Source: a gamma proteobacterium HIMB30 | GTDB taxonomy: Bacteria > Pseudomonadota > Gammaproteobacteria > Pseudomonadales > Litorivicinaceae | Length of the DNA stretch: 64,000 bases | Reading direction: 5' to 3' | Assembly (NCBI GenBank): GCA_000227525.2 | Contig: AGIG01000027.1 | Span: forward strand, 62,001-126,000 | Shown here: one piece after another, positions 1 to 64,000 of the stretch | Numbering within the stretch: the stretch's first letter is position 1 | How the letters are laid out: every line of letters begins with the position of its first letter | Made by a program: the position numbers and the translations under genes | Notes under the pieces: model-generated | The model's input: the letters and a program-made list of their open reading frames with translations, nothing else | Told to the model about the DNA's origin: nothing | Database searches by the model: none

Positions 1-258
1 CCCGTGTCGATCGGGCGGGTCCTGCCATCCGATACCAACGGGAGCTGTCGGTGAGTTGCCTTGATCGATTTCATGCGGAATAAAACTCTCGTCATCGTCC
101 CACAGAAGCTGATCCAAAGCCTGCGCCTCAGGTTCGGAGGACACGTGACAGTGCACATCCAAACCTTTCCGGAACGATTGTCGCACAAACTTCACCGCAA
201 AGCGTGCTCTCGCCTCAAGTGAATCCTCACCGAGAATATAATAGGAAACCTTGGTCAC
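1..258 (-). CDS. holC: DNA polymerase III chi subunit HolC (partial, runs off window)
   Basis: The first 86 codons of a gene read leftward off the window. The GTG start at 258-256 overlaps the pepA stop (GTGA), so the two are translationally coupled. The protein starts MTKVSYYILGEDS and contains the LDQLLW...SFIPH pattern typical of the chi subunit, which links the clamp loader to single-strand binding protein at the replication fork. The pepA-holC order is standard in proteobacteria, where valS usually follows. The C-terminal part cannot be seen, so completeness is unknown. Confidence 0.85.
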   Translation of the reverse strand, partial: MTKVSYYILGEDSLEARARFAVKFVRQSFRKGLDVHCHVSSEPEAQALDQLLWDDDESFIPHEIDQGNSPTAPVGIGWQDPPDRHG

Positions 259-1709
259 GCCCTGATCCAGTTCACCAACAGTGGGACCGGCCGCCCAGAT
301 GCACCTTTAGCCTTGCCGCCACTGAACCACGCGGTACCAGCGATATCCAAGTGCGCCCATCGGTACTTGTCAGTAAATCGTGATAAGAAACAAGCCGCGG
401 TAATGGTTCCTGCGTCACGACCACCGATATTGGCCATGTCTGCAAAGTTCGAGTCCAACAATTTTTGATAGGGCGCTTCGATTGGCAATCTCCAGCACGG
501 ATCACCAGTCTCACGACCGATGCGGTAGAGCTCATCTGCTAATTGGTCATCGGTACTTAAAAGTCCCGTATTGTGACGACCCAGTGCGATCAAACAGGCA
601 CCGGTCAGGGTTGCGATGTCGACCACAGCCTCTGGGTTGAATCGTTCAACATAGGTCAAGGCATCACACAACACCAGCCGACCTTCAGCATCGGTGTTGA
701 GGATCTCGACTGTTTTACCAGCAAGCGTTTTGACCACGTCGCCAGGCTTCGTTGCACGACCCGACGGCATATTTTCAACGGCCGCAATCACGCCGATCAC
801 GTTGGCTTCGAGGCCCATTTCACAAATGCTTTGCATACAACCCATCACGGTTGCTGCGCCACACATATCGAATTTCATTTCATCCATGGCGGCGCTTGGC
901 TTCAGACTGATACCACCGGTGTCGAAGGTGACGCCTTTACCGACCAAAACTTTGGGTTTAGCATCTGCGTCCTTCGCGCCTTGGTAATTCAGAACAATAA
1001 AGCGTGCAGGCTCATCGCTACCGTGAGACACAGACAGCATGCAATGCATCCCGATCTCCTCAAGTGCGTCTTCGTCGAACACTTCACAGGAGAGTTTGCT
1101 GAACCGGTCAGCTAACTGCACCGCCTGATCTGCGAGATAGCGGGGCGTACAGGTATTACCAGGAAGATTGCCGAGTTCACGAGTGACATTTGCGCCTTGA
1201 CCGATCGTCATCCCGGTGGTGACGTGTGTTTGATCGCTGTCTGAGCCGATGAGTGTCAGCGCTCCCAACACTTTTGCGTCATCGTCGGTGGGTTTCGGTT
1301 TGGTTGTGGTGTATTCATAGGATGCCCAAATAAGACCATAGCCTAACCGCTCCTGCGCACCTTGATCACCTCGCGTCAGCGATGCGAGATCAAGCGTCGC
1401 CTCTGTAATCGGAAGGCCTTTGAGCGTTTTGCCGAGTCCAACAAAAGCATCGTTCTGTGCAAGCGCATCGAAGGAGTCTGCTTTGCCAACACCGAGAAGT
1501 ACCAGCCGCTTGGCACTCAGACCTTGCGGGTTTCGCAACGTCATTTGTGATCCAGATCTTGCTTTAAAGTCGCCAGAATCGATTAAATCTGAGATCAGCG
1601 TGTCGAGTTCCGCGCTGGTTCCCTCTACACTGTCACCTTCAGGGACACCGACGACCAAACATTCGGTTTTGACATCAGTGAGAGAAGTTGAAGTCAGGCT
1701 AATCTCCAT
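255..1709 (-). CDS. pepA: Leucyl aminopeptidase PepA (M17 family)
   Basis: A 484-residue cytosolic metallo-exopeptidase that removes N-terminal residues, preferring leucine; family members in enterobacteria also act as DNA-binding accessory proteins, which the sequence cannot show here. The two-metal site of family M17 is visible: the VGKG-TFDTGG segment near residue 260, the MDEMKFDMCGAA stretch, and the signature NTDAEGRL in the C-terminal catalytic domain. The length is normal. The ATG at 1709 has a strong ribosome binding site (AGGAG, 6 nt upstream on the minus strand). It is transcribed divergently from lptF and overlaps holC at its end. Confidence 0.97.
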   Translation of the reverse strand: MEISLTSTSLTDVKTECLVVGVPEGDSVEGTSAELDTLISDLIDSGDFKARSGSQMTLRNPQGLSAKRLVLLGVGKADSFDALAQNDAFVGLGKTLKGLPITEATLDLASLTRGDQGAQERLGYGLIWASYEYTTTKPKPTDDDAKVLGALTLIGSDSDQTHVTTGMTIGQGANVTRELGNLPGNTCTPRYLADQAVQLADRFSKLSCEVFDEDALEEIGMHCMLSVSHGSDEPARFIVLNYQGAKDADAKPKVLVGKGVTFDTGGISLKPSAAMDEMKFDMCGAATVMGCMQSICEMGLEANVIGVIAAVENMPSGRATKPGDVVKTLAGKTVEILNTDAEGRLVLCDALTYVERFNPEAVVDIATLTGACLIALGRHNTGLLSTDDQLADELYRIGRETGDPCWRLPIEAPYQKLLDSNFADMANIGGRDAGTITAACFLSRFTDKYRWAHLDIAGTAWFSGGKAKGASGRPVPLLVNWIRA

Positions 1710-1753
1710 GGGTGGCTCCTTTAATTTTCGTTAAGCATGGAAGTGTAGGGCAT

Positions 1754-2824
1754 TTGATCATTCTGAGGTACTTCAGTCGCGAGATTCTGGAAACCACCGC
1801 GGGTGTTTCCCTCATTCTTCTATTAGTAGTGTTGAGTGGTCGATTTATCCAGTTTTTAGAGAAAGCGGCCAACGGAGAACTCTCTGTTGAACTGATGCTC
1901 ACGATGATTCTTTGGCGCATTCCGTCATCATTGGAGCTGATTCTGCCGCTCGCACTCACGCTCTCAGTGCTTTTGGTCATGGGACGGATGAACCAAGAAT
2001 CAGAGCTGACTATTCTCCGTGCGGCAGGCTATTCCAATGGCCGTCTGTTTGTGATCGTTCTGGTTCCTGCACTATTCATCGCGCTGATCGTTGGTTGGTT
2101 GTCGATGGTGCTGTCGCCCGAAGTGGCGCGAGAGCTCGACCGCCAGGTTGTCGCTAAAGAAAACCTGACGGTGTTTGATACAGTGGTTCCTGGTCGCTTC
2201 CAAACCGACAAATCCGGTCGTTTGATTTATGCAGAATCAATCTCTGATGATCGTGAGTCTTTGATTGACGTTTTCATTGTCGAACCATCGAAACAAAAAA
2301 ACACTGAAGTGTTCTTAACCGGTCAAACAGCGCGTCAGGAGCTGAATTCCGGAGAGAAATATCTGGTTCTGTTTGACGGCTATCGCCATATCGGTACAGA
2401 AACGTCGCTCGATTGGGAAATTTCCAAGTTCGATCGATATTTGATTCGTCTCAATCCAGAGACTGAGAATCGGCCCGATTCGCTGGATACCCAGTCCACC
2501 GAGGCCCTTATCGCATCGGGGAAGGCGCCTGAGCTAGCCATCGCTTCATGGCGTGTTTCGTTGCCGATAGTGTGCCTCTTTATGTTGCCCTGGGCATTTT
2601 TGATGGGACGTGGATCACCGCGGCAAAGCCGATTTATCTGGGTGATCCCGATCATCTTGATTCAGTTTGGCTACATCACGGCACTGTCGTTTGCACAAAA
2701 AGCTGTGGCCTTGGGTCAGTGGTTACCTTGGCCGGGTCTTTTTTGGGTGCACCTGGTATTGATAGGCGCGGTCAGTTTGGTCATTGGACTCGGGTCCTTT
2801 GCTCGCAGGAGGGGTTGGCGATGA
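1754..2824 (+). CDS. lptF: LPS export permease LptF
   Basis: One of the two inner-membrane permeases of the LptB2FG ABC transporter that extracts lipopolysaccharide from the inner membrane. N-terminal hydrophobic helices, a periplasmic beta-jellyroll region (about residues 120-250) and C-terminal helices fit the YjgP/YjgQ family, and the conserved motif ESELTILRAAGYS is present. I chose the TTG at 1754 because the protein then starts MIILRYFSREI, the usual LptF N-terminus. An ATG at 1712 is also in frame, but it would leave no room for the divergent promoters between pepA and this gene. The gene overlaps lptG by 4 bp (ATGA). Confidence 0.93.
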   Translation: MIILRYFSREILETTAGVSLILLLVVLSGRFIQFLEKAANGELSVELMLTMILWRIPSSLELILPLALTLSVLLVMGRMNQESELTILRAAGYSNGRLFVIVLVPALFIALIVGWLSMVLSPEVARELDRQVVAKENLTVFDTVVPGRFQTDKSGRLIYAESISDDRESLIDVFIVEPSKQKNTEVFLTGQTARQELNSGEKYLVLFDGYRHIGTETSLDWEISKFDRYLIRLNPETENRPDSLDTQSTEALIASGKAPELAIASWRVSLPIVCLFMLPWAFLMGRGSPRQSRFIWVIPIILIQFGYITALSFAQKAVALGQWLPWPGLFWVHLVLIGAVSLVIGLGSFARRRGWR

Positions 2825-3858
2825 ATCGTTCAACCTGGTTGATCGCTCGCGCGATCTGGGTCGCATTTGCGATTGTCTTTTTGGTGTTCTTTGGCCTTGA
2901 ACTGGTGTTTCGGGTGCTTGATGAAGCGAAATTGCCGCACACAAACTACACCGCAGACGAAATAGCGCTGGTCTCGATTTTTGGCATGCCGAGACGACTG
3001 TATTTGGATCTACCGCTAATGGTATTGGTTGCTGTCGCGGCAGGGCTTGGTGGTCTGACGCAATCGAGTGAGCTCACGATTCTACGGGCGGCCGGCCTTA
3101 GCATTCGGCGGATTTTTTTGAAGGTCGCCTTTGTGCTTTCCCCCATCTTAGTCGGTTCGATAATTGTTACTCAATTTGGAATGCCTGAAGCTGAACGGTT
3201 CAGTCAGGCTCTGAAGGATGCCAATGTCTCTGGTGGCGTGAAAGACTCGGTCTGGACACGGGAATCGGGACGCTATGTGTTTATTGAAGGTGCTCCAGAT
3301 GGTTCGGTGCGATTATGGAAGCAGATCGAAATGGCCGATTCTCGTGATGCAATCGAGCGGTTGATCGCATCATCCAAGGTACGATTTGCTGCGGATCAAG
3401 TCACACTTTCAGACGCTCGTCTGTTGGCATTTGAGAGCAATCAAATTCACCAACAAACCAATAACCTGAGCCAAGCAACCAAGCTGACCGAGCGGCAGGT
3501 GCGATGGTTGGTACAAAATCCAGATGCGTTGTCTTTGAGCGAGCTTTGGGATGCTGCCAGCTATTTAAGTGCCGAGGGACTGAACGCCCGTGCGCATAGC
3601 CAACTGTTTTGGCAGCGACTCTTACTCCCCGTTACTTTAATTGCGCTTGCACTCCTCGCGTCGGCCACGGCCTTTGGATCGATGCGCTCGCTTGGGATGT
3701 CGACACGCGTATTCTTGGCAGTGTTGTTGGGTCTCGTTTTTAAATACGCCATGGACATGGCATCTCCTGCAGTATTTCTTGCAGGTGGTCACCCGTCACT
3801 TGCGATTATTCTTCCGCTGTTGATCCCGCTTCTGTTAACGCCCAGATTATTGCGTTGA
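2821..3858 (+). CDS. lptG: LPS export permease LptG
   Basis: A 345-residue partner of LptF in the LptB2FG transporter. It has the same architecture: N-terminal membrane helices, periplasmic domain, C-terminal helices. The shared motif SSELTILRAAGLS lies near residue 80. The start ATG overlaps the lptF stop, and a longer upstream reading frame in the same phase is only a shadow inside lptF. The 3' end overlaps the convergent RDD gene by 12 bp, so the two transcripts end against each other. Confidence 0.93.
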   Translation: MNRSTWLIARAIWVAFAIVFLVFFGLELVFRVLDEAKLPHTNYTADEIALVSIFGMPRRLYLDLPLMVLVAVAAGLGGLTQSSELTILRAAGLSIRRIFLKVAFVLSPILVGSIIVTQFGMPEAERFSQALKDANVSGGVKDSVWTRESGRYVFIEGAPDGSVRLWKQIEMADSRDAIERLIASSKVRFAADQVTLSDARLLAFESNQIHQQTNNLSQATKLTERQVRWLVQNPDALSLSELWDAASYLSAEGLNARAHSQLFWQRLLLPVTLIALALLASATAFGSMRSLGMSTRVFLAVLLGLVFKYAMDMASPAVFLAGGHPSLAIILPLLIPLLLTPRLLR

Positions 3859-4272
3859 TTTCTGTGGCTTCGGTTCAGCAACAACCCGGGTATTTGAGAG
3901 ACGGTCGTAGACTGTCTGACCGATTGGTGACAACCACCCAGTGAATAGCATGACACCGGTTGGCGCGAGTGTTGCCACACACCATGCCAACCGCTTAAAG
4001 GCCACATCATTGGTAATGGCTTCGCCATCTAAACCAACCAGACGAAGGCGCCACGCGCGCATGCCAGCCGTTTGACCACCACGTGACCAAGACCACCAAA
4101 AATAGCCACCAACAGACAACACAATGAGCATTTGTGTCAGCCAGGCTGGCGCCTCCCCCTGGGCAATCACAGACGAAACCAGTCCGGAGATCAGAATAAG
4201 GGCGGTCACCACAAGCCCGTCATAAATCAATGCGAGCAGTCTCTTCCATACAGGTGCACTACTGACTTGCAT
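3847..4272 (-). CDS. RDD family membrane protein
   Basis: A 141-residue inner-membrane protein of unknown function. It has the family's features: an N-terminal Arg-rich segment followed by YDGL at the first helix, three hydrophobic segments, the GGQTAGMRAWRLRLV central motif, and the C-terminal YDRLSNTRVV sequence. It overlaps the 3' end of the upstream bax-like gene by 14 bp and follows it on the same strand, so the two are probably cotranscribed. Its own 3' end overlaps lptG. Family membership is clear; no role can be inferred. Confidence 0.85.
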   Translation of the reverse strand: MQVSSAPVWKRLLALIYDGLVVTALILISGLVSSVIAQGEAPAWLTQMLIVLSVGGYFWWSWSRGGQTAGMRAWRLRLVGLDGEAITNDVAFKRLAWCVATLAPTGVMLFTGWLSPIGQTVYDRLSNTRVVAEPKPQKSTQ

Positions 4273-5047
4273 GCGGTTCGACCTGTTGTGCGAGCTGAAT
4301 GTAATCCGAGCGAAACACTGAGCGTAAAATTTTTAAATATTGCTTCCCCAGTTCAGAGTACCGGCTGAGTGTTGGAATCAGTGCCTTGGTCGTCAGGGGC
4401 TCGTTTTGCGTTCGGAGATCCAGGCGCACCTGTCGAAGTTTTCGGTAGGCCTTGTGAGTATTGATGTTCTGGTAATAGGCAGCGACTGAATCACCCACTG
4501 TATCAAACCGCCGAACTTCTAAATTTTTGTTGGTGTTGCCTTTCGGTTTGATTCCGCAGCCCTGTGCATAGCACTGGTGACCGAAGTAATTATTGCCCTC
4601 GAGTGCGAACCGGGACTGACCCCATGCTGACTCAATGGCTGCTTGTGTTGCAACCAGCGCAGGCGGCAAGCCATCCACGCGAAGATAAAGCTCTGCCTCG
4701 AGATGATCGAGCGAGGTATTTGGGTCGAGCTCGAAATGCTCAATTAACAGCGCAAGAGCTGGATCCCGGTCCACATGTTTTGTTTGCCGCTCGATGATAC
4801 CAGGTATGAAAGCACGTACGGCGCGCAACCGCTCATTTTCTTGCTCGGCGTAATCCATGATCAATCGCGCGAATTGCTGCCGTCGGTCCTCGATCGATGC
4901 ATTCACAAGCAACGCCGGTCGTTGTGACTCGATGAGCGATTCAAGTTCTTTTCGATCAAATTCAGCTAAATCTGGTTCATGGGTTAGCGCTGTGTACAAC
5001 AACCCGGCGGTCGCGACCACTGTTGCAAGTGCCGCGTGTTTGATCAT
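4259..5047 (-). CDS. Bax-like N-acetylglucosaminidase family protein
   Basis: A 262-residue protein with an N-terminal hydrophobic segment (signal or anchor) and a C-terminal glucosaminidase domain of the Bax/FlgJ type. The diagnostic stretch is LPPALVATQAAIESAWGQSR near residue 130, containing the presumed catalytic Glu, followed by GNNYFGHQC. The family is predicted to cut peptidoglycan in the periplasm; activity of this protein is inferred. Its start overlaps the stop of the upstream glycosyltransferase gene (ATGA) and its end overlaps the RDD gene, giving a three-gene minus-strand unit. Confidence 0.82.
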   Translation of the reverse strand: MIKHAALATVVATAGLLYTALTHEPDLAEFDRKELESLIESQRPALLVNASIEDRRQQFARLIMDYAEQENERLRAVRAFIPGIIERQTKHVDRDPALALLIEHFELDPNTSLDHLEAELYLRVDGLPPALVATQAAIESAWGQSRFALEGNNYFGHQCYAQGCGIKPKGNTNKNLEVRRFDTVGDSVAAYYQNINTHKAYRKLRQVRLDLRTQNEPLTTKALIPTLSRYSELGKQYLKILRSVFRSDYIQLAQQVEPHASQ

Positions 5048-5853
5048 GAGTCTGGCTTACCGACTTTAGGCATGGTTGGTTCCGTCCAATCATTTTGCAG
5101 TTCGGCTAGTTTCGCATATTTATAAAACGCACCAATAAAACCGCCAATCGCAATCGCAAAACCAGCACGACCATCTCGCCATCCGCTCTTTAACAGATAT
5201 ATCTTCAAAAACATGGACAGACCGTGAATGAGGGCTGGCCCCATGCCGCCGGTTTTGTTATTTCGCAGTAGTTTCTGAGCACCGAGTGTTGAGTAACGCT
5301 GTGCTTTATGAAGCATCTGCTCGAGATTCTCGAAAGGGAACTGCCAAATCGACTGTGTGAGGTGTCCAATTGGACCGTCACAGATAAACCCTTCGTGGAC
5401 TTCTTCGAGCGTGTAGCTCAAGCGCCCTTGTCGAAACAATTGGGGCTGTCGGTAATCAGGATTCCAGCCAGAATGCTGCACCCACCGTCCAAGCAGATAA
5501 TTTTTGCGCGGCATGAAATACGCCACGGGCCCGTTGGGATCATTTTTTCTCACGATAGAGAGGATCTCGTCACGTGCTTCGGGCGTGCAACGTTCGTCAG
5601 AATCTAACGAGAAAATCCACTCATGCTGACAGGATGCAATGGATTCATTTCGCAGTTTGCCGAAACCGCTGAAATCGATTTGCACAACGCGAGCACCAAG
5701 TTCCTCAGCAATCTGTGCAGTCTCGTCCGTTGAGTGCGAGTCGCAGAGGATCACTTCGTCAGCCCATTCGATGACACTTTCGATCGCAGGACGGATTTTA
5801 TTGGCTTCGTTGAAGGCGATAATGTAGCAGCTGACTTTTGACACAGGCGTCAT
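5044..5853 (-). CDS. Family 2 glycosyltransferase, LPS-core type (WaaE/KdtX-like)
   Basis: A 269-residue GT-A glycosyltransferase. The N-terminal fold shows IIAFNEANKI, a DSHSTDETAQIA segment and the metal-binding DSDERC motif (around residue 90), followed by the RKNYLLGRWVQHSGW sequence typical of the WaaE/KdtX-like beta-1,4-glucosyltransferases that decorate LPS heptose. The ATG at 5853 is used because the longer reading frame begins inside the tRNA gene. It lies just downstream of tRNA-Leu and overlaps the bax-like gene by 4 bp. The acceptor sugar is inferred from the family only. Confidence 0.85.
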   Translation of the reverse strand: MTPVSKVSCYIIAFNEANKIRPAIESVIEWADEVILCDSHSTDETAQIAEELGARVVQIDFSGFGKLRNESIASCQHEWIFSLDSDERCTPEARDEILSIVRKNDPNGPVAYFMPRKNYLLGRWVQHSGWNPDYRQPQLFRQGRLSYTLEEVHEGFICDGPIGHLTQSIWQFPFENLEQMLHKAQRYSTLGAQKLLRNNKTGGMGPALIHGLSMFLKIYLLKSGWRDGRAGFAIAIGGFIGAFYKYAKLAELQNDWTEPTMPKVGKPDS

Positions 5854-5872
5854 CTTTTGGCTGTTTTGAATG

Positions 5873-5959
5873 TGGTACCGAAGGGGGGACTCGAACCCCC
5901 AAGCCCGCAAAGGCAACGGATTTTGAATCCGTCGTGTCTACCAGTTCCACCACTTCGGC
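5873..5959 (-). tRNA. tRNA-Leu (anticodon CAA)
   Basis: An 87-nt type II tRNA with encoded CCA. The acceptor arm GCCGAAG pairs with CTTCGGT (one G-U). The anticodon stem ACGGA/TCCGT holds the loop TTCAAAA, giving anticodon CAA. There is a long variable arm, and the T-loop GTTCGAG is closed by a GGGGG/CCCCC stem. The sequence resembles enterobacterial leuX-type tRNA. It precedes the glycosyltransferase gene by about 20 bp on the same strand, so read-through is possible. Confidence 0.97.
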
Positions 5960-5971
5960 AACGGGAGGCGA

Positions 5972-6000
5972 ATACTAAACAAAGAGGACCTCGTTGTCAT
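5972..6000 (-). promoter_or_regulatory. Predicted sigma-70 promoter of tRNA-Leu
   Basis: On the minus strand ATGACA (-35, 5995-6000) is separated by 17 bp from TAGTAT (-10, 5972-5977), ending 12 bp before the mature tRNA 5' end. The stretch after the -10 is C/G-rich (CGCCTCCCG), like stringently controlled stable-RNA discriminators. Prediction from spacing and consensus only. Confidence 0.5.
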
Positions 6001-6243
6001 CTGCTTTTGGTTTTGTAAATCCAAATCCAAAGCGATGGCGGTCAAACATATCCATTGTTGGCAGCATTTCAGTATCACTGATCTGTGATCAATCGGGGTA
6101 AATAATCACAACGACGTAATCACCCGTCTGCCGTTTGTCCGGATCTTTTATCGACTTGTTTTCTGTGACGACTGTGTCAGCTCGCCTCTGCAGAAAAATA
6201 TTCCTCGGCTAAGTTCTCACTGATTGGTGGTCAAAATTACTAC

Positions 6244-6283
6244 AGGTTATTGGTTTTGACCTATATAGGTTATTCGCTATAAT
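6244..6283 (+). promoter_or_regulatory. higBA promoter with palindromic operator
   Basis: TTGACC (6256-6261) and TATAAT (6278-6283) with a 16-bp spacer form a strong sigma-70 promoter. The perfect palindrome ACCTATATAGGT (6259-6270) sits across the -35/spacer, and AGGTTATT occurs twice (from 6244 and from 6268). This is the usual layout of an autorepressed toxin-antitoxin operon, so the palindrome is a good candidate operator for the antitoxin. The repression itself is inferred. Confidence 0.65.
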
Positions 6284-6295
6284 TGAGGGCGTGGG

Positions 6296-6646
6296 ATGTG
6301 GGTCGTCAAAACAACAGATCGTTTTGATACCTGGTTTGAGGCCCAAAGTGATCGAGATCGCGCGAATGTGCTGGCCGCGATGCTGCTGTTGCGCGATCGT
6401 GGACCCCGGCTGACAAGGCCTTACGCAGATTTTGTGAAAGGCTCTCGATTCGGCAATGTGAAGGAAATGAGAATTCAGAGCCAAGGCCGGCCGATTAGAG
6501 CGATGTTTGCATTCGATCCGAAGCGAGAGGCGATCGTTCTGTGCGCAGGCGACAAATCGAAGGACCCTAAACGCTTCTATCGAAAAATGGTGGCCATTGC
6601 TGACGACGAGTTTGCTGGCCATCTTGCTGGGTTAAATGAGAGATAA
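6296..6646 (+). CDS. HigB-type (RelE superfamily, Gp49-like) toxin
   Basis: A 116-residue small basic protein. The order of elements fits the phage-derived Gp49-like/HigB group of RelE-fold mRNA interferases: an N-terminal helical part with LLLRDRGPRLTRPYADFVKGSR, the strand pair KEMRIQSQGRPIRAMFAFDP, and IVLCAGDKS near the C-terminus. GAGGG lies 6 nt before the ATG. The antitoxin gene follows 2 bp after the stop, the toxin-first order typical of HigBA. Ribosome-dependent mRNA cleavage is a family inference. Confidence 0.85.
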   Translation: MWVVKTTDRFDTWFEAQSDRDRANVLAAMLLLRDRGPRLTRPYADFVKGSRFGNVKEMRIQSQGRPIRAMFAFDPKREAIVLCAGDKSKDPKRFYRKMVAIADDEFAGHLAGLNER

Positions 6647-6648
6647 AA

Positions 6649-6951
6649 ATGGGTAGAGATTTAGAACAAATCCTTCAGGATGAAGATCCTCAAGTCGTCC
6701 GTGTGGCAAAAGATTCGGCAAGCCAAATGCTCATCAATATCCACTTGGCGGAGTTGCGTGAACGCATGAAGTTGACGCAAACGGACATTGCCAACACTCT
6801 GGGCGTGAAACAACCAACTGTCTCAGATATGGAACAACGCGGCCGTGATCTGCGGTTGTCCTCGCTAAAGCGTTACGTTGAGGCGTCGGGTGGCAAGTTG
6901 CGTTTAGATGTTGAATTGCCAGACGGCTCTCATTACAGATTTTCGGTATAA
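6649..6951 (+). CDS. HigA-type XRE-family antitoxin
   Basis: A 100-residue protein with a helix-turn-helix domain at about residues 34-62 (LRERMKLTQTDIANTLGVKQ, then PTVSDMEQR) and a short C-terminal part ending in basic and hydrophobic residues. It begins 2 bp after the HigB-type toxin gene. It should bind and neutralise the toxin and repress the palindromic promoter upstream of the pair. The XRE fold is seen directly; pairing follows from context. Confidence 0.88.
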   Translation: MGRDLEQILQDEDPQVVRVAKDSASQMLINIHLAELRERMKLTQTDIANTLGVKQPTVSDMEQRGRDLRLSSLKRYVEASGGKLRLDVELPDGSHYRFSV

Positions 6952-6975
6952 CGATAAAATCTGCGTCTCGAGTTC

Positions 6976-7121
6976 CTAGACGTAAATGGGCATCTCGCAG
7001 GCCAATTGAGTGGCGGTCTCAAATTCGTCTGAACTCAACTCATCAAGATGGTGGTACTGACCTCGGACATGAACCGACACGCCTCGTAGGTAACGGATAT
7101 CGAAGTCATCTGATCCGCGTA
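6976..7121 (-). pseudogene. Possible short coding remnant without start codon
   Basis: About 45 sense codons on the minus strand end in TAG at 6976 and read ...RYLRGVSVHVRGQYHHL... to ...CEMPIYV. No ATG opens the frame and a stop lies just upstream (about 7122). The composition looks protein-like, but I recognise no family. It may be a fragment left by turnover of accessory genes here, or chance. Confidence 0.25.
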
Positions 7122-7173
7122 AAAATCAATATTTATTTTATATAAGTGATATTTTTCTGTTTATTTATCATAT

Positions 7174-7206
7174 TAATGTGATTAAATTTTTTTAATGATC
7201 ACATTA
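7174..7206. promoter_or_regulatory. Inverted repeat upstream of mobile mystery protein A gene
   Basis: TAATGTGAT (7174-7182) and ATCACATTA (7198-7206) are perfect inverted arms, and the inner bases TTAAA/TTTAA extend the symmetry with one bulge. It lies directly before the ribosome binding site of the HTH regulator gene, which suggests an autoregulatory operator. Confidence 0.55.
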
Positions 7207-7218
7207 TAGGTAATGTTT

Positions 7219-7686
7219 ATGAATTCAGAAGAGCGGTTCAATGCGAGAGCGCATTTAGACTCCATACTTGAGCGGTGGCGGTTATTGCCAACGAGACATA
7301 AGCCGAACCGCGGATGGGTGCGAGCGATTCGAAAAGCGTTGGGGATGACTACGACGCAACTAGGTTCAAGGCTCGGTGTATCACAGTCGAGAGTCGTTGC
7401 CATGGAAGTCGCTGAGCAGACGGGGTCATTGACCATTAAAAATCTGGCGAGAGCAGCTAGCGCACTTGATTGTGAATTGGTCTACGCTCTCGTTCCGAGG
7501 CGTCCGCTCCAAGAGATGGTTGAAGAACGTGTGAAACAGAAAGCGTCTAGCTCAATCGTAGCCATGTCTCACTCGATGATGCTCGAAGATCAAGCGATTG
7601 CCGATGAAACAACAGCGGTGCAGCTTGAACACTTGATTCAGAAAATGACGATGAGCGCACGCTCAGATATTTGGGAAGGCGAGTGA
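7219..7686 (+). CDS. Mobile mystery protein A (XRE-type regulator), orphan
   Basis: A 155-residue protein matching the 'mobile mystery protein A' family along its length: RGWVRAIRKALGMTTTQLGSRLGVSQSRV near the N-terminus (helix-turn-helix, about residues 32-60), ALDCELVYALVPRRPLQEMV in the middle, and VAMSHSMMLEDQA toward the end. ATG 7219 is preferred over the in-frame ATG 7213 because AGG at 7208-7210 is then correctly spaced. The family normally sits beside 'mobile mystery protein B', a Fic-domain protein, but queA follows here with no partner. It may be a solitary regulator or the relic of a lost two-gene module. Confidence 0.85.
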   Translation: MNSEERFNARAHLDSILERWRLLPTRHKPNRGWVRAIRKALGMTTTQLGSRLGVSQSRVVAMEVAEQTGSLTIKNLARAASALDCELVYALVPRRPLQEMVEERVKQKASSSIVAMSHSMMLEDQAIADETTAVQLEHLIQKMTMSARSDIWEGE

Positions 7687-7773
7687 CGAATAATTATAGG
7701 AAGTTGTTAGATTTTCTCCGATTCTAACGCCTTGCCAATTTTTTTAAACTCCCTAGACTCCTGGCCTTTGGAT

Positions 7774-9955
<2,182 letters not shown>

Positions 9956-10387
9956 ACGATTTCCAAAGTTGTCTTTGCGCGGTCGATTAGGGTTCGGCCA
10001 GTAAAACATGATAGATAACTGCGACTTGAGCTGTTTCTGCCTGGTCTTTTCGTTCGTCAATTACGATTTACTCAGTCGATTGAGTAAATTTAATCAGTGT
10101 CGTGACTATTCTGACAATTCGTCGTTTGACAAGAAGATAGACGAACTGGATAGAGAGGATTTCTGCTGTAGTGAAATCGATTGTCATCAATTACCGGTGC
10201 TTTTTAGGTCCCGAAAGGTTTTTCACAGTGACTGGAACCCATCGTATGAATCATTGTGGATGGCCAATTTGGCTCGGCCTGACGAATTCAACTGTTTTAT
10301 CGCCTCTCAAAGCTCATCAAGGTTGCCTAAGAGCCTCGCACCCTGTAGTTTTACGCGACTTTCAAAACTTCACTGGATGATGTTGAT
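9956..10387. other. tgt-yajC intergenic region with inverted repeat
   Basis: Reading frames here have no family resemblance. A 9-bp inverted repeat, ATTTACTCA (10066-10074) and TGAGTAAAT (10081-10089), with 6-nt loop, could be an operator or a weak stem-loop; it lacks a T-tract. TTGACA (10126-10131) with GATAGA 17 bp later (10149-10154) is a possible promoter for yajC-secDF. The rest shows nothing I can name. Confidence 0.45.
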
Positions 10388-10711
10388 ATGATTTCAAGCG
10401 CATACGCGAACACCGCGCCAGCTGGCCCGGATCCAATGTTTCAAATTCTGATGTTGGTTGGCTTCATTGCCATCTTTTACTTTTTACTGTGGCGTCCACA
10501 GCAGAAGCGTGCGAAAGAGCACAAGAACCTGATCGAAAACCTCGCGAAAGGTGATGAGATTGCAACAGGTGGGGGTTTGATGGGCCGGATCACGAAAGTT
10601 TCAGATGACGTGATCACTGTTGAGATCGCAAGTGGCGTCGAAGTGTTGGTGCAAAAGCCAGCGGTTGCCGTATTGCTCCCGAAAGGTACTTTGAAAGACT
10701 CAAACGCATAA
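10388..10711 (+). CDS. yajC: Sec translocon accessory subunit YajC
   Basis: A 107-residue single-span inner-membrane protein of the SecDF-YajC complex that helps preprotein export. It has a hydrophobic helix at about residues 15-37 ending in LLWRPQQKRAKEHK, then the cytosolic domain with LAKGDEIATGGGLMGRI, the family hallmark. It is 11 bp upstream of secD in the conserved tgt-yajC-secD-secF order. Confidence 0.96.
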   Translation: MISSAYANTAPAGPDPMFQILMLVGFIAIFYFLLWRPQQKRAKEHKNLIENLAKGDEIATGGGLMGRITKVSDDVITVEIASGVEVLVQKPAVAVLLPKGTLKDSNA

Positions 10712-10722
10712 TTGGATAGGCT

Positions 10723-12570
10723 GTGATTCAACGCTTCTCAATTTGGAAAACGACCGTCGTGGTCGTTTCCCTCATCCTCGGTACACTTTACGGCTTACCA
10801 AACGGTTTTCCTGATGACCCGGCTGTACAAATTACGTCAAACCGGTCTACAGAGCTTCTCAGCGAGCTCGATGTCATTCGCGCCGAGGATGCACTGAGAC
10901 AAGCGGAGATTGCAACGATCGCCCGCGATTTCGACGGTTCTCAAGCGCTGATTCGCTTTGATTCGGTTGAAACCCAAATCAAGGCAAAGAGTGTGATCCA
11001 ATCGGCGCTCGGTTCTGATTTTATTGTCGCTTTAAACCTTGCGCCAACGACACCTGAGTGGCTGCAGTCAATTGGCGCGAATCCAATGAAGCTGGGTCTC
11101 GATCTCCGTGGTGGTGTGCACTTCTTAATGGAGGTGGATCTTAAAGCTGCCGTGTCACAGCGGCTCGACGCATATGCATCTGAAATTAAGCAGATGTTGC
11201 GGCAAGAACGCATCCGTTTCCGTTCGGTGGATGTGAAGCCTGGCGGTGAGATTGAGATCCGTTTCTTAAACGCTGAAACGCGCGCACAGGGCGTTGAGCG
11301 TATCCGTACCGAATACTCAGGTGCATTTGCGTATCGTGAAGCAGATCGTGATGGCGCTGCCTTTGTCAGTCTTCTGCTGGCGGAGGGTGAGCAGGCAAAC
11401 ATCGAAGACTATGCAGTCAGCCAGAACTTAACCACGCTTCGGAACCGTGTGAACGAACTTGGAGTGTCTGAGCCGCTTGTTCAGCGTCAGGGTCGGAACC
11501 GCATTGTTGTCGAGCTACCAGGTGTGCAAGACACAGCAACCGCAAAACGGGTCTTGGGTGCGACGGCGAATCTTGAGTTCCGACTTGAAGCGCTCCCTGA
11601 TACGCCAGTCCGCGATACACAACAATTCAAGTTCCGCGCAAATGACCGGGTCGCTCAACTTGAGCGCGATATCATCACAACAGGTAATTCCGTCAGTGAC
11701 GCGCGTTCAAGTTTTGATGAAAACGGCATGCCCCAGGTCAATATCAATCTGGACGCGTCCGGTGGCCGCCGGATGGCTGATGTCACCAAGACATCTGTTG
11801 GGCGTCGGATGGCTGTGATTTTTATTGAGTCGCGAACGCGTAACGAGATCGATCGTCAAACCGGTGAAATCAAACAGATCCGTTACAAAGAGCAGGGCAT
11901 CATTTCGTTGGCAACGATCCAGGCAGTCCTCGGTAATCAATTCCGGATTACGGGTCTTGATAATGCGCGGGAATCGTCTGAATTGGCTTTACTTCTGCGC
12001 GCAGGCGCACTCGCGGCACCCATTTATTTCGTGGAAGAGCGAACCATCGGTCCGAGTCTCGGCGCTGAAAACATCGAGCGGGGCTTGAATTCAGTCATCA
12101 TTGGCTTTGTCTTGGTGATGTGTTTCATGATCGCGTTCTATAAAGGCTTCGGTGTCATCGCGAATCTTGCGCTTGCAGTGAATCTCGTCTTGCTGATCGC
12201 AATTATGAGTCTCTTCCAGGCCGTTCTTACGCTTCCCGGTATCGCGGGTATTGTGTTGACTGTGGGGATGGCAGTCGATGCCAACGTCCTGATTTTCTCG
12301 CGCATTCGCGAGGAGCGGATGCGGGGTCTTGCTGATCCGCAAGCGATTCGCGTTGGATTTGAGCGCGCATTTGTCACAATTCTTGATTCGAACATCACCA
12401 CCTTGCTTGTTGCCATTATCCTTGCAGGAATTGGCTCTGGTCCGGTGAAAGGTTTTGCGATCACGCTGGCTATTGGTATCTGTACCTCACTCTTTACCGC
12501 GACCTTGGTGACTCGCTTAACGGTTGAGGGCCTCTTTAGTCATCGTCATTTACCGAAGTGGGCTCTGTAG
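10723..12570 (+). CDS. secD: Protein translocase subunit SecD
   Basis: A 615-residue RND-type membrane protein that uses the proton gradient to assist release of exported proteins. An N-terminal helix is followed by a long periplasmic domain with LGLDLRGGVHF (about residue 130), then five C-terminal helices with TVGMAVDANVLIFSRIREE. The GTG start at 10723 is preceded by GGATAGG. The 3' end is 2 bp from the secF start chosen here. Confidence 0.96.
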   Translation: MIQRFSIWKTTVVVVSLILGTLYGLPNGFPDDPAVQITSNRSTELLSELDVIRAEDALRQAEIATIARDFDGSQALIRFDSVETQIKAKSVIQSALGSDFIVALNLAPTTPEWLQSIGANPMKLGLDLRGGVHFLMEVDLKAAVSQRLDAYASEIKQMLRQERIRFRSVDVKPGGEIEIRFLNAETRAQGVERIRTEYSGAFAYREADRDGAAFVSLLLAEGEQANIEDYAVSQNLTTLRNRVNELGVSEPLVQRQGRNRIVVELPGVQDTATAKRVLGATANLEFRLEALPDTPVRDTQQFKFRANDRVAQLERDIITTGNSVSDARSSFDENGMPQVNINLDASGGRRMADVTKTSVGRRMAVIFIESRTRNEIDRQTGEIKQIRYKEQGIISLATIQAVLGNQFRITGLDNARESSELALLLRAGALAAPIYFVEERTIGPSLGAENIERGLNSVIIGFVLVMCFMIAFYKGFGVIANLALAVNLVLLIAIMSLFQAVLTLPGIAGIVLTVGMAVDANVLIFSRIREERMRGLADPQAIRVGFERAFVTILDSNITTLLVAIILAGIGSGPVKGFAITLAIGICTSLFTATLVTRLTVEGLFSHRHLPKWAL

Positions 12571-12572
12571 TC

Positions 12573-13490
12573 ATGCGCATGAAAACGCCTTCGATTAACT
12601 TCATGGTGGCTCGCAACATAGCGGGCTGGATATCAATCGGAGCTGTCGTCGGATCGGTCGCACTACTTGCGTTGATCGGCTTGAGCTTTGGTCTTGATTT
12701 CACAGGTGGCTCATTGGTCGAACTTGAATTTGCGACAGAGCCTGCCCTCGAGACAGTTCGGGAAACTCTGGTGATTGCGGGATTCCCGGACGCCGTTGTG
12801 CAGGCGTTTGGTGCGCCGACCGATGTGTTGATTCGTCTTGCGCAAGACAACGCGCCCAAAGCTGGAGATGACGTCTTTGCTGCACTTCAGGCAGCTGGGT
12901 TTGAGGTCGAACTGTTGCGGTCTGAGTTCGTCGGCTCAGCAGTTGGTGAAGAACTGAGAGAGCAAGGTGGTCTCGGCTTATTGCTCGCACTTGGCGTTGT
13001 GATGCTTTATGTCGCGTTCCGTTTCCAGTTCAAGTTCTCTGTGGGCGCAGTAGTTGCGCTCGTTCACGATGTGTTGATTGTTTTGGGGATCTTCGCATTG
13101 TTTGGGCTCGACTTCGATCTGACCGTGTTGGCTGCAGTCCTTGCAGTGATTGGTTATTCACTGAACGATTCAATCGTTGTGTCAGACCGTATTCGTGAAA
13201 ATTTCCGGATCATGCGTACCAACGATCCTCTGAAGGTCATGAACGACTCAATTAATCAAACGCTCAGCCGGACATTAGCGACCTCGATGACGACCCTGCT
13301 TGTCTTGTTGGCGTTACTGTTCTTGGGTGGCGAACTGATTCATAACTTTGCGCTCGCGTTAACAATCGGTGTGGCAGTCGGAACTTATTCGTCGATTTAC
13401 GTTGTGACAGTCGTTCTTCTAATAATGAATATTTCTCGGGATGACCTGTTGGTCCCTGAGAAAGAGCAAGAGATCGACGATCGCCCTTAG
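12573..13490 (+). CDS. secF: Protein translocase subunit SecF
   Basis: A 305-residue partner of SecD. Hallmarks are LDFTGGSLVELEF near the N-terminus, VALVHDVLIVLGIFALFG and VIGYSLNDSIVVSDRIREN in the membrane domain, and six hydrophobic segments. ATG 12573 is preferred; ATG 12579 and an upstream GTG at 12558 (inside secD) are alternatives. The conserved operon ends here. Confidence 0.95.
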   Translation: MRMKTPSINFMVARNIAGWISIGAVVGSVALLALIGLSFGLDFTGGSLVELEFATEPALETVRETLVIAGFPDAVVQAFGAPTDVLIRLAQDNAPKAGDDVFAALQAAGFEVELLRSEFVGSAVGEELREQGGLGLLLALGVVMLYVAFRFQFKFSVGAVVALVHDVLIVLGIFALFGLDFDLTVLAAVLAVIGYSLNDSIVVSDRIRENFRIMRTNDPLKVMNDSINQTLSRTLATSMTTLLVLLALLFLGGELIHNFALALTIGVAVGTYSSIYVVTVVLLIMNISRDDLLVPEKEQEIDDRP

Positions 13491-14236
13491 GATTCAGTGC
13501 CTAAAGTCAATCGACTTCCCCCGTCTGCGTGACTTTTGATATGTCGTGATAGCGTCTTCAAAGGGATCGGTTCCACTGTATGGTTTGGGTGGCGCTTGTT
13601 AGGAGTGCGCTCTTTATTCGCCGAGTTCGAAGGCAGTGGGTCCTCGTCTGGCTTATCCTCCGCTCTGATTCACTTATTGGAGCATGTTTGTCCAACGTAA
13701 TGGACAAACCTTGGTGTGCCCAGTTAACTAGATGCAAGAGGAAGGTCTCAACAATCTCTTTGGGTTGAAAACTATTCACCGATCGCTCGCTCGGCCATCG
13801 ATGCGCGATCATCGCTTGATAAGCGTAATACCCAGCAATCATTTCTCGCCTTTTGAAGGACTTGAGCCCGAAAATCGATCCAAACAGTCAATTTAAGGGC
13901 GGCAAAAACTGGCCGTTTTCGTAAAAGTTCCTATCTTTTTATTAGACATTAGTCTAATACGCGGTCTATAAATTTGTACAAAAACCAAGCAAAAAATCAG
14001 ACAGCGAAACGCGACGCAAAAACGATCGTTCAAACTTTGCTCAACACGACCACCCAGGCGGTCAAAATTCGGCGTAATAAATCGCTCTTTAACCCATTGA
14101 TTTATATTGATTTAGTTGGCCTTCGTTTTATGCGACGAAATCCTCCTCAAAAATGGCGCGAAAACAGAAGACGAAATTTCGCTCAAAAAGTTCCGCAAAA
14201 ATTGAAGAAAATTTATTTTCACATGACACAGGGAGC
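13491..14236. other. Long gap after secF with two palindromes
   Basis: No gene is supported on either strand. Two clean symmetric elements are seen: GTTTGTCCA (13686-13694) with TGGACAAAC (13701-13709), and ATTAGAC (13941-13947) with GTCTAAT (13952-13958), the latter shaped like a dimeric repressor operator. TATAAA near 13966 could be a -10 for a rightward transcript into the porin leader. The gap leads into the structured RNA at 14236-14366. Confidence 0.4.
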
Positions 14237-14366
14237 GTTGTTTCATGTCAACGGGCAGCATGTCCTTGGTTGTCCAAACGTGACGGTTTGGTTACCGTAT
14301 ACGAGTCAATCCGTATGGATGACATGCCTCGGTGGGTCTAGCTTACCTACCTCTGGGGTAACCCAG
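14236..14366 (+). ncRNA. Putative structured RNA / porin 5' UTR element
   Basis: Consecutive exact pairings are found. CGTTG/CAACG (14236-14240 with 14249-14253). An outer stem GCATGTC/GACATGC (14258-14264 with 14321-14327) encloses two hairpins: CCAAAC/GTTTGG (14274-14279 with 14286-14291) and ATACG/CGTAT (14299-14303 with 14312-14316), i.e. a three-way junction. Then follow GGTGGGT/ACCTACC with one G-U (14331-14337 with 14345-14351) and CTGGG/CCCAG closed by a GTAA (GNRA) tetraloop (14353-14366). It ends 54 nt before the porin start. I do not recognise a known riboswitch class. It may be an mRNA leader or a separate small RNA. Confidence 0.5.
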
Positions 14367-14419
14367 GAGAAAGAGGATACTTAAGTAACCTTTACAACTA
14401 TTGAATGAGGGAATCTCAA

Positions 14420-15301
14420 ATGAAGAAAATTATCGCTCTTGCTGTAGCTGGCGCGTTCGTCGCTCCAGTCTATGCTGCGGATGTAACGCTGTCAGGTGAT
14501 CTTGAATTTCGTTACGTTTCTGAAGATGGCGAAGGTATGTACAACACATACGACGATGGTGACATCACGGTTACGGCTACTGAAGAGTTAGCCAACGGAA
14601 TGACTGTGACTGCTAAGATTTCTGCGGAAGATGTTCAAACATCATCTGGTGCGGGTGATGTCGAGTTACACGTTTCTGGTCAATTTGGTAAATTGATGAT
14701 GGGTGAAGTTGACGCAGCCGTAAATCAGATCGACGAACTCGGCTCTCCTGCTAAGTTTGGTGGTGGTTCCGGTAACCCAGGTCTCGATGATACCGCTGCC
14801 GAGAACGCTACAAACACAGTGTCATGGACATTGCCAGCTATGGTCGACGGGCTGTCAGTTACTGTTTCGAACGGTACAACAGGTGCCGGAACAGACGGTG
14901 TCGAGGACGAGAGAACAACTAACTCTGTAGCCGTCACGTATTCAGTGGCGGGCTTAACAGTTGCTGCGGGCACGCTGGATCGCGAGCAAGAGACTTACGA
15001 TCCTTCATATGTGGGCTTCTCGTACGCGTCAGGTCCTCTCACTATCGGTATGGACTCGACTTCAGAAGATGGCGTGGTTACTACCGATACTCAATCAATC
15101 GGTGTTACGTATGCGCTTGGTAACGGTGCTTCTGTCTACGCTGAAACAAGTGAGACTGACGTTTCTGGAGCAACCACCGAAGAAACATTCGTAGGATTGT
15201 CTTACGCAGTGGGTGGCGGTTTGTCGGTGGCTGTAGAAAGCAAGAACTCTGATACAACTGGTGCAGATTCAACTACGTTGGGTGTGTTCTACTCTTTCTA
15301 A
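14420..15301 (+). CDS. Gram-negative porin
   Basis: A 293-residue outer-membrane beta-barrel protein. The signal peptide MKKIIALAVAGAFVAPVYA is followed by the mature start ADVTLSGDLEFRYVSEDG, alternating beta strands rich in Gly, Thr, Ser and Asp, strand pairs such as FGKLMMGEVDAAVNQ, and a C-terminal phenylalanine (GVFYSF) as required for barrel assembly. It is shorter than most general porins. GAGGG lies about 10 nt before the ATG. The acidic, basic-residue-poor composition suits a marine or saline habitat. It is monocistronic, with a strong terminator behind it. Confidence 0.88.
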   Translation: MKKIIALAVAGAFVAPVYAADVTLSGDLEFRYVSEDGEGMYNTYDDGDITVTATEELANGMTVTAKISAEDVQTSSGAGDVELHVSGQFGKLMMGEVDAAVNQIDELGSPAKFGGGSGNPGLDDTAAENATNTVSWTLPAMVDGLSVTVSNGTTGAGTDGVEDERTTNSVAVTYSVAGLTVAAGTLDREQETYDPSYVGFSYASGPLTIGMDSTSEDGVVTTDTQSIGVTYALGNGASVYAETSETDVSGATTEETFVGLSYAVGGGLSVAVESKNSDTTGADSTTLGVFYSF

Positions 15302-15324
15302 TCTGGCATAAGCTTGATATAGAA

Positions 15325-15361
15325 GAAAAAAGCTCCGCGCTCTTGCGCGGAGTTTTTTTTT
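15325..15361 (+). terminator. Intrinsic terminator of the porin gene
   Basis: CTCCGCGC (15333-15340), loop TCTT, GCGCGGAG (15345-15352), followed directly by nine T residues. An A-run before the stem makes it partly bidirectional. Confidence 0.93.
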
Positions 15362-15657
15362 GGTAACGCGGCAGTAAAACTCTTCGATGATTTATGGAAA
15401 TTATCTTGCTTCAACCTACATTTACAGCTTCCATATTCCAACGGAGTCGCTGTGTAATAAAATTTCAGAGTCGATTGGTAAAAAATTAAATTAAATAGCT
15501 GCTTATTGAGGTTGCAAAGCTCGAAGTGGAAATATTTCCATTGCCTGTTGAAAAGGCCAAAAAACTTGAACCTACAAGGCTGCAGTCTATAACGTCGTCA
15601 CTTTTTAATTGCGTTAAACGTCAAAGAGGGTAAGGGTCTCTTTTTCTCCGTTCACGA
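15362..15657. other. Gap between porin terminator and exported protein gene
   Basis: No gene is seen. A perfect 14-bp palindrome TGGAAATATTTCCA occupies 15527-15540 and could be a regulator site. Nothing else stands out. Confidence 0.4.
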
Positions 15658-16074
15658 TTATTTTCGGCGGACAGATATGTTTGAAAACCCAGGGACCACC
15701 GAAAGTTTTGGTTTCAAACTGTCGTCATTTAGACCTCTTGTTGAATCATTAGTGGCGAGTTGTCCAGATATTTCATATTGATCTGACCTTGTTACGCCGT
15801 TTGGTAGTGGGTAATTTTCCCTGAATGATTTATCGTTAGAGTAGCTACTGATGTAATCGGCATGCTGTTCTTTTCGTGCTTTATTCAAATTTCTCTCTTT
15901 GCATTCTTTCGCGTTGATGATCAGTGGATCGAGCACTCCTACTATCTGCAGAAAGTTATCTATCCCGACCCTTTTTCGCGATTGACATTCGTCATTCAGC
16001 GAGTCGTCTGCGTGTAAGGACACTGTGAAAGGGGTTAAGAGTGCGATAAGCGACAAAGATATTCGAATCCGCAT
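15658..16074 (-). CDS. Hypothetical exported protein
   Basis: A 138-residue unrecognised protein. It has a clear signal peptide (MRIRISLSLIALLTPFTVSLHA, likely cut before DDSLNDE) and a mature part with two Cys (one near the mature N-terminus, one in AKECKERN) and many charged residues, otherwise without motifs. ATG 16074 has GGAG 6 nt upstream, which supports it as a real gene. It stands alone between the porin and the glycosyltransferase operon. Confidence 0.55.
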   Translation of the reverse strand: MRIRISLSLIALLTPFTVSLHADDSLNDECQSRKRVGIDNFLQIVGVLDPLIINAKECKERNLNKARKEQHADYISSYSNDKSFRENYPLPNGVTRSDQYEISGQLATNDSTRGLNDDSLKPKLSVVPGFSNISVRRK

Positions 16075-16230
16075 CAAGAGCTCCAGCGTTGACTTTTAGA
16101 CCCTTAGTATATGTGGTATCGCTTACAAATACATGATTCGGTTCAACCGTGACGCCCAGAAGCAACCATATCAGGCGCGTTTTTAATCAACGAAGCGGTA
16201 GACTATCGACACCTATTCAGTAAAAAAAGA

Positions 16231-17310
16231 CTAATCGTTTTGGTTTTCGGGAAAAACTACTAAGGGGTAGATTTCGTTGAGATGTTGTAGCGCGAGATTT
16301 TTCCACGTCCATTTAATTTCTCGCTGTAGGTTACTTGTTTTTGTTTTAAGGTTATGAAGCTTTTGAGCCCATATCTCGCTACTGTTGTACAGCTCCAAAG
16401 TAATTACCCCATCAAATTCAAGCTCTGCACTACCTACTACATCTGTCGTTAACACCGGTATTCCATGAGCTCGTGCCTCTGGAACTACCATTCCAAAGGG
16501 TTCGTTCGTTGCTGGGTGAATTAACGCGTCGTACTCTTTCCAAGGAATTTCTTGAGACCATCCTTTGATATTTGTCTTTGGATGCTGCTTAATCGAGCTC
16601 GGCAGTTCGGATTCTAGAGGGCCATATACGTCCAGCGTGCAATCGTCGAATTGTGATGCGTAACTTTCTATCACCTTAATCGCGTATCTCAGACCTTTTC
16701 TTTTCCATTCCTTTCCAACGAAAACGAAATTACCCTTAGTCTTTTTGTTATTACGGTACGCCCGCGGTCGGTATTCTGTCTCATGGACGCCTGGGTAGGC
16801 TATGGCAAGATGTTTGTCTGCGAGTTTTGGATATCGACGGATAAGTTGGTCGTGGATTTTCCCGGATACGGGTAATATTACCTGTGTTCTCGATCCGAGG
16901 ACTTCATCTTTTTCCATAGCCTTCCACGCATTGATTCTTCGGCTTAAACCAGAAAATCTCCACCATTCAGTTTTCGGTTCCATTGGTGGGCCGTGAAATG
17001 TGGATACATGGTGGTTGATGCATCGCTCGTGGCTATGGATGATGGTATTTTGGTCGGCAAAACTTTTTCTGATGACTTCGTTGGTCCTGACCCTGAACCC
17101 TTGCATCGCTCTCCATCGCGATGAAGATTTATCTGCTTTTACCATATGGATTTGGATCGCTGGATCAGGCGTATCGAACACCTTTTCACAAACGACCTCA
17201 ATATTGATCCCGAGCTTGACAAGAGCATGGGTTAGTTCCCAAACGTAAGACTCCATGCCACCAACGAGGCCATAGCGCCTCACAATGTGTACCACTCGGG
17301 TATAGCTCAA
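16231..17310 (-). CDS. Glycosyltransferase family 4 (group 1)
   Basis: A 359-residue GT-B glycosyltransferase. The N-terminal domain starts with VVHIVRRYGLVGGMESYVWEL, whose GG loop is typical. The C-terminal donor-binding domain has FVFVGKEWKRKGL and the EPFGMVVPEARAHGIPVL motif containing the E-x7-E pair. The TTG start overlaps the previous stop (TTGA). It is the last gene of a six-gene minus-strand operon that probably assembles LPS core or an oligosaccharide. Donor and acceptor are unknown. Confidence 0.85.
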   Translation of the reverse strand: MSYTRVVHIVRRYGLVGGMESYVWELTHALVKLGINIEVVCEKVFDTPDPAIQIHMVKADKSSSRWRAMQGFRVRTNEVIRKSFADQNTIIHSHERCINHHVSTFHGPPMEPKTEWWRFSGLSRRINAWKAMEKDEVLGSRTQVILPVSGKIHDQLIRRYPKLADKHLAIAYPGVHETEYRPRAYRNNKKTKGNFVFVGKEWKRKGLRYAIKVIESYASQFDDCTLDVYGPLESELPSSIKQHPKTNIKGWSQEIPWKEYDALIHPATNEPFGMVVPEARAHGIPVLTTDVVGSAELEFDGVITLELYNSSEIWAQKLHNLKTKTSNLQREIKWTWKNLALQHLNEIYPLVVFPENQND

Positions 17311-18167
17311 TCTAGAGCCTTGAAATGTTTTTTGCTAATTTCAATATTAAGCAGGTCTTCCAGCCAAAACCGAAATCTATTCCTTAAATCGCGCCGAGAT
17401 AGCTGATAGTCAGGAGACTGCTGAAATGCTCGCTCCGCTTCGCTCTCTATCCAGTGCCGCATAATCTGGGGATGACAGCCATCAAATTGCCTTAGCTCCG
17501 AGACATCTATGTTTCCGTAGCCTTTGAAATCTTGATGATCGTTACCCCAATATTTACCAACTTGCTTGAGTTTTTCCGCCATTCGATCGATGCGACGACA
17601 ATGTCCATAGTGATAAATAGATCCACCTGCGTATTTTGCCTTCGGGTACCTTCCGCGCTTATTTTTTTGCATCACCACCCAAAATAAGCCGTCGGGAGCT
17701 ATTGTACGTATGGAGTTTCTAATGATCCGCGGAGCTTTGCGGTAGCCTGCTATGCCAGTTTGGAAGGGCGTGCCATAGAAGTGAAGAAAGTCGAAGTAAA
17801 GAGCCTCTACCTCTGGGTCAGATAAATGATCTTCCATCACCTTTTTTATGTTGGGAATCTCTTGTTCGTGTAGCACTTCATCACCTTCCAAATAAAATGC
17901 CCAGTCACCACTGCAATTGTATTGCGCGATCATCTTTTGCTGACCGTACACGAAACCTCGATCATGCATGCGCTCGTTCCAGTCGGTGTCGATAATCTTG
18001 ATTTTGGAGTCGCTTATTTGTTCAACCCGCTCTCGGGTCTCATCTTCACTTGACCCGATTGCGCAAATGAACTCGTCCACCAATGGTAAAACAGATTTAA
18101 TGCTTTCAACAAAGGGGTAACCGTTGATCACAGCGTTTCGTAGGAATGTGAACCCAGACACTTTCAT
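17307..18167 (-). CDS. Glycosyltransferase, family 2-like
   Basis: A 286-residue GT-A-type protein. It starts MKVSGFTFLRNAV, like family-2 enzymes of the 'glycosyltransferase-like' type, with ICAIGSSEDETRE in the nucleotide-binding region and LEGDEVLHE replacing the usual D-x-D (around residue 95). It overlaps both neighbours by 4 bp (ATGA and TTGA). Substrate is not inferable. Confidence 0.75.
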   Translation of the reverse strand: MKVSGFTFLRNAVINGYPFVESIKSVLPLVDEFICAIGSSEDETRERVEQISDSKIKIIDTDWNERMHDRGFVYGQQKMIAQYNCSGDWAFYLEGDEVLHEQEIPNIKKVMEDHLSDPEVEALYFDFLHFYGTPFQTGIAGYRKAPRIIRNSIRTIAPDGLFWVVMQKNKRGRYPKAKYAGGSIYHYGHCRRIDRMAEKLKQVGKYWGNDHQDFKGYGNIDVSELRQFDGCHPQIMRHWIESEAERAFQQSPDYQLSRRDLRNRFRFWLEDLLNIEISKKHFKALD

Positions 18168-18934
18168 AAGTATCCTACAACTCCCTTTGAGGCTCTGATT
18201 TTATAGAGGTTAGCAGTGTCAATAAGCAAATTTTCATTGGCTTTAAGACATTCTCGGCTTTCATCGGGGTGCCACAAATGAGCAACGCAAGCTGCCAGAC
18301 GCGCTGATTTGATGCTCACACCCGAATTTAATAGCCTCAAAACCAGATCAGTATCTTCCCGGCCCCATCCTATGTACTGTTCATCAAACCCTGAAACCTG
18401 AAAGAAGTCGTCCTTGAAAATACCCATGTTGCAGCTTCTAACACTCCCGCTATTCTTTTTATGAATGTTTCTGAGCTCACCTAATGGAAATCTGTAAAAC
18501 TTGGGCCCTTGGAACGCGCTTTCCAATGGAGTCTGATCGGTTTGTGTGAGAATGAATTCAGTTTGAGCCCTGGACAAAAGCTTTCTTCCTCCCGCAACTA
18601 ATTTTTGAGGTTCAGCCAGTCGAGAATGGCTCTCAAGGAATGTTTTTGGTAACAAACAGTCGCCGTCTACAAACACTATGTAATCCGAAGTGGTTTTGAT
18701 GGCTGCTAGATTTCTCGATCTTGCAGCTCTGAACCCGTGATCCGGTAGCCATGAATGGATCAGTGGCAGTTTTCCGCTCCATTTAGCCACAGTTTCCCTT
18801 GTTTCTCTGGTCGAGCCATCGTCAGCTACAATTACCTCGGCAGGCATTAAGCTCTGCCGTCTTACACTTTTAAGGACCATGTCTAGCGCGTCAGGTCGGT
18901 TATATGTCGTAATAATTAGTGATATGGGCGTCAT
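18164..18934 (-). CDS. Glycosyltransferase family 2 with galactosyltransferase-like C-terminus
   Basis: A 256-residue GT-A enzyme. Visible motifs are SLIITTYNRPDAL, VIVADDGSTRETRE, the metal-binding VDGDCLL (about residue 90) and, in the C-terminal half, GWGREDTDLVLRLLNSG, the acceptor-domain motif shared with family-7 galactosyltransferases. It is 43 bp downstream of the deacetylase gene and overlaps the next gene by 4 bp. Confidence 0.87.
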   Translation of the reverse strand: MTPISLIITTYNRPDALDMVLKSVRRQSLMPAEVIVADDGSTRETRETVAKWSGKLPLIHSWLPDHGFRAARSRNLAAIKTTSDYIVFVDGDCLLPKTFLESHSRLAEPQKLVAGGRKLLSRAQTEFILTQTDQTPLESAFQGPKFYRFPLGELRNIHKKNSGSVRSCNMGIFKDDFFQVSGFDEQYIGWGREDTDLVLRLLNSGVSIKSARLAACVAHLWHPDESRECLKANENLLIDTANLYKIRASKGVVGYL

Positions 18935-18977
18935 ACATCAAGTTACTCAAGGCTATTGATCCGGTTCCGATTGGCGC

Positions 18978-19694
18978 CTAACGACCGCGGCGTCTATCTT
19001 CATATGATGTTAGCAGTTTGATCAAGAAAAGGTGTGGCATTGTGTGCCAATTGACAGGGATTCTGGGGAGTTCGTATATATTGTCTAGGGTTGATGCACG
19101 GCCTCGAACCATGGTGGTGGCCGATGAATATCCATACAAGGGCAGTAGATCTGCAATCGCCTGGTTATAAATCCCGTAGGGATAGCAGAAAGTATTAATT
19201 GGACTTCCCAGGGTGCGCTCAAGCGTCCGTTTGGAAGTTAATAGTTCGCGTTCAAGATTCACTTTATCGTTGGTCAGTTTGGGGTGGGTCGCTGAGTGAC
19301 AGCCAATCTCGATACCTTTGGAAAAACAGTATCGTATTTCATTACTTGACATTAATTGGTTTTCTGATATCCCCGTGCCATCGTCCCAGCGATTTGAATC
19401 TCCCATTAGGTCTGCTACGATGTAGATTGTTGCACTGAACCCATATCGCTCCAAGGTTGGTAGGGCTTCCGTCAAAAAGTTCGCGTAGCCATCGTCAAAC
19501 GTGAGCGCAACCAGTTTCTTATCTCCGCCGGTTTTCAGTGCCCTCAGTGCATCGGTTACCGAGCAGCCCCTGTAACCTAATAATTTAAGAAGAAGCATCT
19601 GTAGCTTAAACGATTGAGGACTAACGTGAATGCTCCGCATTATCTCATTACGGTTAACACGTTTTATGCTGTGGTACATTAAGATTGGTATCAC
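18978..19694 (-). CDS. Polysaccharide deacetylase (NodB homology)
   Basis: A 238-residue carbohydrate esterase family 4 protein. Motif 1 TFDDGY (metal and base Asp) lies near residue 65, motif 2 H-S-A-T-H (metal His) near residue 135, and the Tyr-Pro-Tyr-Gly segment of the active site follows. No signal peptide is evident, so it probably acts in the cytoplasm on a lipid-linked or nucleotide intermediate. GTG start overlapping the preceding stop. Placed among glycosyltransferases, it likely de-N-acetylates a core or oligosaccharide amino sugar. Confidence 0.85.
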   Translation of the reverse strand: MIPILMYHSIKRVNRNEIMRSIHVSPQSFKLQMLLLKLLGYRGCSVTDALRALKTGGDKKLVALTFDDGYANFLTEALPTLERYGFSATIYIVADLMGDSNRWDDGTGISENQLMSSNEIRYCFSKGIEIGCHSATHPKLTNDKVNLERELLTSKRTLERTLGSPINTFCYPYGIYNQAIADLLPLYGYSSATTMVRGRASTLDNIYELPRIPVNWHTMPHLFLIKLLTSYEDRRRGR

Positions 19695-20527
19695 CGTTTA
19701 GATCTCACGCTGCCTACCTTTTGTTTTAAAAGTTCGAACATCGGCCGGTGGATTGGGATCGACGTCCAACTTTCAAGATGTGCTTCGAATTCGTGCTCCC
19801 CCACTCTCTCGAAAAACTCTGCGAGGACAGGTGTTACGTAGTTTTTTTTTCCGATACTTGACCAGTCGTTGGTATACCTCCTACCCTCAGTTATCTCCAC
19901 GCCCGTTAAACGGAGACATTCAGATAAAGCAAACTGCTCTACGGTGTGAGCCTCTACATAATTCGATAATCTTTTGAATAGTTCGAATGCCTGATCGATT
20001 AGTGCGATGTTTTCGTGGCTCATTCCTATGATGGCCGATCCATACATTCGCGACTCTTGGTCTAGCGTGTAGACGCCTTCAGACCATGTCAACTGGCGGT
20101 TGGATAGGCCCTCTTCGAATCGTTTGATACTTCTGTTTCTCGTCCCAAATATTAGGCCCTCGTCTCGGTACATGACAGCGAGTCCCGCATGTAGTGGTTC
20201 GATCAAATCACTTGGGTCGCGGGTCCAGTACATATCGGTGTCGAGCAACACGTGACTGTCTGCATCTGTGAGGGAAGCAGCCCATACAAAGCCTTTCAGT
20301 TTTATTCCGAAATGGTCAGCACCGCTACCGCCCCACTTTTTTTTCTTCAGAGCGTCGAGATGCAAAATTTCGACAGGATAGGCATCAAACAGTTGAGGAT
20401 GATCTGTAACCAAAGTGATTTTTCTTTCAGCGATCCCGAATTTCGAGATTAACCGTAAGATCTGGTACTTCGCCCCATGTTGATAGCCAATGTGAGGTCC
20501 GTAGGCGATGATGATATGGTGGATCAT
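19691..20527 (-). CDS. Putative GT-A glycosyltransferase
   Basis: A 278-residue protein. The clearest motif is VLLDTDMYWTRDP (around residue 95), a D-x-D metal/nucleotide-sugar site followed by the pattern seen in family-8-like and Anp1-like transferases. The ATG at 20527 (MIHHIIIAYGPHIGYQHG) is preferred over an upstream in-frame start because it gives the usual 4-bp overlap with the GT25 gene. Family placement is tentative. Confidence 0.65.
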   Translation of the reverse strand: MIHHIIIAYGPHIGYQHGAKYQILRLISKFGIAERKITLVTDHPQLFDAYPVEILHLDALKKKKWGGSGADHFGIKLKGFVWAASLTDADSHVLLDTDMYWTRDPSDLIEPLHAGLAVMYRDEGLIFGTRNRSIKRFEEGLSNRQLTWSEGVYTLDQESRMYGSAIIGMSHENIALIDQAFELFKRLSNYVEAHTVEQFALSECLRLTGVEITEGRRYTNDWSSIGKKNYVTPVLAEFFERVGEHEFEAHLESWTSIPIHRPMFELLKQKVGSVRSKR

Positions 20528-21336
20528 GTATTTTTCCGCCTCCTGTGAAGCAGTCTTGCGTAAATTCTTGGCAGTATTTGTCGGCGCCATCTGTTATAGC
20601 GGTATTTGACCCATAAAAAAAATAAACTGTGTTTTGCTCTACTGTCATCCAATGATGTTTTGAACTGACCGGTGATTGAGCCCTGTGTGGCTAATGGAAT
20701 TCCGGTCCAGTAATGAGTAATCCCAAGTTTCTGATCGATAGACGCAAGGAAGTGATCAGCTGGTTTATCAATGCGGTGTTCGGCGCACCAATCTAGACGC
20801 TTCTGTGCGGCGGACTGTTCGATGATATAGGCTTCCGCTGTGGATAGCGGATGTTCAATTAAGTCTGTAGGAGATGCTTTGAGAAAGGGGGTCGTAGCTT
20901 TGTTATCTGCGCCTCCGACGAACAATAAAAAAGGTCCAGAAGGGAGATTTTTGGACGTCAAAATTTGGTTAAGAACTATTGAGAATTGAGCAAATAAAAT
21001 TGCATCGTCCTCCAGTACCAAGGCCAGCCTGTCGCCCGATGCAAGTAACCTTCGCTGCGCTTCTAAATGCTTTAGGACCGTAGAAACACTTTTGCGTGGA
21101 AGTTTTTTTTCATCTACTCGAGCCAGGTCTTCTTCAGTAAGCTTATCGACGTCGTAGTCCCATATAAACTCGATATCCAAGCCAAATTCTTTTGCCTGTT
21201 TGCTGATGTTCGCTTGACGATCCCCGAAGGAAGTGACAGACACGACATATGTCTTCAGTTCCGAGAGTTTGCTTCCAGGCTTCGCATTCATACCGAGTAG
21301 TGTAAGCGAAGTCGCGTTGTTGGTGTAAATATTCAC
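20524..21336 (-). CDS. Glycosyltransferase family 25 (LgtB/LPS type)
   Basis: A 270-residue protein with the GT25 pattern: an N-terminal strand YVVSVTSFGDRQANISKQ, LKHLEAQRRLL, and the diagnostic LALVLEDDAIL metal motif (near residue 110). The C-terminus is very basic (RRQILPRIYARLLHRRR) and may bind membrane. The frame opens at GTG 21336; ATG 21291 is an alternative and neither has a strong ribosome binding site. It is the first gene of the six-gene minus-strand operon, divergent from gmd. Confidence 0.8.
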   Translation of the reverse strand: MNIYTNNATSLTLLGMNAKPGSKLSELKTYVVSVTSFGDRQANISKQAKEFGLDIEFIWDYDVDKLTEEDLARVDEKKLPRKSVSTVLKHLEAQRRLLASGDRLALVLEDDAILFAQFSIVLNQILTSKNLPSGPFLLFVGGADNKATTPFLKASPTDLIEHPLSTAEAYIIEQSAAQKRLDWCAEHRIDKPADHFLASIDQKLGITHYWTGIPLATQGSITGQFKTSLDDSRAKHSLFFLWVKYRYNRWRRQILPRIYARLLHRRRKNT

Positions 21337-21896
21337 TTTTTGTAGTACCGATATTTAACGAGTGTTCCATATGATGCAACGCGGTGCATAAATAGGTTAG
21401 AGGGCTTTTTGGTTATTAGGCTGTAACTCAGCATAACTACCTAAGCAGGCTGCTGATTTCGAGCTGTGATGCGGCCCTTGACCCCCTGCTAAGGCTTCCC
21501 AGCTTGAATGGCGTTCCTGGTTCGCAAGAACCGTTATAGTTTCTAAAACAATTGCTTTCGAACAGTCTTGGTAACAAACCACCATTGTTGATGAGTCGAC
21601 GTTGGAAGTTGAAATAGCCTCGGGTGGGCGCGCTAGATCTAACTCGATCATTCTCATAGTGGCGCAAATTCTTCTTTATTTGTACCATCTTTATATTCGA
21701 GAAAAACAAACTCGGATCTTGGAGTCCTCTAATGAAAACTCAAAAAATTGATCCTTATCTATGGTCCTCTAATTAGAAGAAATTCCATTCAGGGGCTTTT
21801 CCGTAACCTAACTATTCGCTCGAGTGAATGGATGGTTATGGACTATTTTTGTCTCAAAAAAGTGTTACGCTCATATTGTTTATCGAAGGAAAATAA
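21337..21896. other. Divergent intergenic region GT25 operon / gmd
   Basis: No gene is supported; two minus-strand frames (21397-21657, 21437-21709) show no recognisable family. GTCCTCTAAT is directly repeated at 21724-21733 and 21764-21773. An imperfect 16-bp palindrome (21814-21829, centred on CTCGAG) lies 19 bp before the gmd -35 box. Confidence 0.4.
21849..21890 (+). promoter_or_regulatory. Predicted promoter and ribosome binding site of gmd
   Basis: TTGTCT (21849-21854), 17-bp spacer, CATATT (21872-21877); AAGGA at 21886-21890 is 6 nt before the gmd ATG. The spacing is good, with -10 agreement at four of six bases. Confidence 0.5.
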
Positions 21897-22994
21897 ATGA
21901 AGAGAGCTCTGATAACAGGTATCACGGGTCAGGATGGTTCTTACTTGGCCGAATTCTTGTTAGAGAAAGGTTATGAGGTTCATGGTATTAAGCGAAGGTC
22001 TTCCTCGCTCAACACCCATAGGATAGATCATCTTTATCAAGATCCACACGTGGAGACCAGGAGTCTAAAACTTCACTATGGTGATCTTTCAGATTCTACC
22101 AACTTGACGCGAATTTTGGATGAAGTGAGGCCAACTGAAGTCTATAACTTGGCCGCTCAATCGCACGTATCCGTCTCTTTTGAATCGCCCGAATATACTG
22201 CGGATATCGACGCATTGGGTACGCTTCGACTTTTGGAGGGAATAAGATTTTTGAACCTTAAAGATTGTAGGTTTTATCAAGCTTCGACGTCAGAGTTGTA
22301 TGGGTACGTACAGGAAATCCCTCAGCGAGAAAGTACGCCGTTTTACCCTAGATCCCCATATGCGGTAGCTAAGCTTTATGCGTATTGGATTACCGTAAAC
22401 TATCGCGAAGCCTATAACATGTTCGCTTGTAACGGCATTTTATTTAATCACGAGTCTAAAAGGCGTGGAGAAACTTTTGTAACGAGAAAGATTAGCTCAG
22501 GGTTGTGCTCTGTAGCGCTAGGTTTAGCTGAGTGTGTTTACCTAGGTAATTTAGATGCGAAAAGAGATTGGGGGCACGCGAAGGACTATGTTGAGATGCA
22601 GTGGATGATGCTTCAGCAAGAGACTCCTATGGATCTAGTGGTCGCAACGGGTAAGCAAACCACGGTAAGGGCCTTCGTGGAATTGACTGCAAATGAAATT
22701 GGCTTCGAGATTGTGTGGGACGGCACAGGACCTTCTGAAATCGGTAAAGTGGGGTCTGTTGCAGATCCTGCTCGCTGTCCATTTATTAAGGAGGGAAACA
22801 CGGTGGTTCGGGTAGATGAGCGTTATTACCGTCCGGCAGAGGTGGATACCCTCTTGGGTGATCCAAGCCAAGCAAAATCTTTATTGGGCTGGGATCCGAA
22901 AATAAGTCTCCCGGAGTTGATTGCAGAAATGGTCGAAAGCGATTACCAGGCTGCCTCTAAAACGAGGTTATTGAGAGAATCAGGGCTGCTTTGA
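21897..22994 (+). CDS. gmd: GDP-mannose 4,6-dehydratase
   Basis: A 365-residue short-chain dehydrogenase that converts GDP-mannose to GDP-4-keto-6-deoxymannose, the first step to GDP-L-fucose and related sugars. [12 protein letters not shown] gives the NADP-binding loop. The catalytic elements are STSELYG and the Y-x3-K pair in [27 protein letters not shown] is highly typical of Gmd, as is [13 protein letters not shown]. It is followed 10 bp later by fcl. ManC at 57-58.6 kb would supply GDP-mannose; no phosphomannomutase is in the window. Confidence 0.96.
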
Positions 22995-23004
22995 GGCTAA
23001 AGAT

Positions 23005-23982
23005 ATGGAAGGCATGGTAGATGTCAGCAACCAAGGGAAAATACTTGTTCTCGGAGCTTCTGGAATGGTGGGATCTGCGATTGGGCGTGCACTTGTCGAG
23101 AAGTATGGAAAGGAAAAAGTTCTTTTGGCAACACGAGATTCCGTTGATCTTCGGAATCAGTCTGAGACCCGAAATTTTATGTTTGCAGCCCGGCCGAAAT
23201 GTGTATTTTTGGCAGCTGCAAAAGTTGGGGGTATTTATGCTAACCAAGTTTATCCGAAGAATTTTATCCATGACAATTTAGGTATTGCAATTAATGCAAT
23301 TGAAGCGCTGTACGATTCTGGTTGCGAAAGACTGATTAACTTGGGGTCGTCTTGCATATATCCGTGCGAAACCACTCAGCCGATCCCTGAGGCAGCACTT
23401 TTGAGTGGTGCGTTAGAGTCGACTAATGAGCCATATGCGGTAGCTAAAATTGCTGGTATCAAATTGTGCGAGTCTTACAATCGGCAATTTGGGACGGACT
23501 TTAGATCCCTGATGCCGTGCAATTTATACGGGCCCGGTGATAATTACGATCCCACGGAAAGCCACGTAATTCCTGCTTTAATTAGACGATTTCATGAGGC
23601 GAAGGTTGACAGACTAACATCTGTTGAGGTTTGGGGTTCTGGAAAAGTATTCCGTGAATTTTTAAACGTCGAAGACCTTGCTGACGCATGTATATTGGCG
23701 AGCGAAATATCCAGAAATTCATGGGAAAAATTGATCGAGAGCCCGATGTGTTCGCATGTAAACATTGGTTCTGGCGAAAGGATTTTAATTTCAGATTTAG
23801 CAAGGATGTTGAGCGATATCATTGGGTATGATGGTGAAATTGTTTTTGACGAGTCTATGCCCGATGGGGTCTTCGAAAAGACTATGGACATAACTAAGAT
23901 TTCATCGATTGGATGGAGTCCAAAAATTAGCTTGAAGGCGGGACTTACGACGGCCTATCGTGATTTTTTAAATAGGCTTTAG
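23005..23982 (+). CDS. fcl: GDP-L-fucose synthase
   Basis: A 325-residue epimerase-reductase that turns GDP-4-keto-6-deoxymannose into GDP-L-fucose. The protein has LVLGASGMVGSAI (NADP loop), AAKVGGIYAN, the SSCIYP serine region with the conserved Cys, and PYAVAKIAGIKLCESYN with the catalytic Y-x3-K. Length is usual for the family. It is paired with gmd. The start at 23005 (MEGMVDV) is uncertain; ATG 23014 is also in frame. Confidence 0.93.
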   Translation: MEGMVDVSNQGKILVLGASGMVGSAIGRALVEKYGKEKVLLATRDSVDLRNQSETRNFMFAARPKCVFLAAAKVGGIYANQVYPKNFIHDNLGIAINAIEALYDSGCERLINLGSSCIYPCETTQPIPEAALLSGALESTNEPYAVAKIAGIKLCESYNRQFGTDFRSLMPCNLYGPGDNYDPTESHVIPALIRRFHEAKVDRLTSVEVWGSGKVFREFLNVEDLADACILASEISRNSWEKLIESPMCSHVNIGSGERILISDLARMLSDIIGYDGEIVFDESMPDGVFEKTMDITKISSIGWSPKISLKAGLTTAYRDFLNRL

Positions 23983-24037
23983 TTGTGGTAGGTTCTCAAA
24001 AACTAAGGGGTTGCTGTGTTACAAACAGCTAATCCAA

Positions 24038-24724
24038 CTATTCAAAATTCACAATCAATTTTATCCAGTCGGAGGGCGTTTGCTGTTGTTTCCGTCTTAC
24101 GCGTTTCTCTGGCAGGTTGATATTGAGCTTTAAGAAATTACAAAGCTCCTCTTGGCGTTCCCAGATATGAGAATAAGAAATACCAAACACGGCATGATGC
24201 CTCGCAAAGGTACTCCATTGGAGTACCTGTTGATGCGTGTTGAGGTAATCCTCGGGATTTATGTTGCATCCTAAGCAATCGTTTAAATCCCAAATTAAAT
24301 TTGCTCCGAATTGTTTTTTTTCGCTCTTTTTCCAAACTTCCCAAAAACTATCTCTGACTTCGTCTGGGTTTCTATATAAAAAGACGAAGCGTGCGTGGGG
24401 TATTGCTACTTTAATTGAATCGGGTAATCGATGCGTATGGAATACAAGTTTTTTATTCGATCTCCTAGTGCTTTTTTCAATTTCAACTGAATCTGAATGC
24501 ACGAGGCTGCAGACCCACTGCTCCTTCAATATCTTAAACGTTAAACTTTTCGCCCTTAGCTCGCGGGCAACTGCTTGAGATATTGATTTTGAGAGGAGTG
24601 TGCTCCCACATCTCCCTACGCTGGCGACGACGATAGGAGTGACTCCGCAGGATCTAGCGACGCTTTGAAGAAAACCGCTTTGTACTAAAACTATTTGTAG
24701 TAAGTGTTTTACGATTTTTCTCAT
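24038..24724 (-). CDS. Sulfotransferase-family protein
   Basis: A 228-residue protein with the two PAPS-binding elements of sulfotransferases: VVASVGRCGSTLLSKSI (5'-phosphosulfate loop, about residues 33-49) and ARFVFLYRNPDEVRDSFWE (3'-phosphate site, about residues 111-130). It is the only minus-strand gene between 21.9 and 52 kb, lying convergent to fcl. It could sulfate the glycan built by the cluster, but the acceptor is not inferable and it is short for the family. Confidence 0.7.
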   Translation of the reverse strand: MRKIVKHLLQIVLVQSGFLQSVARSCGVTPIVVASVGRCGSTLLSKSISQAVARELRAKSLTFKILKEQWVCSLVHSDSVEIEKSTRRSNKKLVFHTHRLPDSIKVAIPHARFVFLYRNPDEVRDSFWEVWKKSEKKQFGANLIWDLNDCLGCNINPEDYLNTHQQVLQWSTFARHHAVFGISYSHIWERQEELCNFLKLNINLPEKRVRRKQQQTPSDWIKLIVNFE

Positions 24725-24992
24725 ATCAAGTCACAGATTAAAAAGAATTAGTCTGCCATATCGATTTGAGGTAGGCTATCATTCGGTTAGTAGATAGTTA
24801 ATCAAAAAGACGCGCTGATATAATGATGGGTGCTGACTGGTAGTTGGCTACGACTACGCGATAGTTTTGAATCTTCACGTGTGCAAGAGTAAGCGACACT
24901 CTTTATTGTACAACGTACTACTAATCCCAAGAGATAAGCGAGGCCTTCAATAATCCTTTGGTTTCGGGTCATCTAGAAGCGTTTCGGAATTA
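24725..24992. promoter_or_regulatory. Leader region of the long glycan operon
   Basis: TATAAT at 24819-24824 is a perfect -10 box, but the -35 is poor. Downstream a hairpin AAGAGT/ACTCTT (24885-24890 with 24898-24903, 7-nt loop) is followed by TTATT, which could be a leader attenuator. The likely operon start is therefore here, about 170 nt before the aldolase gene. No RfaH/JUMPstart-type element was found. Confidence 0.4.
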
Positions 24993-26597
24993 ATGAACAT
25001 GAAAATTTTAGACTGTACTCTAAGAGATGGTGGCTATTACAACTCGTGGAATTTTGATCAACGGTTGGTAGAGAGTTACCTACAGGGAATGGTAAGTGCC
25101 GGCGTTGACGTTGTAGAGATAGGTTTTAGATTTGCTGTGGTTGATCCCAGATACGGTGCCTACGCAACATCCGGCGACCACTTTCTGACGCTTCTTGATC
25201 TTCCTCCTCAGCTTGAGTACGCAGTCATGATCAACGCTACAGACTTTGTTAGTCAAGGCAAACTTGATCGAGACTTACTCGAACAAATATTCCCAAATTC
25301 CAGTGACAAAAGCCCTGTATCCATCGTGCGGATAGCAGTTGATGCAAAGATGGCCCTGGATGTCGGTGAACTGATAAACGCGGTGAATCAGAAAGGTTTT
25401 CGTGTCTTCCTGAATTGCATGCAGATTTCGGAGATGACTCCTGCGGAGCTGACAACGCTGCTGAGAGCGCTGGAATACGATAACTTGACTGCCATTTACT
25501 TTGCAGACAGTTTAGGGAAATTGAATCCGACCTCTACTATCGAGTTGTGTTCGATTTTCTCTGACTTAAGCCCAATTCAGTTCGGCATTCACGCACACAA
25601 TAATAAGGGGTTGGCACTAGAGAATTCATTAACTGCACTCCAGTATGGTGCGACCTGGGTTGATTCAACAATGCTGGGAATGGGCAGGGGTCCGGGGAAC
25701 ACTCGAACTGAAGAACTATTGCTTTCAACAAAGCCACCGATCGGAGATTCGCTGGAGTTAAATAATCTGTTCACATCATTATTCGAGGATTTTTACCCGC
25801 TGCAAGAAGAATATCGTTGGGGGCCGAACGTTTTTTATTTTGCCTCCGCCTTAGGCGGAGTCCATCCGACATATATTCAGCGGATGCTGGACGATAATAA
25901 TTTGTCAAACATGGAGCGATTGAGAGCTGCTTTCCGGCTTACAGAAGTAAGCGCACAGCGGTTCAAGAGCGATCGCCTCGACAACGTGGTTTCTTCACTG
26001 CTAGTGCAGCAGCGTTGGGGTGATGGGGGGGGACTTGATGATTGCGTTCAACCGAACGTAATTTTGCTGGGAAAAGGCGAAAGCGTTTTACAGAACTCTA
26101 CAGCGATCAGGGCCGCAGCTCGTAAGTTGAGTGCGACAGTTGTATCGGTTAACCAGCCAATCTCAGCGCTAGCAGACATTGTGTCTCTTGTGTGTGTGAG
26201 CAGCATGGCTAAGGCTTCGCATGAAATGCCTTCCAGAATGTTAGGCCGCTATCAAGTCGTGGCCCCTGTATCAAGGATTGCTGCCGAGAGATTTTTGGTT
26301 GACGCAAATGTAATTGATTTTGGATTGGCGGTTGAGGACCAATTTTCTGTTGAGGACGACTACTGCACTACACCAGATGATTTGGGTCTAGCCTATGCTC
26401 TAGGGGTTGTCACTCGTGGCGGAGCAAAAAGAGTTTATCTCGCTGGCTTCGATGATTCTCCTGACCAAGACTTTTTGAAAGATAGATTGCGGAACATTGT
26501 GGTGAAGTTTGAAGTAGATACCGGAGTCACAGTGATTAGCTTAGTGGGGAGAACCTCAGGGGTAGCTCACGAAAATATATATGACATTATCCGATAA
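24993..26597 (+). CDS. HMGL-type aldolase with extra C-terminal domain
   Basis: A 534-residue protein. Residues 1 to about 300 form a DRE-TIM metallolyase barrel (isopropylmalate synthase/4-hydroxy-2-oxovalerate aldolase group): D7-x-T-L-R-D-G at the start, ADSLGKLNP near 171, and the metal-binding H200-x-H202. Residues about 355-534 are a separate Rossmann-like domain with VILLGKGES (356-364) and RVYLAGFDDS (480-489). This layout recalls the GT42/DUF115-like fold, also seen in the protein at 40406. Such barrels condense pyruvate- or acyl-type donors with aldehydes. Beside a CMP-Kdo-synthetase-like gene (17-bp overlap), I infer that it makes a 2-keto-3-deoxy sugar acid. The actual reaction is unknown. 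Confidence 0.7.
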   Translation: MNMKILDCTLRDGGYYNSWNFDQRLVESYLQGMVSAGVDVVEIGFRFAVVDPRYGAYATSGDHFLTLLDLPPQLEYAVMINATDFVSQGKLDRDLLEQIFPNSSDKSPVSIVRIAVDAKMALDVGELINAVNQKGFRVFLNCMQISEMTPAELTTLLRALEYDNLTAIYFADSLGKLNPTSTIELCSIFSDLSPIQFGIHAHNNKGLALENSLTALQYGATWVDSTMLGMGRGPGNTRTEELLLSTKPPIGDSLELNNLFTSLFEDFYPLQEEYRWGPNVFYFASALGGVHPTYIQRMLDDNNLSNMERLRAAFRLTEVSAQRFKSDRLDNVVSSLLVQQRWGDGGGLDDCVQPNVILLGKGESVLQNSTAIRAAARKLSATVVSVNQPISALADIVSLVCVSSMAKASHEMPSRMLGRYQVVAPVSRIAAERFLVDANVIDFGLAVEDQFSVEDDYCTTPDDLGLAYALGVVTRGGAKRVYLAGFDDSPDQDFLKDRLRNIVVKFEVDTGVTVISLVGRTSGVAHENIYDIIR

Positions 26598-27333
26598 CGT
26601 TGTAATCGTAATACCCGCCAGGAGAGCTTCGAGTCGTTTCCCGTCTAAACCTTTGGCGCTGATCCACGGGGTACCGATGGTGGTGAGGGTGGCGCAGCGA
26701 GCCAAGAAGGTATCTAACGTCGACAGAATCTACGTTGCGACAGACGACGATGAGATTAAGACAGTGTGTGAGGATTATGGTTTCGACGCTCTGATGACAA
26801 GTCAAGATTGTCCTACGGGGACAGATAGAGTCGCTGAGGTTGCTTCACGGATTGACGCTGATATCTTTATTAATGTCCAGGGTGATGAACCTATGGTTTC
26901 CCCCGCTGCAATAGAGTCAGTGGTCACCCGTATGAGACTTTCAACGGATAATGTTGTGAATTGCTTTTCCAGTTTCCCTCAACATCGGAAGAGCCACATT
27001 AGTTCGCCAAGAGTTGTTGTGTCCGAAGATAGAAGATTAATCTATGCCAGCCGGGCTGATATTCCCGCATCAAAAGAGGGTCCGTCTAAAGTCCTAAATC
27101 GTCAAGTCTGTATTTATGGCTTTAATAAAGATCATTTGCGCTTTTTTCGAGAAGATTATCCGAGTAAATCACCTTTAGAATCATTGGAGGATATCGAGAT
27201 TCTTAGATTTTTGGAGGCTGGATGGCGGATTGATATGTTGGAAGTTCCGGATGACGGAATCGCAGTTGATTTTCCTTGGCAAGTTTCAGAGGTTGAAAGT
27301 TTGGTGGATGAGACTTTTTGGGATTGCCCTTAA
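26581..27333 (+). CDS. CMP-Kdo synthetase-like cytidylyltransferase (KdsB family)
   Basis: A 250-residue nucleotidyltransferase that in family terms joins CMP to a 3-deoxy-ulosonic acid. KdsB hallmarks are IPARRASSRFPSKPL at the N-terminus, YVATDDDEI, TGTDRVAEV, FINVQGDEPM, and the late ESLEDIEILRFLEAG segment. The start overlaps the aldolase gene. Its coupling to that aldolase, away from the usual Kdo genes, suggests a dedicated role with the aldolase product rather than housekeeping Kdo. The next gene starts on its stop (TAATG). Confidence 0.8.
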   Translation: MTLSDNVVIVIPARRASSRFPSKPLALIHGVPMVVRVAQRAKKVSNVDRIYVATDDDEIKTVCEDYGFDALMTSQDCPTGTDRVAEVASRIDADIFINVQGDEPMVSPAAIESVVTRMRLSTDNVVNCFSSFPQHRKSHISSPRVVVSEDRRLIYASRADIPASKEGPSKVLNRQVCIYGFNKDHLRFFREDYPSKSPLESLEDIEILRFLEAGWRIDMLEVPDDGIAVDFPWQVSEVESLVDETFWDCP

Positions 27334-29063
27334 TGGTGCATTTAATAAGATTTATTTTTGCGACTTTCGATACCCCGCTTATCCGACGGAATATGAATTA
27401 TGCCGGGTTAGTATTAATAGCTGGAGCTCTCGAATTTTTTTCGATATTTTCAATAGTGCCGGTCGCTTCCATTCATTTCGTAGATGGTTTTTTTGAGAAT
27501 CTTCTATTACGAATTGATACGACGCCATTTATTGGTTTTGCATTTCAAAAATTGAATATATTAAGAGACAAATTTTTTTTTACTTTGTTGCTTGTTATTT
27601 TTCTGTTAGCGGTATCTCTTTTTAAGTTCTACGTTAATAAATACATGCTTATGTTGGGCGTTATGGTTGAATCTCATATATGTAAAGCCAGATTGCTCTC
27701 GCATTTGCACAGACCTCTTCGTGAAACCTGGATGGTCCCGCCGTCGGACGCTGTTTCGAAGATCCTGCATGATTCGGCTGTCATAACCAATGAGTTTGTG
27801 ATGCCTTTGTATGTAATTTTATTGAACGTTTTGATGGGATTTGGCGTTTGCGCGGCTATTGTGTATGTTTTTCCTGGTTCAGGATTATTGTTTCTCAGCG
27901 TTGCGGTTCTTTTTGTTATTGCGATTTCTAAGTTGGCATCTGCTTATGTCGGTAGGCTGGGTGAGCAAAGGGTAGCTGAGAATCAAGCCAGGTATTCTTC
28001 TGTAGTGTCCACCGTTAACAATCTACGAATGGTCAGGGCGACCAACAGCGAAAAACCGATCTTTTGGAGATTTTGCCAGCTATCTGATAGGTATGCGTTG
28101 ACCATGGCCGCCATGCGCCTGGTGCTCAGTATTCCCCGCCTATCATTTGAAGCGATCTTATATGTGGGAGTGCTCGTAATTTTAGCGACAGTGGATTTGA
28201 AGCCGAGCGCCGAGCTTGGTGCCGCGGCAGTAGGACTTGTTGTTGCGGTGTTTAGACTGTTACCGGTAGCTTCGCAGCTGGCGAGTGCCTTGGTTAAGAT
28301 TCGGGGAGCGCACAGAATCGCCGAGCGATTTGAAACTGATTTAACTTATGATAAGCCCACCAAAAATGAGCCGAGAAGAACTGATTGTGAGGTGGTCTTT
28401 GAACATGAGATCAATCTCAATAATATTAGCTTCAGATATCCTGAACATAGGCAGGATTTGCTTACTGATCTGAATTACAAATTCCAATTCGCGCAGTGGT
28501 ATTTGATCGAAGGTAAATCGGGTTCCGGTAAGAGTACGATTTTGAATTTGATTTCTGGCATTATTGAGGCGCAGGCAGGCGACGTAAGTATTGATGGTGT
28601 AGATATTGGTTTCTACGCTGAAAGATCTCTTGTAAGTTTTTTTGCATATTCAGGGCAAGAGACATTGATAATGCCGGGAACAATCCAGGCGAATATTTGC
28701 TGTGATCTCGCGGTGAATGCTGATCGGCTACGAACGGTCGTTTCGGTGGCTTGTTTGGAAAATTGGTTAGCAGAAACGGCCGAAGGTTTAGATACGTTAA
28801 TATCGGAGAACGCAGCCAGTATCTCTGGTGGTCAAAAACAGCGAATTGGACTAGCCAGGTGTCTTTATCACTCCAAGGGAGTGCTTCTTTTGGATGAAGC
28901 TACTTCGTCGGTAGATATGGATACTGAGGCTGCTATTTTTAAGCGCATTCGTCAATCTGGGCTTGTGCATACAGTCATCGCTGTTAGTCATTCGAAATCA
29001 ATTCGTGTTTTTTTCGATAAGGTTTTGCAATTAAATAACAATGGACAACTGAAGGTGCTATGA
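27333..29063 (+). CDS. ABC half-transporter (MsbA/PglK-type lipid-oligosaccharide flippase)
   Basis: A 576-residue fusion of a membrane domain (about 1-330, six hydrophobic segments) and an ATPase domain. Seen: Walker A GKSGSGKS (394-401), Q-loop Q442, signature SISGGQ (496-501), Walker B LLLDE (518-522) and H-loop H553. It would act as a homodimer. PglK-type homologues flip lipid-linked oligosaccharides, which fits a glycan locus; MsbA-like lipid A export is the other possibility. ATG 27333 overlaps the previous stop, and the frame extends further only through a TTG at 27318. Confidence 0.85.
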   Translation: MVHLIRFIFATFDTPLIRRNMNYAGLVLIAGALEFFSIFSIVPVASIHFVDGFFENLLLRIDTTPFIGFAFQKLNILRDKFFFTLLLVIFLLAVSLFKFYVNKYMLMLGVMVESHICKARLLSHLHRPLRETWMVPPSDAVSKILHDSAVITNEFVMPLYVILLNVLMGFGVCAAIVYVFPGSGLLFLSVAVLFVIAISKLASAYVGRLGEQRVAENQARYSSVVSTVNNLRMVRATNSEKPIFWRFCQLSDRYALTMAAMRLVLSIPRLSFEAILYVGVLVILATVDLKPSAELGAAAVGLVVAVFRLLPVASQLASALVKIRGAHRIAERFETDLTYDKPTKNEPRRTDCEVVFEHEINLNNISFRYPEHRQDLLTDLNYKFQFAQWYLIEGKSGSGKSTILNLISGIIEAQAGDVSIDGVDIGFYAERSLVSFFAYSGQETLIMPGTIQANICCDLAVNADRLRTVVSVACLENWLAETAEGLDTLISENAASISGGQKQRIGLARCLYHSKGVLLLDEATSSVDMDTEAAIFKRIRQSGLVHTVIAVSHSKSIRVFFDKVLQLNNNGQLKVL

Positions 29064-30058
29064 AGAAGATCTTGGTCACCGGAGCCGGCGGGTTCATAGG
29101 TTCTCATCTGGTCACGAGTTTAGTTGAGAGTGGTTATGAAGTCCGAGCTTTTGTTCGGTATAACAGTAGAGGAAGTAGCGGATTTATTGATGAAATACCC
29201 CATGATCTTCGATCCAAAATAGACGTTATGTTCGGTGATATTCGAGATTATGAATCAGTCATCAGGGCAGTATCTGGTGTTGATGTAGTAGCTAACTTGG
29301 CCGCGCTGATCGGAATTCCTTACTCGTATGAAGCGCCACGCTCTTACGTCGATGTCAACGTATGCGGTGCACTGAATGTATTGCAAGCGTGCCGGTCAGT
29401 CGGCGTTGAGCGCGTGATCCAAATCTCTACCAGTGAGGTTTACGGAAAAATTCAATATAGTCCTATCGATGAGCATCATCCTTTAGGTGGAATTTCTCCG
29501 TATGCAGCGTCCAAGATCGGAGCGGATCAGCTTGCTTTATCGTATTACGCATCGTTTGATTTGCCAGTTGTAGTTGTCAGGCCTTTTAATACCTTCGGCC
29601 CGAGGCAGTCTCAAAGGGCAATAATACCGACAATTATTGCTCAAGCCCTGGAACATCACAGCGTAACGCTTGGTTCATTGACTCCCACTAGGGATTTTAC
29701 ATACGTAAAGGATACATGCCGGGGTGTGCGAGCAGCTATCGAGGCCAGTGATATCGTTAACGGTGAAGTAATACAGCTTGGAACAGGATTTGAGATTTCG
29801 ATCGGGAGCCTCGTAGATGTAGTCTCGAGGGTTATGGGAAAAAGCCTAAGTATTACTGCTCATGAGGAGCGCTTCAGACCAGAGAAATCAGAAGTTGATC
29901 GTTTGGTAAGTGATTTCACTAAGGCTAAAACGATGCTTGGTTGGACGCCTGATTTTATGGGATTTGAAGGGCTTTCCAAGGGTATTGAGCATACACTTGA
30001 ATGGCTCATGGAGCAGAGACGCTTAGGGTTAGAAACAGACCTCGGATATCGGATTTAA
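29060..30058 (+). CDS. legB: LegB-like NDP-sugar 4,6-dehydratase
   Basis: A 332-residue SDR-family protein. ILVTGAGGFIGSHL binds NAD(P). The motifs VANLAALIGIPYSY, STSEVYG, SPYAASKIGADQLALSYY, RPFNTFGPRQSQRAIIPT and GSLTPTRDFTYVKDT match the LegB group, which dehydrates NDP-GlcNAc at the start of legionaminic-acid synthesis (GDP-linked in Campylobacter). It overlaps the ABC gene by 4 bp. The aminotransferase LegC that usually sits beside it is absent here. Family call strong; nucleotide specificity unknown. Confidence 0.85.
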   Translation: MKKILVTGAGGFIGSHLVTSLVESGYEVRAFVRYNSRGSSGFIDEIPHDLRSKIDVMFGDIRDYESVIRAVSGVDVVANLAALIGIPYSYEAPRSYVDVNVCGALNVLQACRSVGVERVIQISTSEVYGKIQYSPIDEHHPLGGISPYAASKIGADQLALSYYASFDLPVVVVRPFNTFGPRQSQRAIIPTIIAQALEHHSVTLGSLTPTRDFTYVKDTCRGVRAAIEASDIVNGEVIQLGTGFEISIGSLVDVVSRVMGKSLSITAHEERFRPEKSEVDRLVSDFTKAKTMLGWTPDFMGFEGLSKGIEHTLEWLMEQRRLGLETDLGYRI

Positions 30059-30072
30059 AAAATTTGGGCGAT

Positions 30073-30984
30073 ATGTCAGTTAACATATTATTTCTTGGTG
30101 GCGGAAAGAGGGTACGCTTAGCACAAGAGTTCCAGAGGGCCGGTGAAGAGCTGGGCTACACAGTTAACTGCTGGTGTTACGATTTCGGGGATAAATCTGC
30201 ATTTATCCATGTTGGAAAACAGGTCTCAGGCCTTCCATGGACCTCTGAAAATTTAATTCCGCATTTGAAACAAGTTGTCGAGCACTTGTGCATAGATTTA
30301 GTAATTCCTTGCGTTGATCCCGTCATACAATCTTTGTACTCTGCAAAGGTGGATTTTTTGGGAATGAGCTCGGGAAACCTTGAGCCTTGCTTTTCTAAGT
30401 CGGTATTCGAAAGCTTTTGTCACAGCCATGGAATACCCTGCATACCGCAAGCCGGTGTTTTGAATTCCGAGTTCCCAGTATTTATAAAGCCAGATTGTGG
30501 ATCTAACTCTGTTGGCGCGATGAAAATTTGGACCAGTGAGGAGTTGGGTGAACGGCTTTCTTCCGGGAACTATATCGTTCAGGAGTTCATTTCGGGAGTA
30601 GAGATTTCTGTAGATGTTTTTGTCGCAAAGGATGGAGTGTTGCGGGTTCTCAGTCCGCGTGTGAGGCAAAACGTTTCGGGTGGAGAGGTTATGAACTCGG
30701 TGACAACAGACGCTTCTCTAGTTGCTGAGTTGACGAAACAAATTATTGGTGCATTGCAATTAAAAGGAGCGGCCACCCTTCAATTCATTATCCCAGATGA
30801 CTCGAATCAGCCTCTGGCCATGGAGGTTAATCCGAGATTTGGGGGTGGCGTCATATGTACAGTTGCAGCTGGGGGTGATATTCCAAAGCTCATGTTGCTT
30901 GATTTTTTAGGTTTAGAGGTACCCTATTTGAGAGTACGATCAGGCATTCAGATGTACAGATATTTTGCCGAGGTAATTATTTGA
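30073..30984 (+). CDS. ATP-grasp domain protein
   Basis: A 303-residue protein related to carbamoyl-phosphate-synthase/PylC-type ATP-grasp ligases. An N-terminal preATP-grasp fold (ILFLGGGKRVRLAQEF) is followed by FPVFIKPDCGSNSVGAMKI (ATP-binding Lys and Gly-rich loop) and the metal-binding MEVNPRFGGG near the end. Such enzymes join a carboxylate to an amine through an acyl phosphate. In this setting it may attach an amino-acid or carboxylic-acid group to an amino sugar; that is inference. ATG 30073 is preceded by GGGCG and overlaps the HAD gene by 4 bp at its 3' end. Confidence 0.75.
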   Translation: MSVNILFLGGGKRVRLAQEFQRAGEELGYTVNCWCYDFGDKSAFIHVGKQVSGLPWTSENLIPHLKQVVEHLCIDLVIPCVDPVIQSLYSAKVDFLGMSSGNLEPCFSKSVFESFCHSHGIPCIPQAGVLNSEFPVFIKPDCGSNSVGAMKIWTSEELGERLSSGNYIVQEFISGVEISVDVFVAKDGVLRVLSPRVRQNVSGGEVMNSVTTDASLVAELTKQIIGALQLKGAATLQFIIPDDSNQPLAMEVNPRFGGGVICTVAAGGDIPKLMLLDFLGLEVPYLRVRSGIQMYRYFAEVII

Positions 30985-31301
30985 GATTAATTGTTGATTT
31001 AGACGGAACAATATGCACCGAGGAGAAACAATTTAGCAGAAGCTTGGCGCTACCACTTGATGGCTCGGTAGATTTTCTAAAACAGATTAAAAAAGACGGG
31101 CACACCATTATTATTTACTCAGCCCGGTCGTGGGCTGAATATGAGATGACCGTAGACTGGCTTGAAAAATTTCAAATACCTTTTGATCAACTAGTTCTGG
31201 GAAAGCCTATCGGAGACTACTGGATAGATGACAGAGCAATTGAGTTTAAAGGATGGTCTAGTGTAACGAAGCGATTGTTAAATGATAGAAGTGATAGCTG
31301 A
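30981..31301 (+). CDS. Small HAD-family phosphatase
   Basis: A 106-residue protein with the HAD nucleophile motif LIVDLDGTIC at the N-terminus, IIYSARS (motif II Ser/Thr region) and the late GDYWIDDRAI acidic motif. It resembles the short capsule-biosynthesis phosphatases found in polysaccharide loci. The TTG start overlaps the ATP-grasp stop (TTGA), and the end overlaps the NeuB-like gene by 20 bp. It may dephosphorylate a sugar phosphate precursor; the substrate is unknown. Confidence 0.78.
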   Translation: MRLIVDLDGTICTEEKQFSRSLALPLDGSVDFLKQIKKDGHTIIIYSARSWAEYEMTVDWLEKFQIPFDQLVLGKPIGDYWIDDRAIEFKGWSSVTKRLLNDRSDS

Positions 31302-32280
31302 GGCTGGCGTTAATCATAATGGTAGATTGGTAAATGCCCTTAAGTTAGTAGATGTTGCGAGGCGGGCTGGGGCTGATGTTGTTAAATTCCAGGCTGCAGT
31401 TCCCGAGCTCGTAGTCTCTAGGCTTGCCGAACAGGCTCCCTATCAGATAAGGAATACTGGTAAAATAGAGTCGCAACTCGACATGCTCAAACGAATTCAC
31501 TTGCCTCTAACAGATTTTGAAAAAATCAAGCTGCATTGTGATGATGTGGGTATCGAGTTCATGTGTACTGCCTTCGATTTTGAAAGCTTTCGTGTGATTG
31601 ATGAATTGGGAGTCAATCGTCATAAAATTCCGTCTGGTGAGGTAACGAATAAACCGTTTTTGGAGTTGATTGGCCTTTCAAAGAAGCCATTAATAATTTC
31701 GACAGGTATGGCCTCGATATCTGAGGTTAGCGAATGTCTGCAAGTCGTGTTTGCAGACCGTCCGCGGCGGAATTTAAAATTGTTGCATTGTGTAACACAA
31801 TATCCCGCGCAGTTTCGTGATTCAAATCTTCGGTCGCTCGCAACTCTGAAAGAGACGTTTGCGTGCGATGTAGGTTATTCAGACCATTCGGTTGGGAATA
31901 CAACGGCACTTGTTGCTTTGGGTCTTGGAGCCATTTTGTTTGAGAAGCATTTTACCCTCGACCAAAATCAACCAGGTCCAGATCATAAAGCAAGTGCCTC
32001 TCCAGAGGGCCTTTCCTCTTACGTTAGTGTATTGAGGAGCGCTGCTATGAGTTTGGGTGACGGTATAAAAAAAATTGCGCCGGGTGAGGTCGAGAATTTA
32101 GCCGTTGCGCGACGATCTATTTGTGCTGCAAGGGAGATCAGGGCTGGATCAAAAATCAATGCAAAAGATCTGGTTTGTTTAAGGCCTGGAGTGGGCATTA
32201 GCCCTATGAGAATTAATGAAATCATTGGTACAAGCGCAGTGGTTGATTTTAAGATTGGGGACCTAATTCGAATTGAATAA
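31282..32280 (+). CDS. legI: N-acetylneuraminate/legionaminate synthase (NeuB/LegI)
   Basis: A 332-residue enzyme that condenses PEP with a 2-acetamido-type aminosugar to give a nonulosonic acid. The TIM barrel shows EAGVNHNGRLVNAL, ADVVKFQAAVPE, KIPSGEVTNKPFLE, ISTGMAS, CVTQYPA and GYSDHSVG. The C-terminal SAF (antifreeze-like) domain starts about residue 275 (RRSICAAREIRAGSKI). Legionaminate rather than sialate is chosen from the LegB-like and amidotransferase neighbours. Confidence 0.88.
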   Translation: MIEVIAEAGVNHNGRLVNALKLVDVARRAGADVVKFQAAVPELVVSRLAEQAPYQIRNTGKIESQLDMLKRIHLPLTDFEKIKLHCDDVGIEFMCTAFDFESFRVIDELGVNRHKIPSGEVTNKPFLELIGLSKKPLIISTGMASISEVSECLQVVFADRPRRNLKLLHCVTQYPAQFRDSNLRSLATLKETFACDVGYSDHSVGNTTALVALGLGAILFEKHFTLDQNQPGPDHKASASPEGLSSYVSVLRSAAMSLGDGIKKIAPGEVENLAVARRSICAAREIRAGSKINAKDLVCLRPGVGISPMRINEIIGTSAVVDFKIGDLIRIE

Positions 32281-33397
32281 TTTCAACGTCGCTGTGGTTT
32301 CAACGTGTAGGGCCGATCTCGGGCTTGTCAGTCCGTTAGCGCAGCGCTTAGCTGATAGTCCGCAGATCTGCTTGGAGCTCATATCTGCTGACTGTGATGT
32401 TGAGTATGTGTTTCCAGATGTCAACAGCGATGAATGCAAGAGGGTTGCTCTACCGCTTACGATGCAGTCGTCCAATCATGTCGCAATGTCTCTACAAATC
32501 GGTGAGTCAATTATTCATTTTGCTCAGCATTTTTCGAAAAAAAATTATGATTGCGTCGTTCTCCTAGGTGACCGATTTGAAGTTTTTGCCTGCGCCGTTG
32601 CTCTTTACAGCCAAGGGATAAGTATTGTGCATTTAGCGGGAGGCGAGACTACGGAAGGAGCATTGGATGATAAATTCAGACACTCAATAACTCTGTTTTC
32701 AGCCATTCATCTTGTCACAAAACCAGCATACGCAGATAAAGTAATGGAATTAGGCGCCAGACCGGATAGCGTTTTTGTTGTTGGGGATTTCGCTGTAGAC
32801 AACTATTCCAAAATTTTAAATCAGGAACGAGATCATTTGATCGCGCCTGGGCTTTTCAATATTATTTTTACGTTTCATCCCGTGACAACCGACTTCGAAG
32901 GCTATGGAGTCAGTGAATTGCAGCAATTGTTGGCGGCGTTGGATTGTTTCATGCGGCAATTTGGAGACGACGTCCGAATTATCGTGACCGCGCCTAATTC
33001 TGATCCAGGTGGGGAGCGTATTGATAAATTATTGACCGACTGGGTTGGAAAGTTTGAGGATAGTAAAGTGAAGTATGTCAGCACTTTAGGCTGGAAAAGA
33101 TATCTAACAGTTGTGTCCCAAAGTCAATTAATGATCGGAAATTCATCGAGTGGCCTCACTGAGGGTGCTGCGTTATGTACAAAAGTTTTTAACGTCGGAG
33201 TTCGTCAAAAAGGGCGCATATCTGATGGAGCAGTTCTAAATGTCGAGGCGATTAAGGAAGTTATCAACCACCAATTACGATCTTGGTTTATCAACTATAA
33301 ATCTGAACAGTCGAAATATGATACCGCAACGTTTAGTCATTCGCCTGCGCTTCAGTCATGTAAGGCAATCCTTCGCTTTCTCGAGGCTGGGAAATGA
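32273..33397 (+). CDS. legG: UDP-sugar hydrolysing 2-epimerase (NeuC/LegG)
   Basis: A 374-residue GT-B-fold epimerase/hydrolase that releases the 2-epimerised sugar used by the NeuB-type synthase. Motifs: STCRADLGLVSPLAQ, VLLGDRFEVFACAVAL, IVHLAGGETTEGALDD, FTFHPVTTD and IGNSSSGLTEG. The frame starts with TTG at 32273, 8 bp inside the synthase gene, giving MNNFNVAVVST, the usual N-terminal strand. It overlaps the next gene by 4 bp. Confidence 0.88.
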   Translation: MNNFNVAVVSTCRADLGLVSPLAQRLADSPQICLELISADCDVEYVFPDVNSDECKRVALPLTMQSSNHVAMSLQIGESIIHFAQHFSKKNYDCVVLLGDRFEVFACAVALYSQGISIVHLAGGETTEGALDDKFRHSITLFSAIHLVTKPAYADKVMELGARPDSVFVVGDFAVDNYSKILNQERDHLIAPGLFNIIFTFHPVTTDFEGYGVSELQQLLAALDCFMRQFGDDVRIIVTAPNSDPGGERIDKLLTDWVGKFEDSKVKYVSTLGWKRYLTVVSQSQLMIGNSSSGLTEGAALCTKVFNVGVRQKGRISDGAVLNVEAIKEVINHQLRSWFINYKSEQSKYDTATFSHSPALQSCKAILRFLEAGK

Positions 33398-34479
33398 GTC
33401 TTGTTCGGATTTATGGGCAGGATGTCCAGAGGTCTTTAGTTACTCATGGTTGTTCTTTGAGGCAAATCGCTGAGTGCCTTGAGCGAACAAGCGGTGGGGT
33501 TTGTTATATTTTGCGCGATGGTCGCCTATGGGCTACGGTAACTGATGGTGATCTCCGTAGATTACTCCTCTCTAATATTTCTGTGGGCTTTGCTGACCTC
33601 AATACCGATGACTTCGGTTCTCTAAAACCATGCTTCGTGAAAAATGACGAGTCTGATGAAGTTATACTGAGTCATATGAATCAACTCGGTGTCAACGAAT
33701 TGCCGTTAGTTGGTCCGGATGGCTCGATTATAAGTCTTGTTAGGCGCGTGTCGAATGAATCCCTGCCCTGCAACTCGACTTATTTCGTCATAATGGCGGG
33801 AGGCAAAGGTCGCAGGATGGGAGTGAAAACAGTCGACCTCCCAAAACCAATGCTAGAGGTAGGAGGAAAACCGCTCGTAGAACACATCATATTAAACGCA
33901 AAAATAAATGGATTTAATAAATTTGTAATTTCGGTGAATTATCTAGGTCATGTGATAGAAGATTATTTTGGCGACGGCTCGAGGTTAGGCGTCTCTATAG
34001 AATATTATAAAGAACAGAATCCATTAGGGACCGCGGGCTCTCTGTACCACATAGTTGAAAAGTTCAAGATTACTGGACCGTTCATGGTGTCAAATGGAGA
34101 TATTTTTGGAATATTTAACTTCCAGTCTATGATGCAAGAGTTTAGGGTTTCAAACGCCGATGTTCTGGTTTGCGGAAAGCAGCACGTGATTACTAATCCA
34201 TACGGCGAGATGCTCACGGATGGCACCGGTAATTTATTGTCCGTCAGAGAAAAGCCCGAGATGCACAGTATCGTGAACGCCGGTGTTTATGTCGTGTCAC
34301 CAGACATTATTAAAAGTCTCCTAGACGGTGGTAGATTAGATATTACTGAGCTGATGAACATCTGCTTGCAACTGAAGAAAAAGGTGAAAGTATTTTTATT
34401 GACTGAAAGCTGGAGAGATGTTGGGACTCCTGCGGATCTCAGCGATGTGAATGAGGAGATAAATTGTGTCTCAAGTTGA
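33394..34479 (+). CDS. ptmE: CBS-domain sugar nucleotidyltransferase (PtmE-like)
   Basis: A 361-residue two-domain protein. A CBS pair occupies residues 1 to about 118. A sugar-1-phosphate nucleotidyltransferase follows with MAGGKGRRMG (134-143), LPKPMLEVGGKPLVEH, DLPKP and NGDIFG. In Campylobacter PtmE activates glucosamine-1-phosphate with GTP for legionaminic acid, which would fit the LegB-like dehydratase here. It overlaps the preceding gene by ATGA and the amidotransferase gene by 14 bp. Confidence 0.82.
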   Translation: MSLVRIYGQDVQRSLVTHGCSLRQIAECLERTSGGVCYILRDGRLWATVTDGDLRRLLLSNISVGFADLNTDDFGSLKPCFVKNDESDEVILSHMNQLGVNELPLVGPDGSIISLVRRVSNESLPCNSTYFVIMAGGKGRRMGVKTVDLPKPMLEVGGKPLVEHIILNAKINGFNKFVISVNYLGHVIEDYFGDGSRLGVSIEYYKEQNPLGTAGSLYHIVEKFKITGPFMVSNGDIFGIFNFQSMMQEFRVSNADVLVCGKQHVITNPYGEMLTDGTGNLLSVREKPEMHSIVNAGVYVVSPDIIKSLLDGGRLDITELMNICLQLKKKVKVFLLTESWRDVGTPADLSDVNEEINCVSS

Positions 34480-35719
34480 GGTGTATTATGGCCTGCCTCG
34501 GCAAGTCGAATTTTGTTCTCGATGCGTAATTTCTAATCAACGCCCAAATTCTGCCATTGAGTTTAAACACACAGGAGAAACCAAGAAAGAGACCATAAAT
34601 TTTGTTGATGGTGTTTGTGATGCGTGTCGCTATGCCGAAAAGAAAAAAGAGATTGATTGGGATAGTCGGGAACATCAATTGAGAGAACTTTGCGATAGAT
34701 TTCGTAAAGCGGATGGTTCGTATGATTGTTTGGTACCGGGGTCTGGAGGGAAAGATAGCTTTTACGCGGCACACAAACTCAAATATGAGTATGGCATGAA
34801 CCCCCTTACGGTCACCTGGGCTCCTCATATTTACACAGATTGGGGCTGGGCGAACTTCCAGAGTTGGATACATAGCGGCTTCGACAACTACCTCTGTACT
34901 CCGAACGGACGAACCCATAGGCTTCTCACTCGCCTTGCAGTTGAGAACTTGTTGCATCCCTTTCAGCCCTTCATGATCGGTCAAAAAGCTTTGGCCCCTA
35001 AGTTGGCCGCAAAGCATGGTATTTCCCTGATTTTTTACGGTGAGGATGAGGCTGAGTACGGTAATCCAATAGAGGATACCGAATCTAGTCAGCGTGCGTG
35101 GCATTATTTTGCAAGCTCAGATAATGCAGATATTTATCTCGGAGGCGTGTCGCTCGCCGAGTTGACGAACAGATATTTGCTCTCGATGTCCGATCTTGAC
35201 CTTTACTTGCCGGCAGATCCGAGGGAACTAGAGGCAAATAAAACAGAAGTCCATTACCTTGGCTACTACTTAAAATGGCACCCCCAAGGCTGCTATTATT
35301 ATGCTCAGGAGCACAGTGATTTTAAGGCCGCGCCCGAGCGGACAGTAGGTACCTACTCCACTTATAATAGCATCGATGACAAGATAGACGATTTGCACTA
35401 CTACACTACTGGGGTGAAGTTTGGACTGGGGCGTGCTTCTTATGATGCTTCCCAAGAGATACGGTCTGGTGACATCACTCGATTTGAGGGTGTGCGTCTT
35501 GTGGAAAAATACGATCATGAGTATCCGTCAAGATTTCTTCCCGAATTGCTCGCCTATCTGTCCATCGATCACAAGACGTTCGGTGGAATATCAGGTAATT
35601 TCGAAGAACCTGTGATGACCAAGGACTATTTCGATGACCTTGTCGACTCATTCAGATCTCCGCATTTATGGCTGAAAAAACACGGCTCTTGGTCATTAGT
35701 AAGATCGGTTTATGCCTAA
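34466..35719 (+). CDS. N-acetyl sugar amidotransferase (WbpG/PseA/PtmG type)
   Basis: A 417-residue PP-loop ATPase. N-terminal Cys pairs (C17/C20 in CSRCVIS and C51/C54 in CDAC) suggest a metal site. SGGKDS (93-98) is the pyrophosphatase loop that adenylates the acetamido group. The family converts an N-acetyl to an acetamidino group, using ammonia from HisH/HisF-like partners. Exactly those two genes follow (8-bp overlap with hisF-like). GTG start with GAGGAG upstream. It strongly suggests an acetamidino-bearing sugar in the glycan. Confidence 0.85.
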   Translation: MSQVEVYYGLPRQVEFCSRCVISNQRPNSAIEFKHTGETKKETINFVDGVCDACRYAEKKKEIDWDSREHQLRELCDRFRKADGSYDCLVPGSGGKDSFYAAHKLKYEYGMNPLTVTWAPHIYTDWGWANFQSWIHSGFDNYLCTPNGRTHRLLTRLAVENLLHPFQPFMIGQKALAPKLAAKHGISLIFYGEDEAEYGNPIEDTESSQRAWHYFASSDNADIYLGGVSLAELTNRYLLSMSDLDLYLPADPRELEANKTEVHYLGYYLKWHPQGCYYYAQEHSDFKAAPERTVGTYSTYNSIDDKIDDLHYYTTGVKFGLGRASYDASQEIRSGDITRFEGVRLVEKYDHEYPSRFLPELLAYLSIDHKTFGGISGNFEEPVMTKDYFDDLVDSFRSPHLWLKKHGSWSLVRSVYA

Positions 35720-36458
35720 TAAAGCGGCGCCATTGCGCGTCATAGCTAGGCTCGATACGAAAAATGGACGATTGATTAAACCCGTTCGATTCGAAGGTGT
35801 TCGACAGATAGATAATTTGATGGAGCGCGTTGAATCGTACGTGTTAGGGGGTATAGATGAATTGGCGATATTTGATGTGGTGTCCTCTTTATACAATACC
35901 CCCACAGAATTAGAGGTCGTAGGAGAAATATCAAAGGCATTCTCCATCTGTATAGCTGCTGGTGGAGGAGTCTCATCGATAAATGATGCTGAAAAACTTC
36001 TCCGATTTGGGGCTGACAAGATCTTGATAAATACTTCTGCTGTCAAGAATAAGGACTTAATTAGATCTATCTCTCGGGAAATAGGTACTCAATCAACTGC
36101 GGTATCTATACAAGCCAAAAAGTCGGAATTGCTTGGCTTTGAAGTTATGGTAGAAGCGGGCCGGCAACAAACGGGAATGGCTGTGTGTGATTGGATGAGT
36201 GAGATCCAAGATTTGGGGGCGGGAGAGATTATCATGACGTCCGTTGACTCGGACGGGGTCAACGCAGGTTTGGATTCTCAGCTGATCTCTTACCTAAGCC
36301 ATTGCCAAGTAGATCGCCCGCTGATTTTGGGTGGAGGGTTCTCCCCTTTGAGCCACGTCGGTCTTCCACGGGTGATTGATGGCCTACTTGTCGGGAGCTT
36401 TTTTCACCTAAAAGGTGGTTTAAGTGAAGACGTGCGAGCCTCGGTCAGCTATGTCTAA
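35712..36458 (+). CDS. HisF-like ammonia-channel subunit with D-to-Q change
   Basis: A 248-residue (beta-alpha)8 barrel of the imidazole-glycerol-phosphate synthase cyclase family. The first catalytic Asp is kept (D15 in RVIARLDTKNG), as are the phosphate-binding AAGGGVSS and TSVDSDG. The second catalytic Asp, in the strand that reads AID-A-K in true HisF, aligns with Q134 (AVSIQAKK). This argues against histidine synthesis and for a role only in channelling ammonia from the HisH-like glutaminase to the amidotransferase. Confidence 0.85.
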   Translation: MPNKAAPLRVIARLDTKNGRLIKPVRFEGVRQIDNLMERVESYVLGGIDELAIFDVVSSLYNTPTELEVVGEISKAFSICIAAGGGVSSINDAEKLLRFGADKILINTSAVKNKDLIRSISREIGTQSTAVSIQAKKSELLGFEVMVEAGRQQTGMAVCDWMSEIQDLGAGEIIMTSVDSDGVNAGLDSQLISYLSHCQVDRPLILGGGFSPLSHVGLPRVIDGLLVGSFFHLKGGLSEDVRASVSYV

Positions 36459-37068
36459 AGTCACAATTTTAAAATTAGGAGTTTACAACAGGGGTAGCAT
36501 TTTTAATTGGTTGTGGCGAAATGGGTGCCAGCCGGTAGAGGAATGTGGTGCGTCGATTAAGCTGGATGATGTACAAAACTTGATTATTCCCGGTGTGAGC
36601 ACATTCGAAAAACTCCAGAGTGCTTTTCAGAATCTTGATGTTGAGTTGTTTAGGGAAAAAGTTAGTGCTGGCGAACTCCGTGTAATCGCGATTTGTGCGG
36701 GCATGCAATTTCTTTTTGAGTCTAGTGAAGAGTCGCCTGGGGCGAAAGGGCTGGGTTTATTGAAGGGACATATCTCCAAATTGCAACCAGATTCCCATCA
36801 ATCTGTAAAATCGGTAAATATTGGCTGGCGCGAAACGCATATAAATACCGCGCAGTTTAATCATGCCGATCCGGTTCATTCGTTTTACTATTGCCATAAA
36901 TATGGCTTGGCTAACGTTGAATTAGATGATGTTATCGTAGGTAAATCAGTTTTCGCGGGGGTCGAGTTTGCCTCAATAGTTAAATGGAAAGCTCTCCTCG
37001 GTGTGCAGTTTCACCCCGAGATTTCTGGATTCGCAGCAGATAAAATACTTCAGCATTTCGATGGCTAG
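36451..37068 (+). CDS. HisH-like glutamine amidotransferase subunit
   Basis: A 205-residue class I glutaminase. The nucleophile C82 is in ICAGMQFLFE, and the catalytic pair H188/E190 in VQFHPEIS. The oxyanion strand is PGVS rather than PGVG. ATG 36451 overlaps the hisF-like gene by 8 bp, as expected for subunits of one complex. It should supply ammonia for acetamidino formation by the preceding amidotransferase. The overlap with the next gene is also 8 bp. Confidence 0.88.
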   Translation: MSKVTILKLGVYNRGSIFNWLWRNGCQPVEECGASIKLDDVQNLIIPGVSTFEKLQSAFQNLDVELFREKVSAGELRVIAICAGMQFLFESSEESPGAKGLGLLKGHISKLQPDSHQSVKSVNIGWRETHINTAQFNHADPVHSFYYCHKYGLANVELDDVIVGKSVFAGVEFASIVKWKALLGVQFHPEISGFAADKILQHFDG

Positions 37069-38041
37069 ACCTGTTTCGGTTCTAATTGTGGGTTTGGGAA
37101 GCATAGGAAGGCAGCATTTAAACAGGTTGCTCACCATGGGTATCCCTGGACCAAATATTCATGTTTTGTCTAGAAGTGCGCCAATAGAATCCATCCCCAA
37201 CGGTGTTACAGTCCACCGGAACTTCGACGCAATTGCTGCAATCGAGTCTATTACTCATGCATTAATCTGCACCGCCGCTTCACAACATACTGACGATGTA
37301 GTAGCGCTGATCAGCAAAAAAAAGTGCGCGGTTTTAGTGGAGAAGCCTGTATGCAGCAAAGTAGGAGTTGAAGAAGAGCGTTTACTGGAAACTTTAGAGA
37401 TCAATGATCAATCCAATCGGGTTATGGTTGGTTATAATCTTAGGTTTGACTCGGGAATCCGAAAGCTGCGGGGAATGATTACCAAAAACTCTTTTGGTAG
37501 CGTTTACGTTATTGAAATGGCTGTGTCCCAAAATTTGCAGCAATGGCGGCCTGGGGCTGACTATACTAAGTCGGTGAGTGCCAGCAGGGATCTCGGGGGA
37601 GGAGTCCTACTAGAGCTTTCCCATGAAATTGACTGCTTAAGATGGCTTTTCCCGGGGATGCGTATGAGTATGAGCAAAGTCGAAAAAATATCAGACCTGA
37701 TGATTGACGTTGAGGATTTTGCTCACTTAACTTTTGAACACGAGCGTAATCGGCGCCCTTTAGCATTTTTAACCCTTGATATGGGATCAAAGTCGTTTCA
37801 TCGATACATTAGGGTACGTGGGGAGTTCCGTACGGTTTTTTATGACCTGCTATCAGGAACAATGATCGACGAGTGTTCAATGACAACTATTTTTCAAAGA
37901 ACAAAGACGCTGACTGAAGAGACGCAAATCCGGCAATTGGAAAGCTTTTTATATTTTCAAAATACGAAAGAACATTGCTCGTATCGAGAGGGGTTAGAGG
38001 TTGTAAATATCATAGAGGCGGCTAAGGGAATAAATGGATGA
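37061..38041 (+). CDS. Gfo/Idh/MocA-family oxidoreductase
   Basis: A 326-residue NAD(P)-dependent sugar oxidoreductase. VLIVGLGSIGRQHLNRL is the Rossmann loop, VLVEKPVCSK the conserved E-K-P motif, and GGGVLLELSHEIDCLRWLF the signature His region of the second domain. It starts at ATG 37061 inside the end of the hisH-like gene and overlaps the CMP-sugar synthetase gene by 4 bp. Such enzymes occur in legionaminic-acid clusters (PtmF position), but its substrate is unknown. Confidence 0.82.
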   Translation: MARPVSVLIVGLGSIGRQHLNRLLTMGIPGPNIHVLSRSAPIESIPNGVTVHRNFDAIAAIESITHALICTAASQHTDDVVALISKKKCAVLVEKPVCSKVGVEEERLLETLEINDQSNRVMVGYNLRFDSGIRKLRGMITKNSFGSVYVIEMAVSQNLQQWRPGADYTKSVSASRDLGGGVLLELSHEIDCLRWLFPGMRMSMSKVEKISDLMIDVEDFAHLTFEHERNRRPLAFLTLDMGSKSFHRYIRVRGEFRTVFYDLLSGTMIDECSMTTIFQRTKTLTEETQIRQLESFLYFQNTKEHCSYREGLEVVNIIEAAKGING

Positions 38042-38757
38042 TAGCGCTCATTTGCGCCAGAGGCGGTTCTAAAGGCGTTCATCGAAAAAACGTAAAGCAG
38101 TTTGCGGGTAAGCCTCTCATAAAGTGGTCAATAGAGTTTGCGAAGCGGAACTCAAGCATATTTACTGTATTTGTCTCGACAGAGGACAAAGAAATCGCCA
38201 AGGTTTCTAAGGACTCAGGGGCACTTGTTCCTTTCCTTCGTCCAGACGCCTTGGCAACAGATGACGCTGTAGAGACTGATGTGTGGAAAGATACCCTCAA
38301 CCGGCTGATCTCTAGCGATTTTTCGGTTACCGAAAATACTGAAGTATGTATTCTGCCCGCGACCTCACCGCTACGTAGACATCAATCGTTTGATCGTGCA
38401 CTGAAGCTTTATAGAAAACATCGGAAAGGTTTTGTAGTCGGGGTGTGTCGGGCATCACATAATCCCTATTTTAACATGGTCTCGCTCGAAGATAACTCAT
38501 CGCGTTGTCAAATTGTTTGTCCAACCCCAGAGAATATCACGCGTCGCCAGAGTGCTCCATCAGTATGGAATGTAACGACAAATTTTTATATTTCGGATGT
38601 CCGTACCATCATGTCGATGAAAAACCTCTGGAGTCAGCAGGTCTTGGGCGTGCCTGTAACTGAAATTGAATCCATTGACATAGATACGGAGCTAGATTTT
38701 ATGATTGCTGAATATCTTTTCCTGACGAATGAAGAGTATTGTTGTGTTCGAGAATAA
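38038..38757 (+). CDS. legF: CMP-nonulosonic acid synthetase (NeuA/LegF)
   Basis: A 239-residue cytidylyltransferase that activates the nonulosonic acid with CTP. Motifs: IALICARGGSKGVHRKN (P-loop-like N-terminus), FVSTEDKEIA, LPATSPLR, RRQSAPSVWNVTTNFYI and the metal-binding SIDIDTELDFMIAE. It is distinct from the KdsB-type gene at 26581, so two ulosonic-acid activating enzymes lie in one operon. Confidence 0.88.
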   Translation: MIALICARGGSKGVHRKNVKQFAGKPLIKWSIEFAKRNSSIFTVFVSTEDKEIAKVSKDSGALVPFLRPDALATDDAVETDVWKDTLNRLISSDFSVTENTEVCILPATSPLRRHQSFDRALKLYRKHRKGFVVGVCRASHNPYFNMVSLEDNSSRCQIVCPTPENITRRQSAPSVWNVTTNFYISDVRTIMSMKNLWSQQVLGVPVTEIESIDIDTELDFMIAEYLFLTNEEYCCVRE

Positions 38758-39496
38758 GAGGTTTGTTATTACAGGTGCTGCCGGGTATGTGGGTCAGGCA
38801 CTAATGCTGAAGCTCGCACATTCAGGCGCTGAAGTTATAGCCACAGATATGCATACTCGTATCGATAACCAAGAGATATGCAGCAGTTACTATCAGTGTG
38901 ATTTAGCAGACCTTACTCAAGTTGATATTCTAGGGAAAAAAATCGCGTCTCAAGAAGGGATAGTAGATGGGTTTGTACATAGCGCATCGTTAGTTGGGAC
39001 ATCAAACACTGTTGGATGGACCGGTGATTTTTTGAGCCAGAAAGTGCAAACGATGGAGCTTGCTTACCGTGTCAACTCTTTGTCAGGTATTTCTTTAATT
39101 CAAAATTTGATGCAAAACTTCTCACTTGCCGAACAACCCTCGATCGTATTGGTAAGCAGCATATACGGAAGCTTAGGTATTCAGTGGGACCTTTATGAAG
39201 GAACTTCGATGTCTTCCGCTCTGGGATATGGGATGTCTAAGGCTGCTCTCGAGCAGGCCGCAAAGTATTTGGCTACCGCTCTAGGACCAAAAATTCGCGT
39301 AAACTGCGTTGCTCCTGGGGGGTTATGGAGAGACCAACCTCAATTATTTGTGGATAGATATACTACTAGAACAGTCCTCAAAAGGATGGGGACCGAAGAG
39401 GATGTAGTCCAAGGTATCGAGTATCTGCTATCCGAGAATTCTCGATATATCACCGGTCAAACCATTATGATTGATGGCGGATGGTCAGTTTGCTAA
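38729..39496 (+). CDS. Short-chain dehydrogenase/reductase (PtmA-like by context)
   Basis: A 255-residue classical SDR. It has FVITGAAGYVGQALMLKLA (NAD(P) loop), the VHSAS strand, catalytic Ser in VLVSSIYGSLG, and Y-x3-K in GYGMSKAALEQA. The C-terminus ends GQTIMIDGGWS, typical of the family. The corresponding SDR in Campylobacter legionaminate loci is PtmA, but specificity cannot be read here. It overlaps the preceding gene by 29 bp. Confidence 0.8.
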   Translation: MKSIVVFENKRFVITGAAGYVGQALMLKLAHSGAEVIATDMHTRIDNQEICSSYYQCDLADLTQVDILGKKIASQEGIVDGFVHSASLVGTSNTVGWTGDFLSQKVQTMELAYRVNSLSGISLIQNLMQNFSLAEQPSIVLVSSIYGSLGIQWDLYEGTSMSSALGYGMSKAALEQAAKYLATALGPKIRVNCVAPGGLWRDQPQLFVDRYTTRTVLKRMGTEEDVVQGIEYLLSENSRYITGQTIMIDGGWSVC

Positions 39497-40413
39497 CCCG
39501 GATACGCAAGGCTCTAAACATTCGTCCGCTATGGTTCGTGTATTGGAGCGCGTTCTTCAGTCCAACCCAAAGCCCTCTTAGAAGACGTTATCGTAAAACA
39601 AATCCTATCGGCTATATTTTTAGACTTTGGTTTTATTTTATTTCGAATCAAAATAAACAGCGTTTAAGATACAAGGCTTACCTCAGCCGAGGAAAATTCG
39701 GAAGAGCGTCACGATACTTAGAGATGCCATCGAAGAGGAAATTCTACTCGCATAAATGTCACTTCCCCAAGCTAAAAACATCAATATTACATATCCCAAA
39801 TCCTCAAGCCAGTGTCTTACAAGATCGGATTTTACAATCCTTTGAAATAGAGGCTTTTTTGAATTCATCGCCAACTGATTTCAATAATTTTTCCGATGAC
39901 AATAAAAAATATATTATCTTTTATAGTCATGAAAAGGCTTCTCTCTTCGCTGAGTCAATCGCCGATTGGGATATACCCGATAATGTAGAGCTTGTTTTTA
40001 AAAGAAAAATGGCTTGGTTCAATAAACTAGACGATCGACGACGTTCTAGAATTTCTCTTTTTCCATCCAATTATATCGAATCTAAATATGGGGTATACAA
40101 CCTAGGGGTGGCAGCCTCAAAATATCTTGTTTTGGATCGATCGTATCGATTATTAATAAATGGTATGGATTTCAACTTGTCTCGTGAGCGACCGATTGGT
40201 TACCACATTAAAGGATTGTCAAGGCACGCGTATAACAATGATGAGTTTTTGTCAGACTGTCTGCAGCATGATCCAGCGATTAACTTTAATATAATTTCAG
40301 AATTGTACTATTCAGGCCTTATTGATTTAGATGAGCGATGTAAAACCCTGGTCGAGCAAGGTGTTCATAAATATTTTAGTCTTCTGGAAGAGAAGTTTAG
40401 GGAATATGGTTAA
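39481..40413 (+). CDS. Unrecognised glycan-locus protein
   Basis: A 310-residue basic protein I cannot place. The N-terminal third is rich in Arg/Lys and aromatic residues. A late segment, VYNLGVAASKYLVLDRSYRL followed by LINGMDFN, loosely recalls the Rossmann strand of GT42/DUF115-like proteins, as in the next gene (IILVGVDFS). It overlaps both neighbours (16 bp and 8 bp) within the operon, so it is probably a real, translated member. A glycosyltransferase-like role is a guess. Confidence 0.5.
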   Translation: MVSLLTRIRKALNIRPLWFVYWSAFFSPTQSPLRRRYRKTNPIGYIFRLWFYFISNQNKQRLRYKAYLSRGKFGRASRYLEMPSKRKFYSHKCHFPKLKTSILHIPNPQASVLQDRILQSFEIEAFLNSSPTDFNNFSDDNKKYIIFYSHEKASLFAESIADWDIPDNVELVFKRKMAWFNKLDDRRRSRISLFPSNYIESKYGVYNLGVAASKYLVLDRSYRLLINGMDFNLSRERPIGYHIKGLSRHAYNNDEFLSDCLQHDPAINFNIISELYYSGLIDLDERCKTLVEQGVHKYFSLLEEKFREYG

Positions 40414-41119
40414 TTCGTTACTAAATTTTTTTATTTATTTTTTTCCACTATATATCCTGAATTTAGCTAAGAAAAAGGTGGTTAGAGAATCTGATTGTAT
40501 CTATATATTTGGCAGTGGTCCGAGTTTAACAAATTATGACTTCACTGAAGTACAAAATAACGAAAATTCGGTAGACGCATTTTGTTACAACCGTTCTATC
40601 GAATATGTTCGGGATCATTCTGATGTTTTTGGGAAGGTCTTTAGTTTAGTTTACGGGAGCCGTCAAAATCTTGAGATAAAAGAAGATGGTACAGTCCGCG
40701 TTAGATTGATTGGTTGTTTTCGTGATTTCATTTTGAAGCCCAGTTTTTTGTTGGATGCGCAAATATGGTTTTTTTTGAAAATACGTCTGGGTTTGAAGGG
40801 GATATATGAGAAGACCGATCCGGATTTTTTGCCAGATGTTGGTTGCAATTTCCTGGTTCATTCGGGTCAAGGATCCGGGATTTTTTTATGCGTGCAAATT
40901 GCTTACGCGCTGGGTTACAAAAGAATAATACTTGTGGGTGTGGATTTTTCGACCCAGCCTGGCCGGTCGCATTTTCAAAATTTTGGTGATGCCGAGTTGG
41001 TTGAAAAGCAGTTACGGTATAGTGAAGAAAGGAAGCTGAAGATGATAAATTATGCTACCCATCTTAAGGCAAAGTTAGACAGATTAGGCGTGAAATTTGA
41101 GTTGCGAAATTCAAGATGA
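40406..41119 (+). CDS. GT42-like (sialyltransferase/DUF115-type) protein
   Basis: A 237-residue protein. After an N-terminal hydrophobic segment, the pattern of GT42 sialyltransferases appears: YIFGSGPSL (33-41), an AFCYNR strand where GT42 has the R-C-N-Q motif, then SGIFLCVQIAYALGYKR (157-173) and IILVGVDFS (174-182). GT42 enzymes use CMP-sialic acid, and this locus makes a CMP-nonulosonate. Transfer of that sugar is a reasonable inference, not shown. ATG 40406 overlaps the preceding stop by 8 bp. Confidence 0.55.
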   Translation: MVNSLLNFFIYFFPLYILNLAKKKVVRESDCIYIFGSGPSLTNYDFTEVQNNENSVDAFCYNRSIEYVRDHSDVFGKVFSLVYGSRQNLEIKEDGTVRVRLIGCFRDFILKPSFLLDAQIWFFLKIRLGLKGIYEKTDPDFLPDVGCNFLVHSGQGSGIFLCVQIAYALGYKRIILVGVDFSTQPGRSHFQNFGDAELVEKQLRYSEERKLKMINYATHLKAKLDRLGVKFELRNSR

Positions 41120-42155
41120 AGTTGATGTTTTCTTAGCTAGCCCTACGTCGCTTAATCAAGCGCGTCAATGCGTGTGGCTTTGCGAAAAAAAGATCTCATG
41201 TTTTCGAAGGGTCGCCTATGTGAACAATAGGGCCATCACCCGTCGCCAGCTGTCTGATATTAAAGATTACATGACCAGTCACGGCTTCGAATTTATCTCA
41301 TGGCTGCAGTATGTAGGATTTTTTTTCCAGCGATGGATAGTGGCATCTGAGGTTTTACTTGGTTTTTTCTTTTGCTGCCTTGCGAGATGGTCTTACAGAA
41401 AGAAAACAGTCGTTGTCGCAGTTAGAGCTAGAGCGAAAGGGAATGAAAAGATACTAAATCTTTTATTTAGTTCAAGTAGATTTTTTTTGTTAGAAGATGG
41501 CCAGATAGACTATGCTCGTAGGGGAAAGAATTTTGTTCGGCCCTGCAGCAACCCTATTTTTAATTGTGACCTGAAGTTCTGGCTGTATGTCGCTCCGTTG
41601 AGGACAGATCAGATAATATGTTACTTACGAGTGTTGCCATTGACTGGATTTCTTCATCGTGTTTACTCAGCCCGTGGGTGCGCGGTACTGGATATGCCAC
41701 GCTCATTCAAAGACTATTTTTTGGATCCGAAATTTACAATTTTTGAAAACTTTTTCGTCGTTCTTCATACTCGTTACGCTGAAGTCCTAGACAATTGGGA
41801 CCTGGAACAAAACGTCGATTTTCATCTTCAGTTGTTGGCCAAAGGGGCTAATTTGTATAACGTAAAAGGCTTTTTACTGTTGCATCCCGCAGTTACCGAA
41901 GATGAATTAGCATTAATGTTAAAAAAGATAGTGAGTAGGAAGAGTTGGTCTGTTATTAGGAGTAAAGGTGCAGAATCTTTTCTTTTTTCTCCAAAATGTG
42001 TTGGGGCTTTAGGTGGGATGTCAACCGCGATGTTGTATGCCAAGCAACTATCGGATCTGGATATCAAGGTCGTCTTTCCAGAAGAAGGGGGCCCTTGGCG
42101 TTTTGTTGATAACTTGAAGATGGATGCTCGCAGAGCCGGTATCGTGGTGGATTAA
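41097..42155 (+). CDS. Sialyltransferase-like protein (GT38/GT52 motifs)
   Basis: A 352-residue protein. It shows the three short motifs shared by bacterial GT38/GT52/GT80 sialyltransferases: an acidic-acidic-Gly motif E133-D134-G135 (FFLLEDGQIDY), an HP motif H263-P264 (FLLLHPAVTEDE), and a Ser/Thr element S309-T310 (LGGMSTAML). No strong overall family match is claimed. It follows the GT42-like gene with a 23-bp overlap, and the start is TTG 41097, without a better alternative. It is a second candidate transferase for a CMP-activated sugar. Confidence 0.55.
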   Translation: MSCEIQDEVDVFLASPTSLNQARQCVWLCEKKISCFRRVAYVNNRAITRRQLSDIKDYMTSHGFEFISWLQYVGFFFQRWIVASEVLLGFFFCCLARWSYRKKTVVVAVRARAKGNEKILNLLFSSSRFFLLEDGQIDYARRGKNFVRPCSNPIFNCDLKFWLYVAPLRTDQIICYLRVLPLTGFLHRVYSARGCAVLDMPRSFKDYFLDPKFTIFENFFVVLHTRYAEVLDNWDLEQNVDFHLQLLAKGANLYNVKGFLLLHPAVTEDELALMLKKIVSRKSWSVIRSKGAESFLFSPKCVGALGGMSTAMLYAKQLSDLDIKVVFPEEGGPWRFVDNLKMDARRAGIVVD

Positions 42156-42176
42156 TCAATTGGAAGGTATTTTGGG

Positions 42177-43154
42177 ATGAATTTTCTTGTTTCTGGCGGG
42201 GCTGGCATGATTGGAAGTCACTTAGTTGGAAGATTGCTTGCTGAGGGGAATCGCGTAACAGTCATTGACGATTTTTCAAGAGGCCGAATCGATTATTTAC
42301 CTAGTGATCATTGTCGACTACGGATAATAGAGTTTGACCTTCGCAAGGATATTTCGATACTTAAGCACGATATTTCAAGATACAAATTCGATTGCGCCGT
42401 ACATTTGGCAGATAACGTGGCCGGAATAAAATATGTATTTAATAACCAGCTTAAAGTTTGGACTGACAACTTAGCCATAAATTCGAACTTCTTTGCTTTA
42501 GTCGACGGCGTTGTAGACTTCGTAATCTATGCCGGAACGGCTTGCTCGTACCCCAAGGCGCTGCAAACAAAGATTGCCGAAAAACGCTTAGTCGAAGACG
42601 ATGCCTATCCGGCAGAGCCCGAGTCAAGCTATGGGATGAGCAAACTCATGGGTGAATACGAATTAGCTCTGTATGCGGACCAAGGCAGGTTTTCTGCCAC
42701 AACGCTGCGGTTTCATAACGTTTTTGGTACCAATACAGAATTTTCTGGTGAGGGAGCCCAGGTTATCCCTGCTCTGTGTTACCGGGCAGCTACTGCTAAC
42801 TACGAAGATCCCTTGACCGTTTGGGGTAGCGGTAAACAGCGTAGAGGTTTTATTTATGTGGCTGACGTGATTGATGCGATTATGACCGCGATTGCTAAAA
42901 AACCCTCGGAGGACGTTATCCAAATCGGTCCTGAGTCGTCAACGTCTATAGCCGATATATCTGCCTTGATAGTTGATATTTCGGAAAAAAAACTGAGGGT
43001 CGATTTTGATTTGTCGAAACCTGAGGGAGATTTTGACCGACTTGGCGATTATTCGAGAGCTCGAAGCGCCTTGAGCTGGTCACCAAAAGTCTCGCTTATC
43101 GATGGATTAGAGACTGTCTATCGGTGGATTGAGCGCAAGGTTCAATACGATTGA
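42177..43154 (+). CDS. NAD-dependent sugar epimerase/dehydratase
   Basis: A 325-residue extended SDR. LVSGGAGMIGSHLVGRLL binds NAD. AGTACSYP and SSYGMSKLMGEYE supply the active-site Ser/Thr and the Y-x3-K. RFHNVFGTN and RRGFIYVADVIDA are substrate-site motifs. The AGTACSYP-type motif recalls GDP-mannose 3,5-epimerases, but the substrate cannot be fixed. It is preceded by a 21-bp gap and overlaps the next gene by 4 bp. Confidence 0.82.
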   Translation: MNFLVSGGAGMIGSHLVGRLLAEGNRVTVIDDFSRGRIDYLPSDHCRLRIIEFDLRKDISILKHDISRYKFDCAVHLADNVAGIKYVFNNQLKVWTDNLAINSNFFALVDGVVDFVIYAGTACSYPKALQTKIAEKRLVEDDAYPAEPESSYGMSKLMGEYELALYADQGRFSATTLRFHNVFGTNTEFSGEGAQVIPALCYRAATANYEDPLTVWGSGKQRRGFIYVADVIDAIMTAIAKKPSEDVIQIGPESSTSIADISALIVDISEKKLRVDFDLSKPEGDFDRLGDYSRARSALSWSPKVSLIDGLETVYRWIERKVQYD

Positions 43155-44131
43155 AAGTATTTTTAAGCGGCCTGAATAAAAATTATAGATTTGCTAATTA
43201 TCAGCGCGAAATATTGGAGGTCTTCGTGGCTCAACATGGCTTCCGCCATGTAGATTGGAAGTCAGAAAGTTCTGAGAGCTTAGATCAAGTACTATCCGCT
43301 ACTGATCTCTGTGTTCTGGGTCACGATTTTCTATCTGATGATGCACATTCAGATACCGTTAATCGTTTTCCAATAAAACAACGCCGGGAATGTCGATATG
43401 TTTTCTTTTTGAATAAAGAGTATGTAAACCTGAAAAGAAAACTTGAATATATTCAGAGTTTTCACAGGCCATTAATCATTAGTCACCATTGGGACGCTAA
43501 AAGAATTACGCGTGGAATAGATTGTTATCATATGCCTTTTGGCTGTAGTTCCACTCAACCGGAAATCGATGTCCTCAACTCTGAAAAAGATATTGATATT
43601 TTTTTTTCGGGATTGCTTCGGAATAGGCGTTATGGATTCGACAACAATTTCAGGATTGAAGTGATAGGCGAAATATATCATTTACTAAATGGTATTCCTC
43701 TTGCTCCTAGAAGGCAGTATCGTCAATATACAACTTTAATCAATGCTATTCCTGAGTCACGGGTAGCCTTTTATATTGCGAAGTTCTTGAGGAAATATCG
43801 TTATTTGCAGCCATTAGAATTTTACGCTTTACAAGCAAGATCGAAACTATTCATTAGTACGCTATCCCCAGCGCGGATAATTGGGCCTCGTTATGTTGAG
43901 GCATTTAGCGCGGGGGCACGGGTTTTATCTGAACCACTTCCGCGGGAGCTACCCAAAGATTATTTCGGACCATGCAGGGTCGACGAGATTAATAACCGAT
44001 CTGAAGTTTGCGAGTCTGTAGCTAAAAACCTTCGAGAATTTGATATATCGGTGGAATCTGTGCTTTGGGCAAGAGAACATCGAAGTTGGTCCAGTCTGGT
44101 CGCAAGCTTAATAAAAAGCGAGGGGATGTAA
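43151..44131 (+). CDS. Glycosyltransferase-like protein (CgeB-like)
   Basis: A 326-residue protein. The C-terminal part with ARSKLFISTLSPARIIGPR and YVEAFSAGARVLSEP resembles the nucleotide-binding half of CgeB/group-1 transferases. The N-terminal half is not recognised. The TTG start overlaps the epimerase stop (TTGA). Placed among glycosyltransferases, it most likely adds a sugar to the glycan. Confidence 0.6.
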   Translation: MKVFLSGLNKNYRFANYQREILEVFVAQHGFRHVDWKSESSESLDQVLSATDLCVLGHDFLSDDAHSDTVNRFPIKQRRECRYVFFLNKEYVNLKRKLEYIQSFHRPLIISHHWDAKRITRGIDCYHMPFGCSSTQPEIDVLNSEKDIDIFFSGLLRNRRYGFDNNFRIEVIGEIYHLLNGIPLAPRRQYRQYTTLINAIPESRVAFYIAKFLRKYRYLQPLEFYALQARSKLFISTLSPARIIGPRYVEAFSAGARVLSEPLPRELPKDYFGPCRVDEINNRSEVCESVAKNLREFDISVESVLWAREHRSWSSLVASLIKSEGM

Positions 44132-44136
44132 TAATT

Positions 44137-45093
44137 TTGGTGGTTGGTTTTTTGCTTCCTCGATTACACACGAATGTTCTATTTTTGGATTCCATATTGC
44201 CTTCAGATTGTAAACGCTTGTTTATTACTGCTGATGAAACAGCGATTGATTTACGGCATTCAGGAATAACAAGCATCAATTTAATGTCCAATGAGTTGCG
44301 ATCGATAGACTTCGATGTGCTTTATATTAGATATTTTCCAAGATCGATTGGGGAGATACTACGTATAAGGCGGATTAGTAGTAGGGTGAGATATATTTAC
44401 TCGCAAAAGCCGAGTGTCATCACTGGGTCTGAGATCCGGGGTTTTTTAGCGTTAGTGAAAGAGATGCTATTGGGAATTGTTTGTGGTTGCAAGGTCGTCC
44501 CTATAACTATTAATTTTTCAGATGGGAATACCGTAACATCACCCCAGTTCTCAGTTCGAAAGAAATTCCAAATCCAAGACGATTGGTTTAGCCGTTACAG
44601 TGAAGCTGTAAAGTCTATCGCTAGCGCTCCGCCAAAGGGCCTAGATACTTTTCCTGTGATTATAGTCGGTAAACTTTCAAGCCGGAGAAAGAAGATAGAA
44701 GAGTTTGTTGATGCTCTGAAGGCGTGTGGAGTTACGAATGTAGCTGTTTTTGGTCAGGTTGAGGAAGCTTGCCGCGATGCGGGCTTCATTTCAGAAAGAA
44801 TTTGGCGGCTTAGAGGAAAGTTGGCTCGGGATAGAGTGTTTATCAATGAACCTCATTCTTCAGTGTTGTATGCGATGTCGCGCGCCAAGGTAGTCATCTG
44901 TCCTGGGTTTTCTGAGCCATTTGGTATCAGCGGTTTAGAGGCTTCAGTGTTCAACGTGTTGGTGATTCAGGGGAGGCTGAATGGGTCTTGTGGCGTCTTG
45001 GCTCTGACTCACGTCAAGTTTCGGACCTTCAACGAGTGCATAGATGGAATTAGAGATGTTATCGACTGCTCGCGTGGAGTGGCGGTGGAGTGA
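44137..45093 (+). CDS. Putative glycosyltransferase (GT-B fold)
   Basis: About 318 residues. The second half has FPVIIVGKLSSRRKKIEEFVDAL and CPGFSEPFGISGLEASVFN, the donor-site E-x7-E motif of group-1 transferases. The start is uncertain: the frame is open far upstream into the previous gene (to 44065), but AGGGG at 44121-44125 points to TTG 44137 or GTG 44140. It overlaps the next gene by 4 bp (GTGA). Confidence 0.7.
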   Translation: MVVGFLLPRLHTNVLFLDSILPSDCKRLFITADETAIDLRHSGITSINLMSNELRSIDFDVLYIRYFPRSIGEILRIRRISSRVRYIYSQKPSVITGSEIRGFLALVKEMLLGIVCGCKVVPITINFSDGNTVTSPQFSVRKKFQIQDDWFSRYSEAVKSIASAPPKGLDTFPVIIVGKLSSRRKKIEEFVDALKACGVTNVAVFGQVEEACRDAGFISERIWRLRGKLARDRVFINEPHSSVLYAMSRAKVVICPGFSEPFGISGLEASVFNVLVIQGRLNGSCGVLALTHVKFRTFNECIDGIRDVIDCSRGVAVE

Positions 45094-46190
45094 AGATCTT
45101 TAATGTCTTCTGCTGGTCTTTCGGGCGCGGAGGAGCCGAAAAAAATCTTTTAAAGTTCCTGAAATCATCTGAGCGTGAAGGTCAGATAAGCATTTGGGTA
45201 TCTAAGGAGGCGTCTCTTGGAAGAAACACCCCGAGTTTCTCAGTGGCACGCTCGCAGGATGCGCTTCGATTTGGCGTGGCGGGCTTTTTTAAACTCATCC
45301 TGATCGATCGAAATGATGGCGATATAGTAAATATAGGATGGATGTATAGGGGATGTATTACCGCCTCAATATGCTGGTTGTTTATCGGTGGGAAGTTGGT
45401 TTGGGTTATCAGGCACTCGGATTTTTCGTCGGATAAGTTGAAGACTAAGATTTTAGTTCGGGTTCTGGGGTTAGTAAGCTCCTTCGTAGACCCAGTGTTG
45501 GTTTTTAACTCCTATGCTGGCTTGAGATCTCATAGTATCAATATGCGATTTAGATCCCCTATGAAGTCGTATGTAACATCAAATTTTGTGCCGGCTATGG
45601 CTGCCCCAAGTTCAGTCGACTACAGCAGAATACCCGACGTTTACTGGGTAGGTCGGCCCCATAGGCAAAAAAATTTGGGGTTGTTAGCAGAAATTATTTT
45701 GCGAGCCAACGAGTCTATGAATAGACAGAGCTTTCAGATTTTTGGGGTAGAGTGCGACCAATTATTGGCGCACTCACATGAATCGGAGCAACTCTGTAAG
45801 TTGATCGCGCGGGGCATCATCCACTGTAGGGGATATCATGAAAATCCTTTGGATAAAATAAATCATGGCTTGGTGATATCTACAAGTATTAGTGGGGAGG
45901 GGGTATCCAACGTCCTGTTAGAGGGCATTTGCTTTGCACATTTTTGTTTGGCTACTGACTGTGGGGATTCCAGTTTACTATTGCCGCCACGACAGATTTG
46001 TAATCATTCGAATCAGAACGAAAAAGCCGATTGGTTCGTCAGACATATTTTTGGATATCGGGACTTGCAAGCTACTGAGCGGGGAAAATTGCTCGTTGAA
46101 CAACAGAAATTTTTGAAAAACTCCCTCAAAAAGTATTATCCCGTTGGTCTGTTGGATATTCTTAACAAGGTGCGCACAGAGGACGATTAG
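45090..46190 (+). CDS. Glycosyltransferase family 4
   Basis: A 366-residue GT-B protein. GRGGAEKNLLKFLK is the N-terminal glycine loop, VYWVGRPHRQKNLGLLAEI the central strand, and ISTSISGEGVSNVLLEGICFA the donor-binding segment near residue 270. GTG start. The end lies 4 bp before the oxygenase gene. Confidence 0.82.
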   Translation: MKIFNVFCWSFGRGGAEKNLLKFLKSSEREGQISIWVSKEASLGRNTPSFSVARSQDALRFGVAGFFKLILIDRNDGDIVNIGWMYRGCITASICWLFIGGKLVWVIRHSDFSSDKLKTKILVRVLGLVSSFVDPVLVFNSYAGLRSHSINMRFRSPMKSYVTSNFVPAMAAPSSVDYSRIPDVYWVGRPHRQKNLGLLAEIILRANESMNRQSFQIFGVECDQLLAHSHESEQLCKLIARGIIHCRGYHENPLDKINHGLVISTSISGEGVSNVLLEGICFAHFCLATDCGDSSLLLPPRQICNHSNQNEKADWFVRHIFGYRDLQATERGKLLVEQQKFLKNSLKKYYPVGLLDILNKVRTEDD

Positions 46191-46194
46191 TGAT

Positions 46195-46989
46195 ATGGAT
46201 TGGAATCTAGAGATTTTAAAGACAACGCCATTCGTGATATTTCGGGTAGGGCACCCTACTTTAAAAAATGAATTGAAAAAAATTGCCAACAGGTTTCCTG
46301 CTGAGCTTGACCATGCGCACATCTCTCCAGACCAAAAGAGGTCAAGAGAAATTTTTCTTACAGAAACTCAGGGCGATGACTTCATACGCTTGATAGACCG
46401 ACAATTGGAAATTAACGACTTGGCAAAATTATTGATCAGAAAATTATGGCCAAAAATCATCTTCACTCGTAGAGACCTTGTTTTTATAGATATCCTCCGA
46501 TTTATAGTTCTCGGATATTGGCCTTTCGACGTGCGGTGTGAACTCTCGGAGATGCCGGTAGGTTCATCCATTCCTCCTCATACAGACGGATTTAAAAAAA
46601 TCATTAGTCTAATGATTTATTTTCCGCGTAGCGCCTCAGGTGGAGATGAGCATTTAGGTACTGTGTTTTGGTCGAGTAACAAAAGTAACTATGAAAATCA
46701 ACATCTGCGGCTTGAGGATGAAGCTGAATTTCGAGGTGGGTCCGAGCAAACACTACGTTTACCGTTCGATTCAAACTATGTCTATGGATTTTGTCGTAAC
46801 TCGGTTTCATGGCACTCGGTCGATCCGGTGGAAAATCAAGATCTAAGCTACAAGCGAAGATCTTTGAATATTAATATTTACTGGGATGAAACTTTTTGTG
46901 CTCTAGCCCAAAGAAAATTAGTCAGTTGGGAAAGGCGAATAAGAAGCTCTTCTCGATTAAAGAAATCGAATAACGATTTTAGCTTGTAG
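46195..46989 (+). CDS. Fe(II)/2-oxoglutarate-dependent oxygenase-like protein
   Basis: A 264-residue protein. The 2-His-1-carboxylate triad is visible as H129-x-D131 (PPHTDGFKK) and H207 (VSWHSVDPV), with an Arg for 2-oxoglutarate at R221/R222 (RRSLNINIYW). The C-terminus is basic. Members in polysaccharide loci are thought to hydroxylate sugars or their substituents; the substrate here is unknown. The start ATG 46195 follows directly after the GT4 gene. Confidence 0.7.
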   Translation: MDWNLEILKTTPFVIFRVGHPTLKNELKKIANRFPAELDHAHISPDQKRSREIFLTETQGDDFIRLIDRQLEINDLAKLLIRKLWPKIIFTRRDLVFIDILRFIVLGYWPFDVRCELSEMPVGSSIPPHTDGFKKIISLMIYFPRSASGGDEHLGTVFWSSNKSNYENQHLRLEDEAEFRGGSEQTLRLPFDSNYVYGFCRNSVSWHSVDPVENQDLSYKRRSLNINIYWDETFCALAQRKLVSWERRIRSSSRLKKSNNDFSL

Positions 46990-47064
46990 TAGCCCTATCG
47001 GCGCATTGACTGATCTGCTCATCACTGACGTCACTTCTAAAGCCAGTCGACAGGAGTTTAGATT

Positions 47065-47247
47065 TTGAAACAAATCCCTCGGCCAATACATTTCCCCCAA
47101 CGAATCGTATCGCAAAAAAAACGTATTCATGATCCGGGCACTCCTCACCCGATACAGGACGGCATATTGTGCGTTCCTGAACCCAAAATGGTAAGAAGTC
47201 ATAAAACGACGGTAGCCCAATATCCATTTAAGTTAGCAGACCAATGA
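47065..47247 (+). CDS. Possible small protein upstream of wzx
   Basis: A 60-codon frame with TTG start and a well-spaced AGGAG (47052-47056), ending in an ATGA overlap with the flippase gene. The peptide is basic and Pro/His-rich (IPRPIHFPQRIVSQKK at the start). I recognise no family. It may be a real small gene, a coupling leader, or the remnant of a larger gene in the 254-bp gap. Confidence 0.35.
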   Translation: MKQIPRPIHFPQRIVSQKKRIHDPGTPHPIQDGILCVPEPKMVRSHKTTVAQYPFKLADQ

Positions 47248-48518
47248 GATTGCCGGAGGCCCATGCCTACTTCATCTATCGACTTATTCCTCAGTTTCTT
47301 GGTTTAGCGTCATATATCCTTATTTTGACGACATTGAATCCATCAGAATTTGGGATGTATGCTTCGATACTCACATTTACCGGTTTTTATAAAGCAATAT
47401 TCACTGATTGGACAAAGTATTATCGAATGTTACTAGGGAAATCGACATTCCTAACTAGTGAGGAGAAATATCCTCCTATTATCTTGATATTCACATTGCC
47501 CGTTATATTTATTATTCCGATATTTTTTTTGCGCTGGGCAAGCGAAGAGTCTCATCATCTATTGATGATTTTTTTATTGATATCAAGTCGTTCCATATTC
47601 GAATACCATTTTTCTTGTTTAAATGCCGTCGAGAATAGAAAAAGAGCACTGAGTCTACTCTATCTAAGATCGGCGATTTTCGTTTTTAGCGCGATTTGGG
47701 GATTTTTTACAGAACAGGATTTCGAGTTTTTCATTTTTGCTGAAACCTTTTCGTTTTGCCTTGTTATTCTTCTTTTCCGAATAAAAATTTTGCAGAATCT
47801 ATCTAATCTTAAAATTGATTTTGTTAAGGAATTTTCTTATGGTTTTATTTTAAGTTTCATTAATGCCCTCCCTGTAATGCTATCACTTATCGATAAGTTT
47901 ATTTTACGATATGAGTTTGGTATGACGGCCGTTGGCATTTATTCTGCGAAGGTTGATTTGATTGTGAGAGTGTTAAGCTTTCCAGGCTTAATAGCCTATT
48001 CTTTTTACTTTTCTGCTGTATCTGCCATTAATTCCTCGCAAGAATTTAAAAGCGCTCTGTTATTGAGGTATTGTCAATTTATTTTATGCTCCCTTGGATT
48101 AATTATATTTATTTTTTTCGTATTTTTCCCCGATATATTGGCATTATTTTTAAATTTCGAAAATTATAAATTTACCCGATCTGTGATTTTTTGGGGCCTG
48201 GTGGTTACTTTGCTTTTGATATATAGAATCTATTTCTTAGATGCAGTTCTTTCGTTCTTGGAAGGTAATAGATTTCTTATTTTTTCTAGTCTTTTTCTAA
48301 TTTTTGCTAAAGTTGTTTTGAGTATTATTTTAGTTAAATTTTTTGGGATACTTGGTGTTTTATATGGTTCTGGGATTGCGCTTTCGATCGGTATTATTTT
48401 TGGTCTAGTTAAGATATCGCGGCACGAGGAGTTTAGGAGAGCTGCTTGGTTTTCATCGCTGGCCCTTGGTATCATGATACCCGTATTTATGGTTTGCTTT
48501 TTCGCTCTGGAGGGCTGA
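47244..48518 (+). CDS. wzx: Wzx-type polysaccharide flippase
   Basis: A 424-residue, extremely hydrophobic protein with about 12 membrane segments, of the MOP/PST superfamily. YRLIPQFLGLASYIL near the start and GVLYGSGIALSIGIIFG near the end are typical of Wzx-like proteins. It should move the undecaprenyl-linked repeat unit across the inner membrane. The DNA is markedly A/T-rich, as is common for wzx. The next gene begins 1 bp after its stop. Confidence 0.8.
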   Translation: MRLPEAHAYFIYRLIPQFLGLASYILILTTLNPSEFGMYASILTFTGFYKAIFTDWTKYYRMLLGKSTFLTSEEKYPPIILIFTLPVIFIIPIFFLRWASEESHHLLMIFLLISSRSIFEYHFSCLNAVENRKRALSLLYLRSAIFVFSAIWGFFTEQDFEFFIFAETFSFCLVILLFRIKILQNLSNLKIDFVKEFSYGFILSFINALPVMLSLIDKFILRYEFGMTAVGIYSAKVDLIVRVLSFPGLIAYSFYFSAVSAINSSQEFKSALLLRYCQFILCSLGLIIFIFFVFFPDILALFLNFENYKFTRSVIFWGLVVTLLLIYRIYFLDAVLSFLEGNRFLIFSSLFLIFAKVVLSIILVKFFGILGVLYGSGIALSIGIIFGLVKISRHEEFRRAAWFSSLALGIMIPVFMVCFFALEG

Positions 48519-48519
48519 T

Positions 48520-49410
48520 TTGAACTGCTGTTGTTGCTTGTGCGACATGAAGATTGAAAAGGCTCGTCATTGGTTGTGTTACACCTGTCGTGAGTGCGGG
48601 TATGAATCTTATGCCATTCCTGATGCGACCGTTTCGAAGTCAATATACGAGGAGAGTAATAAATACGACTATTATTACGCTGGTAAGCCACCTTTTATGT
48701 GGTATCACCGAATCGGCTTAGCGCATATTTTGCACTTAGAAAAATCTGAGAGTTTTCGAGTTTTAGATTTTGGGTGCTTTGATGGATTCTTTGTTAAAAG
48801 ACTCGTAGATGAGGGAGTTAATGCATTTGGAGTTGACTGGAACAGAGTTGCGATCGGGAAAGGCATTGAGAAGTTTGGCATGCGCGATCGCCTGTTTACC
48901 GAATTACCTGAGGCTAAGTTTAACGTTATTACAGCGTTTGAGGTAGTCGAGCATCTCGAAAGTCCTAAAGAGTTTTTCCGTTTACTGGCAAATAGTTTAT
49001 CTGAAGGAGGTATCTGTGTTATTTCATGCCCCTCGTCTAGCTCTCTCTATCGTCCCAAGACTGATTTCCCTCCGCATCATCTGAGCAGATTCACCCCTAA
49101 GTCTCTTAGGGCGCTTTGCGCTCTCGAGGGTTATGATGTGATTGAGCATAGGGAAGAAATGTCTATCGTTCAGTTAACGAGGAATTGGATCGGAGATTTG
49201 GTGTTGTCGAGGGGTCTTGATGTTGATAAAAAAACGCTTCCACGATCACCTGTAGGAGATTTCTATGGATTTAACGTGCGATCGACACTCGAGAGTGTCG
49301 CAACTGCGTTACGCTTTATCGCATTACCAGTGGATAAAGCGCTGCATCTCCTGGGATATAGATACATCGGACAGGTTATAGTGATAAAAAAACAACTGGG
49401 ACATCCGTGA
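48520..49410 (+). CDS. SAM-dependent methyltransferase with zinc-ribbon-like N-terminus
   Basis: A 296-residue protein. The first 30 residues carry paired Cys (CCLCDMK, CYTCRECGY) like a small zinc ribbon. VLDFGCFDGFFVKRL is SAM motif I, ITAFEVVEHLESPKEF motif II and LSEGGICVISCPS the post-motif strand. This is a class I fold (Methyltransf_23-like). TTG start with AGGGC upstream. It probably methylates a sugar or substituent of the glycan. Confidence 0.8.
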   Translation: MNCCCCLCDMKIEKARHWLCYTCRECGYESYAIPDATVSKSIYEESNKYDYYYAGKPPFMWYHRIGLAHILHLEKSESFRVLDFGCFDGFFVKRLVDEGVNAFGVDWNRVAIGKGIEKFGMRDRLFTELPEAKFNVITAFEVVEHLESPKEFFRLLANSLSEGGICVISCPSSSSLYRPKTDFPPHHLSRFTPKSLRALCALEGYDVIEHREEMSIVQLTRNWIGDLVLSRGLDVDKKTLPRSPVGDFYGFNVRSTLESVATALRFIALPVDKALHLLGYRYIGQVIVIKKQLGHP

Positions 49411-50507
49411 GAAGACCAAATTGCAACGCTTTGCAGGTAGCGATAATCGGATGCGCGGGAATTCCCGCCAGATACGGCGGTTTCGAGACGTTAGCAGAGC
49501 AATTAACACTAGGAGATCACCTCGACGTTCATTACGTTGTATATTGCAGTGCAGTGGACGATACAAGTGACATCTATGAGGGCAATGCGCATCGCATTCA
49601 TATCAATCTTCGTGCTAATGGTCTGAGTTCTATTTTGTATGATGTGATTTCTCTCGTAATTTCCGCCTATCGTCGGTACGACGTAGTTTTAGTTTTGGGT
49701 GTTTCGGGCGCGTTTTTTTTCCCAATATTTAAGTTGCTATCAAAAGGTAAATTATTGGTAAATTTGGATGGTAATGAGTCAAAAAGAGGTAAATGGGGCC
49801 GTTTCGCTAAGGCTTTTCTAAGACTGAATGAATATCTAGCTATTAAGTTTGCAGATCAAATTATAATCGATAACGTAGCGTTACAACGCGATTTCCAATT
49901 CGGAAAAAAAAAGCCGGCGGTTATTGCCTATGGCGGTGATCAAAGTATAACCATTCGCAAAGATAGGCCTTCAGTTGGGGATTTCAGGTATATTCAAGTC
50001 CAATATGGATTATCGATTTCGCGAATCGAACCAGAAAATAACGTTGAGCTTATATTATCGGCAGCAAAATCGCTTATTGGAAAAAAATTTATCTATATTG
50101 GAAATTGGTCGCGATCCGACTATGGGATTACTCTAAAAAAACAGTATTCTGACAGTGATTCGTTGATATTACTGGAAGCGCAATATGATCAAAATTTTAT
50201 CTACGACTTGAGAAGCCATGCTTCATTTTACGTGCATGGGCATTCAGTTGGAGGAACCAATCCGACGCTAGTTGAACAGATGTTTTTTGATTGCCCTATT
50301 TTTATTTTTGATTGTGCTTATAACATTGTGTCGACTAATGGTATATGTCCAACTTTTAAGTGTTATGACGAACTTATAAAGCTCATGGATGGTTGCGCTG
50401 AATTTCACGACCGGATTCCCTTTGTAAAGAAATATGCAGAAATAAATTATAAGTGGGAGGCTATTTCGTTAAAGTATCTCGACTTGTTTAGGAATAGTGT
50501 GAGGTGA
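49407..50507 (+). CDS. Rhamnosyltransferase-like GT4 (DUF1972 N-terminus)
   Basis: A 366-residue GT-B protein. GCAGIPARYGGFETLAEQL is the DUF1972 hallmark, found in WchF/Cps-type rhamnosyl- and glucosyltransferases. GKLLVNLDGNESKRGKWG and, later, YVHGHSVGGTNPTLVEQM complete the donor site. GTG start overlapping the previous stop. An RmlACD set downstream makes dTDP-rhamnose a plausible donor, by inference. Confidence 0.82.
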   Translation: MRRPNCNALQVAIIGCAGIPARYGGFETLAEQLTLGDHLDVHYVVYCSAVDDTSDIYEGNAHRIHINLRANGLSSILYDVISLVISAYRRYDVVLVLGVSGAFFFPIFKLLSKGKLLVNLDGNESKRGKWGRFAKAFLRLNEYLAIKFADQIIIDNVALQRDFQFGKKKPAVIAYGGDQSITIRKDRPSVGDFRYIQVQYGLSISRIEPENNVELILSAAKSLIGKKFIYIGNWSRSDYGITLKKQYSDSDSLILLEAQYDQNFIYDLRSHASFYVHGHSVGGTNPTLVEQMFFDCPIFIFDCAYNIVSTNGICPTFKCYDELIKLMDGCAEFHDRIPFVKKYAEINYKWEAISLKYLDLFRNSVR

Positions 50508-51769
50508 AACCTTTTCCTACAATCTCGATATCTCAGTTTTGTTTCTGTTTGCTCCTGCTCGATTTTCTATTTTTGACTCGGATGTACGCGCTCTCTAATC
50601 TAGTTGAGCTGATTCTATTTTTGTTTTTTTTGCTTCATCCAGAGATGCGAAAGGCTGGTTTGAGGGCTCTTCGTCACCCGGTCGTAAAGATTCTTGCCGC
50701 AACGTCAGGATGGTTTCTGCTTTCATCGCTCTGGTCTGAATCGGGTCTCTTCGAGGGGCTGGTCGATTGGGTGAGTTGGAGAAAACTATTTTTGGTACCC
50801 ATCGGAGTCGCCTTATTGGATAGTAAGAAACGTGTATATTTAGCGTTAGGCGCGTTCTTGTCTGTATGTGTTTTCTATTTGTTACTCTCGATTTTCGCCT
50901 TGACTCAACCCTCTGGAGAGCTTTGGTCGCGGAATTATGGTTCGATAATGCAAAATGACAACGTCCAAGGAATGGCTTTTTGCGTGTCTGGATTGTTTTT
51001 GGTTGTTGCAAGTGTGGCTCATAAAAACCTTTCAATTTTTTGTCGTCTTGGTGAATTTTTGATAGGAGCGTGCTTGCTAATGTGGGTCGTCATGGTAGGT
51101 GAATCGAAATCCGGATATGTAGCATTTTTTTCGGGTGTATCAGCGCTGTGCTATTGTTTCATTTTGGCTAGAGGAGAGACTTTTAATTTGTCAATTCCGA
51201 GGGCAGCTGTTGTTTTTGCAACGATTACTGCGGTTGTTGTGCTTATTCTTGGGATTTCTCCGGTTGCTCTTTATCAACTCACGTCTGGTGTTCAGCAGAT
51301 AATAGAAGGGACGGATTGCGTCAATACTGCAGCGTCCTCTGGGTCTATTCGGACCGTCATGTGGATTCACACGCTTGAAATTTTTATTGAAAACTTTCTT
51401 TTTGGCACTGGTGCTGGTGGATTTGAAAAAGCTTATATCGATATCGTTGCATCAGAAGGTTATCCAGAAGGACATTGGTGTGGTACAGCGACAGATGATC
51501 CCCATCAACAATATCTTCATATCGGTAGTGAATACGGATTGATCGGTCTGCTTTTATATCTAGGATACCTGCTAAGTTTGTGGATGCTTCCGATTTCCGA
51601 CCCAAGTATCCGGTGTCTTCGATATCACCTGTTGCTCACCATTATATTGGTGGGATTCTTTAATGGTGTATTCGGTGGCTCGGTTTTTGGTCGTATTTTC
51701 GCGCTCTTGACATCAGTGATTATCAGTTGGTCAGAGATCGAGAAGACAGGGCGACGCAGTTTGGCATGA
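50504..51769 (+). CDS. O-antigen polymerase/ligase-family membrane protein (Wzy/WaaL)
   Basis: A 421-residue protein with about 11 hydrophobic segments and one large periplasmic loop. The Wzy_C-type motif (FGTGAGGFEKAY, then DDPHQQYLHIGSEYGLIGLL) lies about residues 300-350. It may polymerise repeat units or ligate glycan to lipid A-core; within a wzx-containing operon a Wzy role is preferred. GTG start and ATGA overlap with the next gene. Confidence 0.8.
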   Translation: MKPFPTISISQFCFCLLLLDFLFLTRMYALSNLVELILFLFFLLHPEMRKAGLRALRHPVVKILAATSGWFLLSSLWSESGLFEGLVDWVSWRKLFLVPIGVALLDSKKRVYLALGAFLSVCVFYLLLSIFALTQPSGELWSRNYGSIMQNDNVQGMAFCVSGLFLVVASVAHKNLSIFCRLGEFLIGACLLMWVVMVGESKSGYVAFFSGVSALCYCFILARGETFNLSIPRAAVVFATITAVVVLILGISPVALYQLTSGVQQIIEGTDCVNTAASSGSIRTVMWIHTLEIFIENFLFGTGAGGFEKAYIDIVASEGYPEGHWCGTATDDPHQQYLHIGSEYGLIGLLLYLGYLLSLWMLPISDPSIRCLRYHLLLTIILVGFFNGVFGGSVFGRIFALLTSVIISWSEIEKTGRRSLA

Positions 51770-52548
51770 ATAGCAAAGCGCCAACTATTTTCGTATTAGC
51801 ATCATTGCTAGACGTTTGTGTAGTCTTCGGACTGTTGCTTAATCCCGGTGGCGATCAAGCCACTTACATTAATAGAATCAATCTGTATTTCAGTATCTAC
51901 GATGGTTCTACGATAGCGACAGTCGTTGTATATGGCTTTTTGAATTGTTACTTCAACTTTCTGTGTCTTTCAAGATGCGATAGCTTGAATCGAGCTTACC
52001 TTTTTATTTGTTTTAGTCATATCTTTCCAATTATTGGCCTGAGATATGTATTTCTAGAACAATTTTTAGCAATGATTTTGTTCTTACAATTTATGAGTAG
52101 TAGGGACGGACTAAGGAGTCGATACTTGTTGTGCTGTGGATTGGGTTCGTTCATTCATCCTACCATAGCCGCCTGCGTACTATTATTGGTACCGATGACG
52201 AAGGTTGTTCGAGTTTGTGCGTTTTTGTTTGGCTTGATTTCTTTATTTTACTATTCGGAGATTAGATTATTTTTCGTTAACATTTTAGGTTGGAACGAGT
52301 TTGTTCGAGATTATGATCTCTTTTTTTTAGGATTAGAGGGATTAGTTCTTGTTTCACCGCTTATCATAGGATGCGTTGGAAATCCTCTTATCCACCATTT
52401 GTTCAGATCGTTGGTTCTTACTAATTTTCTTCTTTGGGTGCCTTATTTTGATAGACTATTTGTTGTACTTTGGGCGGTCGCAATGGCTACTATTACGATG
52501 GGATTGAGTGTGAAGTCAGAGCAAGCGCCTGCTCATATGTATAGATAA
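51766..52548 (+). CDS. EpsG/Wzy-like multi-pass membrane protein
   Basis: A 260-residue hydrophobic protein with about seven segments. Early NPGGDQATYINRI resembles the D-x3-Y motif region of EpsG-type polymerases, and FIHPTIAACVLL fits their H-x-S/T motif. It is short for the family and the call is tentative. Its last 56 bp overlap the convergent glycosyltransferase gene. It is the last plus-strand gene of the long operon. Confidence 0.55.
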   Translation: MNSKAPTIFVLASLLDVCVVFGLLLNPGGDQATYINRINLYFSIYDGSTIATVVVYGFLNCYFNFLCLSRCDSLNRAYLFICFSHIFPIIGLRYVFLEQFLAMILFLQFMSSRDGLRSRYLLCCGLGSFIHPTIAACVLLLVPMTKVVRVCAFLFGLISLFYYSEIRLFFVNILGWNEFVRDYDLFFLGLEGLVLVSPLIIGCVGNPLIHHLFRSLVLTNFLLWVPYFDRLFVVLWAVAMATITMGLSVKSEQAPAHMYR

Positions 52549-53596
52549 CATCATCGATATTGAAATTTCGGAGGCAATATTCATAAGCAATATTTCCCCT
52601 CGTTTGAAACTGTTTAACAGGTGTTTCATTGATTATGTTTATTACTTCTGTAAGATCCTTAGCTATATAACCACAGCCTCTTCTAACATGTAATTCAAAA
52701 GTTTTATTGTGGTAGCTTATCACTGGTTTCGCATTAGCAGCCGCTTCGAGTAACAGCTTTGGTGTTCCCTCATTATAAGTCGAAAGTAATAAAATTGCAT
52801 CGCACTCAGTTATCCACGCTTCGGGGTTGGCGGTGGTTGGTACGAAGCGTATATTGGCCTCATTTGTGAGACCTGCGCGCAAAGATTGTTCTAGAGCTTC
52901 CGTTTGTACCCCTATTCTTAAAAAATCTACGTTTGGCAGTTTATTCACTATGCTGTAGAAGTCTTGTATTCCTTTTTCGATTATCGGTCTTGAGAAAAAT
53001 CCAATTGTTTTTGTTTTTGTTTTTGTTTTTTTGTTTACACACACCGCTACTCGCGATGGTATTTTTACGCCAGAGCCGTTTGACATTAAAAATTTAGCAT
53101 GTTTGATGTGGGTTTTAAGATATCGATAGTCTCTTACATTTTGCGCGATTATTGGAGTTCCAGGTTTGATTGAAAAATTTAAGAACGCCATCAAAAGTCG
53201 TCTACGAAGTAAAAATTTTTTAGAAAAAAGTTTCCCAAGACCGGTGAAGGTCAATACTGGTCTTCTGCGTGAGGGGAGCAATATTATGAGCGTGGCAAAA
53301 ATAGCGGAAAGCGTGAAGACATGTACGATGTCACTTTTTAAGATAGCAGATAAAGCATTAGGTAATTGTGCTAAGCGTGAGCTCAATACGATGTTTTCGG
53401 TATACCAAAGACGCTGGTTTAAAATTTCGTCGGGCCAAGAGTTTGAAAACGAGACAGTGGTGACATTGTATTTTTGGGATATCTTTTGAATGTAGAGTTC
53501 CCTAAAATGTAGGGTTGCGGATGCGTCGTTACACACCACTACCAGCGATTTATTTTCATCGCGGCAAGTAATTTTTGCTTTAAGGATTTCGTTCAT
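52493..53596 (-). CDS. Glycosyltransferase family 4
   Basis: A 367-residue GT-B protein. FTGLGKLFSKKF near residue 118, NGSGVKIPSR, IGFFSRPIIEKGIQDFYSI and STYNEGTPKLLLEAAANAKPVI (donor-site E-x7-E) are typical. Residues near 190 form a K-T repeat encoded by GTTTTT hexamers (about 53010-53030). The start ATG shares bases with the start of the divergent aminotransferase (CATG at 53594-53597). Confidence 0.82.
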   Translation of the reverse strand: MNEILKAKITCRDENKSLVVVCNDASATLHFRELYIQKISQKYNVTTVSFSNSWPDEILNQRLWYTENIVLSSRLAQLPNALSAILKSDIVHVFTLSAIFATLIILLPSRRRPVLTFTGLGKLFSKKFLLRRRLLMAFLNFSIKPGTPIIAQNVRDYRYLKTHIKHAKFLMSNGSGVKIPSRVAVCVNKKTKTKTKTIGFFSRPIIEKGIQDFYSIVNKLPNVDFLRIGVQTEALEQSLRAGLTNEANIRFVPTTANPEAWITECDAILLLSTYNEGTPKLLLEAAANAKPVISYHNKTFELHVRRGCGYIAKDLTEVINIINETPVKQFQTRGNIAYEYCLRNFNIDDVIYTYEQALALTSHSIPS

Positions 53597-54821
53597 GGTT
53601 ACTAGTAAATGGCCCCGTTTTTCGGTTCAAGAGGTGAATGAGGTTAATCGGGTTTTACTCTCAGGGGAAGTAAATGCGTGGACTGGCACTTCTGTTGATG
53701 AGTTTGAGAGGAATTGGTCTGATTCCTTTGGCTTCGAGTATTCTGCGGCTTTTAGCAACGGGACCATTGCGCTCGAGGCTGCAATGTTTGCTCTAAAAAT
53801 CGGGAGCATAAATGGTGGGCATGCGACTGACGAAGTATTGGTTCCATGTCGCAGTTTTGTCGGTACCGTATTACCCATAGTGAGAGCTGGCGCTATTCCA
53901 GTGTTCTGTGACATTGAACCTTTTTCTTTGAATCTGTGTCCGGACTCAGTATTAAAAAATCTGACTCCAAATTCTCGTGCGATCATGGTTGTCCACATTG
54001 CTGGCATCTCGGCTCTCGTTAGCAAGCTTAAAGAAATTGCCGATCTAAAAGGTCTCGCCTTAATTGAAGATTGTTCACAGGCTCATGGTGCGAAAATCAA
54101 CGAAACAAATCTAGGTAGGTTTGGTGATGTGAGCTGTTGGTCTTTTTGTCAGGATAAGATTATGACAACGGCAGGCGAAGGTGGAATGGTCTCGTGCAAG
54201 GATGAAGATCTATCTGAAAGGGTCCGGTCATTCCGAGATCACGGCAAGAATTTTCGGATATTAGATCAAGACTTGAAACAGCGATTTCCCTCGAGCTTTC
54301 CCTTAATCCATCATTTCGCTGGTACGAACGGACGCATGACTTGCATTCAAGCAGTAGTCGGAAGTAGCCAACTCCAAAACCTATACGAAATGCTAAGGCT
54401 GAGAAAAATCAATGCCATGTTGATGACCGAAAAGTTAATGTCTAGCCCATACTTTGAGGAATATTTTACGATTCCTCTCCCAGTGGTGCAGGATTATGAA
54501 GGCGTCTATTCGGGTCAAATTTCTTATTACAAGTACTACATAATCTTAAACAAGGTCTCTACGAACGGTTTATGTCAGAGACAGTTTGTAATGAGGGCGC
54601 TAGATAAACTTGGGGTTCCTGTACAGTTCGGTTCATGTTGTGAACTTCACAAAGAAAAGGCTTTCAGTCATTTAGTGTGCGATAGGCAATTTAGTAATGC
54701 GGAATATTATGGCGAGCGTCTAATTATGGTTTTGATTGATCACACTCTCACCCGAGAAGATATACTATATCAAGCCGATTCTTTTATTTCGGCGATTCGT
54801 CAGTATGCGGAATCGCTATAA
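53595..54821 (+). CDS. DegT/DnrJ/EryC1 sugar aminotransferase
   Basis: A 408-residue PLP enzyme that aminates a keto-sugar nucleotide. Seen: NGTIALEAAMFAL, VLVPCRSFVGTVLPIVRAGA, IEDCSQAHGA (D159 binds the PLP ring nitrogen), CWSFCQDKIMTTAGEGG (K188 forms the Schiff base). It could fill the missing LegC step, but lies 24 kb from the LegB-like gene and has no clear LegC signature. It is divergent from the GT4 gene with overlapping start codons. Confidence 0.85.
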   Translation: MVTSKWPRFSVQEVNEVNRVLLSGEVNAWTGTSVDEFERNWSDSFGFEYSAAFSNGTIALEAAMFALKIGSINGGHATDEVLVPCRSFVGTVLPIVRAGAIPVFCDIEPFSLNLCPDSVLKNLTPNSRAIMVVHIAGISALVSKLKEIADLKGLALIEDCSQAHGAKINETNLGRFGDVSCWSFCQDKIMTTAGEGGMVSCKDEDLSERVRSFRDHGKNFRILDQDLKQRFPSSFPLIHHFAGTNGRMTCIQAVVGSSQLQNLYEMLRLRKINAMLMTEKLMSSPYFEEYFTIPLPVVQDYEGVYSGQISYYKYYIILNKVSTNGLCQRQFVMRALDKLGVPVQFGSCCELHKEKAFSHLVCDRQFSNAEYYGERLIMVLIDHTLTREDILYQADSFISAIRQYAESL

Positions 54822-55274
54822 GGTTTTCGGCGATAGCGCTCGGGTTGCGCAAACAACAAATACTACGAGTAATGCTAGGAGCAACAAGCGTTTTAAGGTG
54901 GTCCACGGTCGTTCTTGGTAAAGTACCGGTTGGTCGACAATTGTTATCATTGATCTTAGGGGTGGTCTTGAAAAAGTGCTATCGTCAATGTCGAATATAA
55001 ATTTTATTAAAGCGTGCATTTTGGATGGGTCTTGGTGCAGACGCGTCGTAGTATTTATTTGGATTTCATGCCCTACCACTTTGCATGAGGACCGGTTTAC
55101 GTAATCGGTAATTCGGCGGCATATCCTTTTACTTAGTTCGTATACTTGTGAAGAACGAAGCGTTTCTGCTGGGTGAATCATAACTGTATAGCTGTAGATC
55201 CGGAGTGGTTTCTCGGGGCTAAGCACTGTTTGCGAAACTAATATTAGTAATAAATAGGCGAACACGTGGCGCAT
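54816..55274 (-). CDS. Hypothetical membrane protein, possibly short Wzz-like
   Basis: A 152-residue protein with an N-terminal hydrophobic segment (HVFAYLLLILVSQTVLS) and a C-terminal transmembrane segment (LKRLLLLALLVVFVVCA) preceded by TIVDQPVLYQERPW. This arrangement recalls the end of Wzz chain-length regulators (...VDxAxxPxxPxxPKR + helix), but the protein is about half their length. It overlaps the aminotransferase end by 6 bp. It could also be an unrelated exported protein or a chance frame. Confidence 0.4.
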   Translation of the reverse strand: MRHVFAYLLLILVSQTVLSPEKPLRIYSYTVMIHPAETLRSSQVYELSKRICRRITDYVNRSSCKVVGHEIQINTTTRLHQDPSKMHALIKFIFDIDDSTFSRPPLRSMITIVDQPVLYQERPWTTLKRLLLLALLVVFVVCATRALSPKTL

Positions 55275-55431
55275 GATTTCTGGATTTTATAGGTTGAAAT
55301 AGTTTAACAAATGGTCTTACAATATTTGGGGACAGCGGATATCCCTCGAATTACGGCTTACTCTCCGCACAGAGCGTACAGAATGCGTACTCAACGTAGC
55401 CGTGTCAATTTTTCTTTCTCAGCGAGTTACG

Positions 55432-56511
55432 ATGCTAGCGGGCTTGTCTGAAATATTGTCGATTGCGCTGCCTGTAGGGTTCGGGCTCCTGACGCTTTTC
55501 CTTATAGCATTTTTGACTCCTATTGCTGCAAGACTCAAGCTAATTGATGCTCCGAGCGAGCGAAAGCATCATGGGGCGCTGGTTCCGACGGTCGGTGGAA
55601 TCGCCATTTATACAACTTTAATAGTTGCCAACCTGTACTTTGACCTACCTGAGAAAGTGAGCTGGTTAATTTATTCGGGGGGAATCTTGGTCATTTTGGG
55701 TGGATTAGACGACGCGTTCAGCCTCGGCGTGCGTTTTCGCTTGATCGTTCAGATCGGTGCTACGTGCGTAATGATGTATGGGACTGGCCTTTGGATTACG
55801 TCTATAGGCATCACTTCGGATACTCTCGCTCCTGTTCTCATGGTACTGGGCCCCCCATTCACCATTTTTTGCGTGGTTGGCCTCGTAAATGCGTTGAATA
55901 TGATGGACGGAATAGATGGATTAGCCGCGGGGCAAACTTTAATCTCTATAGTTTTATTGATCACATTTGTATTTGTGCAGAATGGTGAAGTGTATCGGCT
56001 CGATTGGGTCATCTTGCTCTGTACATCGGTTTTCTCCTTTCTTATTGTGAATTTGTCACTCACACCTTTGCAAAAAGTTTTTCTTGGCGACGCGGGAAGT
56101 CTACTTCTTGGGTTTATACTAGCTTGGACATTGATATATTTTTCGCAGGCGCCTGTTGGGTTGGTTGATCCAGCCATCGTTTTATGGTGCGTGACTATTC
56201 CAGCCTTTGATGCCCTTTGCGTCGCTAGCTATCGACATAAAAATAGGATATCGCCATTTGAATCTGGACGACATCATTTACACCATATCTTTCTCGCGCA
56301 TGGACTCTCTTCAGTAGGAACTTTATTAGTTATATCGATTCTGTCTCTCACCTTTGGGTTTTTTGGTCTATTTTTAAGTTTGATCTTTTCAGATCTTGTG
56401 GTGGTGATTGCTTGGTTCATTTGCTTGTTCATCTACTTCTCTATCTTTTATCTGAGAAGGTTTGAGTTTAGCTCTGCGAATAAGAAAGCAGAATCAAAGC
56501 CAAAGTTGTAG
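55432..56511 (+). CDS. Undecaprenyl-phosphate sugar-1-phosphate transferase (WecA family)
   Basis: A 359-residue integral membrane enzyme with about 11 helices that starts lipid-linked glycan synthesis by moving a HexNAc-1-phosphate to undecaprenyl phosphate. Motifs: PSERKHHGALVPTVGG, LGGLDDAFSLGVRFR, NALNMMDGIDGLAAG, VFLGDAGSLLLGF and HHLHHIFL. ATG 55432 is preferred; GTG 55402 is in frame. It is the likely initiating enzyme for the locus. Confidence 0.9.
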   Translation: MLAGLSEILSIALPVGFGLLTLFLIAFLTPIAARLKLIDAPSERKHHGALVPTVGGIAIYTTLIVANLYFDLPEKVSWLIYSGGILVILGGLDDAFSLGVRFRLIVQIGATCVMMYGTGLWITSIGITSDTLAPVLMVLGPPFTIFCVVGLVNALNMMDGIDGLAAGQTLISIVLLITFVFVQNGEVYRLDWVILLCTSVFSFLIVNLSLTPLQKVFLGDAGSLLLGFILAWTLIYFSQAPVGLVDPAIVLWCVTIPAFDALCVASYRHKNRISPFESGRHHLHHIFLAHGLSSVGTLLVISILSLTFGFFGLFLSLIFSDLVVVIAWFICLFIYFSIFYLRRFEFSSANKKAESKPKL

Positions 56512-57180
56512 AAATCGCTAGATATTGAGGGAAACGAATTCTGCACAGCTAGGGCGTAGACTCGTCTCTAAGACACCTGACAATGTCACAAATACTCAAT
56601 CGAGTAAGGTAGGCAGATGGGAACCAAATGAAACACGGACACATTTAGATTGGAGGCAGTCCGTGAGGTAACCGAGGGTGGTCATGGGGTCTACTACGTC
56701 TCTAATCGACTTGGGGTCAGTAGCAAGAGATCGTACAAATGGATTAAAGCCTACGGGCTATAGTCAGAGGCGACCCAAGCTGTCGGGTCTGGGCAGGATG
56801 AAGTGAGATGCGTCAAGGCTGAGTTGAAGCGGATCATGCGGAAGCGTGACATCTTAAAGGAGTCCGCCCGGTGCACCGACTCTTGCGCGGAGTAACGGGC
56901 ATCATACGGCCCAATAGTGCTGGCGAAATGCCCTCTCGACTGGGCCTTATTCACCAAAGAATAAACTCGCGTTGGTCCTCGCTTCAGCTCTCGGTGGGGT
57001 ACTTAATTTTTTTACTGTTCGGATCAGAACAACTGTTTACAATCGAGACATCAAGGCAATTGCTTGATCTGGTTTACAATTCTAAACAGAGTTGATCCAT
57101 TGGACAAAACGCTGAATAAGTGCAGCGCGCCATTTATTTGGCTACTTCGAAAAGCCGGGTGGTGGGTGATTGATTCGTAC
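56512..57180. other. Gap between wecA and manC carrying an IS remnant
   Basis: The gap holds the IS3-family fragment described at 56626-56895. The flanks (56512-56625 and 56896-57180) hold no recognised gene. The part just right of the fragment may be decayed element sequence. Confidence 0.5.
56626..56895 (+). pseudogene. Decayed IS3-family OrfA transposase
   Basis: A frame readable as ...LEAVREVTEGGHGV, then SNRLGVSS-x-SYKWIKAYG, TAG stop at 56761, then GQDEVRCVKAELKRIMRKRD and ILKESA to TAA at 56893. This matches the helix-turn-helix and leucine-zipper parts of IS3-group OrfA, interrupted by an in-frame stop. OrfB is absent or unrecognisable beyond. It is a dead insertion-sequence relic at the boundary between the glycan operon and manC. 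Confidence 0.75.
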
Positions 57181-58590
57181 TCAACTTCGACCATAAACGT
57201 CATCAAGTCTCATGATATCATCTTCGCCAAGATACCCGCCGGACTGCACTTCAATCAGTGTTAGTGGGAGCCTTCCAGGATTAGTCAGCCGATGCTTTGA
57301 GCCAATCGGGATGTAAACAGACTGATCCTCAGTCAGCATTCGAATTCCTTCGCCTACTTGAACTTCTGCTGTTCCTGACACTACTACCCAATGCTCGGCA
57401 CGATGATGATGCATTTGTAATGACAGACTAGCTCCTGGATTGACAACAATCTGTTTGACTTGGAAGCGATCACCCAATACGAGCGTTTCATAGGAACCCC
57501 ATGGACGATACATTTTCTGATGTTCGCTCGCTTCATTTCGACCTTGTGCTGTCAAAACCTCGACAAGATTTTTAACTTGTTGTGTCTTGGTCGCGTCAGC
57601 GACTAGTACCGCGTCGCGCGTTTCGATGACGACTAAATTCTCAAGGCCAATCCCTGTCACTAGTCGGGATTCTGCACGGATCAATGTGTTCGAGCTTTCA
57701 AGAAGTACACCATCACCATAGATCATATTTCCAGCTTCGTCTTGGTTCGCGAGGCTGGTGACAGCCTCCCACGCGCCAACATCAGACCAATCACCTATAT
57801 ACGGAATCACTTGAAGATTTTTGATACGTTCCATGACCGCGTAATCGATGGAAAGGGACGGTGATTTTCCAAATGTTTCATTATCGACCCGCTTAAAATC
57901 CAAGTCACTCGACGCGTTTTGATAGGCTTTTTCGCAAACTTCATACATGCTGGGTTCAAATGTTTTGAGCGCATCGAGATACGCCTGGGCATCCAGCATA
58001 AACATGCCACTGTTCCATAGATAATTACCGGATTTGAGGTATGCCTCTGCGGTTTCCAGATCAGGTTTTTCTTTAAATGAAGATACAAGGAACTCATCTT
58101 GCAGACGCTCTCCGCATTCGATATATCCATAACCTGTCTCTGGGTGTGTTGGTTTGACTCCGAATAACACAAATGGAGCTGTTGATTGAAATGCTTGACC
58201 GATGACTTTCCCGAACGCCTTCAAATCTTTGATGTAGTGATCTGCTGTTTGCACGAGGAGTTTCGGTGAATCGTAAAGCGCTAATGCTTCAAATGCTGCG
58301 AGAGCAACTGCTGGTGCGGTATTGCGCGCTGAAGGTTCTAAAAGTATCGGGCCAATCGATATCCCTGCCTCTTTTGCTTGTTGGGCGACTAAAAATCGAT
58401 AGTCTTCTCCTGTGACAACGATCCAAGCGCTTGCATTGGGCATGACAGCCGAACGTTTGAGAGTTGACTGCAGAAATGAATCTCCCGAGCCAGTGAGATC
58501 AACGAACTGTTTTGGGAAGCTTTTTCGGGATGTCGGCCATAGCCGGGTGCCGGAACCCCCAGCGAGTAAAACGGGAACAAGAGATGTCAT
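57181..58590 (-). CDS. manC: Mannose-1-phosphate guanylyltransferase / mannose-6-phosphate isomerase
   Basis: A 469-residue bifunctional enzyme. The N-terminal nucleotidyltransferase has LLAGGSGTRLWPTSRKSFPKQF split over residues 8-29, FGVKPTHPETGYGYIE and SFKEKPDLETA. The C-terminal cupin (type II PMI) has RPWGSYETL and the metal-binding LQMHHHRAEHWVVV. It supplies GDP-mannose, used by gmd/fcl at the other end of the locus. It is monocistronic on the minus strand with about 150 bp to rmlD. Confidence 0.95.
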   Translation of the reverse strand: MTSLVPVLLAGGSGTRLWPTSRKSFPKQFVDLTGSGDSFLQSTLKRSAVMPNASAWIVVTGEDYRFLVAQQAKEAGISIGPILLEPSARNTAPAVALAAFEALALYDSPKLLVQTADHYIKDLKAFGKVIGQAFQSTAPFVLFGVKPTHPETGYGYIECGERLQDEFLVSSFKEKPDLETAEAYLKSGNYLWNSGMFMLDAQAYLDALKTFEPSMYEVCEKAYQNASSDLDFKRVDNETFGKSPSLSIDYAVMERIKNLQVIPYIGDWSDVGAWEAVTSLANQDEAGNMIYGDGVLLESSNTLIRAESRLVTGIGLENLVVIETRDAVLVADATKTQQVKNLVEVLTAQGRNEASEHQKMYRPWGSYETLVLGDRFQVKQIVVNPGASLSLQMHHHRAEHWVVVSGTAEVQVGEGIRMLTEDQSVYIPIGSKHRLTNPGRLPLTLIEVQSGGYLGEDDIMRLDDVYGRS

Positions 58591-58741
58591 CAGTTGAATG
58601 TCCGATTCAATTAATTTTGAAATGAAACCTTCTAGTCGGAGGTCACGAGATAAAAGAATGTTATTGCCTTAAACTCCACCGACCGGATGCCAAGTATACA
58701 AAATTGAAAGGAATTCAGATGAATACTTTGGTCGGCGCGAT

Positions 58742-59626
58742 TTATGAAGGTTCGTAGAATTTGGTTATTCGCTCAACGTCCGATAACCATGAGGTGGCTA
58801 ATAACCCTAGTTTCTCGATTTTTTCGCAGTTTAGGGTTGAATTTTTTGGCCTATCTGCAGCTTGCGGAAATTCAGCGGTGCTGCAGGGAATTGCCAAGAG
58901 AGATTTTTTTTGCTGGCTGTTTAAAAACTCCTGTGTCTTGCAGCAGAGTTCAAACCATGAAACGTATGGTTGTTGACAAAAATGGAAGATCCCCCAGTGG
59001 TTGAATGTTGGGTCAGTAATTACCTTAGAGGAGAGGTTGTACAGTGCTGCCGCTAATGATCTTGCACTTGTTGGCCCACCGACTTGATCGTCAATAACCC
59101 GTATGGGAGTTTGACTTAACGACAAATCAATCATCGTTGTAACAAAGTTTTTACCAAATTCCGAGAAAATCCAAGAGGTTCGAATAATAAGAAGTTTTGG
59201 GCATAGGTTTTGGGCATATTCCTCACCCTTCAACTTCGATTTTCCGTAAATGTTTAAAGGATTTGTTTTATCTGTCTCAACATAGGGGGACGATTTAGTT
59301 CCATCGAACACGTAATCGGTTGAGATGTGAATCAACGTGGCATGATGCATTGCAGCGATAGTCGCAAGATTTTTAACTCCTATTGAATTTATCAAGTAGG
59401 CTTTGTCGCGGTCGTCTTCTGCGCCATTAACATCGGTGTAAGCGGCCAGGTTAATTATGCAGTCTGGAGGGTTGGTCTCTGCCAGTTCGTGGACGGCTAT
59501 GAGATCAGTAATGTCGAGACAGCCTCGTGTCAAAAACAAGTAGTTCTGATTTTCTTGAAATTCAACAAGAAGCTGGAGTGCTCTTCCAACCTGTCCTCGC
59601 GCTCCGGTGACCCAGCAGCTGCTCAA
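58742..59626 (-). CDS. rmlD: dTDP-4-dehydrorhamnose reductase
   Basis: A 294-residue SDR that makes dTDP-L-rhamnose in the last step of the pathway. Motifs: VTGARGQVGRALQLL, NLAAYTDVNGAEDD, ISTDYVFDGTKSSPY and YGKSKLKGEE with the catalytic Tyr/Lys, then RTSWIFSEFGKNFV. The TTG start overlaps the rmlC stop (TTGA). It is the last gene of an rmlA-rmlC-rmlD unit. Confidence 0.93.
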   Translation of the reverse strand: MSSCWVTGARGQVGRALQLLVEFQENQNYLFLTRGCLDITDLIAVHELAETNPPDCIINLAAYTDVNGAEDDRDKAYLINSIGVKNLATIAAMHHATLIHISTDYVFDGTKSSPYVETDKTNPLNIYGKSKLKGEEYAQNLCPKLLIIRTSWIFSEFGKNFVTTMIDLSLSQTPIRVIDDQVGGPTSARSLAAALYNLSSKVITDPTFNHWGIFHFCQQPYVSWFELCCKTQEFLNSQQKKSLLAIPCSTAEFPQAADRPKNSTLNCEKIEKLGLLATSWLSDVERITKFYEPS

Positions 59627-60171
59627 TGTTGTGAAATCCAGTAGTCGCTCAAAGAGGGTAATTGGGCGTCTTTTGATGACAATTTAGGGGATTTATTTGG
59701 CCAATCTATCCCTATCGAATCATCAGCCCAATGCACGCCAGCCTCATCGCTCGGGTCGTAAAACTCAGTACACTTATAATGAAAGGCTGCAAATTCTGAT
59801 AAGACAAGAAAGCCGTGAGCATACCCCGGTGGGATCCAGAGCTGATGATGGTTCTGATCCGACAGTTCTACACCTATCCATTCTCTATAGGTTGAGGATG
59901 CGGGATTGATATCCAAAGCCACGTCTAACACGGTTCCTTGGAGACAGGTCACAAGCTTGCCTTGTGGCTTCAAAACCTGAAAATGAAGTCCTCTTAGCAC
60001 ACCGCGATGCGAGTGGCTAAAATTATCTTGAACAAAATGGACATCTATCCCAGCGAGAGCAAATTGGGATTTGTTGTATAGCTCTTTGAAATGACCTCTT
60101 TCATCGGCGAACGTGGTCGGTTTTATAATAGCCACACCAGGCAGCTTTGTGGGTTCAACGCTAGCGATCAT
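59623..60171 (-). CDS. rmlC: dTDP-4-dehydrorhamnose 3,5-epimerase
   Basis: A 182-residue cupin. DERGHFKELYNKSQF, the catalytic-His region VLRGLHFQ, QGKLVTCLQGTVLDVALDI and the IPPGYAHGFLVLSE segment are all characteristic. ATG 60171 gives the normal N-terminus; the frame also extends to 60201 inside rmlA. It overlaps rmlA by 11 bp. Confidence 0.95.
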   Translation of the reverse strand: MIASVEPTKLPGVAIIKPTTFADERGHFKELYNKSQFALAGIDVHFVQDNFSHSHRGVLRGLHFQVLKPQGKLVTCLQGTVLDVALDINPASSTYREWIGVELSDQNHHQLWIPPGYAHGFLVLSEFAAFHYKCTEFYDPSDEAGVHWADDSIGIDWPNKSPKLSSKDAQLPSLSDYWISQH

Positions 60172-61033
60172 GCGAATACAAATTTTGCAGATATGTTCCA
60201 TATTGAGTTTTTAAGAGCGGTTTGGCTAAAGCTTCCAGATGCTTCTGATCTATCCAGCTGTTCCTGAAAGCCACCTCTTCAATACAACCTATCTTTAAGC
60301 TTTGGCTTTTTTCAACCGCTCGAACAAATTGGCTGGCTTCCATTAATGACTCATGTGTTCCAGTATCGAGCCATGCGAAACCTCTAGGTAGCTCCGCTAG
60401 TTTTAGTTTACCATCTTTTAAATAGCTGTTGTTCAGGTCAGTTATTTCCAATTCTCCGCGTTTACTGAATCGAAGGTCCTTCGCCCGTTGGCTGACGCTA
60501 AAGTCATATATATACAATCCAGTGATTGCAATGTTTGAAGGCGCCACTTTTGGCTTTTCGACAATACGCTCGATACATCCATTACGATCGAATGATGCTA
60601 CTCCATATCTTTCAGGTTCGGCTACGTTATATCCGAACACTGTACATCCATGATTTGATTGTAGGGTTGAATTTAATAATCCTTTAAACCCGGCGCCATA
60701 AAAAATGTTATCACCTAAAATAAGCGTAACCGGATCGTTATCAATAAAAGATTCGGCTACGTTAAATGCGTCAGCGATACCACGTGGTTCCGACTGGCAT
60801 GCATAGGAGATTGTTATCCCTAGTTGAGAGCCATCACCCAAGATTCGGCGAAACGAGTAATGATCATGCGGACTATGAATAATAAGAATATCTTTTATCT
60901 CTGCGAGCATTAAAACCGATAAAGGGTAGTAAATCATTGGTTTATCATATATCGGCATTAGCTGTTTGGAGACACCGAGTGTCGCCGGATAGAGCCGGGT
61001 ACCTAACCCTCCGGCCAAAATAATTCCCTTCAT
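60161..61033 (-). CDS. rmlA: Glucose-1-phosphate thymidylyltransferase
   Basis: A 290-residue enzyme that forms dTDP-glucose. ILAGGLGTRLYPATLGVSKQ and LMPIYDKPMIYYPLS are the nucleotide-binding motifs; GLYIYDFSV, RGELEITDLN and RGFAWLDTGTHESL complete the family signature. It is first in the rmlACD unit. rmlB, which acts between RmlA and RmlC, is not in the window. Confidence 0.96.
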   Translation of the reverse strand: MKGIILAGGLGTRLYPATLGVSKQLMPIYDKPMIYYPLSVLMLAEIKDILIIHSPHDHYSFRRILGDGSQLGITISYACQSEPRGIADAFNVAESFIDNDPVTLILGDNIFYGAGFKGLLNSTLQSNHGCTVFGYNVAEPERYGVASFDRNGCIERIVEKPKVAPSNIAITGLYIYDFSVSQRAKDLRFSKRGELEITDLNNSYLKDGKLKLAELPRGFAWLDTGTHESLMEASQFVRAVEKSQSLKIGCIEEVAFRNSWIDQKHLEALAKPLLKTQYGTYLQNLYSHDR

Positions 61034-61576
61034 ATAAATAACTTCTTTCTAATAACCTAATCGCCTTACGCTCAAGTTTACATCAATATTTACTACGCTC
61101 GCCCGGGATGACATTTGGGGAAACCCAAAAAAGCACAGGCATCTTTCTTCCCCTAGCGGTTGTTTGGGAAACTATGGCTTCTGTACTTGGATCGGCAATA
61201 AGCAGTGTTGTCGAAATCGGATATTTTACACATATATCAACAACTTATAGGTAAATCGGGTATTTGAACGAGGTCCTGGCTTACAGTACTAAGTCATTGA
61301 TTCTATGAGTGTTATTTGCCCATTTTTCGCCTTTATGACGGAAGTGTTACAAAACATTGTTTCGCGCGAAGAAAGCAGTGTTGCTTCGCGTGAGATAACG
61401 TTTTTCCATCAAGCTGTCATAAAGGTCAAAAATCGCGACAAAACCCTCTTTAATTCAATAGGTTATATCCCTCGTTCAGGACTTCGCCGGGAAGTCGGGT
61501 ATTTATACAAGTTATTGATATGTAGAGTAAAAATCCATTTATCAAAAGTAGTGTTATATCTTAACTATTCATTAAC
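61034..61576. other. rmlA-hipA intergenic region with hairpins
   Basis: No gene is supported; the plus-strand frame 61305-61580 shows no family. Three hairpins are seen: TTTGGG/CCCAAA with GAAA tetraloop (61114-61129); a 10-bp stem TCGCGCGAAG/CTTCGCGTGA with one G-U (61362-61371 with 61384-61393); and GACTTC/GAAGTC (61480-61485 with 61491-61496). The promoter of rmlA must lie at the left end. Confidence 0.45.
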
Positions 61577-62866
61577 TTAATTTATGGCCTTGATCTTGAA
61601 GTCGTCCTGAAGCTTGCCCCAATGCGCTCTAAGACCCTCTTTGTGCGCTTCGTCCATCGGTAACGCTTCTAGAGCCTCAGGCCATAACTCTCTCGCTTTT
61701 TCCATTGTGTCATCTAAATGAGGCTTGATCGCCCGCCACGGAATACCTGACTTATTTGCCCAAGACTGAAAATACGCCATGGTGACGGTATACCATTCTT
61801 TGGTTTTACCGAGGTTGAGCGCGTACTGGGTTTCATTTTCAATATAGACATTGGTTGTGACGATGTCGTATGCGGGAGACAGTCTTGGCGTGATCTTATC
61901 GGGATATAGAAAGCTCCAATTCTTGAGATGCGCATCCCCGTTCGCCAAGAGAATATTTACCAGTAATCGTCTTGCGAACTGTTGAGCGTCGGCAAGTCCG
62001 TCGCCAGAGAATTCATAAATGACTTTACCGATATTCTCATAATTAGCAGACGTGTATTTTTCGTGAGGGTACTTCACCAGAATTTGCGCAAAGTCCTCCA
62101 TGTGAATGCGTAAATCGTCGTTACGATCAAATCGCTTGATGGCAAAGGCCTGCTTTTCATCGGGTAAGTTAATTTGTGGCAGATTGTCGAGCTTATCCAG
62201 CTCAACAAGTTTGATCTCAGGTATATCGACGCCAACGAGTCCCGCCAGCGACATGGCGGTATATTCGTTCAGTGGCACAAACTTGTGCTTGGTTGAGGGT
62301 GTTTTGATGATCCAGTCACCCAGCACGGTACCCTTCGATAAGTTATAGCGCCCATCCTTTTCCTTCATGGAAAACTTCATTTGTACGCCAGCCAATGAAA
62401 ACTTGTTTTCTTGGGTAACCTTATCGAACTTAACGGCCTTAGCTTTTCCGTGTGTGCTCAGGACACCTTCTAATAAAAGGGTGGGCACATCTTCGGGCTC
62501 CATTGGCGTGGCTTCGATTGCCCCCGGCAAATCTTCGCCAAGATACGAGAGAATGTGAAATTCATTATCTACGTGCACTTTCAAGCCTTGTGCGATCAGC
62601 TCACGCAATGATCCCTCTGGTAACAAGTTTGAAAGCACTGGATGCAGCCGTTGATTTCGCGCCCATGGAGCATCCATAAGCTGAGTCGCATTCGGAAACG
62701 CGGGATGAGTAATCAGGCTGAATGTCGGGCGATCAGGATCGTTTTTAAATGAGTCTGCAAAGCTTAAGACATTGCGACCATTCTTAAACCCAGCGAGATA
62801 GCCGATCAGCACGCCATGAATTGAGAGCTGTAGAACATTGACTTCATTGTTGCGGTCTGTGCTCAT
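61577..62866 (-). CDS. hipA: HipA-family serine/threonine kinase toxin
   Basis: A 429-residue HipA-type kinase. N-terminal subdomain (couple-HipA-like) about 1-110. SLAGVQMKFS (157-166) is the ATP/P-loop region. NGDAHLKNW (309-317) carries the catalytic D311, and SPAYDIVTT (330-338) the metal-binding Asp. The family phosphorylates translation factors such as glutamyl-tRNA synthetase and induces dormancy; the target here is inferred. Its start overlaps the hipB stop (ATGA). Confidence 0.9.
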   Translation of the reverse strand: MSTDRNNEVNVLQLSIHGVLIGYLAGFKNGRNVLSFADSFKNDPDRPTFSLITHPAFPNATQLMDAPWARNQRLHPVLSNLLPEGSLRELIAQGLKVHVDNEFHILSYLGEDLPGAIEATPMEPEDVPTLLLEGVLSTHGKAKAVKFDKVTQENKFSLAGVQMKFSMKEKDGRYNLSKGTVLGDWIIKTPSTKHKFVPLNEYTAMSLAGLVGVDIPEIKLVELDKLDNLPQINLPDEKQAFAIKRFDRNDDLRIHMEDFAQILVKYPHEKYTSANYENIGKVIYEFSGDGLADAQQFARRLLVNILLANGDAHLKNWSFLYPDKITPRLSPAYDIVTTNVYIENETQYALNLGKTKEWYTVTMAYFQSWANKSGIPWRAIKPHLDDTMEKARELWPEALEALPMDEAHKEGLRAHWGKLQDDFKIKAIN

Positions 62867-63210
62867 TCATTCTCTCCGAGCAAACCTTGCCATGGATCAT
62901 CGGCCAGTGGGTTACTTTGTTCTTTTTCCGTTTTGCTTGGCCTGGTTGATGCGCCATTTGATGGCCCAGAGGGTGAAAGAGTATCGTCGGCCAATACCGC
63001 CAGCACAGCATTCAATTTTTCTTTTGGTATAAGCAGCAATTCACTTTGAAGCCCCTTAGCGACTAGCTCGAGAGTATCAAGCCGTGGGTTGCCCTTGGAT
63101 TCCAAGCGCTGATATTGCTGGCGCGATATACCAATGCGCAGCATCATCTCGTGCTGCTTGAGCTTCAATGCGATACGGCGATTTTTGATCTGTTCGAGTA
63201 GTGAATTCAT
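62863..63210 (-). CDS. hipB: HipB-like XRE antitoxin
   Basis: A 115-residue protein. A helix-turn-helix occupies about residues 5-60 (RIALKLKQHEMMLRIGISRQ, then QYQRLESKGNPRLDTLE). The C-terminal tail is Ser/Pro-rich (LSPSGPSNGASTRPS) and probably disordered, as in other HipB antitoxins. It is first in the hipBA operon, overlapping hipA by 4 bp, with palindromes upstream. Confidence 0.88.
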   Translation of the reverse strand: MNSLLEQIKNRRIALKLKQHEMMLRIGISRQQYQRLESKGNPRLDTLELVAKGLQSELLLIPKEKLNAVLAVLADDTLSPSGPSNGASTRPSKTEKEQSNPLADDPWQGLLGENE

Positions 63211-63240
63211 AATGAAATTTATAAGTTGCTATTTGCCATT

Positions 63241-63343
63241 AAGAAACATATTAGTTTCTTTTTTTGGCTTTGGAAACATATAAATTGCTTTTAGCCGATG
63301 AAAGCGATATTACTACAAAAAGAAACTTATATATTTCTTTTTG
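63241..63343. promoter_or_regulatory. hipBA operator palindromes
   Basis: Two related inverted repeats upstream of hipB: AAGAAAC/GTTTCTT (63241-63247 with 63254-63260, 6-bp spacer) and CAAAAAGAAA/TTTCTTTTTG (63316-63325 with 63334-63343, 8-bp spacer). A half-site-like GGAAACATATAAA lies between. Paired palindromes with fixed spacers are typical of HipB binding. Confidence 0.65.
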
Positions 63344-63614
63344 TCGCGGTGCTTGAATGTGCTGTTGTTCGCTTTTTTGTGTTGTGCCAACACTCGCTGA
63401 TTGTGCTTATTTTTTGAGGAAAGAGCGGGCGAACCAAATCTTCAAATGCTCGAATCGGCTGCGAGTCTCGCTTCTTTGAAAAACCTGCCAGGCGATAGAT
63501 TGGAGGCATTATCGGGTTATCATATGGGACAGCAAAGGATCCCGATGACTGGACGGTGATAAAAAAGTTAAGTGTTTCCCTCAACGGGAATTGAGTGCTC
63601 AGTTGTGCCAATCA
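63344..63614. other. Region between hipBA operators and vapC remnant
   Basis: A minus-strand frame at 63327-63611 (TTG start) overlaps the operator palindrome and matches no family I know. No supported gene is seen in this interval. Confidence 0.35.
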
Positions 63615-63797
63615 TCAGTCATCAACCCAATTTTCAACTTTTAACTTGTCGACTCGGGCAAATTCTCGAATGTTATTTGAGACCAGCGTGTGACCGAGAG
63701 ATCTTGTATGGGCTGCGATCAAAAGGTCGTTATTTCCGATAGGCGTTCCCTTTGCGCTAAGGGCTGCCCTAATGTCTCCATAGAGCTCAATCGGATG
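63615..63797 (-). pseudogene. VapC-type PIN toxin, 3' fragment
   Basis: About 60 codons ending in TGA at 63615. They read RHPIELYGDIRAALSAKG, TPIGNNDLLIAAHTRSLGHT, LVSNNIREFARV, KLKVENWVDD. This is the C-terminal half of a VapC PIN-domain ribonuclease, with the acidic D in NNDLLIAAH and the D/N segment SNNIREF. The N-terminal half with the first catalytic Asp is missing: the DNA switches near 63790-63800 to plus-strand recombinase sequence. No vapB is present. It is a truncated, non-functional toxin gene. Confidence 0.8.
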
Positions 63798-63798
63798 T

Positions 63799-64000
63799 CG
63801 CAGGCCGCAGACTCTGAATCGTCATTTGGCTGCAATCGATAAGATCCATGTGATGCTTGGTCATATGTCACCGGTCAAGGATCAGAATGTGCAGCTTTTC
63901 ATGCGACGTATGAAACGAGAGTATGGTCTGCATAGTCGACAAGCTGAGGGTTTGACCCGAGAAATTCGGGAGCAACTTGTGGCGGTAACGGATCAATCTT
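63799..64000 (+). pseudogene. Tyrosine recombinase/integrase fragment (5'-truncated, runs off window)
   Basis: The frame reads RRPQTLNRHLAAIDKIHVML, then GHMSPVKDQNVQLFMRRMKR and EYGLHSRQAEGLTREIREQL to the end. This matches the core-binding (SAM-like) region of site-specific integrases, just before the catalytic domain. No start codon or N-terminal arm is present; a TAG lies at 63781 and the similarity begins abruptly beside the vapC break. The catalytic half would lie beyond the window, so it may be intact there but lacks its beginning. Confidence 0.65.

Follow-up and report, generated by a model that had tools for sequence, protein, structure and literature searches.

A DRE-TIM aldolase gene paired with a CMP-sugar-acid synthetase gene is a conserved bacterial unit and a likely part of a route to CMP-activated ulosonic acids

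An aldolase and a CMP-sugar-acid synthetase, encoded by overlapping genes in the window (the whole 64,000-nucleotide stretch of gamma proteobacterium HIMB30 DNA that was analysed), are a conserved unit. We consider it likely that the two enzymes serve in a three-step route whose product is a CMP-activated 3-deoxy-2-ulosonic acid, and the aldolase probably represents a mode of synthesis of such surface sugars that has so far gone unrecognised. Kdo and sialic, pseudaminic and legionaminic acid come from KdsA/NeuB-type synthases that depend on PEP. With somewhat less assurance, the module may represent a third, widespread bacterial route to CMP-ulosonates. The acid, perhaps one new to this role, would be supplied by a pyruvate aldolase that is metal-dependent and belongs to a different family from the PEP-dependent KdsA/NeuB enzymes, and the route would extend over marine Pseudomonadota, SAR11, Prochlorococcus, Bacteroidota and Gram-positive Bacillaceae. 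No report of the module, nor of any activity for its aldolase family, was found in the literature searched, which lay mostly outside subscription journals. The accessible part of a paper on Cobetia polymers mentions Kdo and no aldolase (PMC11766843), no aldolase appears in the accessible parts of PMC4384082 and of PMC11641403, the latter a work on marine polysaccharides in which a known product was sought, and the accessible text of PMC3210612, also on marine polysaccharides, was consulted for ulosonic acids only.

Table 1. Positions of the aldolase-synthetase pair, its parts and a candidate phosphatase gene in the window
Feature	Coordinates	Strand	Remarks
Aldolase fusion gene: HMGL/DRE-TIM barrel, helical linker and MptE-like C-terminal domain	24993..26597	+	534 aa
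Barrel part, with motif residues R11, D12, H200, H202, N204	24993..25724	+	PF00682 match
C-terminal domain, MptE-like/SteA-like fold, divergent in the window copy	26025..26594	+	residues ~345-534
KdsB-like CMP-ulosonate synthetase (predicted), module clade	26581..27333	+	250 aa
Small HAD phosphatase-like gene, putative candidate stand-in for the module HAD	30981..31301	+	EcbF-BcbF-like

The original prediction had suggested surveying genome neighbourhoods for co-occurrence of this aldolase with KdsB paralogues, and the survey bears out the pairing. A contig scan with a three-sequence alignment gave at least 591 candidate stretches, at least 583 of which were confirmed, and the best 80 loci were kept; 79 of them hold an aldolase frame with the motif, the 80th being L096, and 69 are at least 480 aa long. 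In 47 of these 69 full-length relatives, from the best 80 of at least 583 loci, a same-strand cytidylyltransferase gene lies no more than 100 bp away (33 KdsB-like and 14 NeuA-like, by profiles built from neighbour genes), and 16 further ones have a cytidylyltransferase within 3.5 kb. A HAD phosphatase of one family accompanies the aldolase in 52 of the same 69 at distances of up to 4.6 kb, and in 45 of these it is no further than 1.5 kb away. As a control, a cytidylyltransferase was sought within 100 bp of the other non-HAD genes of these best 80 loci, and it was found for 42 of 595, versus 47 of 70 aldolase frames. After grouping at 60% identity, the 43 groups from the best 80 of at least 583 loci (the window included and scored as adjacent) comprise 30 with an adjacent partner, 10 with a near one and 3 with none. 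The grouped alignment, A2, consists of the window's aldolase and 68 of the 69 full-length relatives, L071 being omitted as cut by its contig, and a further alignment, A3, of the window and 67 relatives, with L043 omitted as well. No same-strand cytidylyltransferase was found within 3.5 kb in 6 of the 69 (L043, L066, L091, L052, L059 and L095); L043 is at a contig end, and L066 adjoins a KdsB-like gene in divergent orientation. L052, L059 and L095 are near-identical Pelagibacter loci, and a radical SAM protein neighbours the L052 aldolase.

In an even sample of 274 genomes of the window's class, independent of the best-80 scan, the C-terminal domain of the aldolase was found in 7, one of which is the window's, in frames of 538-548 aa except for one cut at a contig end. 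Each of the 6 other genomes, one of them with only the domain end on its contig, shows a cytidylyltransferase in its short flanking sequence, at distances of up to ~760 bp, and in 3 of these flanks there is also a HAD. Bacteroidota loci obtained with L096 as query carry the aldolase and the cytidylyltransferase side by side in L138 (the genome of L093), L140, L142, L143 and L150, and L153 has no cytidylyltransferase in its flank. The complete trio occurs on a Leisingera RefSeq plasmid, where it is annotated as an aldolase catalytic domain-containing protein, a 3-deoxy-manno-octulosonate cytidylyltransferase and a HAD family hydrolase. Barrel-only relatives exist without any cytidylyltransferase, and a search of phage records with the L030 aldolase at 1e-15 gave no match. 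Neighbour genes give no pointer to the substrate. In L035, L041, L044, L062 and L080 the aldolase and the cytidylyltransferase are separated by a gene from a single cluster, which is an HpcH/HpaI aldolase by Pfam in all 3 members checked, and in L153 the aldolase is followed by an HpaI-like gene; because of these HpcH/HpaI-type genes, the acid could in those loci be the product of a different pyruvate aldolase.

The window's aldolase matches PF00682 (HMGL-like) over residues 3-244, with an E-value of 1.2e-27 and 97.4 bits against a gathering score of 29, and carries both D7-C-T-L-R11-D12 and H200-x-H202, in agreement with the HMGL-type barrel originally described. The R-D and H-x-H metal/substrate motif is one that we take to be defining for the DRE-TIM metallolyase superfamily, and by this motif and the PF00682 score the protein belongs there. 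Across the 69 aligned sequences the residues of the two motifs do not vary, and the invariant positions include R11, D12, E42, R113, H200, H202, N204, D224 and R232; the roles of R11, D12, H200, H202 and N204 are assumed to be those of known superfamily aldolases. Residue 15 is Tyr in 68 of the 69, in a column where known 4-hydroxy-2-oxovalerate aldolases presumably have their catalytic His. AlphaFold2 modelled the full-length protein with a mean pLDDT of 91.8, and Foldseek matched the barrel to 3dxi, a putative Bacteroides aldolase, and to 4-hydroxy-2-oxovalerate aldolases, which are also the only PDB matches of a 69-sequence profile at an E-value of 1e-20 or better. No KdsA/NeuB-type profile was present among the Pfam or NCBIfam matches of the aldolase at E up to 0.001. 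With 4-hydroxy-2-oxovalerate aldolase (PDB 1nvm, 4lrs, 8ih7) the module aldolase shares the barrel fold and the R-D, H-x-H and GMG-GaGN motifs, but it has Tyr for the motif His and another C-terminal domain, and the window's protein missed the TIGR03217 cut-off for that enzyme (78.9 vs 286 bits). 3dxi, the N-terminal domain of the putative aldolase BVU_2661, is of the same family as the module aldolase (340.5 bits to the A2 profile) and is known as a structure only; a text search for 3dxi and BVU_2661 gave no relevant literature.

The extra C-terminal domain is modelled by AlphaFold2 as a separate unit from about residue 345 to 534, and the last 190 residues alone have a mean pLDDT of 91.4. 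This domain resembles most closely, though weakly, MptE-like proteins (PF01973) and SteA: PF01973 matches weakly in 32 of 68 domain members (E up to 1, best 7.3e-7), while the window's own domain matches no Pfam family at E up to 1. Foldseek placed SteA and HPPK best, at E 0.002-0.012 and TM 0.46-0.58, with nothing below E 0.001, and the best PDB matches of the domain profile were HPPK (E 0.007) and the sialyltransferase Cst-II (E 0.05-0.16). An unrelated fold for this domain, together with a barrel lacking aldolase activity, had been named as speaking against the original prediction; modelling points, weakly, to nucleotide-binding-type folds of the MptE-like/SteA kind. The resemblance to a GT42-like protein of the same window, noted in the original prediction, is loose and not significant. 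Direct comparison with the GT42-like gene at 40331 gave an hhalign probability of 8% over 23 columns, versus 2.9% for an unrelated Rossmann protein used as control, and there is no GT42 among the 50 Foldseek matches listed, many of the lower ones being unrelated barrels with low TM. Since relatives of the domain and the gene at 40331 (1e-6, under the gathering score) both match PF01973, their likeness holds only by way of this distant shared family. We speculate that the domain binds a nucleotide or a CMP-sugar, perhaps in a regulatory capacity. In LeuA the added domain is a feedback sensor, and by analogy, equally speculatively, the module domain might be one too. The window copy has S404, D488 and V518 in place of the H, G and T of most family members, and with these residues missing its domain may have lost the family role.

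The partner gene, the KdsB-like neighbour first noted, overlaps the aldolase gene by 17 bp and encodes a CTP_transf_3 protein (Pfam, E 3.7e-43) that passed the cut-offs of the subfamily model NF009905 (PRK13368; 268.3 vs 255 bits) and of NF003952 (231.6 vs 193). The same protein missed the equivalog models TIGR00466 kdsB (136.6 vs 155.2 bits) and NF003948 (156.6 vs 281 bits). A sole KdsB specific for Kdo had been named as another observation that would speak against the prediction; the window's genome encodes a further KdsB, which shares 42% identity with the module copy, and also its own KdsA and KdsC. A tree built from 63 KdsB relatives places 45 rows, including the window and the fusion described below, in one group with an SH-aLRT of 97. 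Outside it are 12 KdsBs, consisting of KdsB-family matches and the genome's second copy, whose housekeeping role is presumed; a long-branched module row, L029, lies with them, and the looser neighbours L044, L062, L080 and L082 form a separate group.

Columns were compared between these 12 presumed housekeeping KdsBs and 44 module rows picked after seeing the tree, leaving out L029, the L092 gene at 1111, L044, L062, L080, L082 and the duplicate L123, and keeping L066 and L127, whose adjacency is divergent or unknown. Eleven alignment columns separate the two sets. In the RHIGVYAYR motif, H in 12/12 housekeeping rows becomes Q in 44/44 module rows, and G in 12/12 becomes C in 41/44; in the FSR motif, F in 12/12 becomes M in 37/44; and LEQLR carries I in place of Q. 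The window's enzyme agrees with the module rows in 10 of the 11 columns and has Ala instead of Met in the remaining one. It reads A156, Q175, C177 and F181 at positions that are F, H, G and Y in 10-12 of the 12 KdsB rows, and so departs from both FSR and RHxGxYAYR. According to the accessible part of PMC7717453, the FSR and RHIGVYAYR-type motifs of KdsB are substrate-binding, and the true KdsB of Chlamydia diverges in such a motif. Because the module clade stands apart, its substrate motifs are changed and the genome has its own KdsA, KdsC and KdsB, the module enzyme likely acts on a sugar acid other than Kdo, as judged from sequence comparison.

The HAD phosphatase, the third usual partner, had been missed by the original prediction, and the window's pair has no HAD adjoining it. 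Nor was the module HAD found elsewhere in the window's genome with one single-sequence query, for which an empty result is a weak test. The small gene at 30981 reached 51.1 bits against the EcbF-BcbF model (cut-off 162) and resembles a small gene that follows the L096 fusion (phmmer E 3.6e-8). The window also holds NeuB and a PseF-like gene. Both proteins of the window's pair sit on long branches, in the aldolase tree and in the KdsB tree. It could be that the window copy no longer performs the function of its relatives, or performs an altered one, with a decayed C-terminal domain and no module HAD, a reading that is compatible with the explanation proposed for the family. The long branches, the family residues missing from the domain and the HAD that was not found all favour such a loss, but the barrel motifs are intact, the KdsB-like enzyme reads as module in nearly all separating columns, and both frames are open and have kept their overlap, and we regard it as unlikely.

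The function proposed for the family, synthesis and CMP activation of a 3-deoxy-ulosonic acid, draws on three further observations, the first of which is the exchange of partners. Over the 67 labelled rows of an aldolase tree (83 barrels, a quick tree with many open forks) the label changes between KdsB-like and NeuA-like 10 times, or 11 if two NeuA-like kinds are scored as separate states; among the 51 rows with an adjacent partner it changes 7 times, and well-supported branches alone force 4 changes. The Halomonas loci L032, L035 and L038 have very close aldolases and differing partners. Since KdsB-like and NeuA-like enzymes, two distant kinds that both activate 3-deoxy-ulosonates, interchange, the feature common to the two kinds is probably the class of substrate. 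Secondly, in L096, a Bacteroidetes single-cell contig, the barrel and the KdsB-like enzyme are joined in one 592-aa frame without the C-terminal domain (HMGL-like 92.6 bits, CTP_transf_3 144 bits). This fusion is a single case; L093 was considered as a second one, and its two genes are in one frame with a stop codon between them.

Thirdly, of 20 genomes that carry the aldolase, 15 have a KdsA over the cut-off and 5 do not. Three of these five have NeuB, at 231-326 bits. The other two, drafts of Rossellomorea aquimaris and of a Bacillus MAG (L053 and L094), have the module and no KdsA over the cut-off, and their only NeuB matches, 32.1 and 38.4 bits, lie over Pfam's low cut-off. These matches proved to be bifunctional DAHP synthase/chorismate mutase (653.3 and 655.5 vs 279 bits). 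Of the PF02348 matches in the two genomes, one fits the coordinates of the module cytidylyltransferase and one is in a GlmU-sized frame.

From the fold, motifs and context, the barrel would be a pyruvate aldolase that depends on a metal, similar in type to 4-hydroxy-2-oxovalerate aldolase, and would condense pyruvate with an aldose phosphate. The HAD phosphatase would then remove the phosphate; as the usual module HAD was not found in the window's genome, that genome would have to use another HAD, either KdsC (G000:C30) or the small HAD at 30981. Finally, going by its family, the KdsB-like or NeuA-like enzyme would couple the acid to CMP using CTP. This would follow the logic of the KdsA-KdsC-KdsB pathway to Kdo, with a synthase, a HAD phosphatase and a CMP transfer by a KdsB relative; unlike that pathway, the module has a DRE-TIM barrel without a KdsA match as its synthase, HADs that in L026 and L053 have no NCBIfam match (at 1e-8 and 1e-10), and differing KdsB substrate motifs. 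With NeuB-NeuA it shares activation by a NeuA-like enzyme in the 14 of 47 adjacent cases (best 80 of at least 583 loci), and unlike NeuB-NeuA the trio includes no NeuB-type PEP-dependent synthase. The animal sialic acid 9-phosphate pathway includes a phosphatase step, as would the module route. The weak points of the three-step route include the HpcH/HpaI genes, the Tyr in place of the catalytic His, the loci without a partner, the divergent window copy and the barrel-only relatives.

An alternative is an aldolase with another substrate, engaged for example in acyl-CoA condensation or keto-acid breakdown, that shares only an operon with a synthetase using the product of NeuB, KdsA or an HpcH/HpaI enzyme. 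DRE-TIM enzymes are diverse, some barrel-only relatives occur in other contexts, a few loci contain an HpcH/HpaI-type gene, and NeuB and the PseF-like gene lie in the same window as the pair. The L096 fusion argues against a merely shared operon, as do the two module genomes without recognisable KdsA or NeuB, the restriction of the strongest PDB profile matches to aldolases and the control count in the best 80 of at least 583 loci, and we find this explanation quite improbable. That the module makes ordinary Kdo, its aldolase replacing the unrelated KdsA by joining pyruvate to arabinose 5-phosphate, agrees with the KdsB-like partner and with the 5 of 20 genomes lacking KdsA over the cut-off, but is very doubtful given that KdsA is already present in the window's genome and in 15 of 20, that 11 of the 14 genomes checked have a KdsB over the TIGR00466 cut-off, that the KdsB-like partners differ from the presumed housekeeping KdsBs in their substrate motifs, and that NeuA-like partners take their place in 14 of the 47 adjacent cases from the best 80 of at least 583 loci.

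The original prediction is thus supported in part. Its central idea, a 2-keto-3-deoxy acid made without a KdsA- or NeuB-type synthase, is much strengthened by comparative evidence, with synteny, partner exchange, the fusion and the two genomes (judged as drafts) arguing strongly for it, and its GT42 part is weak. If the proposed route is real, genome-based predictions of surface sugars would miss it in some Gram-positives and in marine bacteria, SAR11 and Prochlorococcus among them, and genes now annotated as KdsB would be misread as Kdo enzymes. A pyruvate aldolase would also become available for sugar-acid synthesis. The two genomes that have no recognisable KdsA or NeuB allow the question to be put to a direct test.

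In a search of 96 genomes, the 21 from the same genus gave no aldolase match stronger than 1.8e-8, and only one other genome, G074, had a near full-length match. In the window's genome the module, an aldolase with a KdsB-like or NeuA-like cytidylyltransferase, thus seems to be a gene set of a variable island. Downstream, a set of genes suggests that a second sugar of legionaminic or pseudaminic type, with an amidation step, is made, as judged from the sequence matches listed in the table; the scan of genes in this interval revealed no aminotransferase. The gene at 40331-41119 encodes a possible sialyltransferase-like protein.

Features of the window, with their positions and matches
Feature	Position	Match
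Aldolase and KdsB-like module	24993-27333	
LegB-like	within 29060-39496	433 bits, below cut-off of 475
NeuB	within 29060-39496	PF03102
NeuC	within 29060-39496	exceeds TIGR03568 cut-off
Nucleotidyltransferase	within 29060-39496	
WbuX	within 29060-39496	exceeds cut-off
WbuZ/HisF-like	within 29060-39496	
Class-I glutamine amidotransferase	within 29060-39496	
PseF-like cytidylyltransferase	within 29060-39496	below cut-off
Possible sialyltransferase-like	40331-41119	weak: MptE-like, 1e-6; CST-I, 0.0019; both below cut-off

Gram-positive Bacillus sp. ISL-41 (G480, locus L092) has two KdsB-family genes near the aldolase module, and a KdsA exceeding its cut-off. At loci L044, L062, L080 and L082, a divergent KdsB-like gene lies 2-3.4 kb after the aldolase, and its residues differ from those of both the module and presumed housekeeping groups; in L044 the intervening genes include ferredoxin-like, HAD and HpcH/HpaI aldolase genes. 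Three Pelagibacter loci (L052, L059, L095) carry the aldolase fusion with no nearby same-strand cytidylyltransferase. The gene that follows the fusion belongs to one cluster in all three, and in L052 it encodes a B12-binding radical SAM protein.

Aldolase relatives comprising the barrel only, namely L078, L089 and L090 (Streptomyces), L100 (Pseudomonas orientalis) and L097/L098 (rhizobia), formed a separate group in the aldolase tree, and no cytidylyltransferase was found at any of these loci. A HAD relative adjoins the aldolase in L078, L089, L090 and L100, and DHDPS and SDR genes are also present in L090. Perhaps these relatives make the same acid, which is left unactivated, in natural-product clusters.
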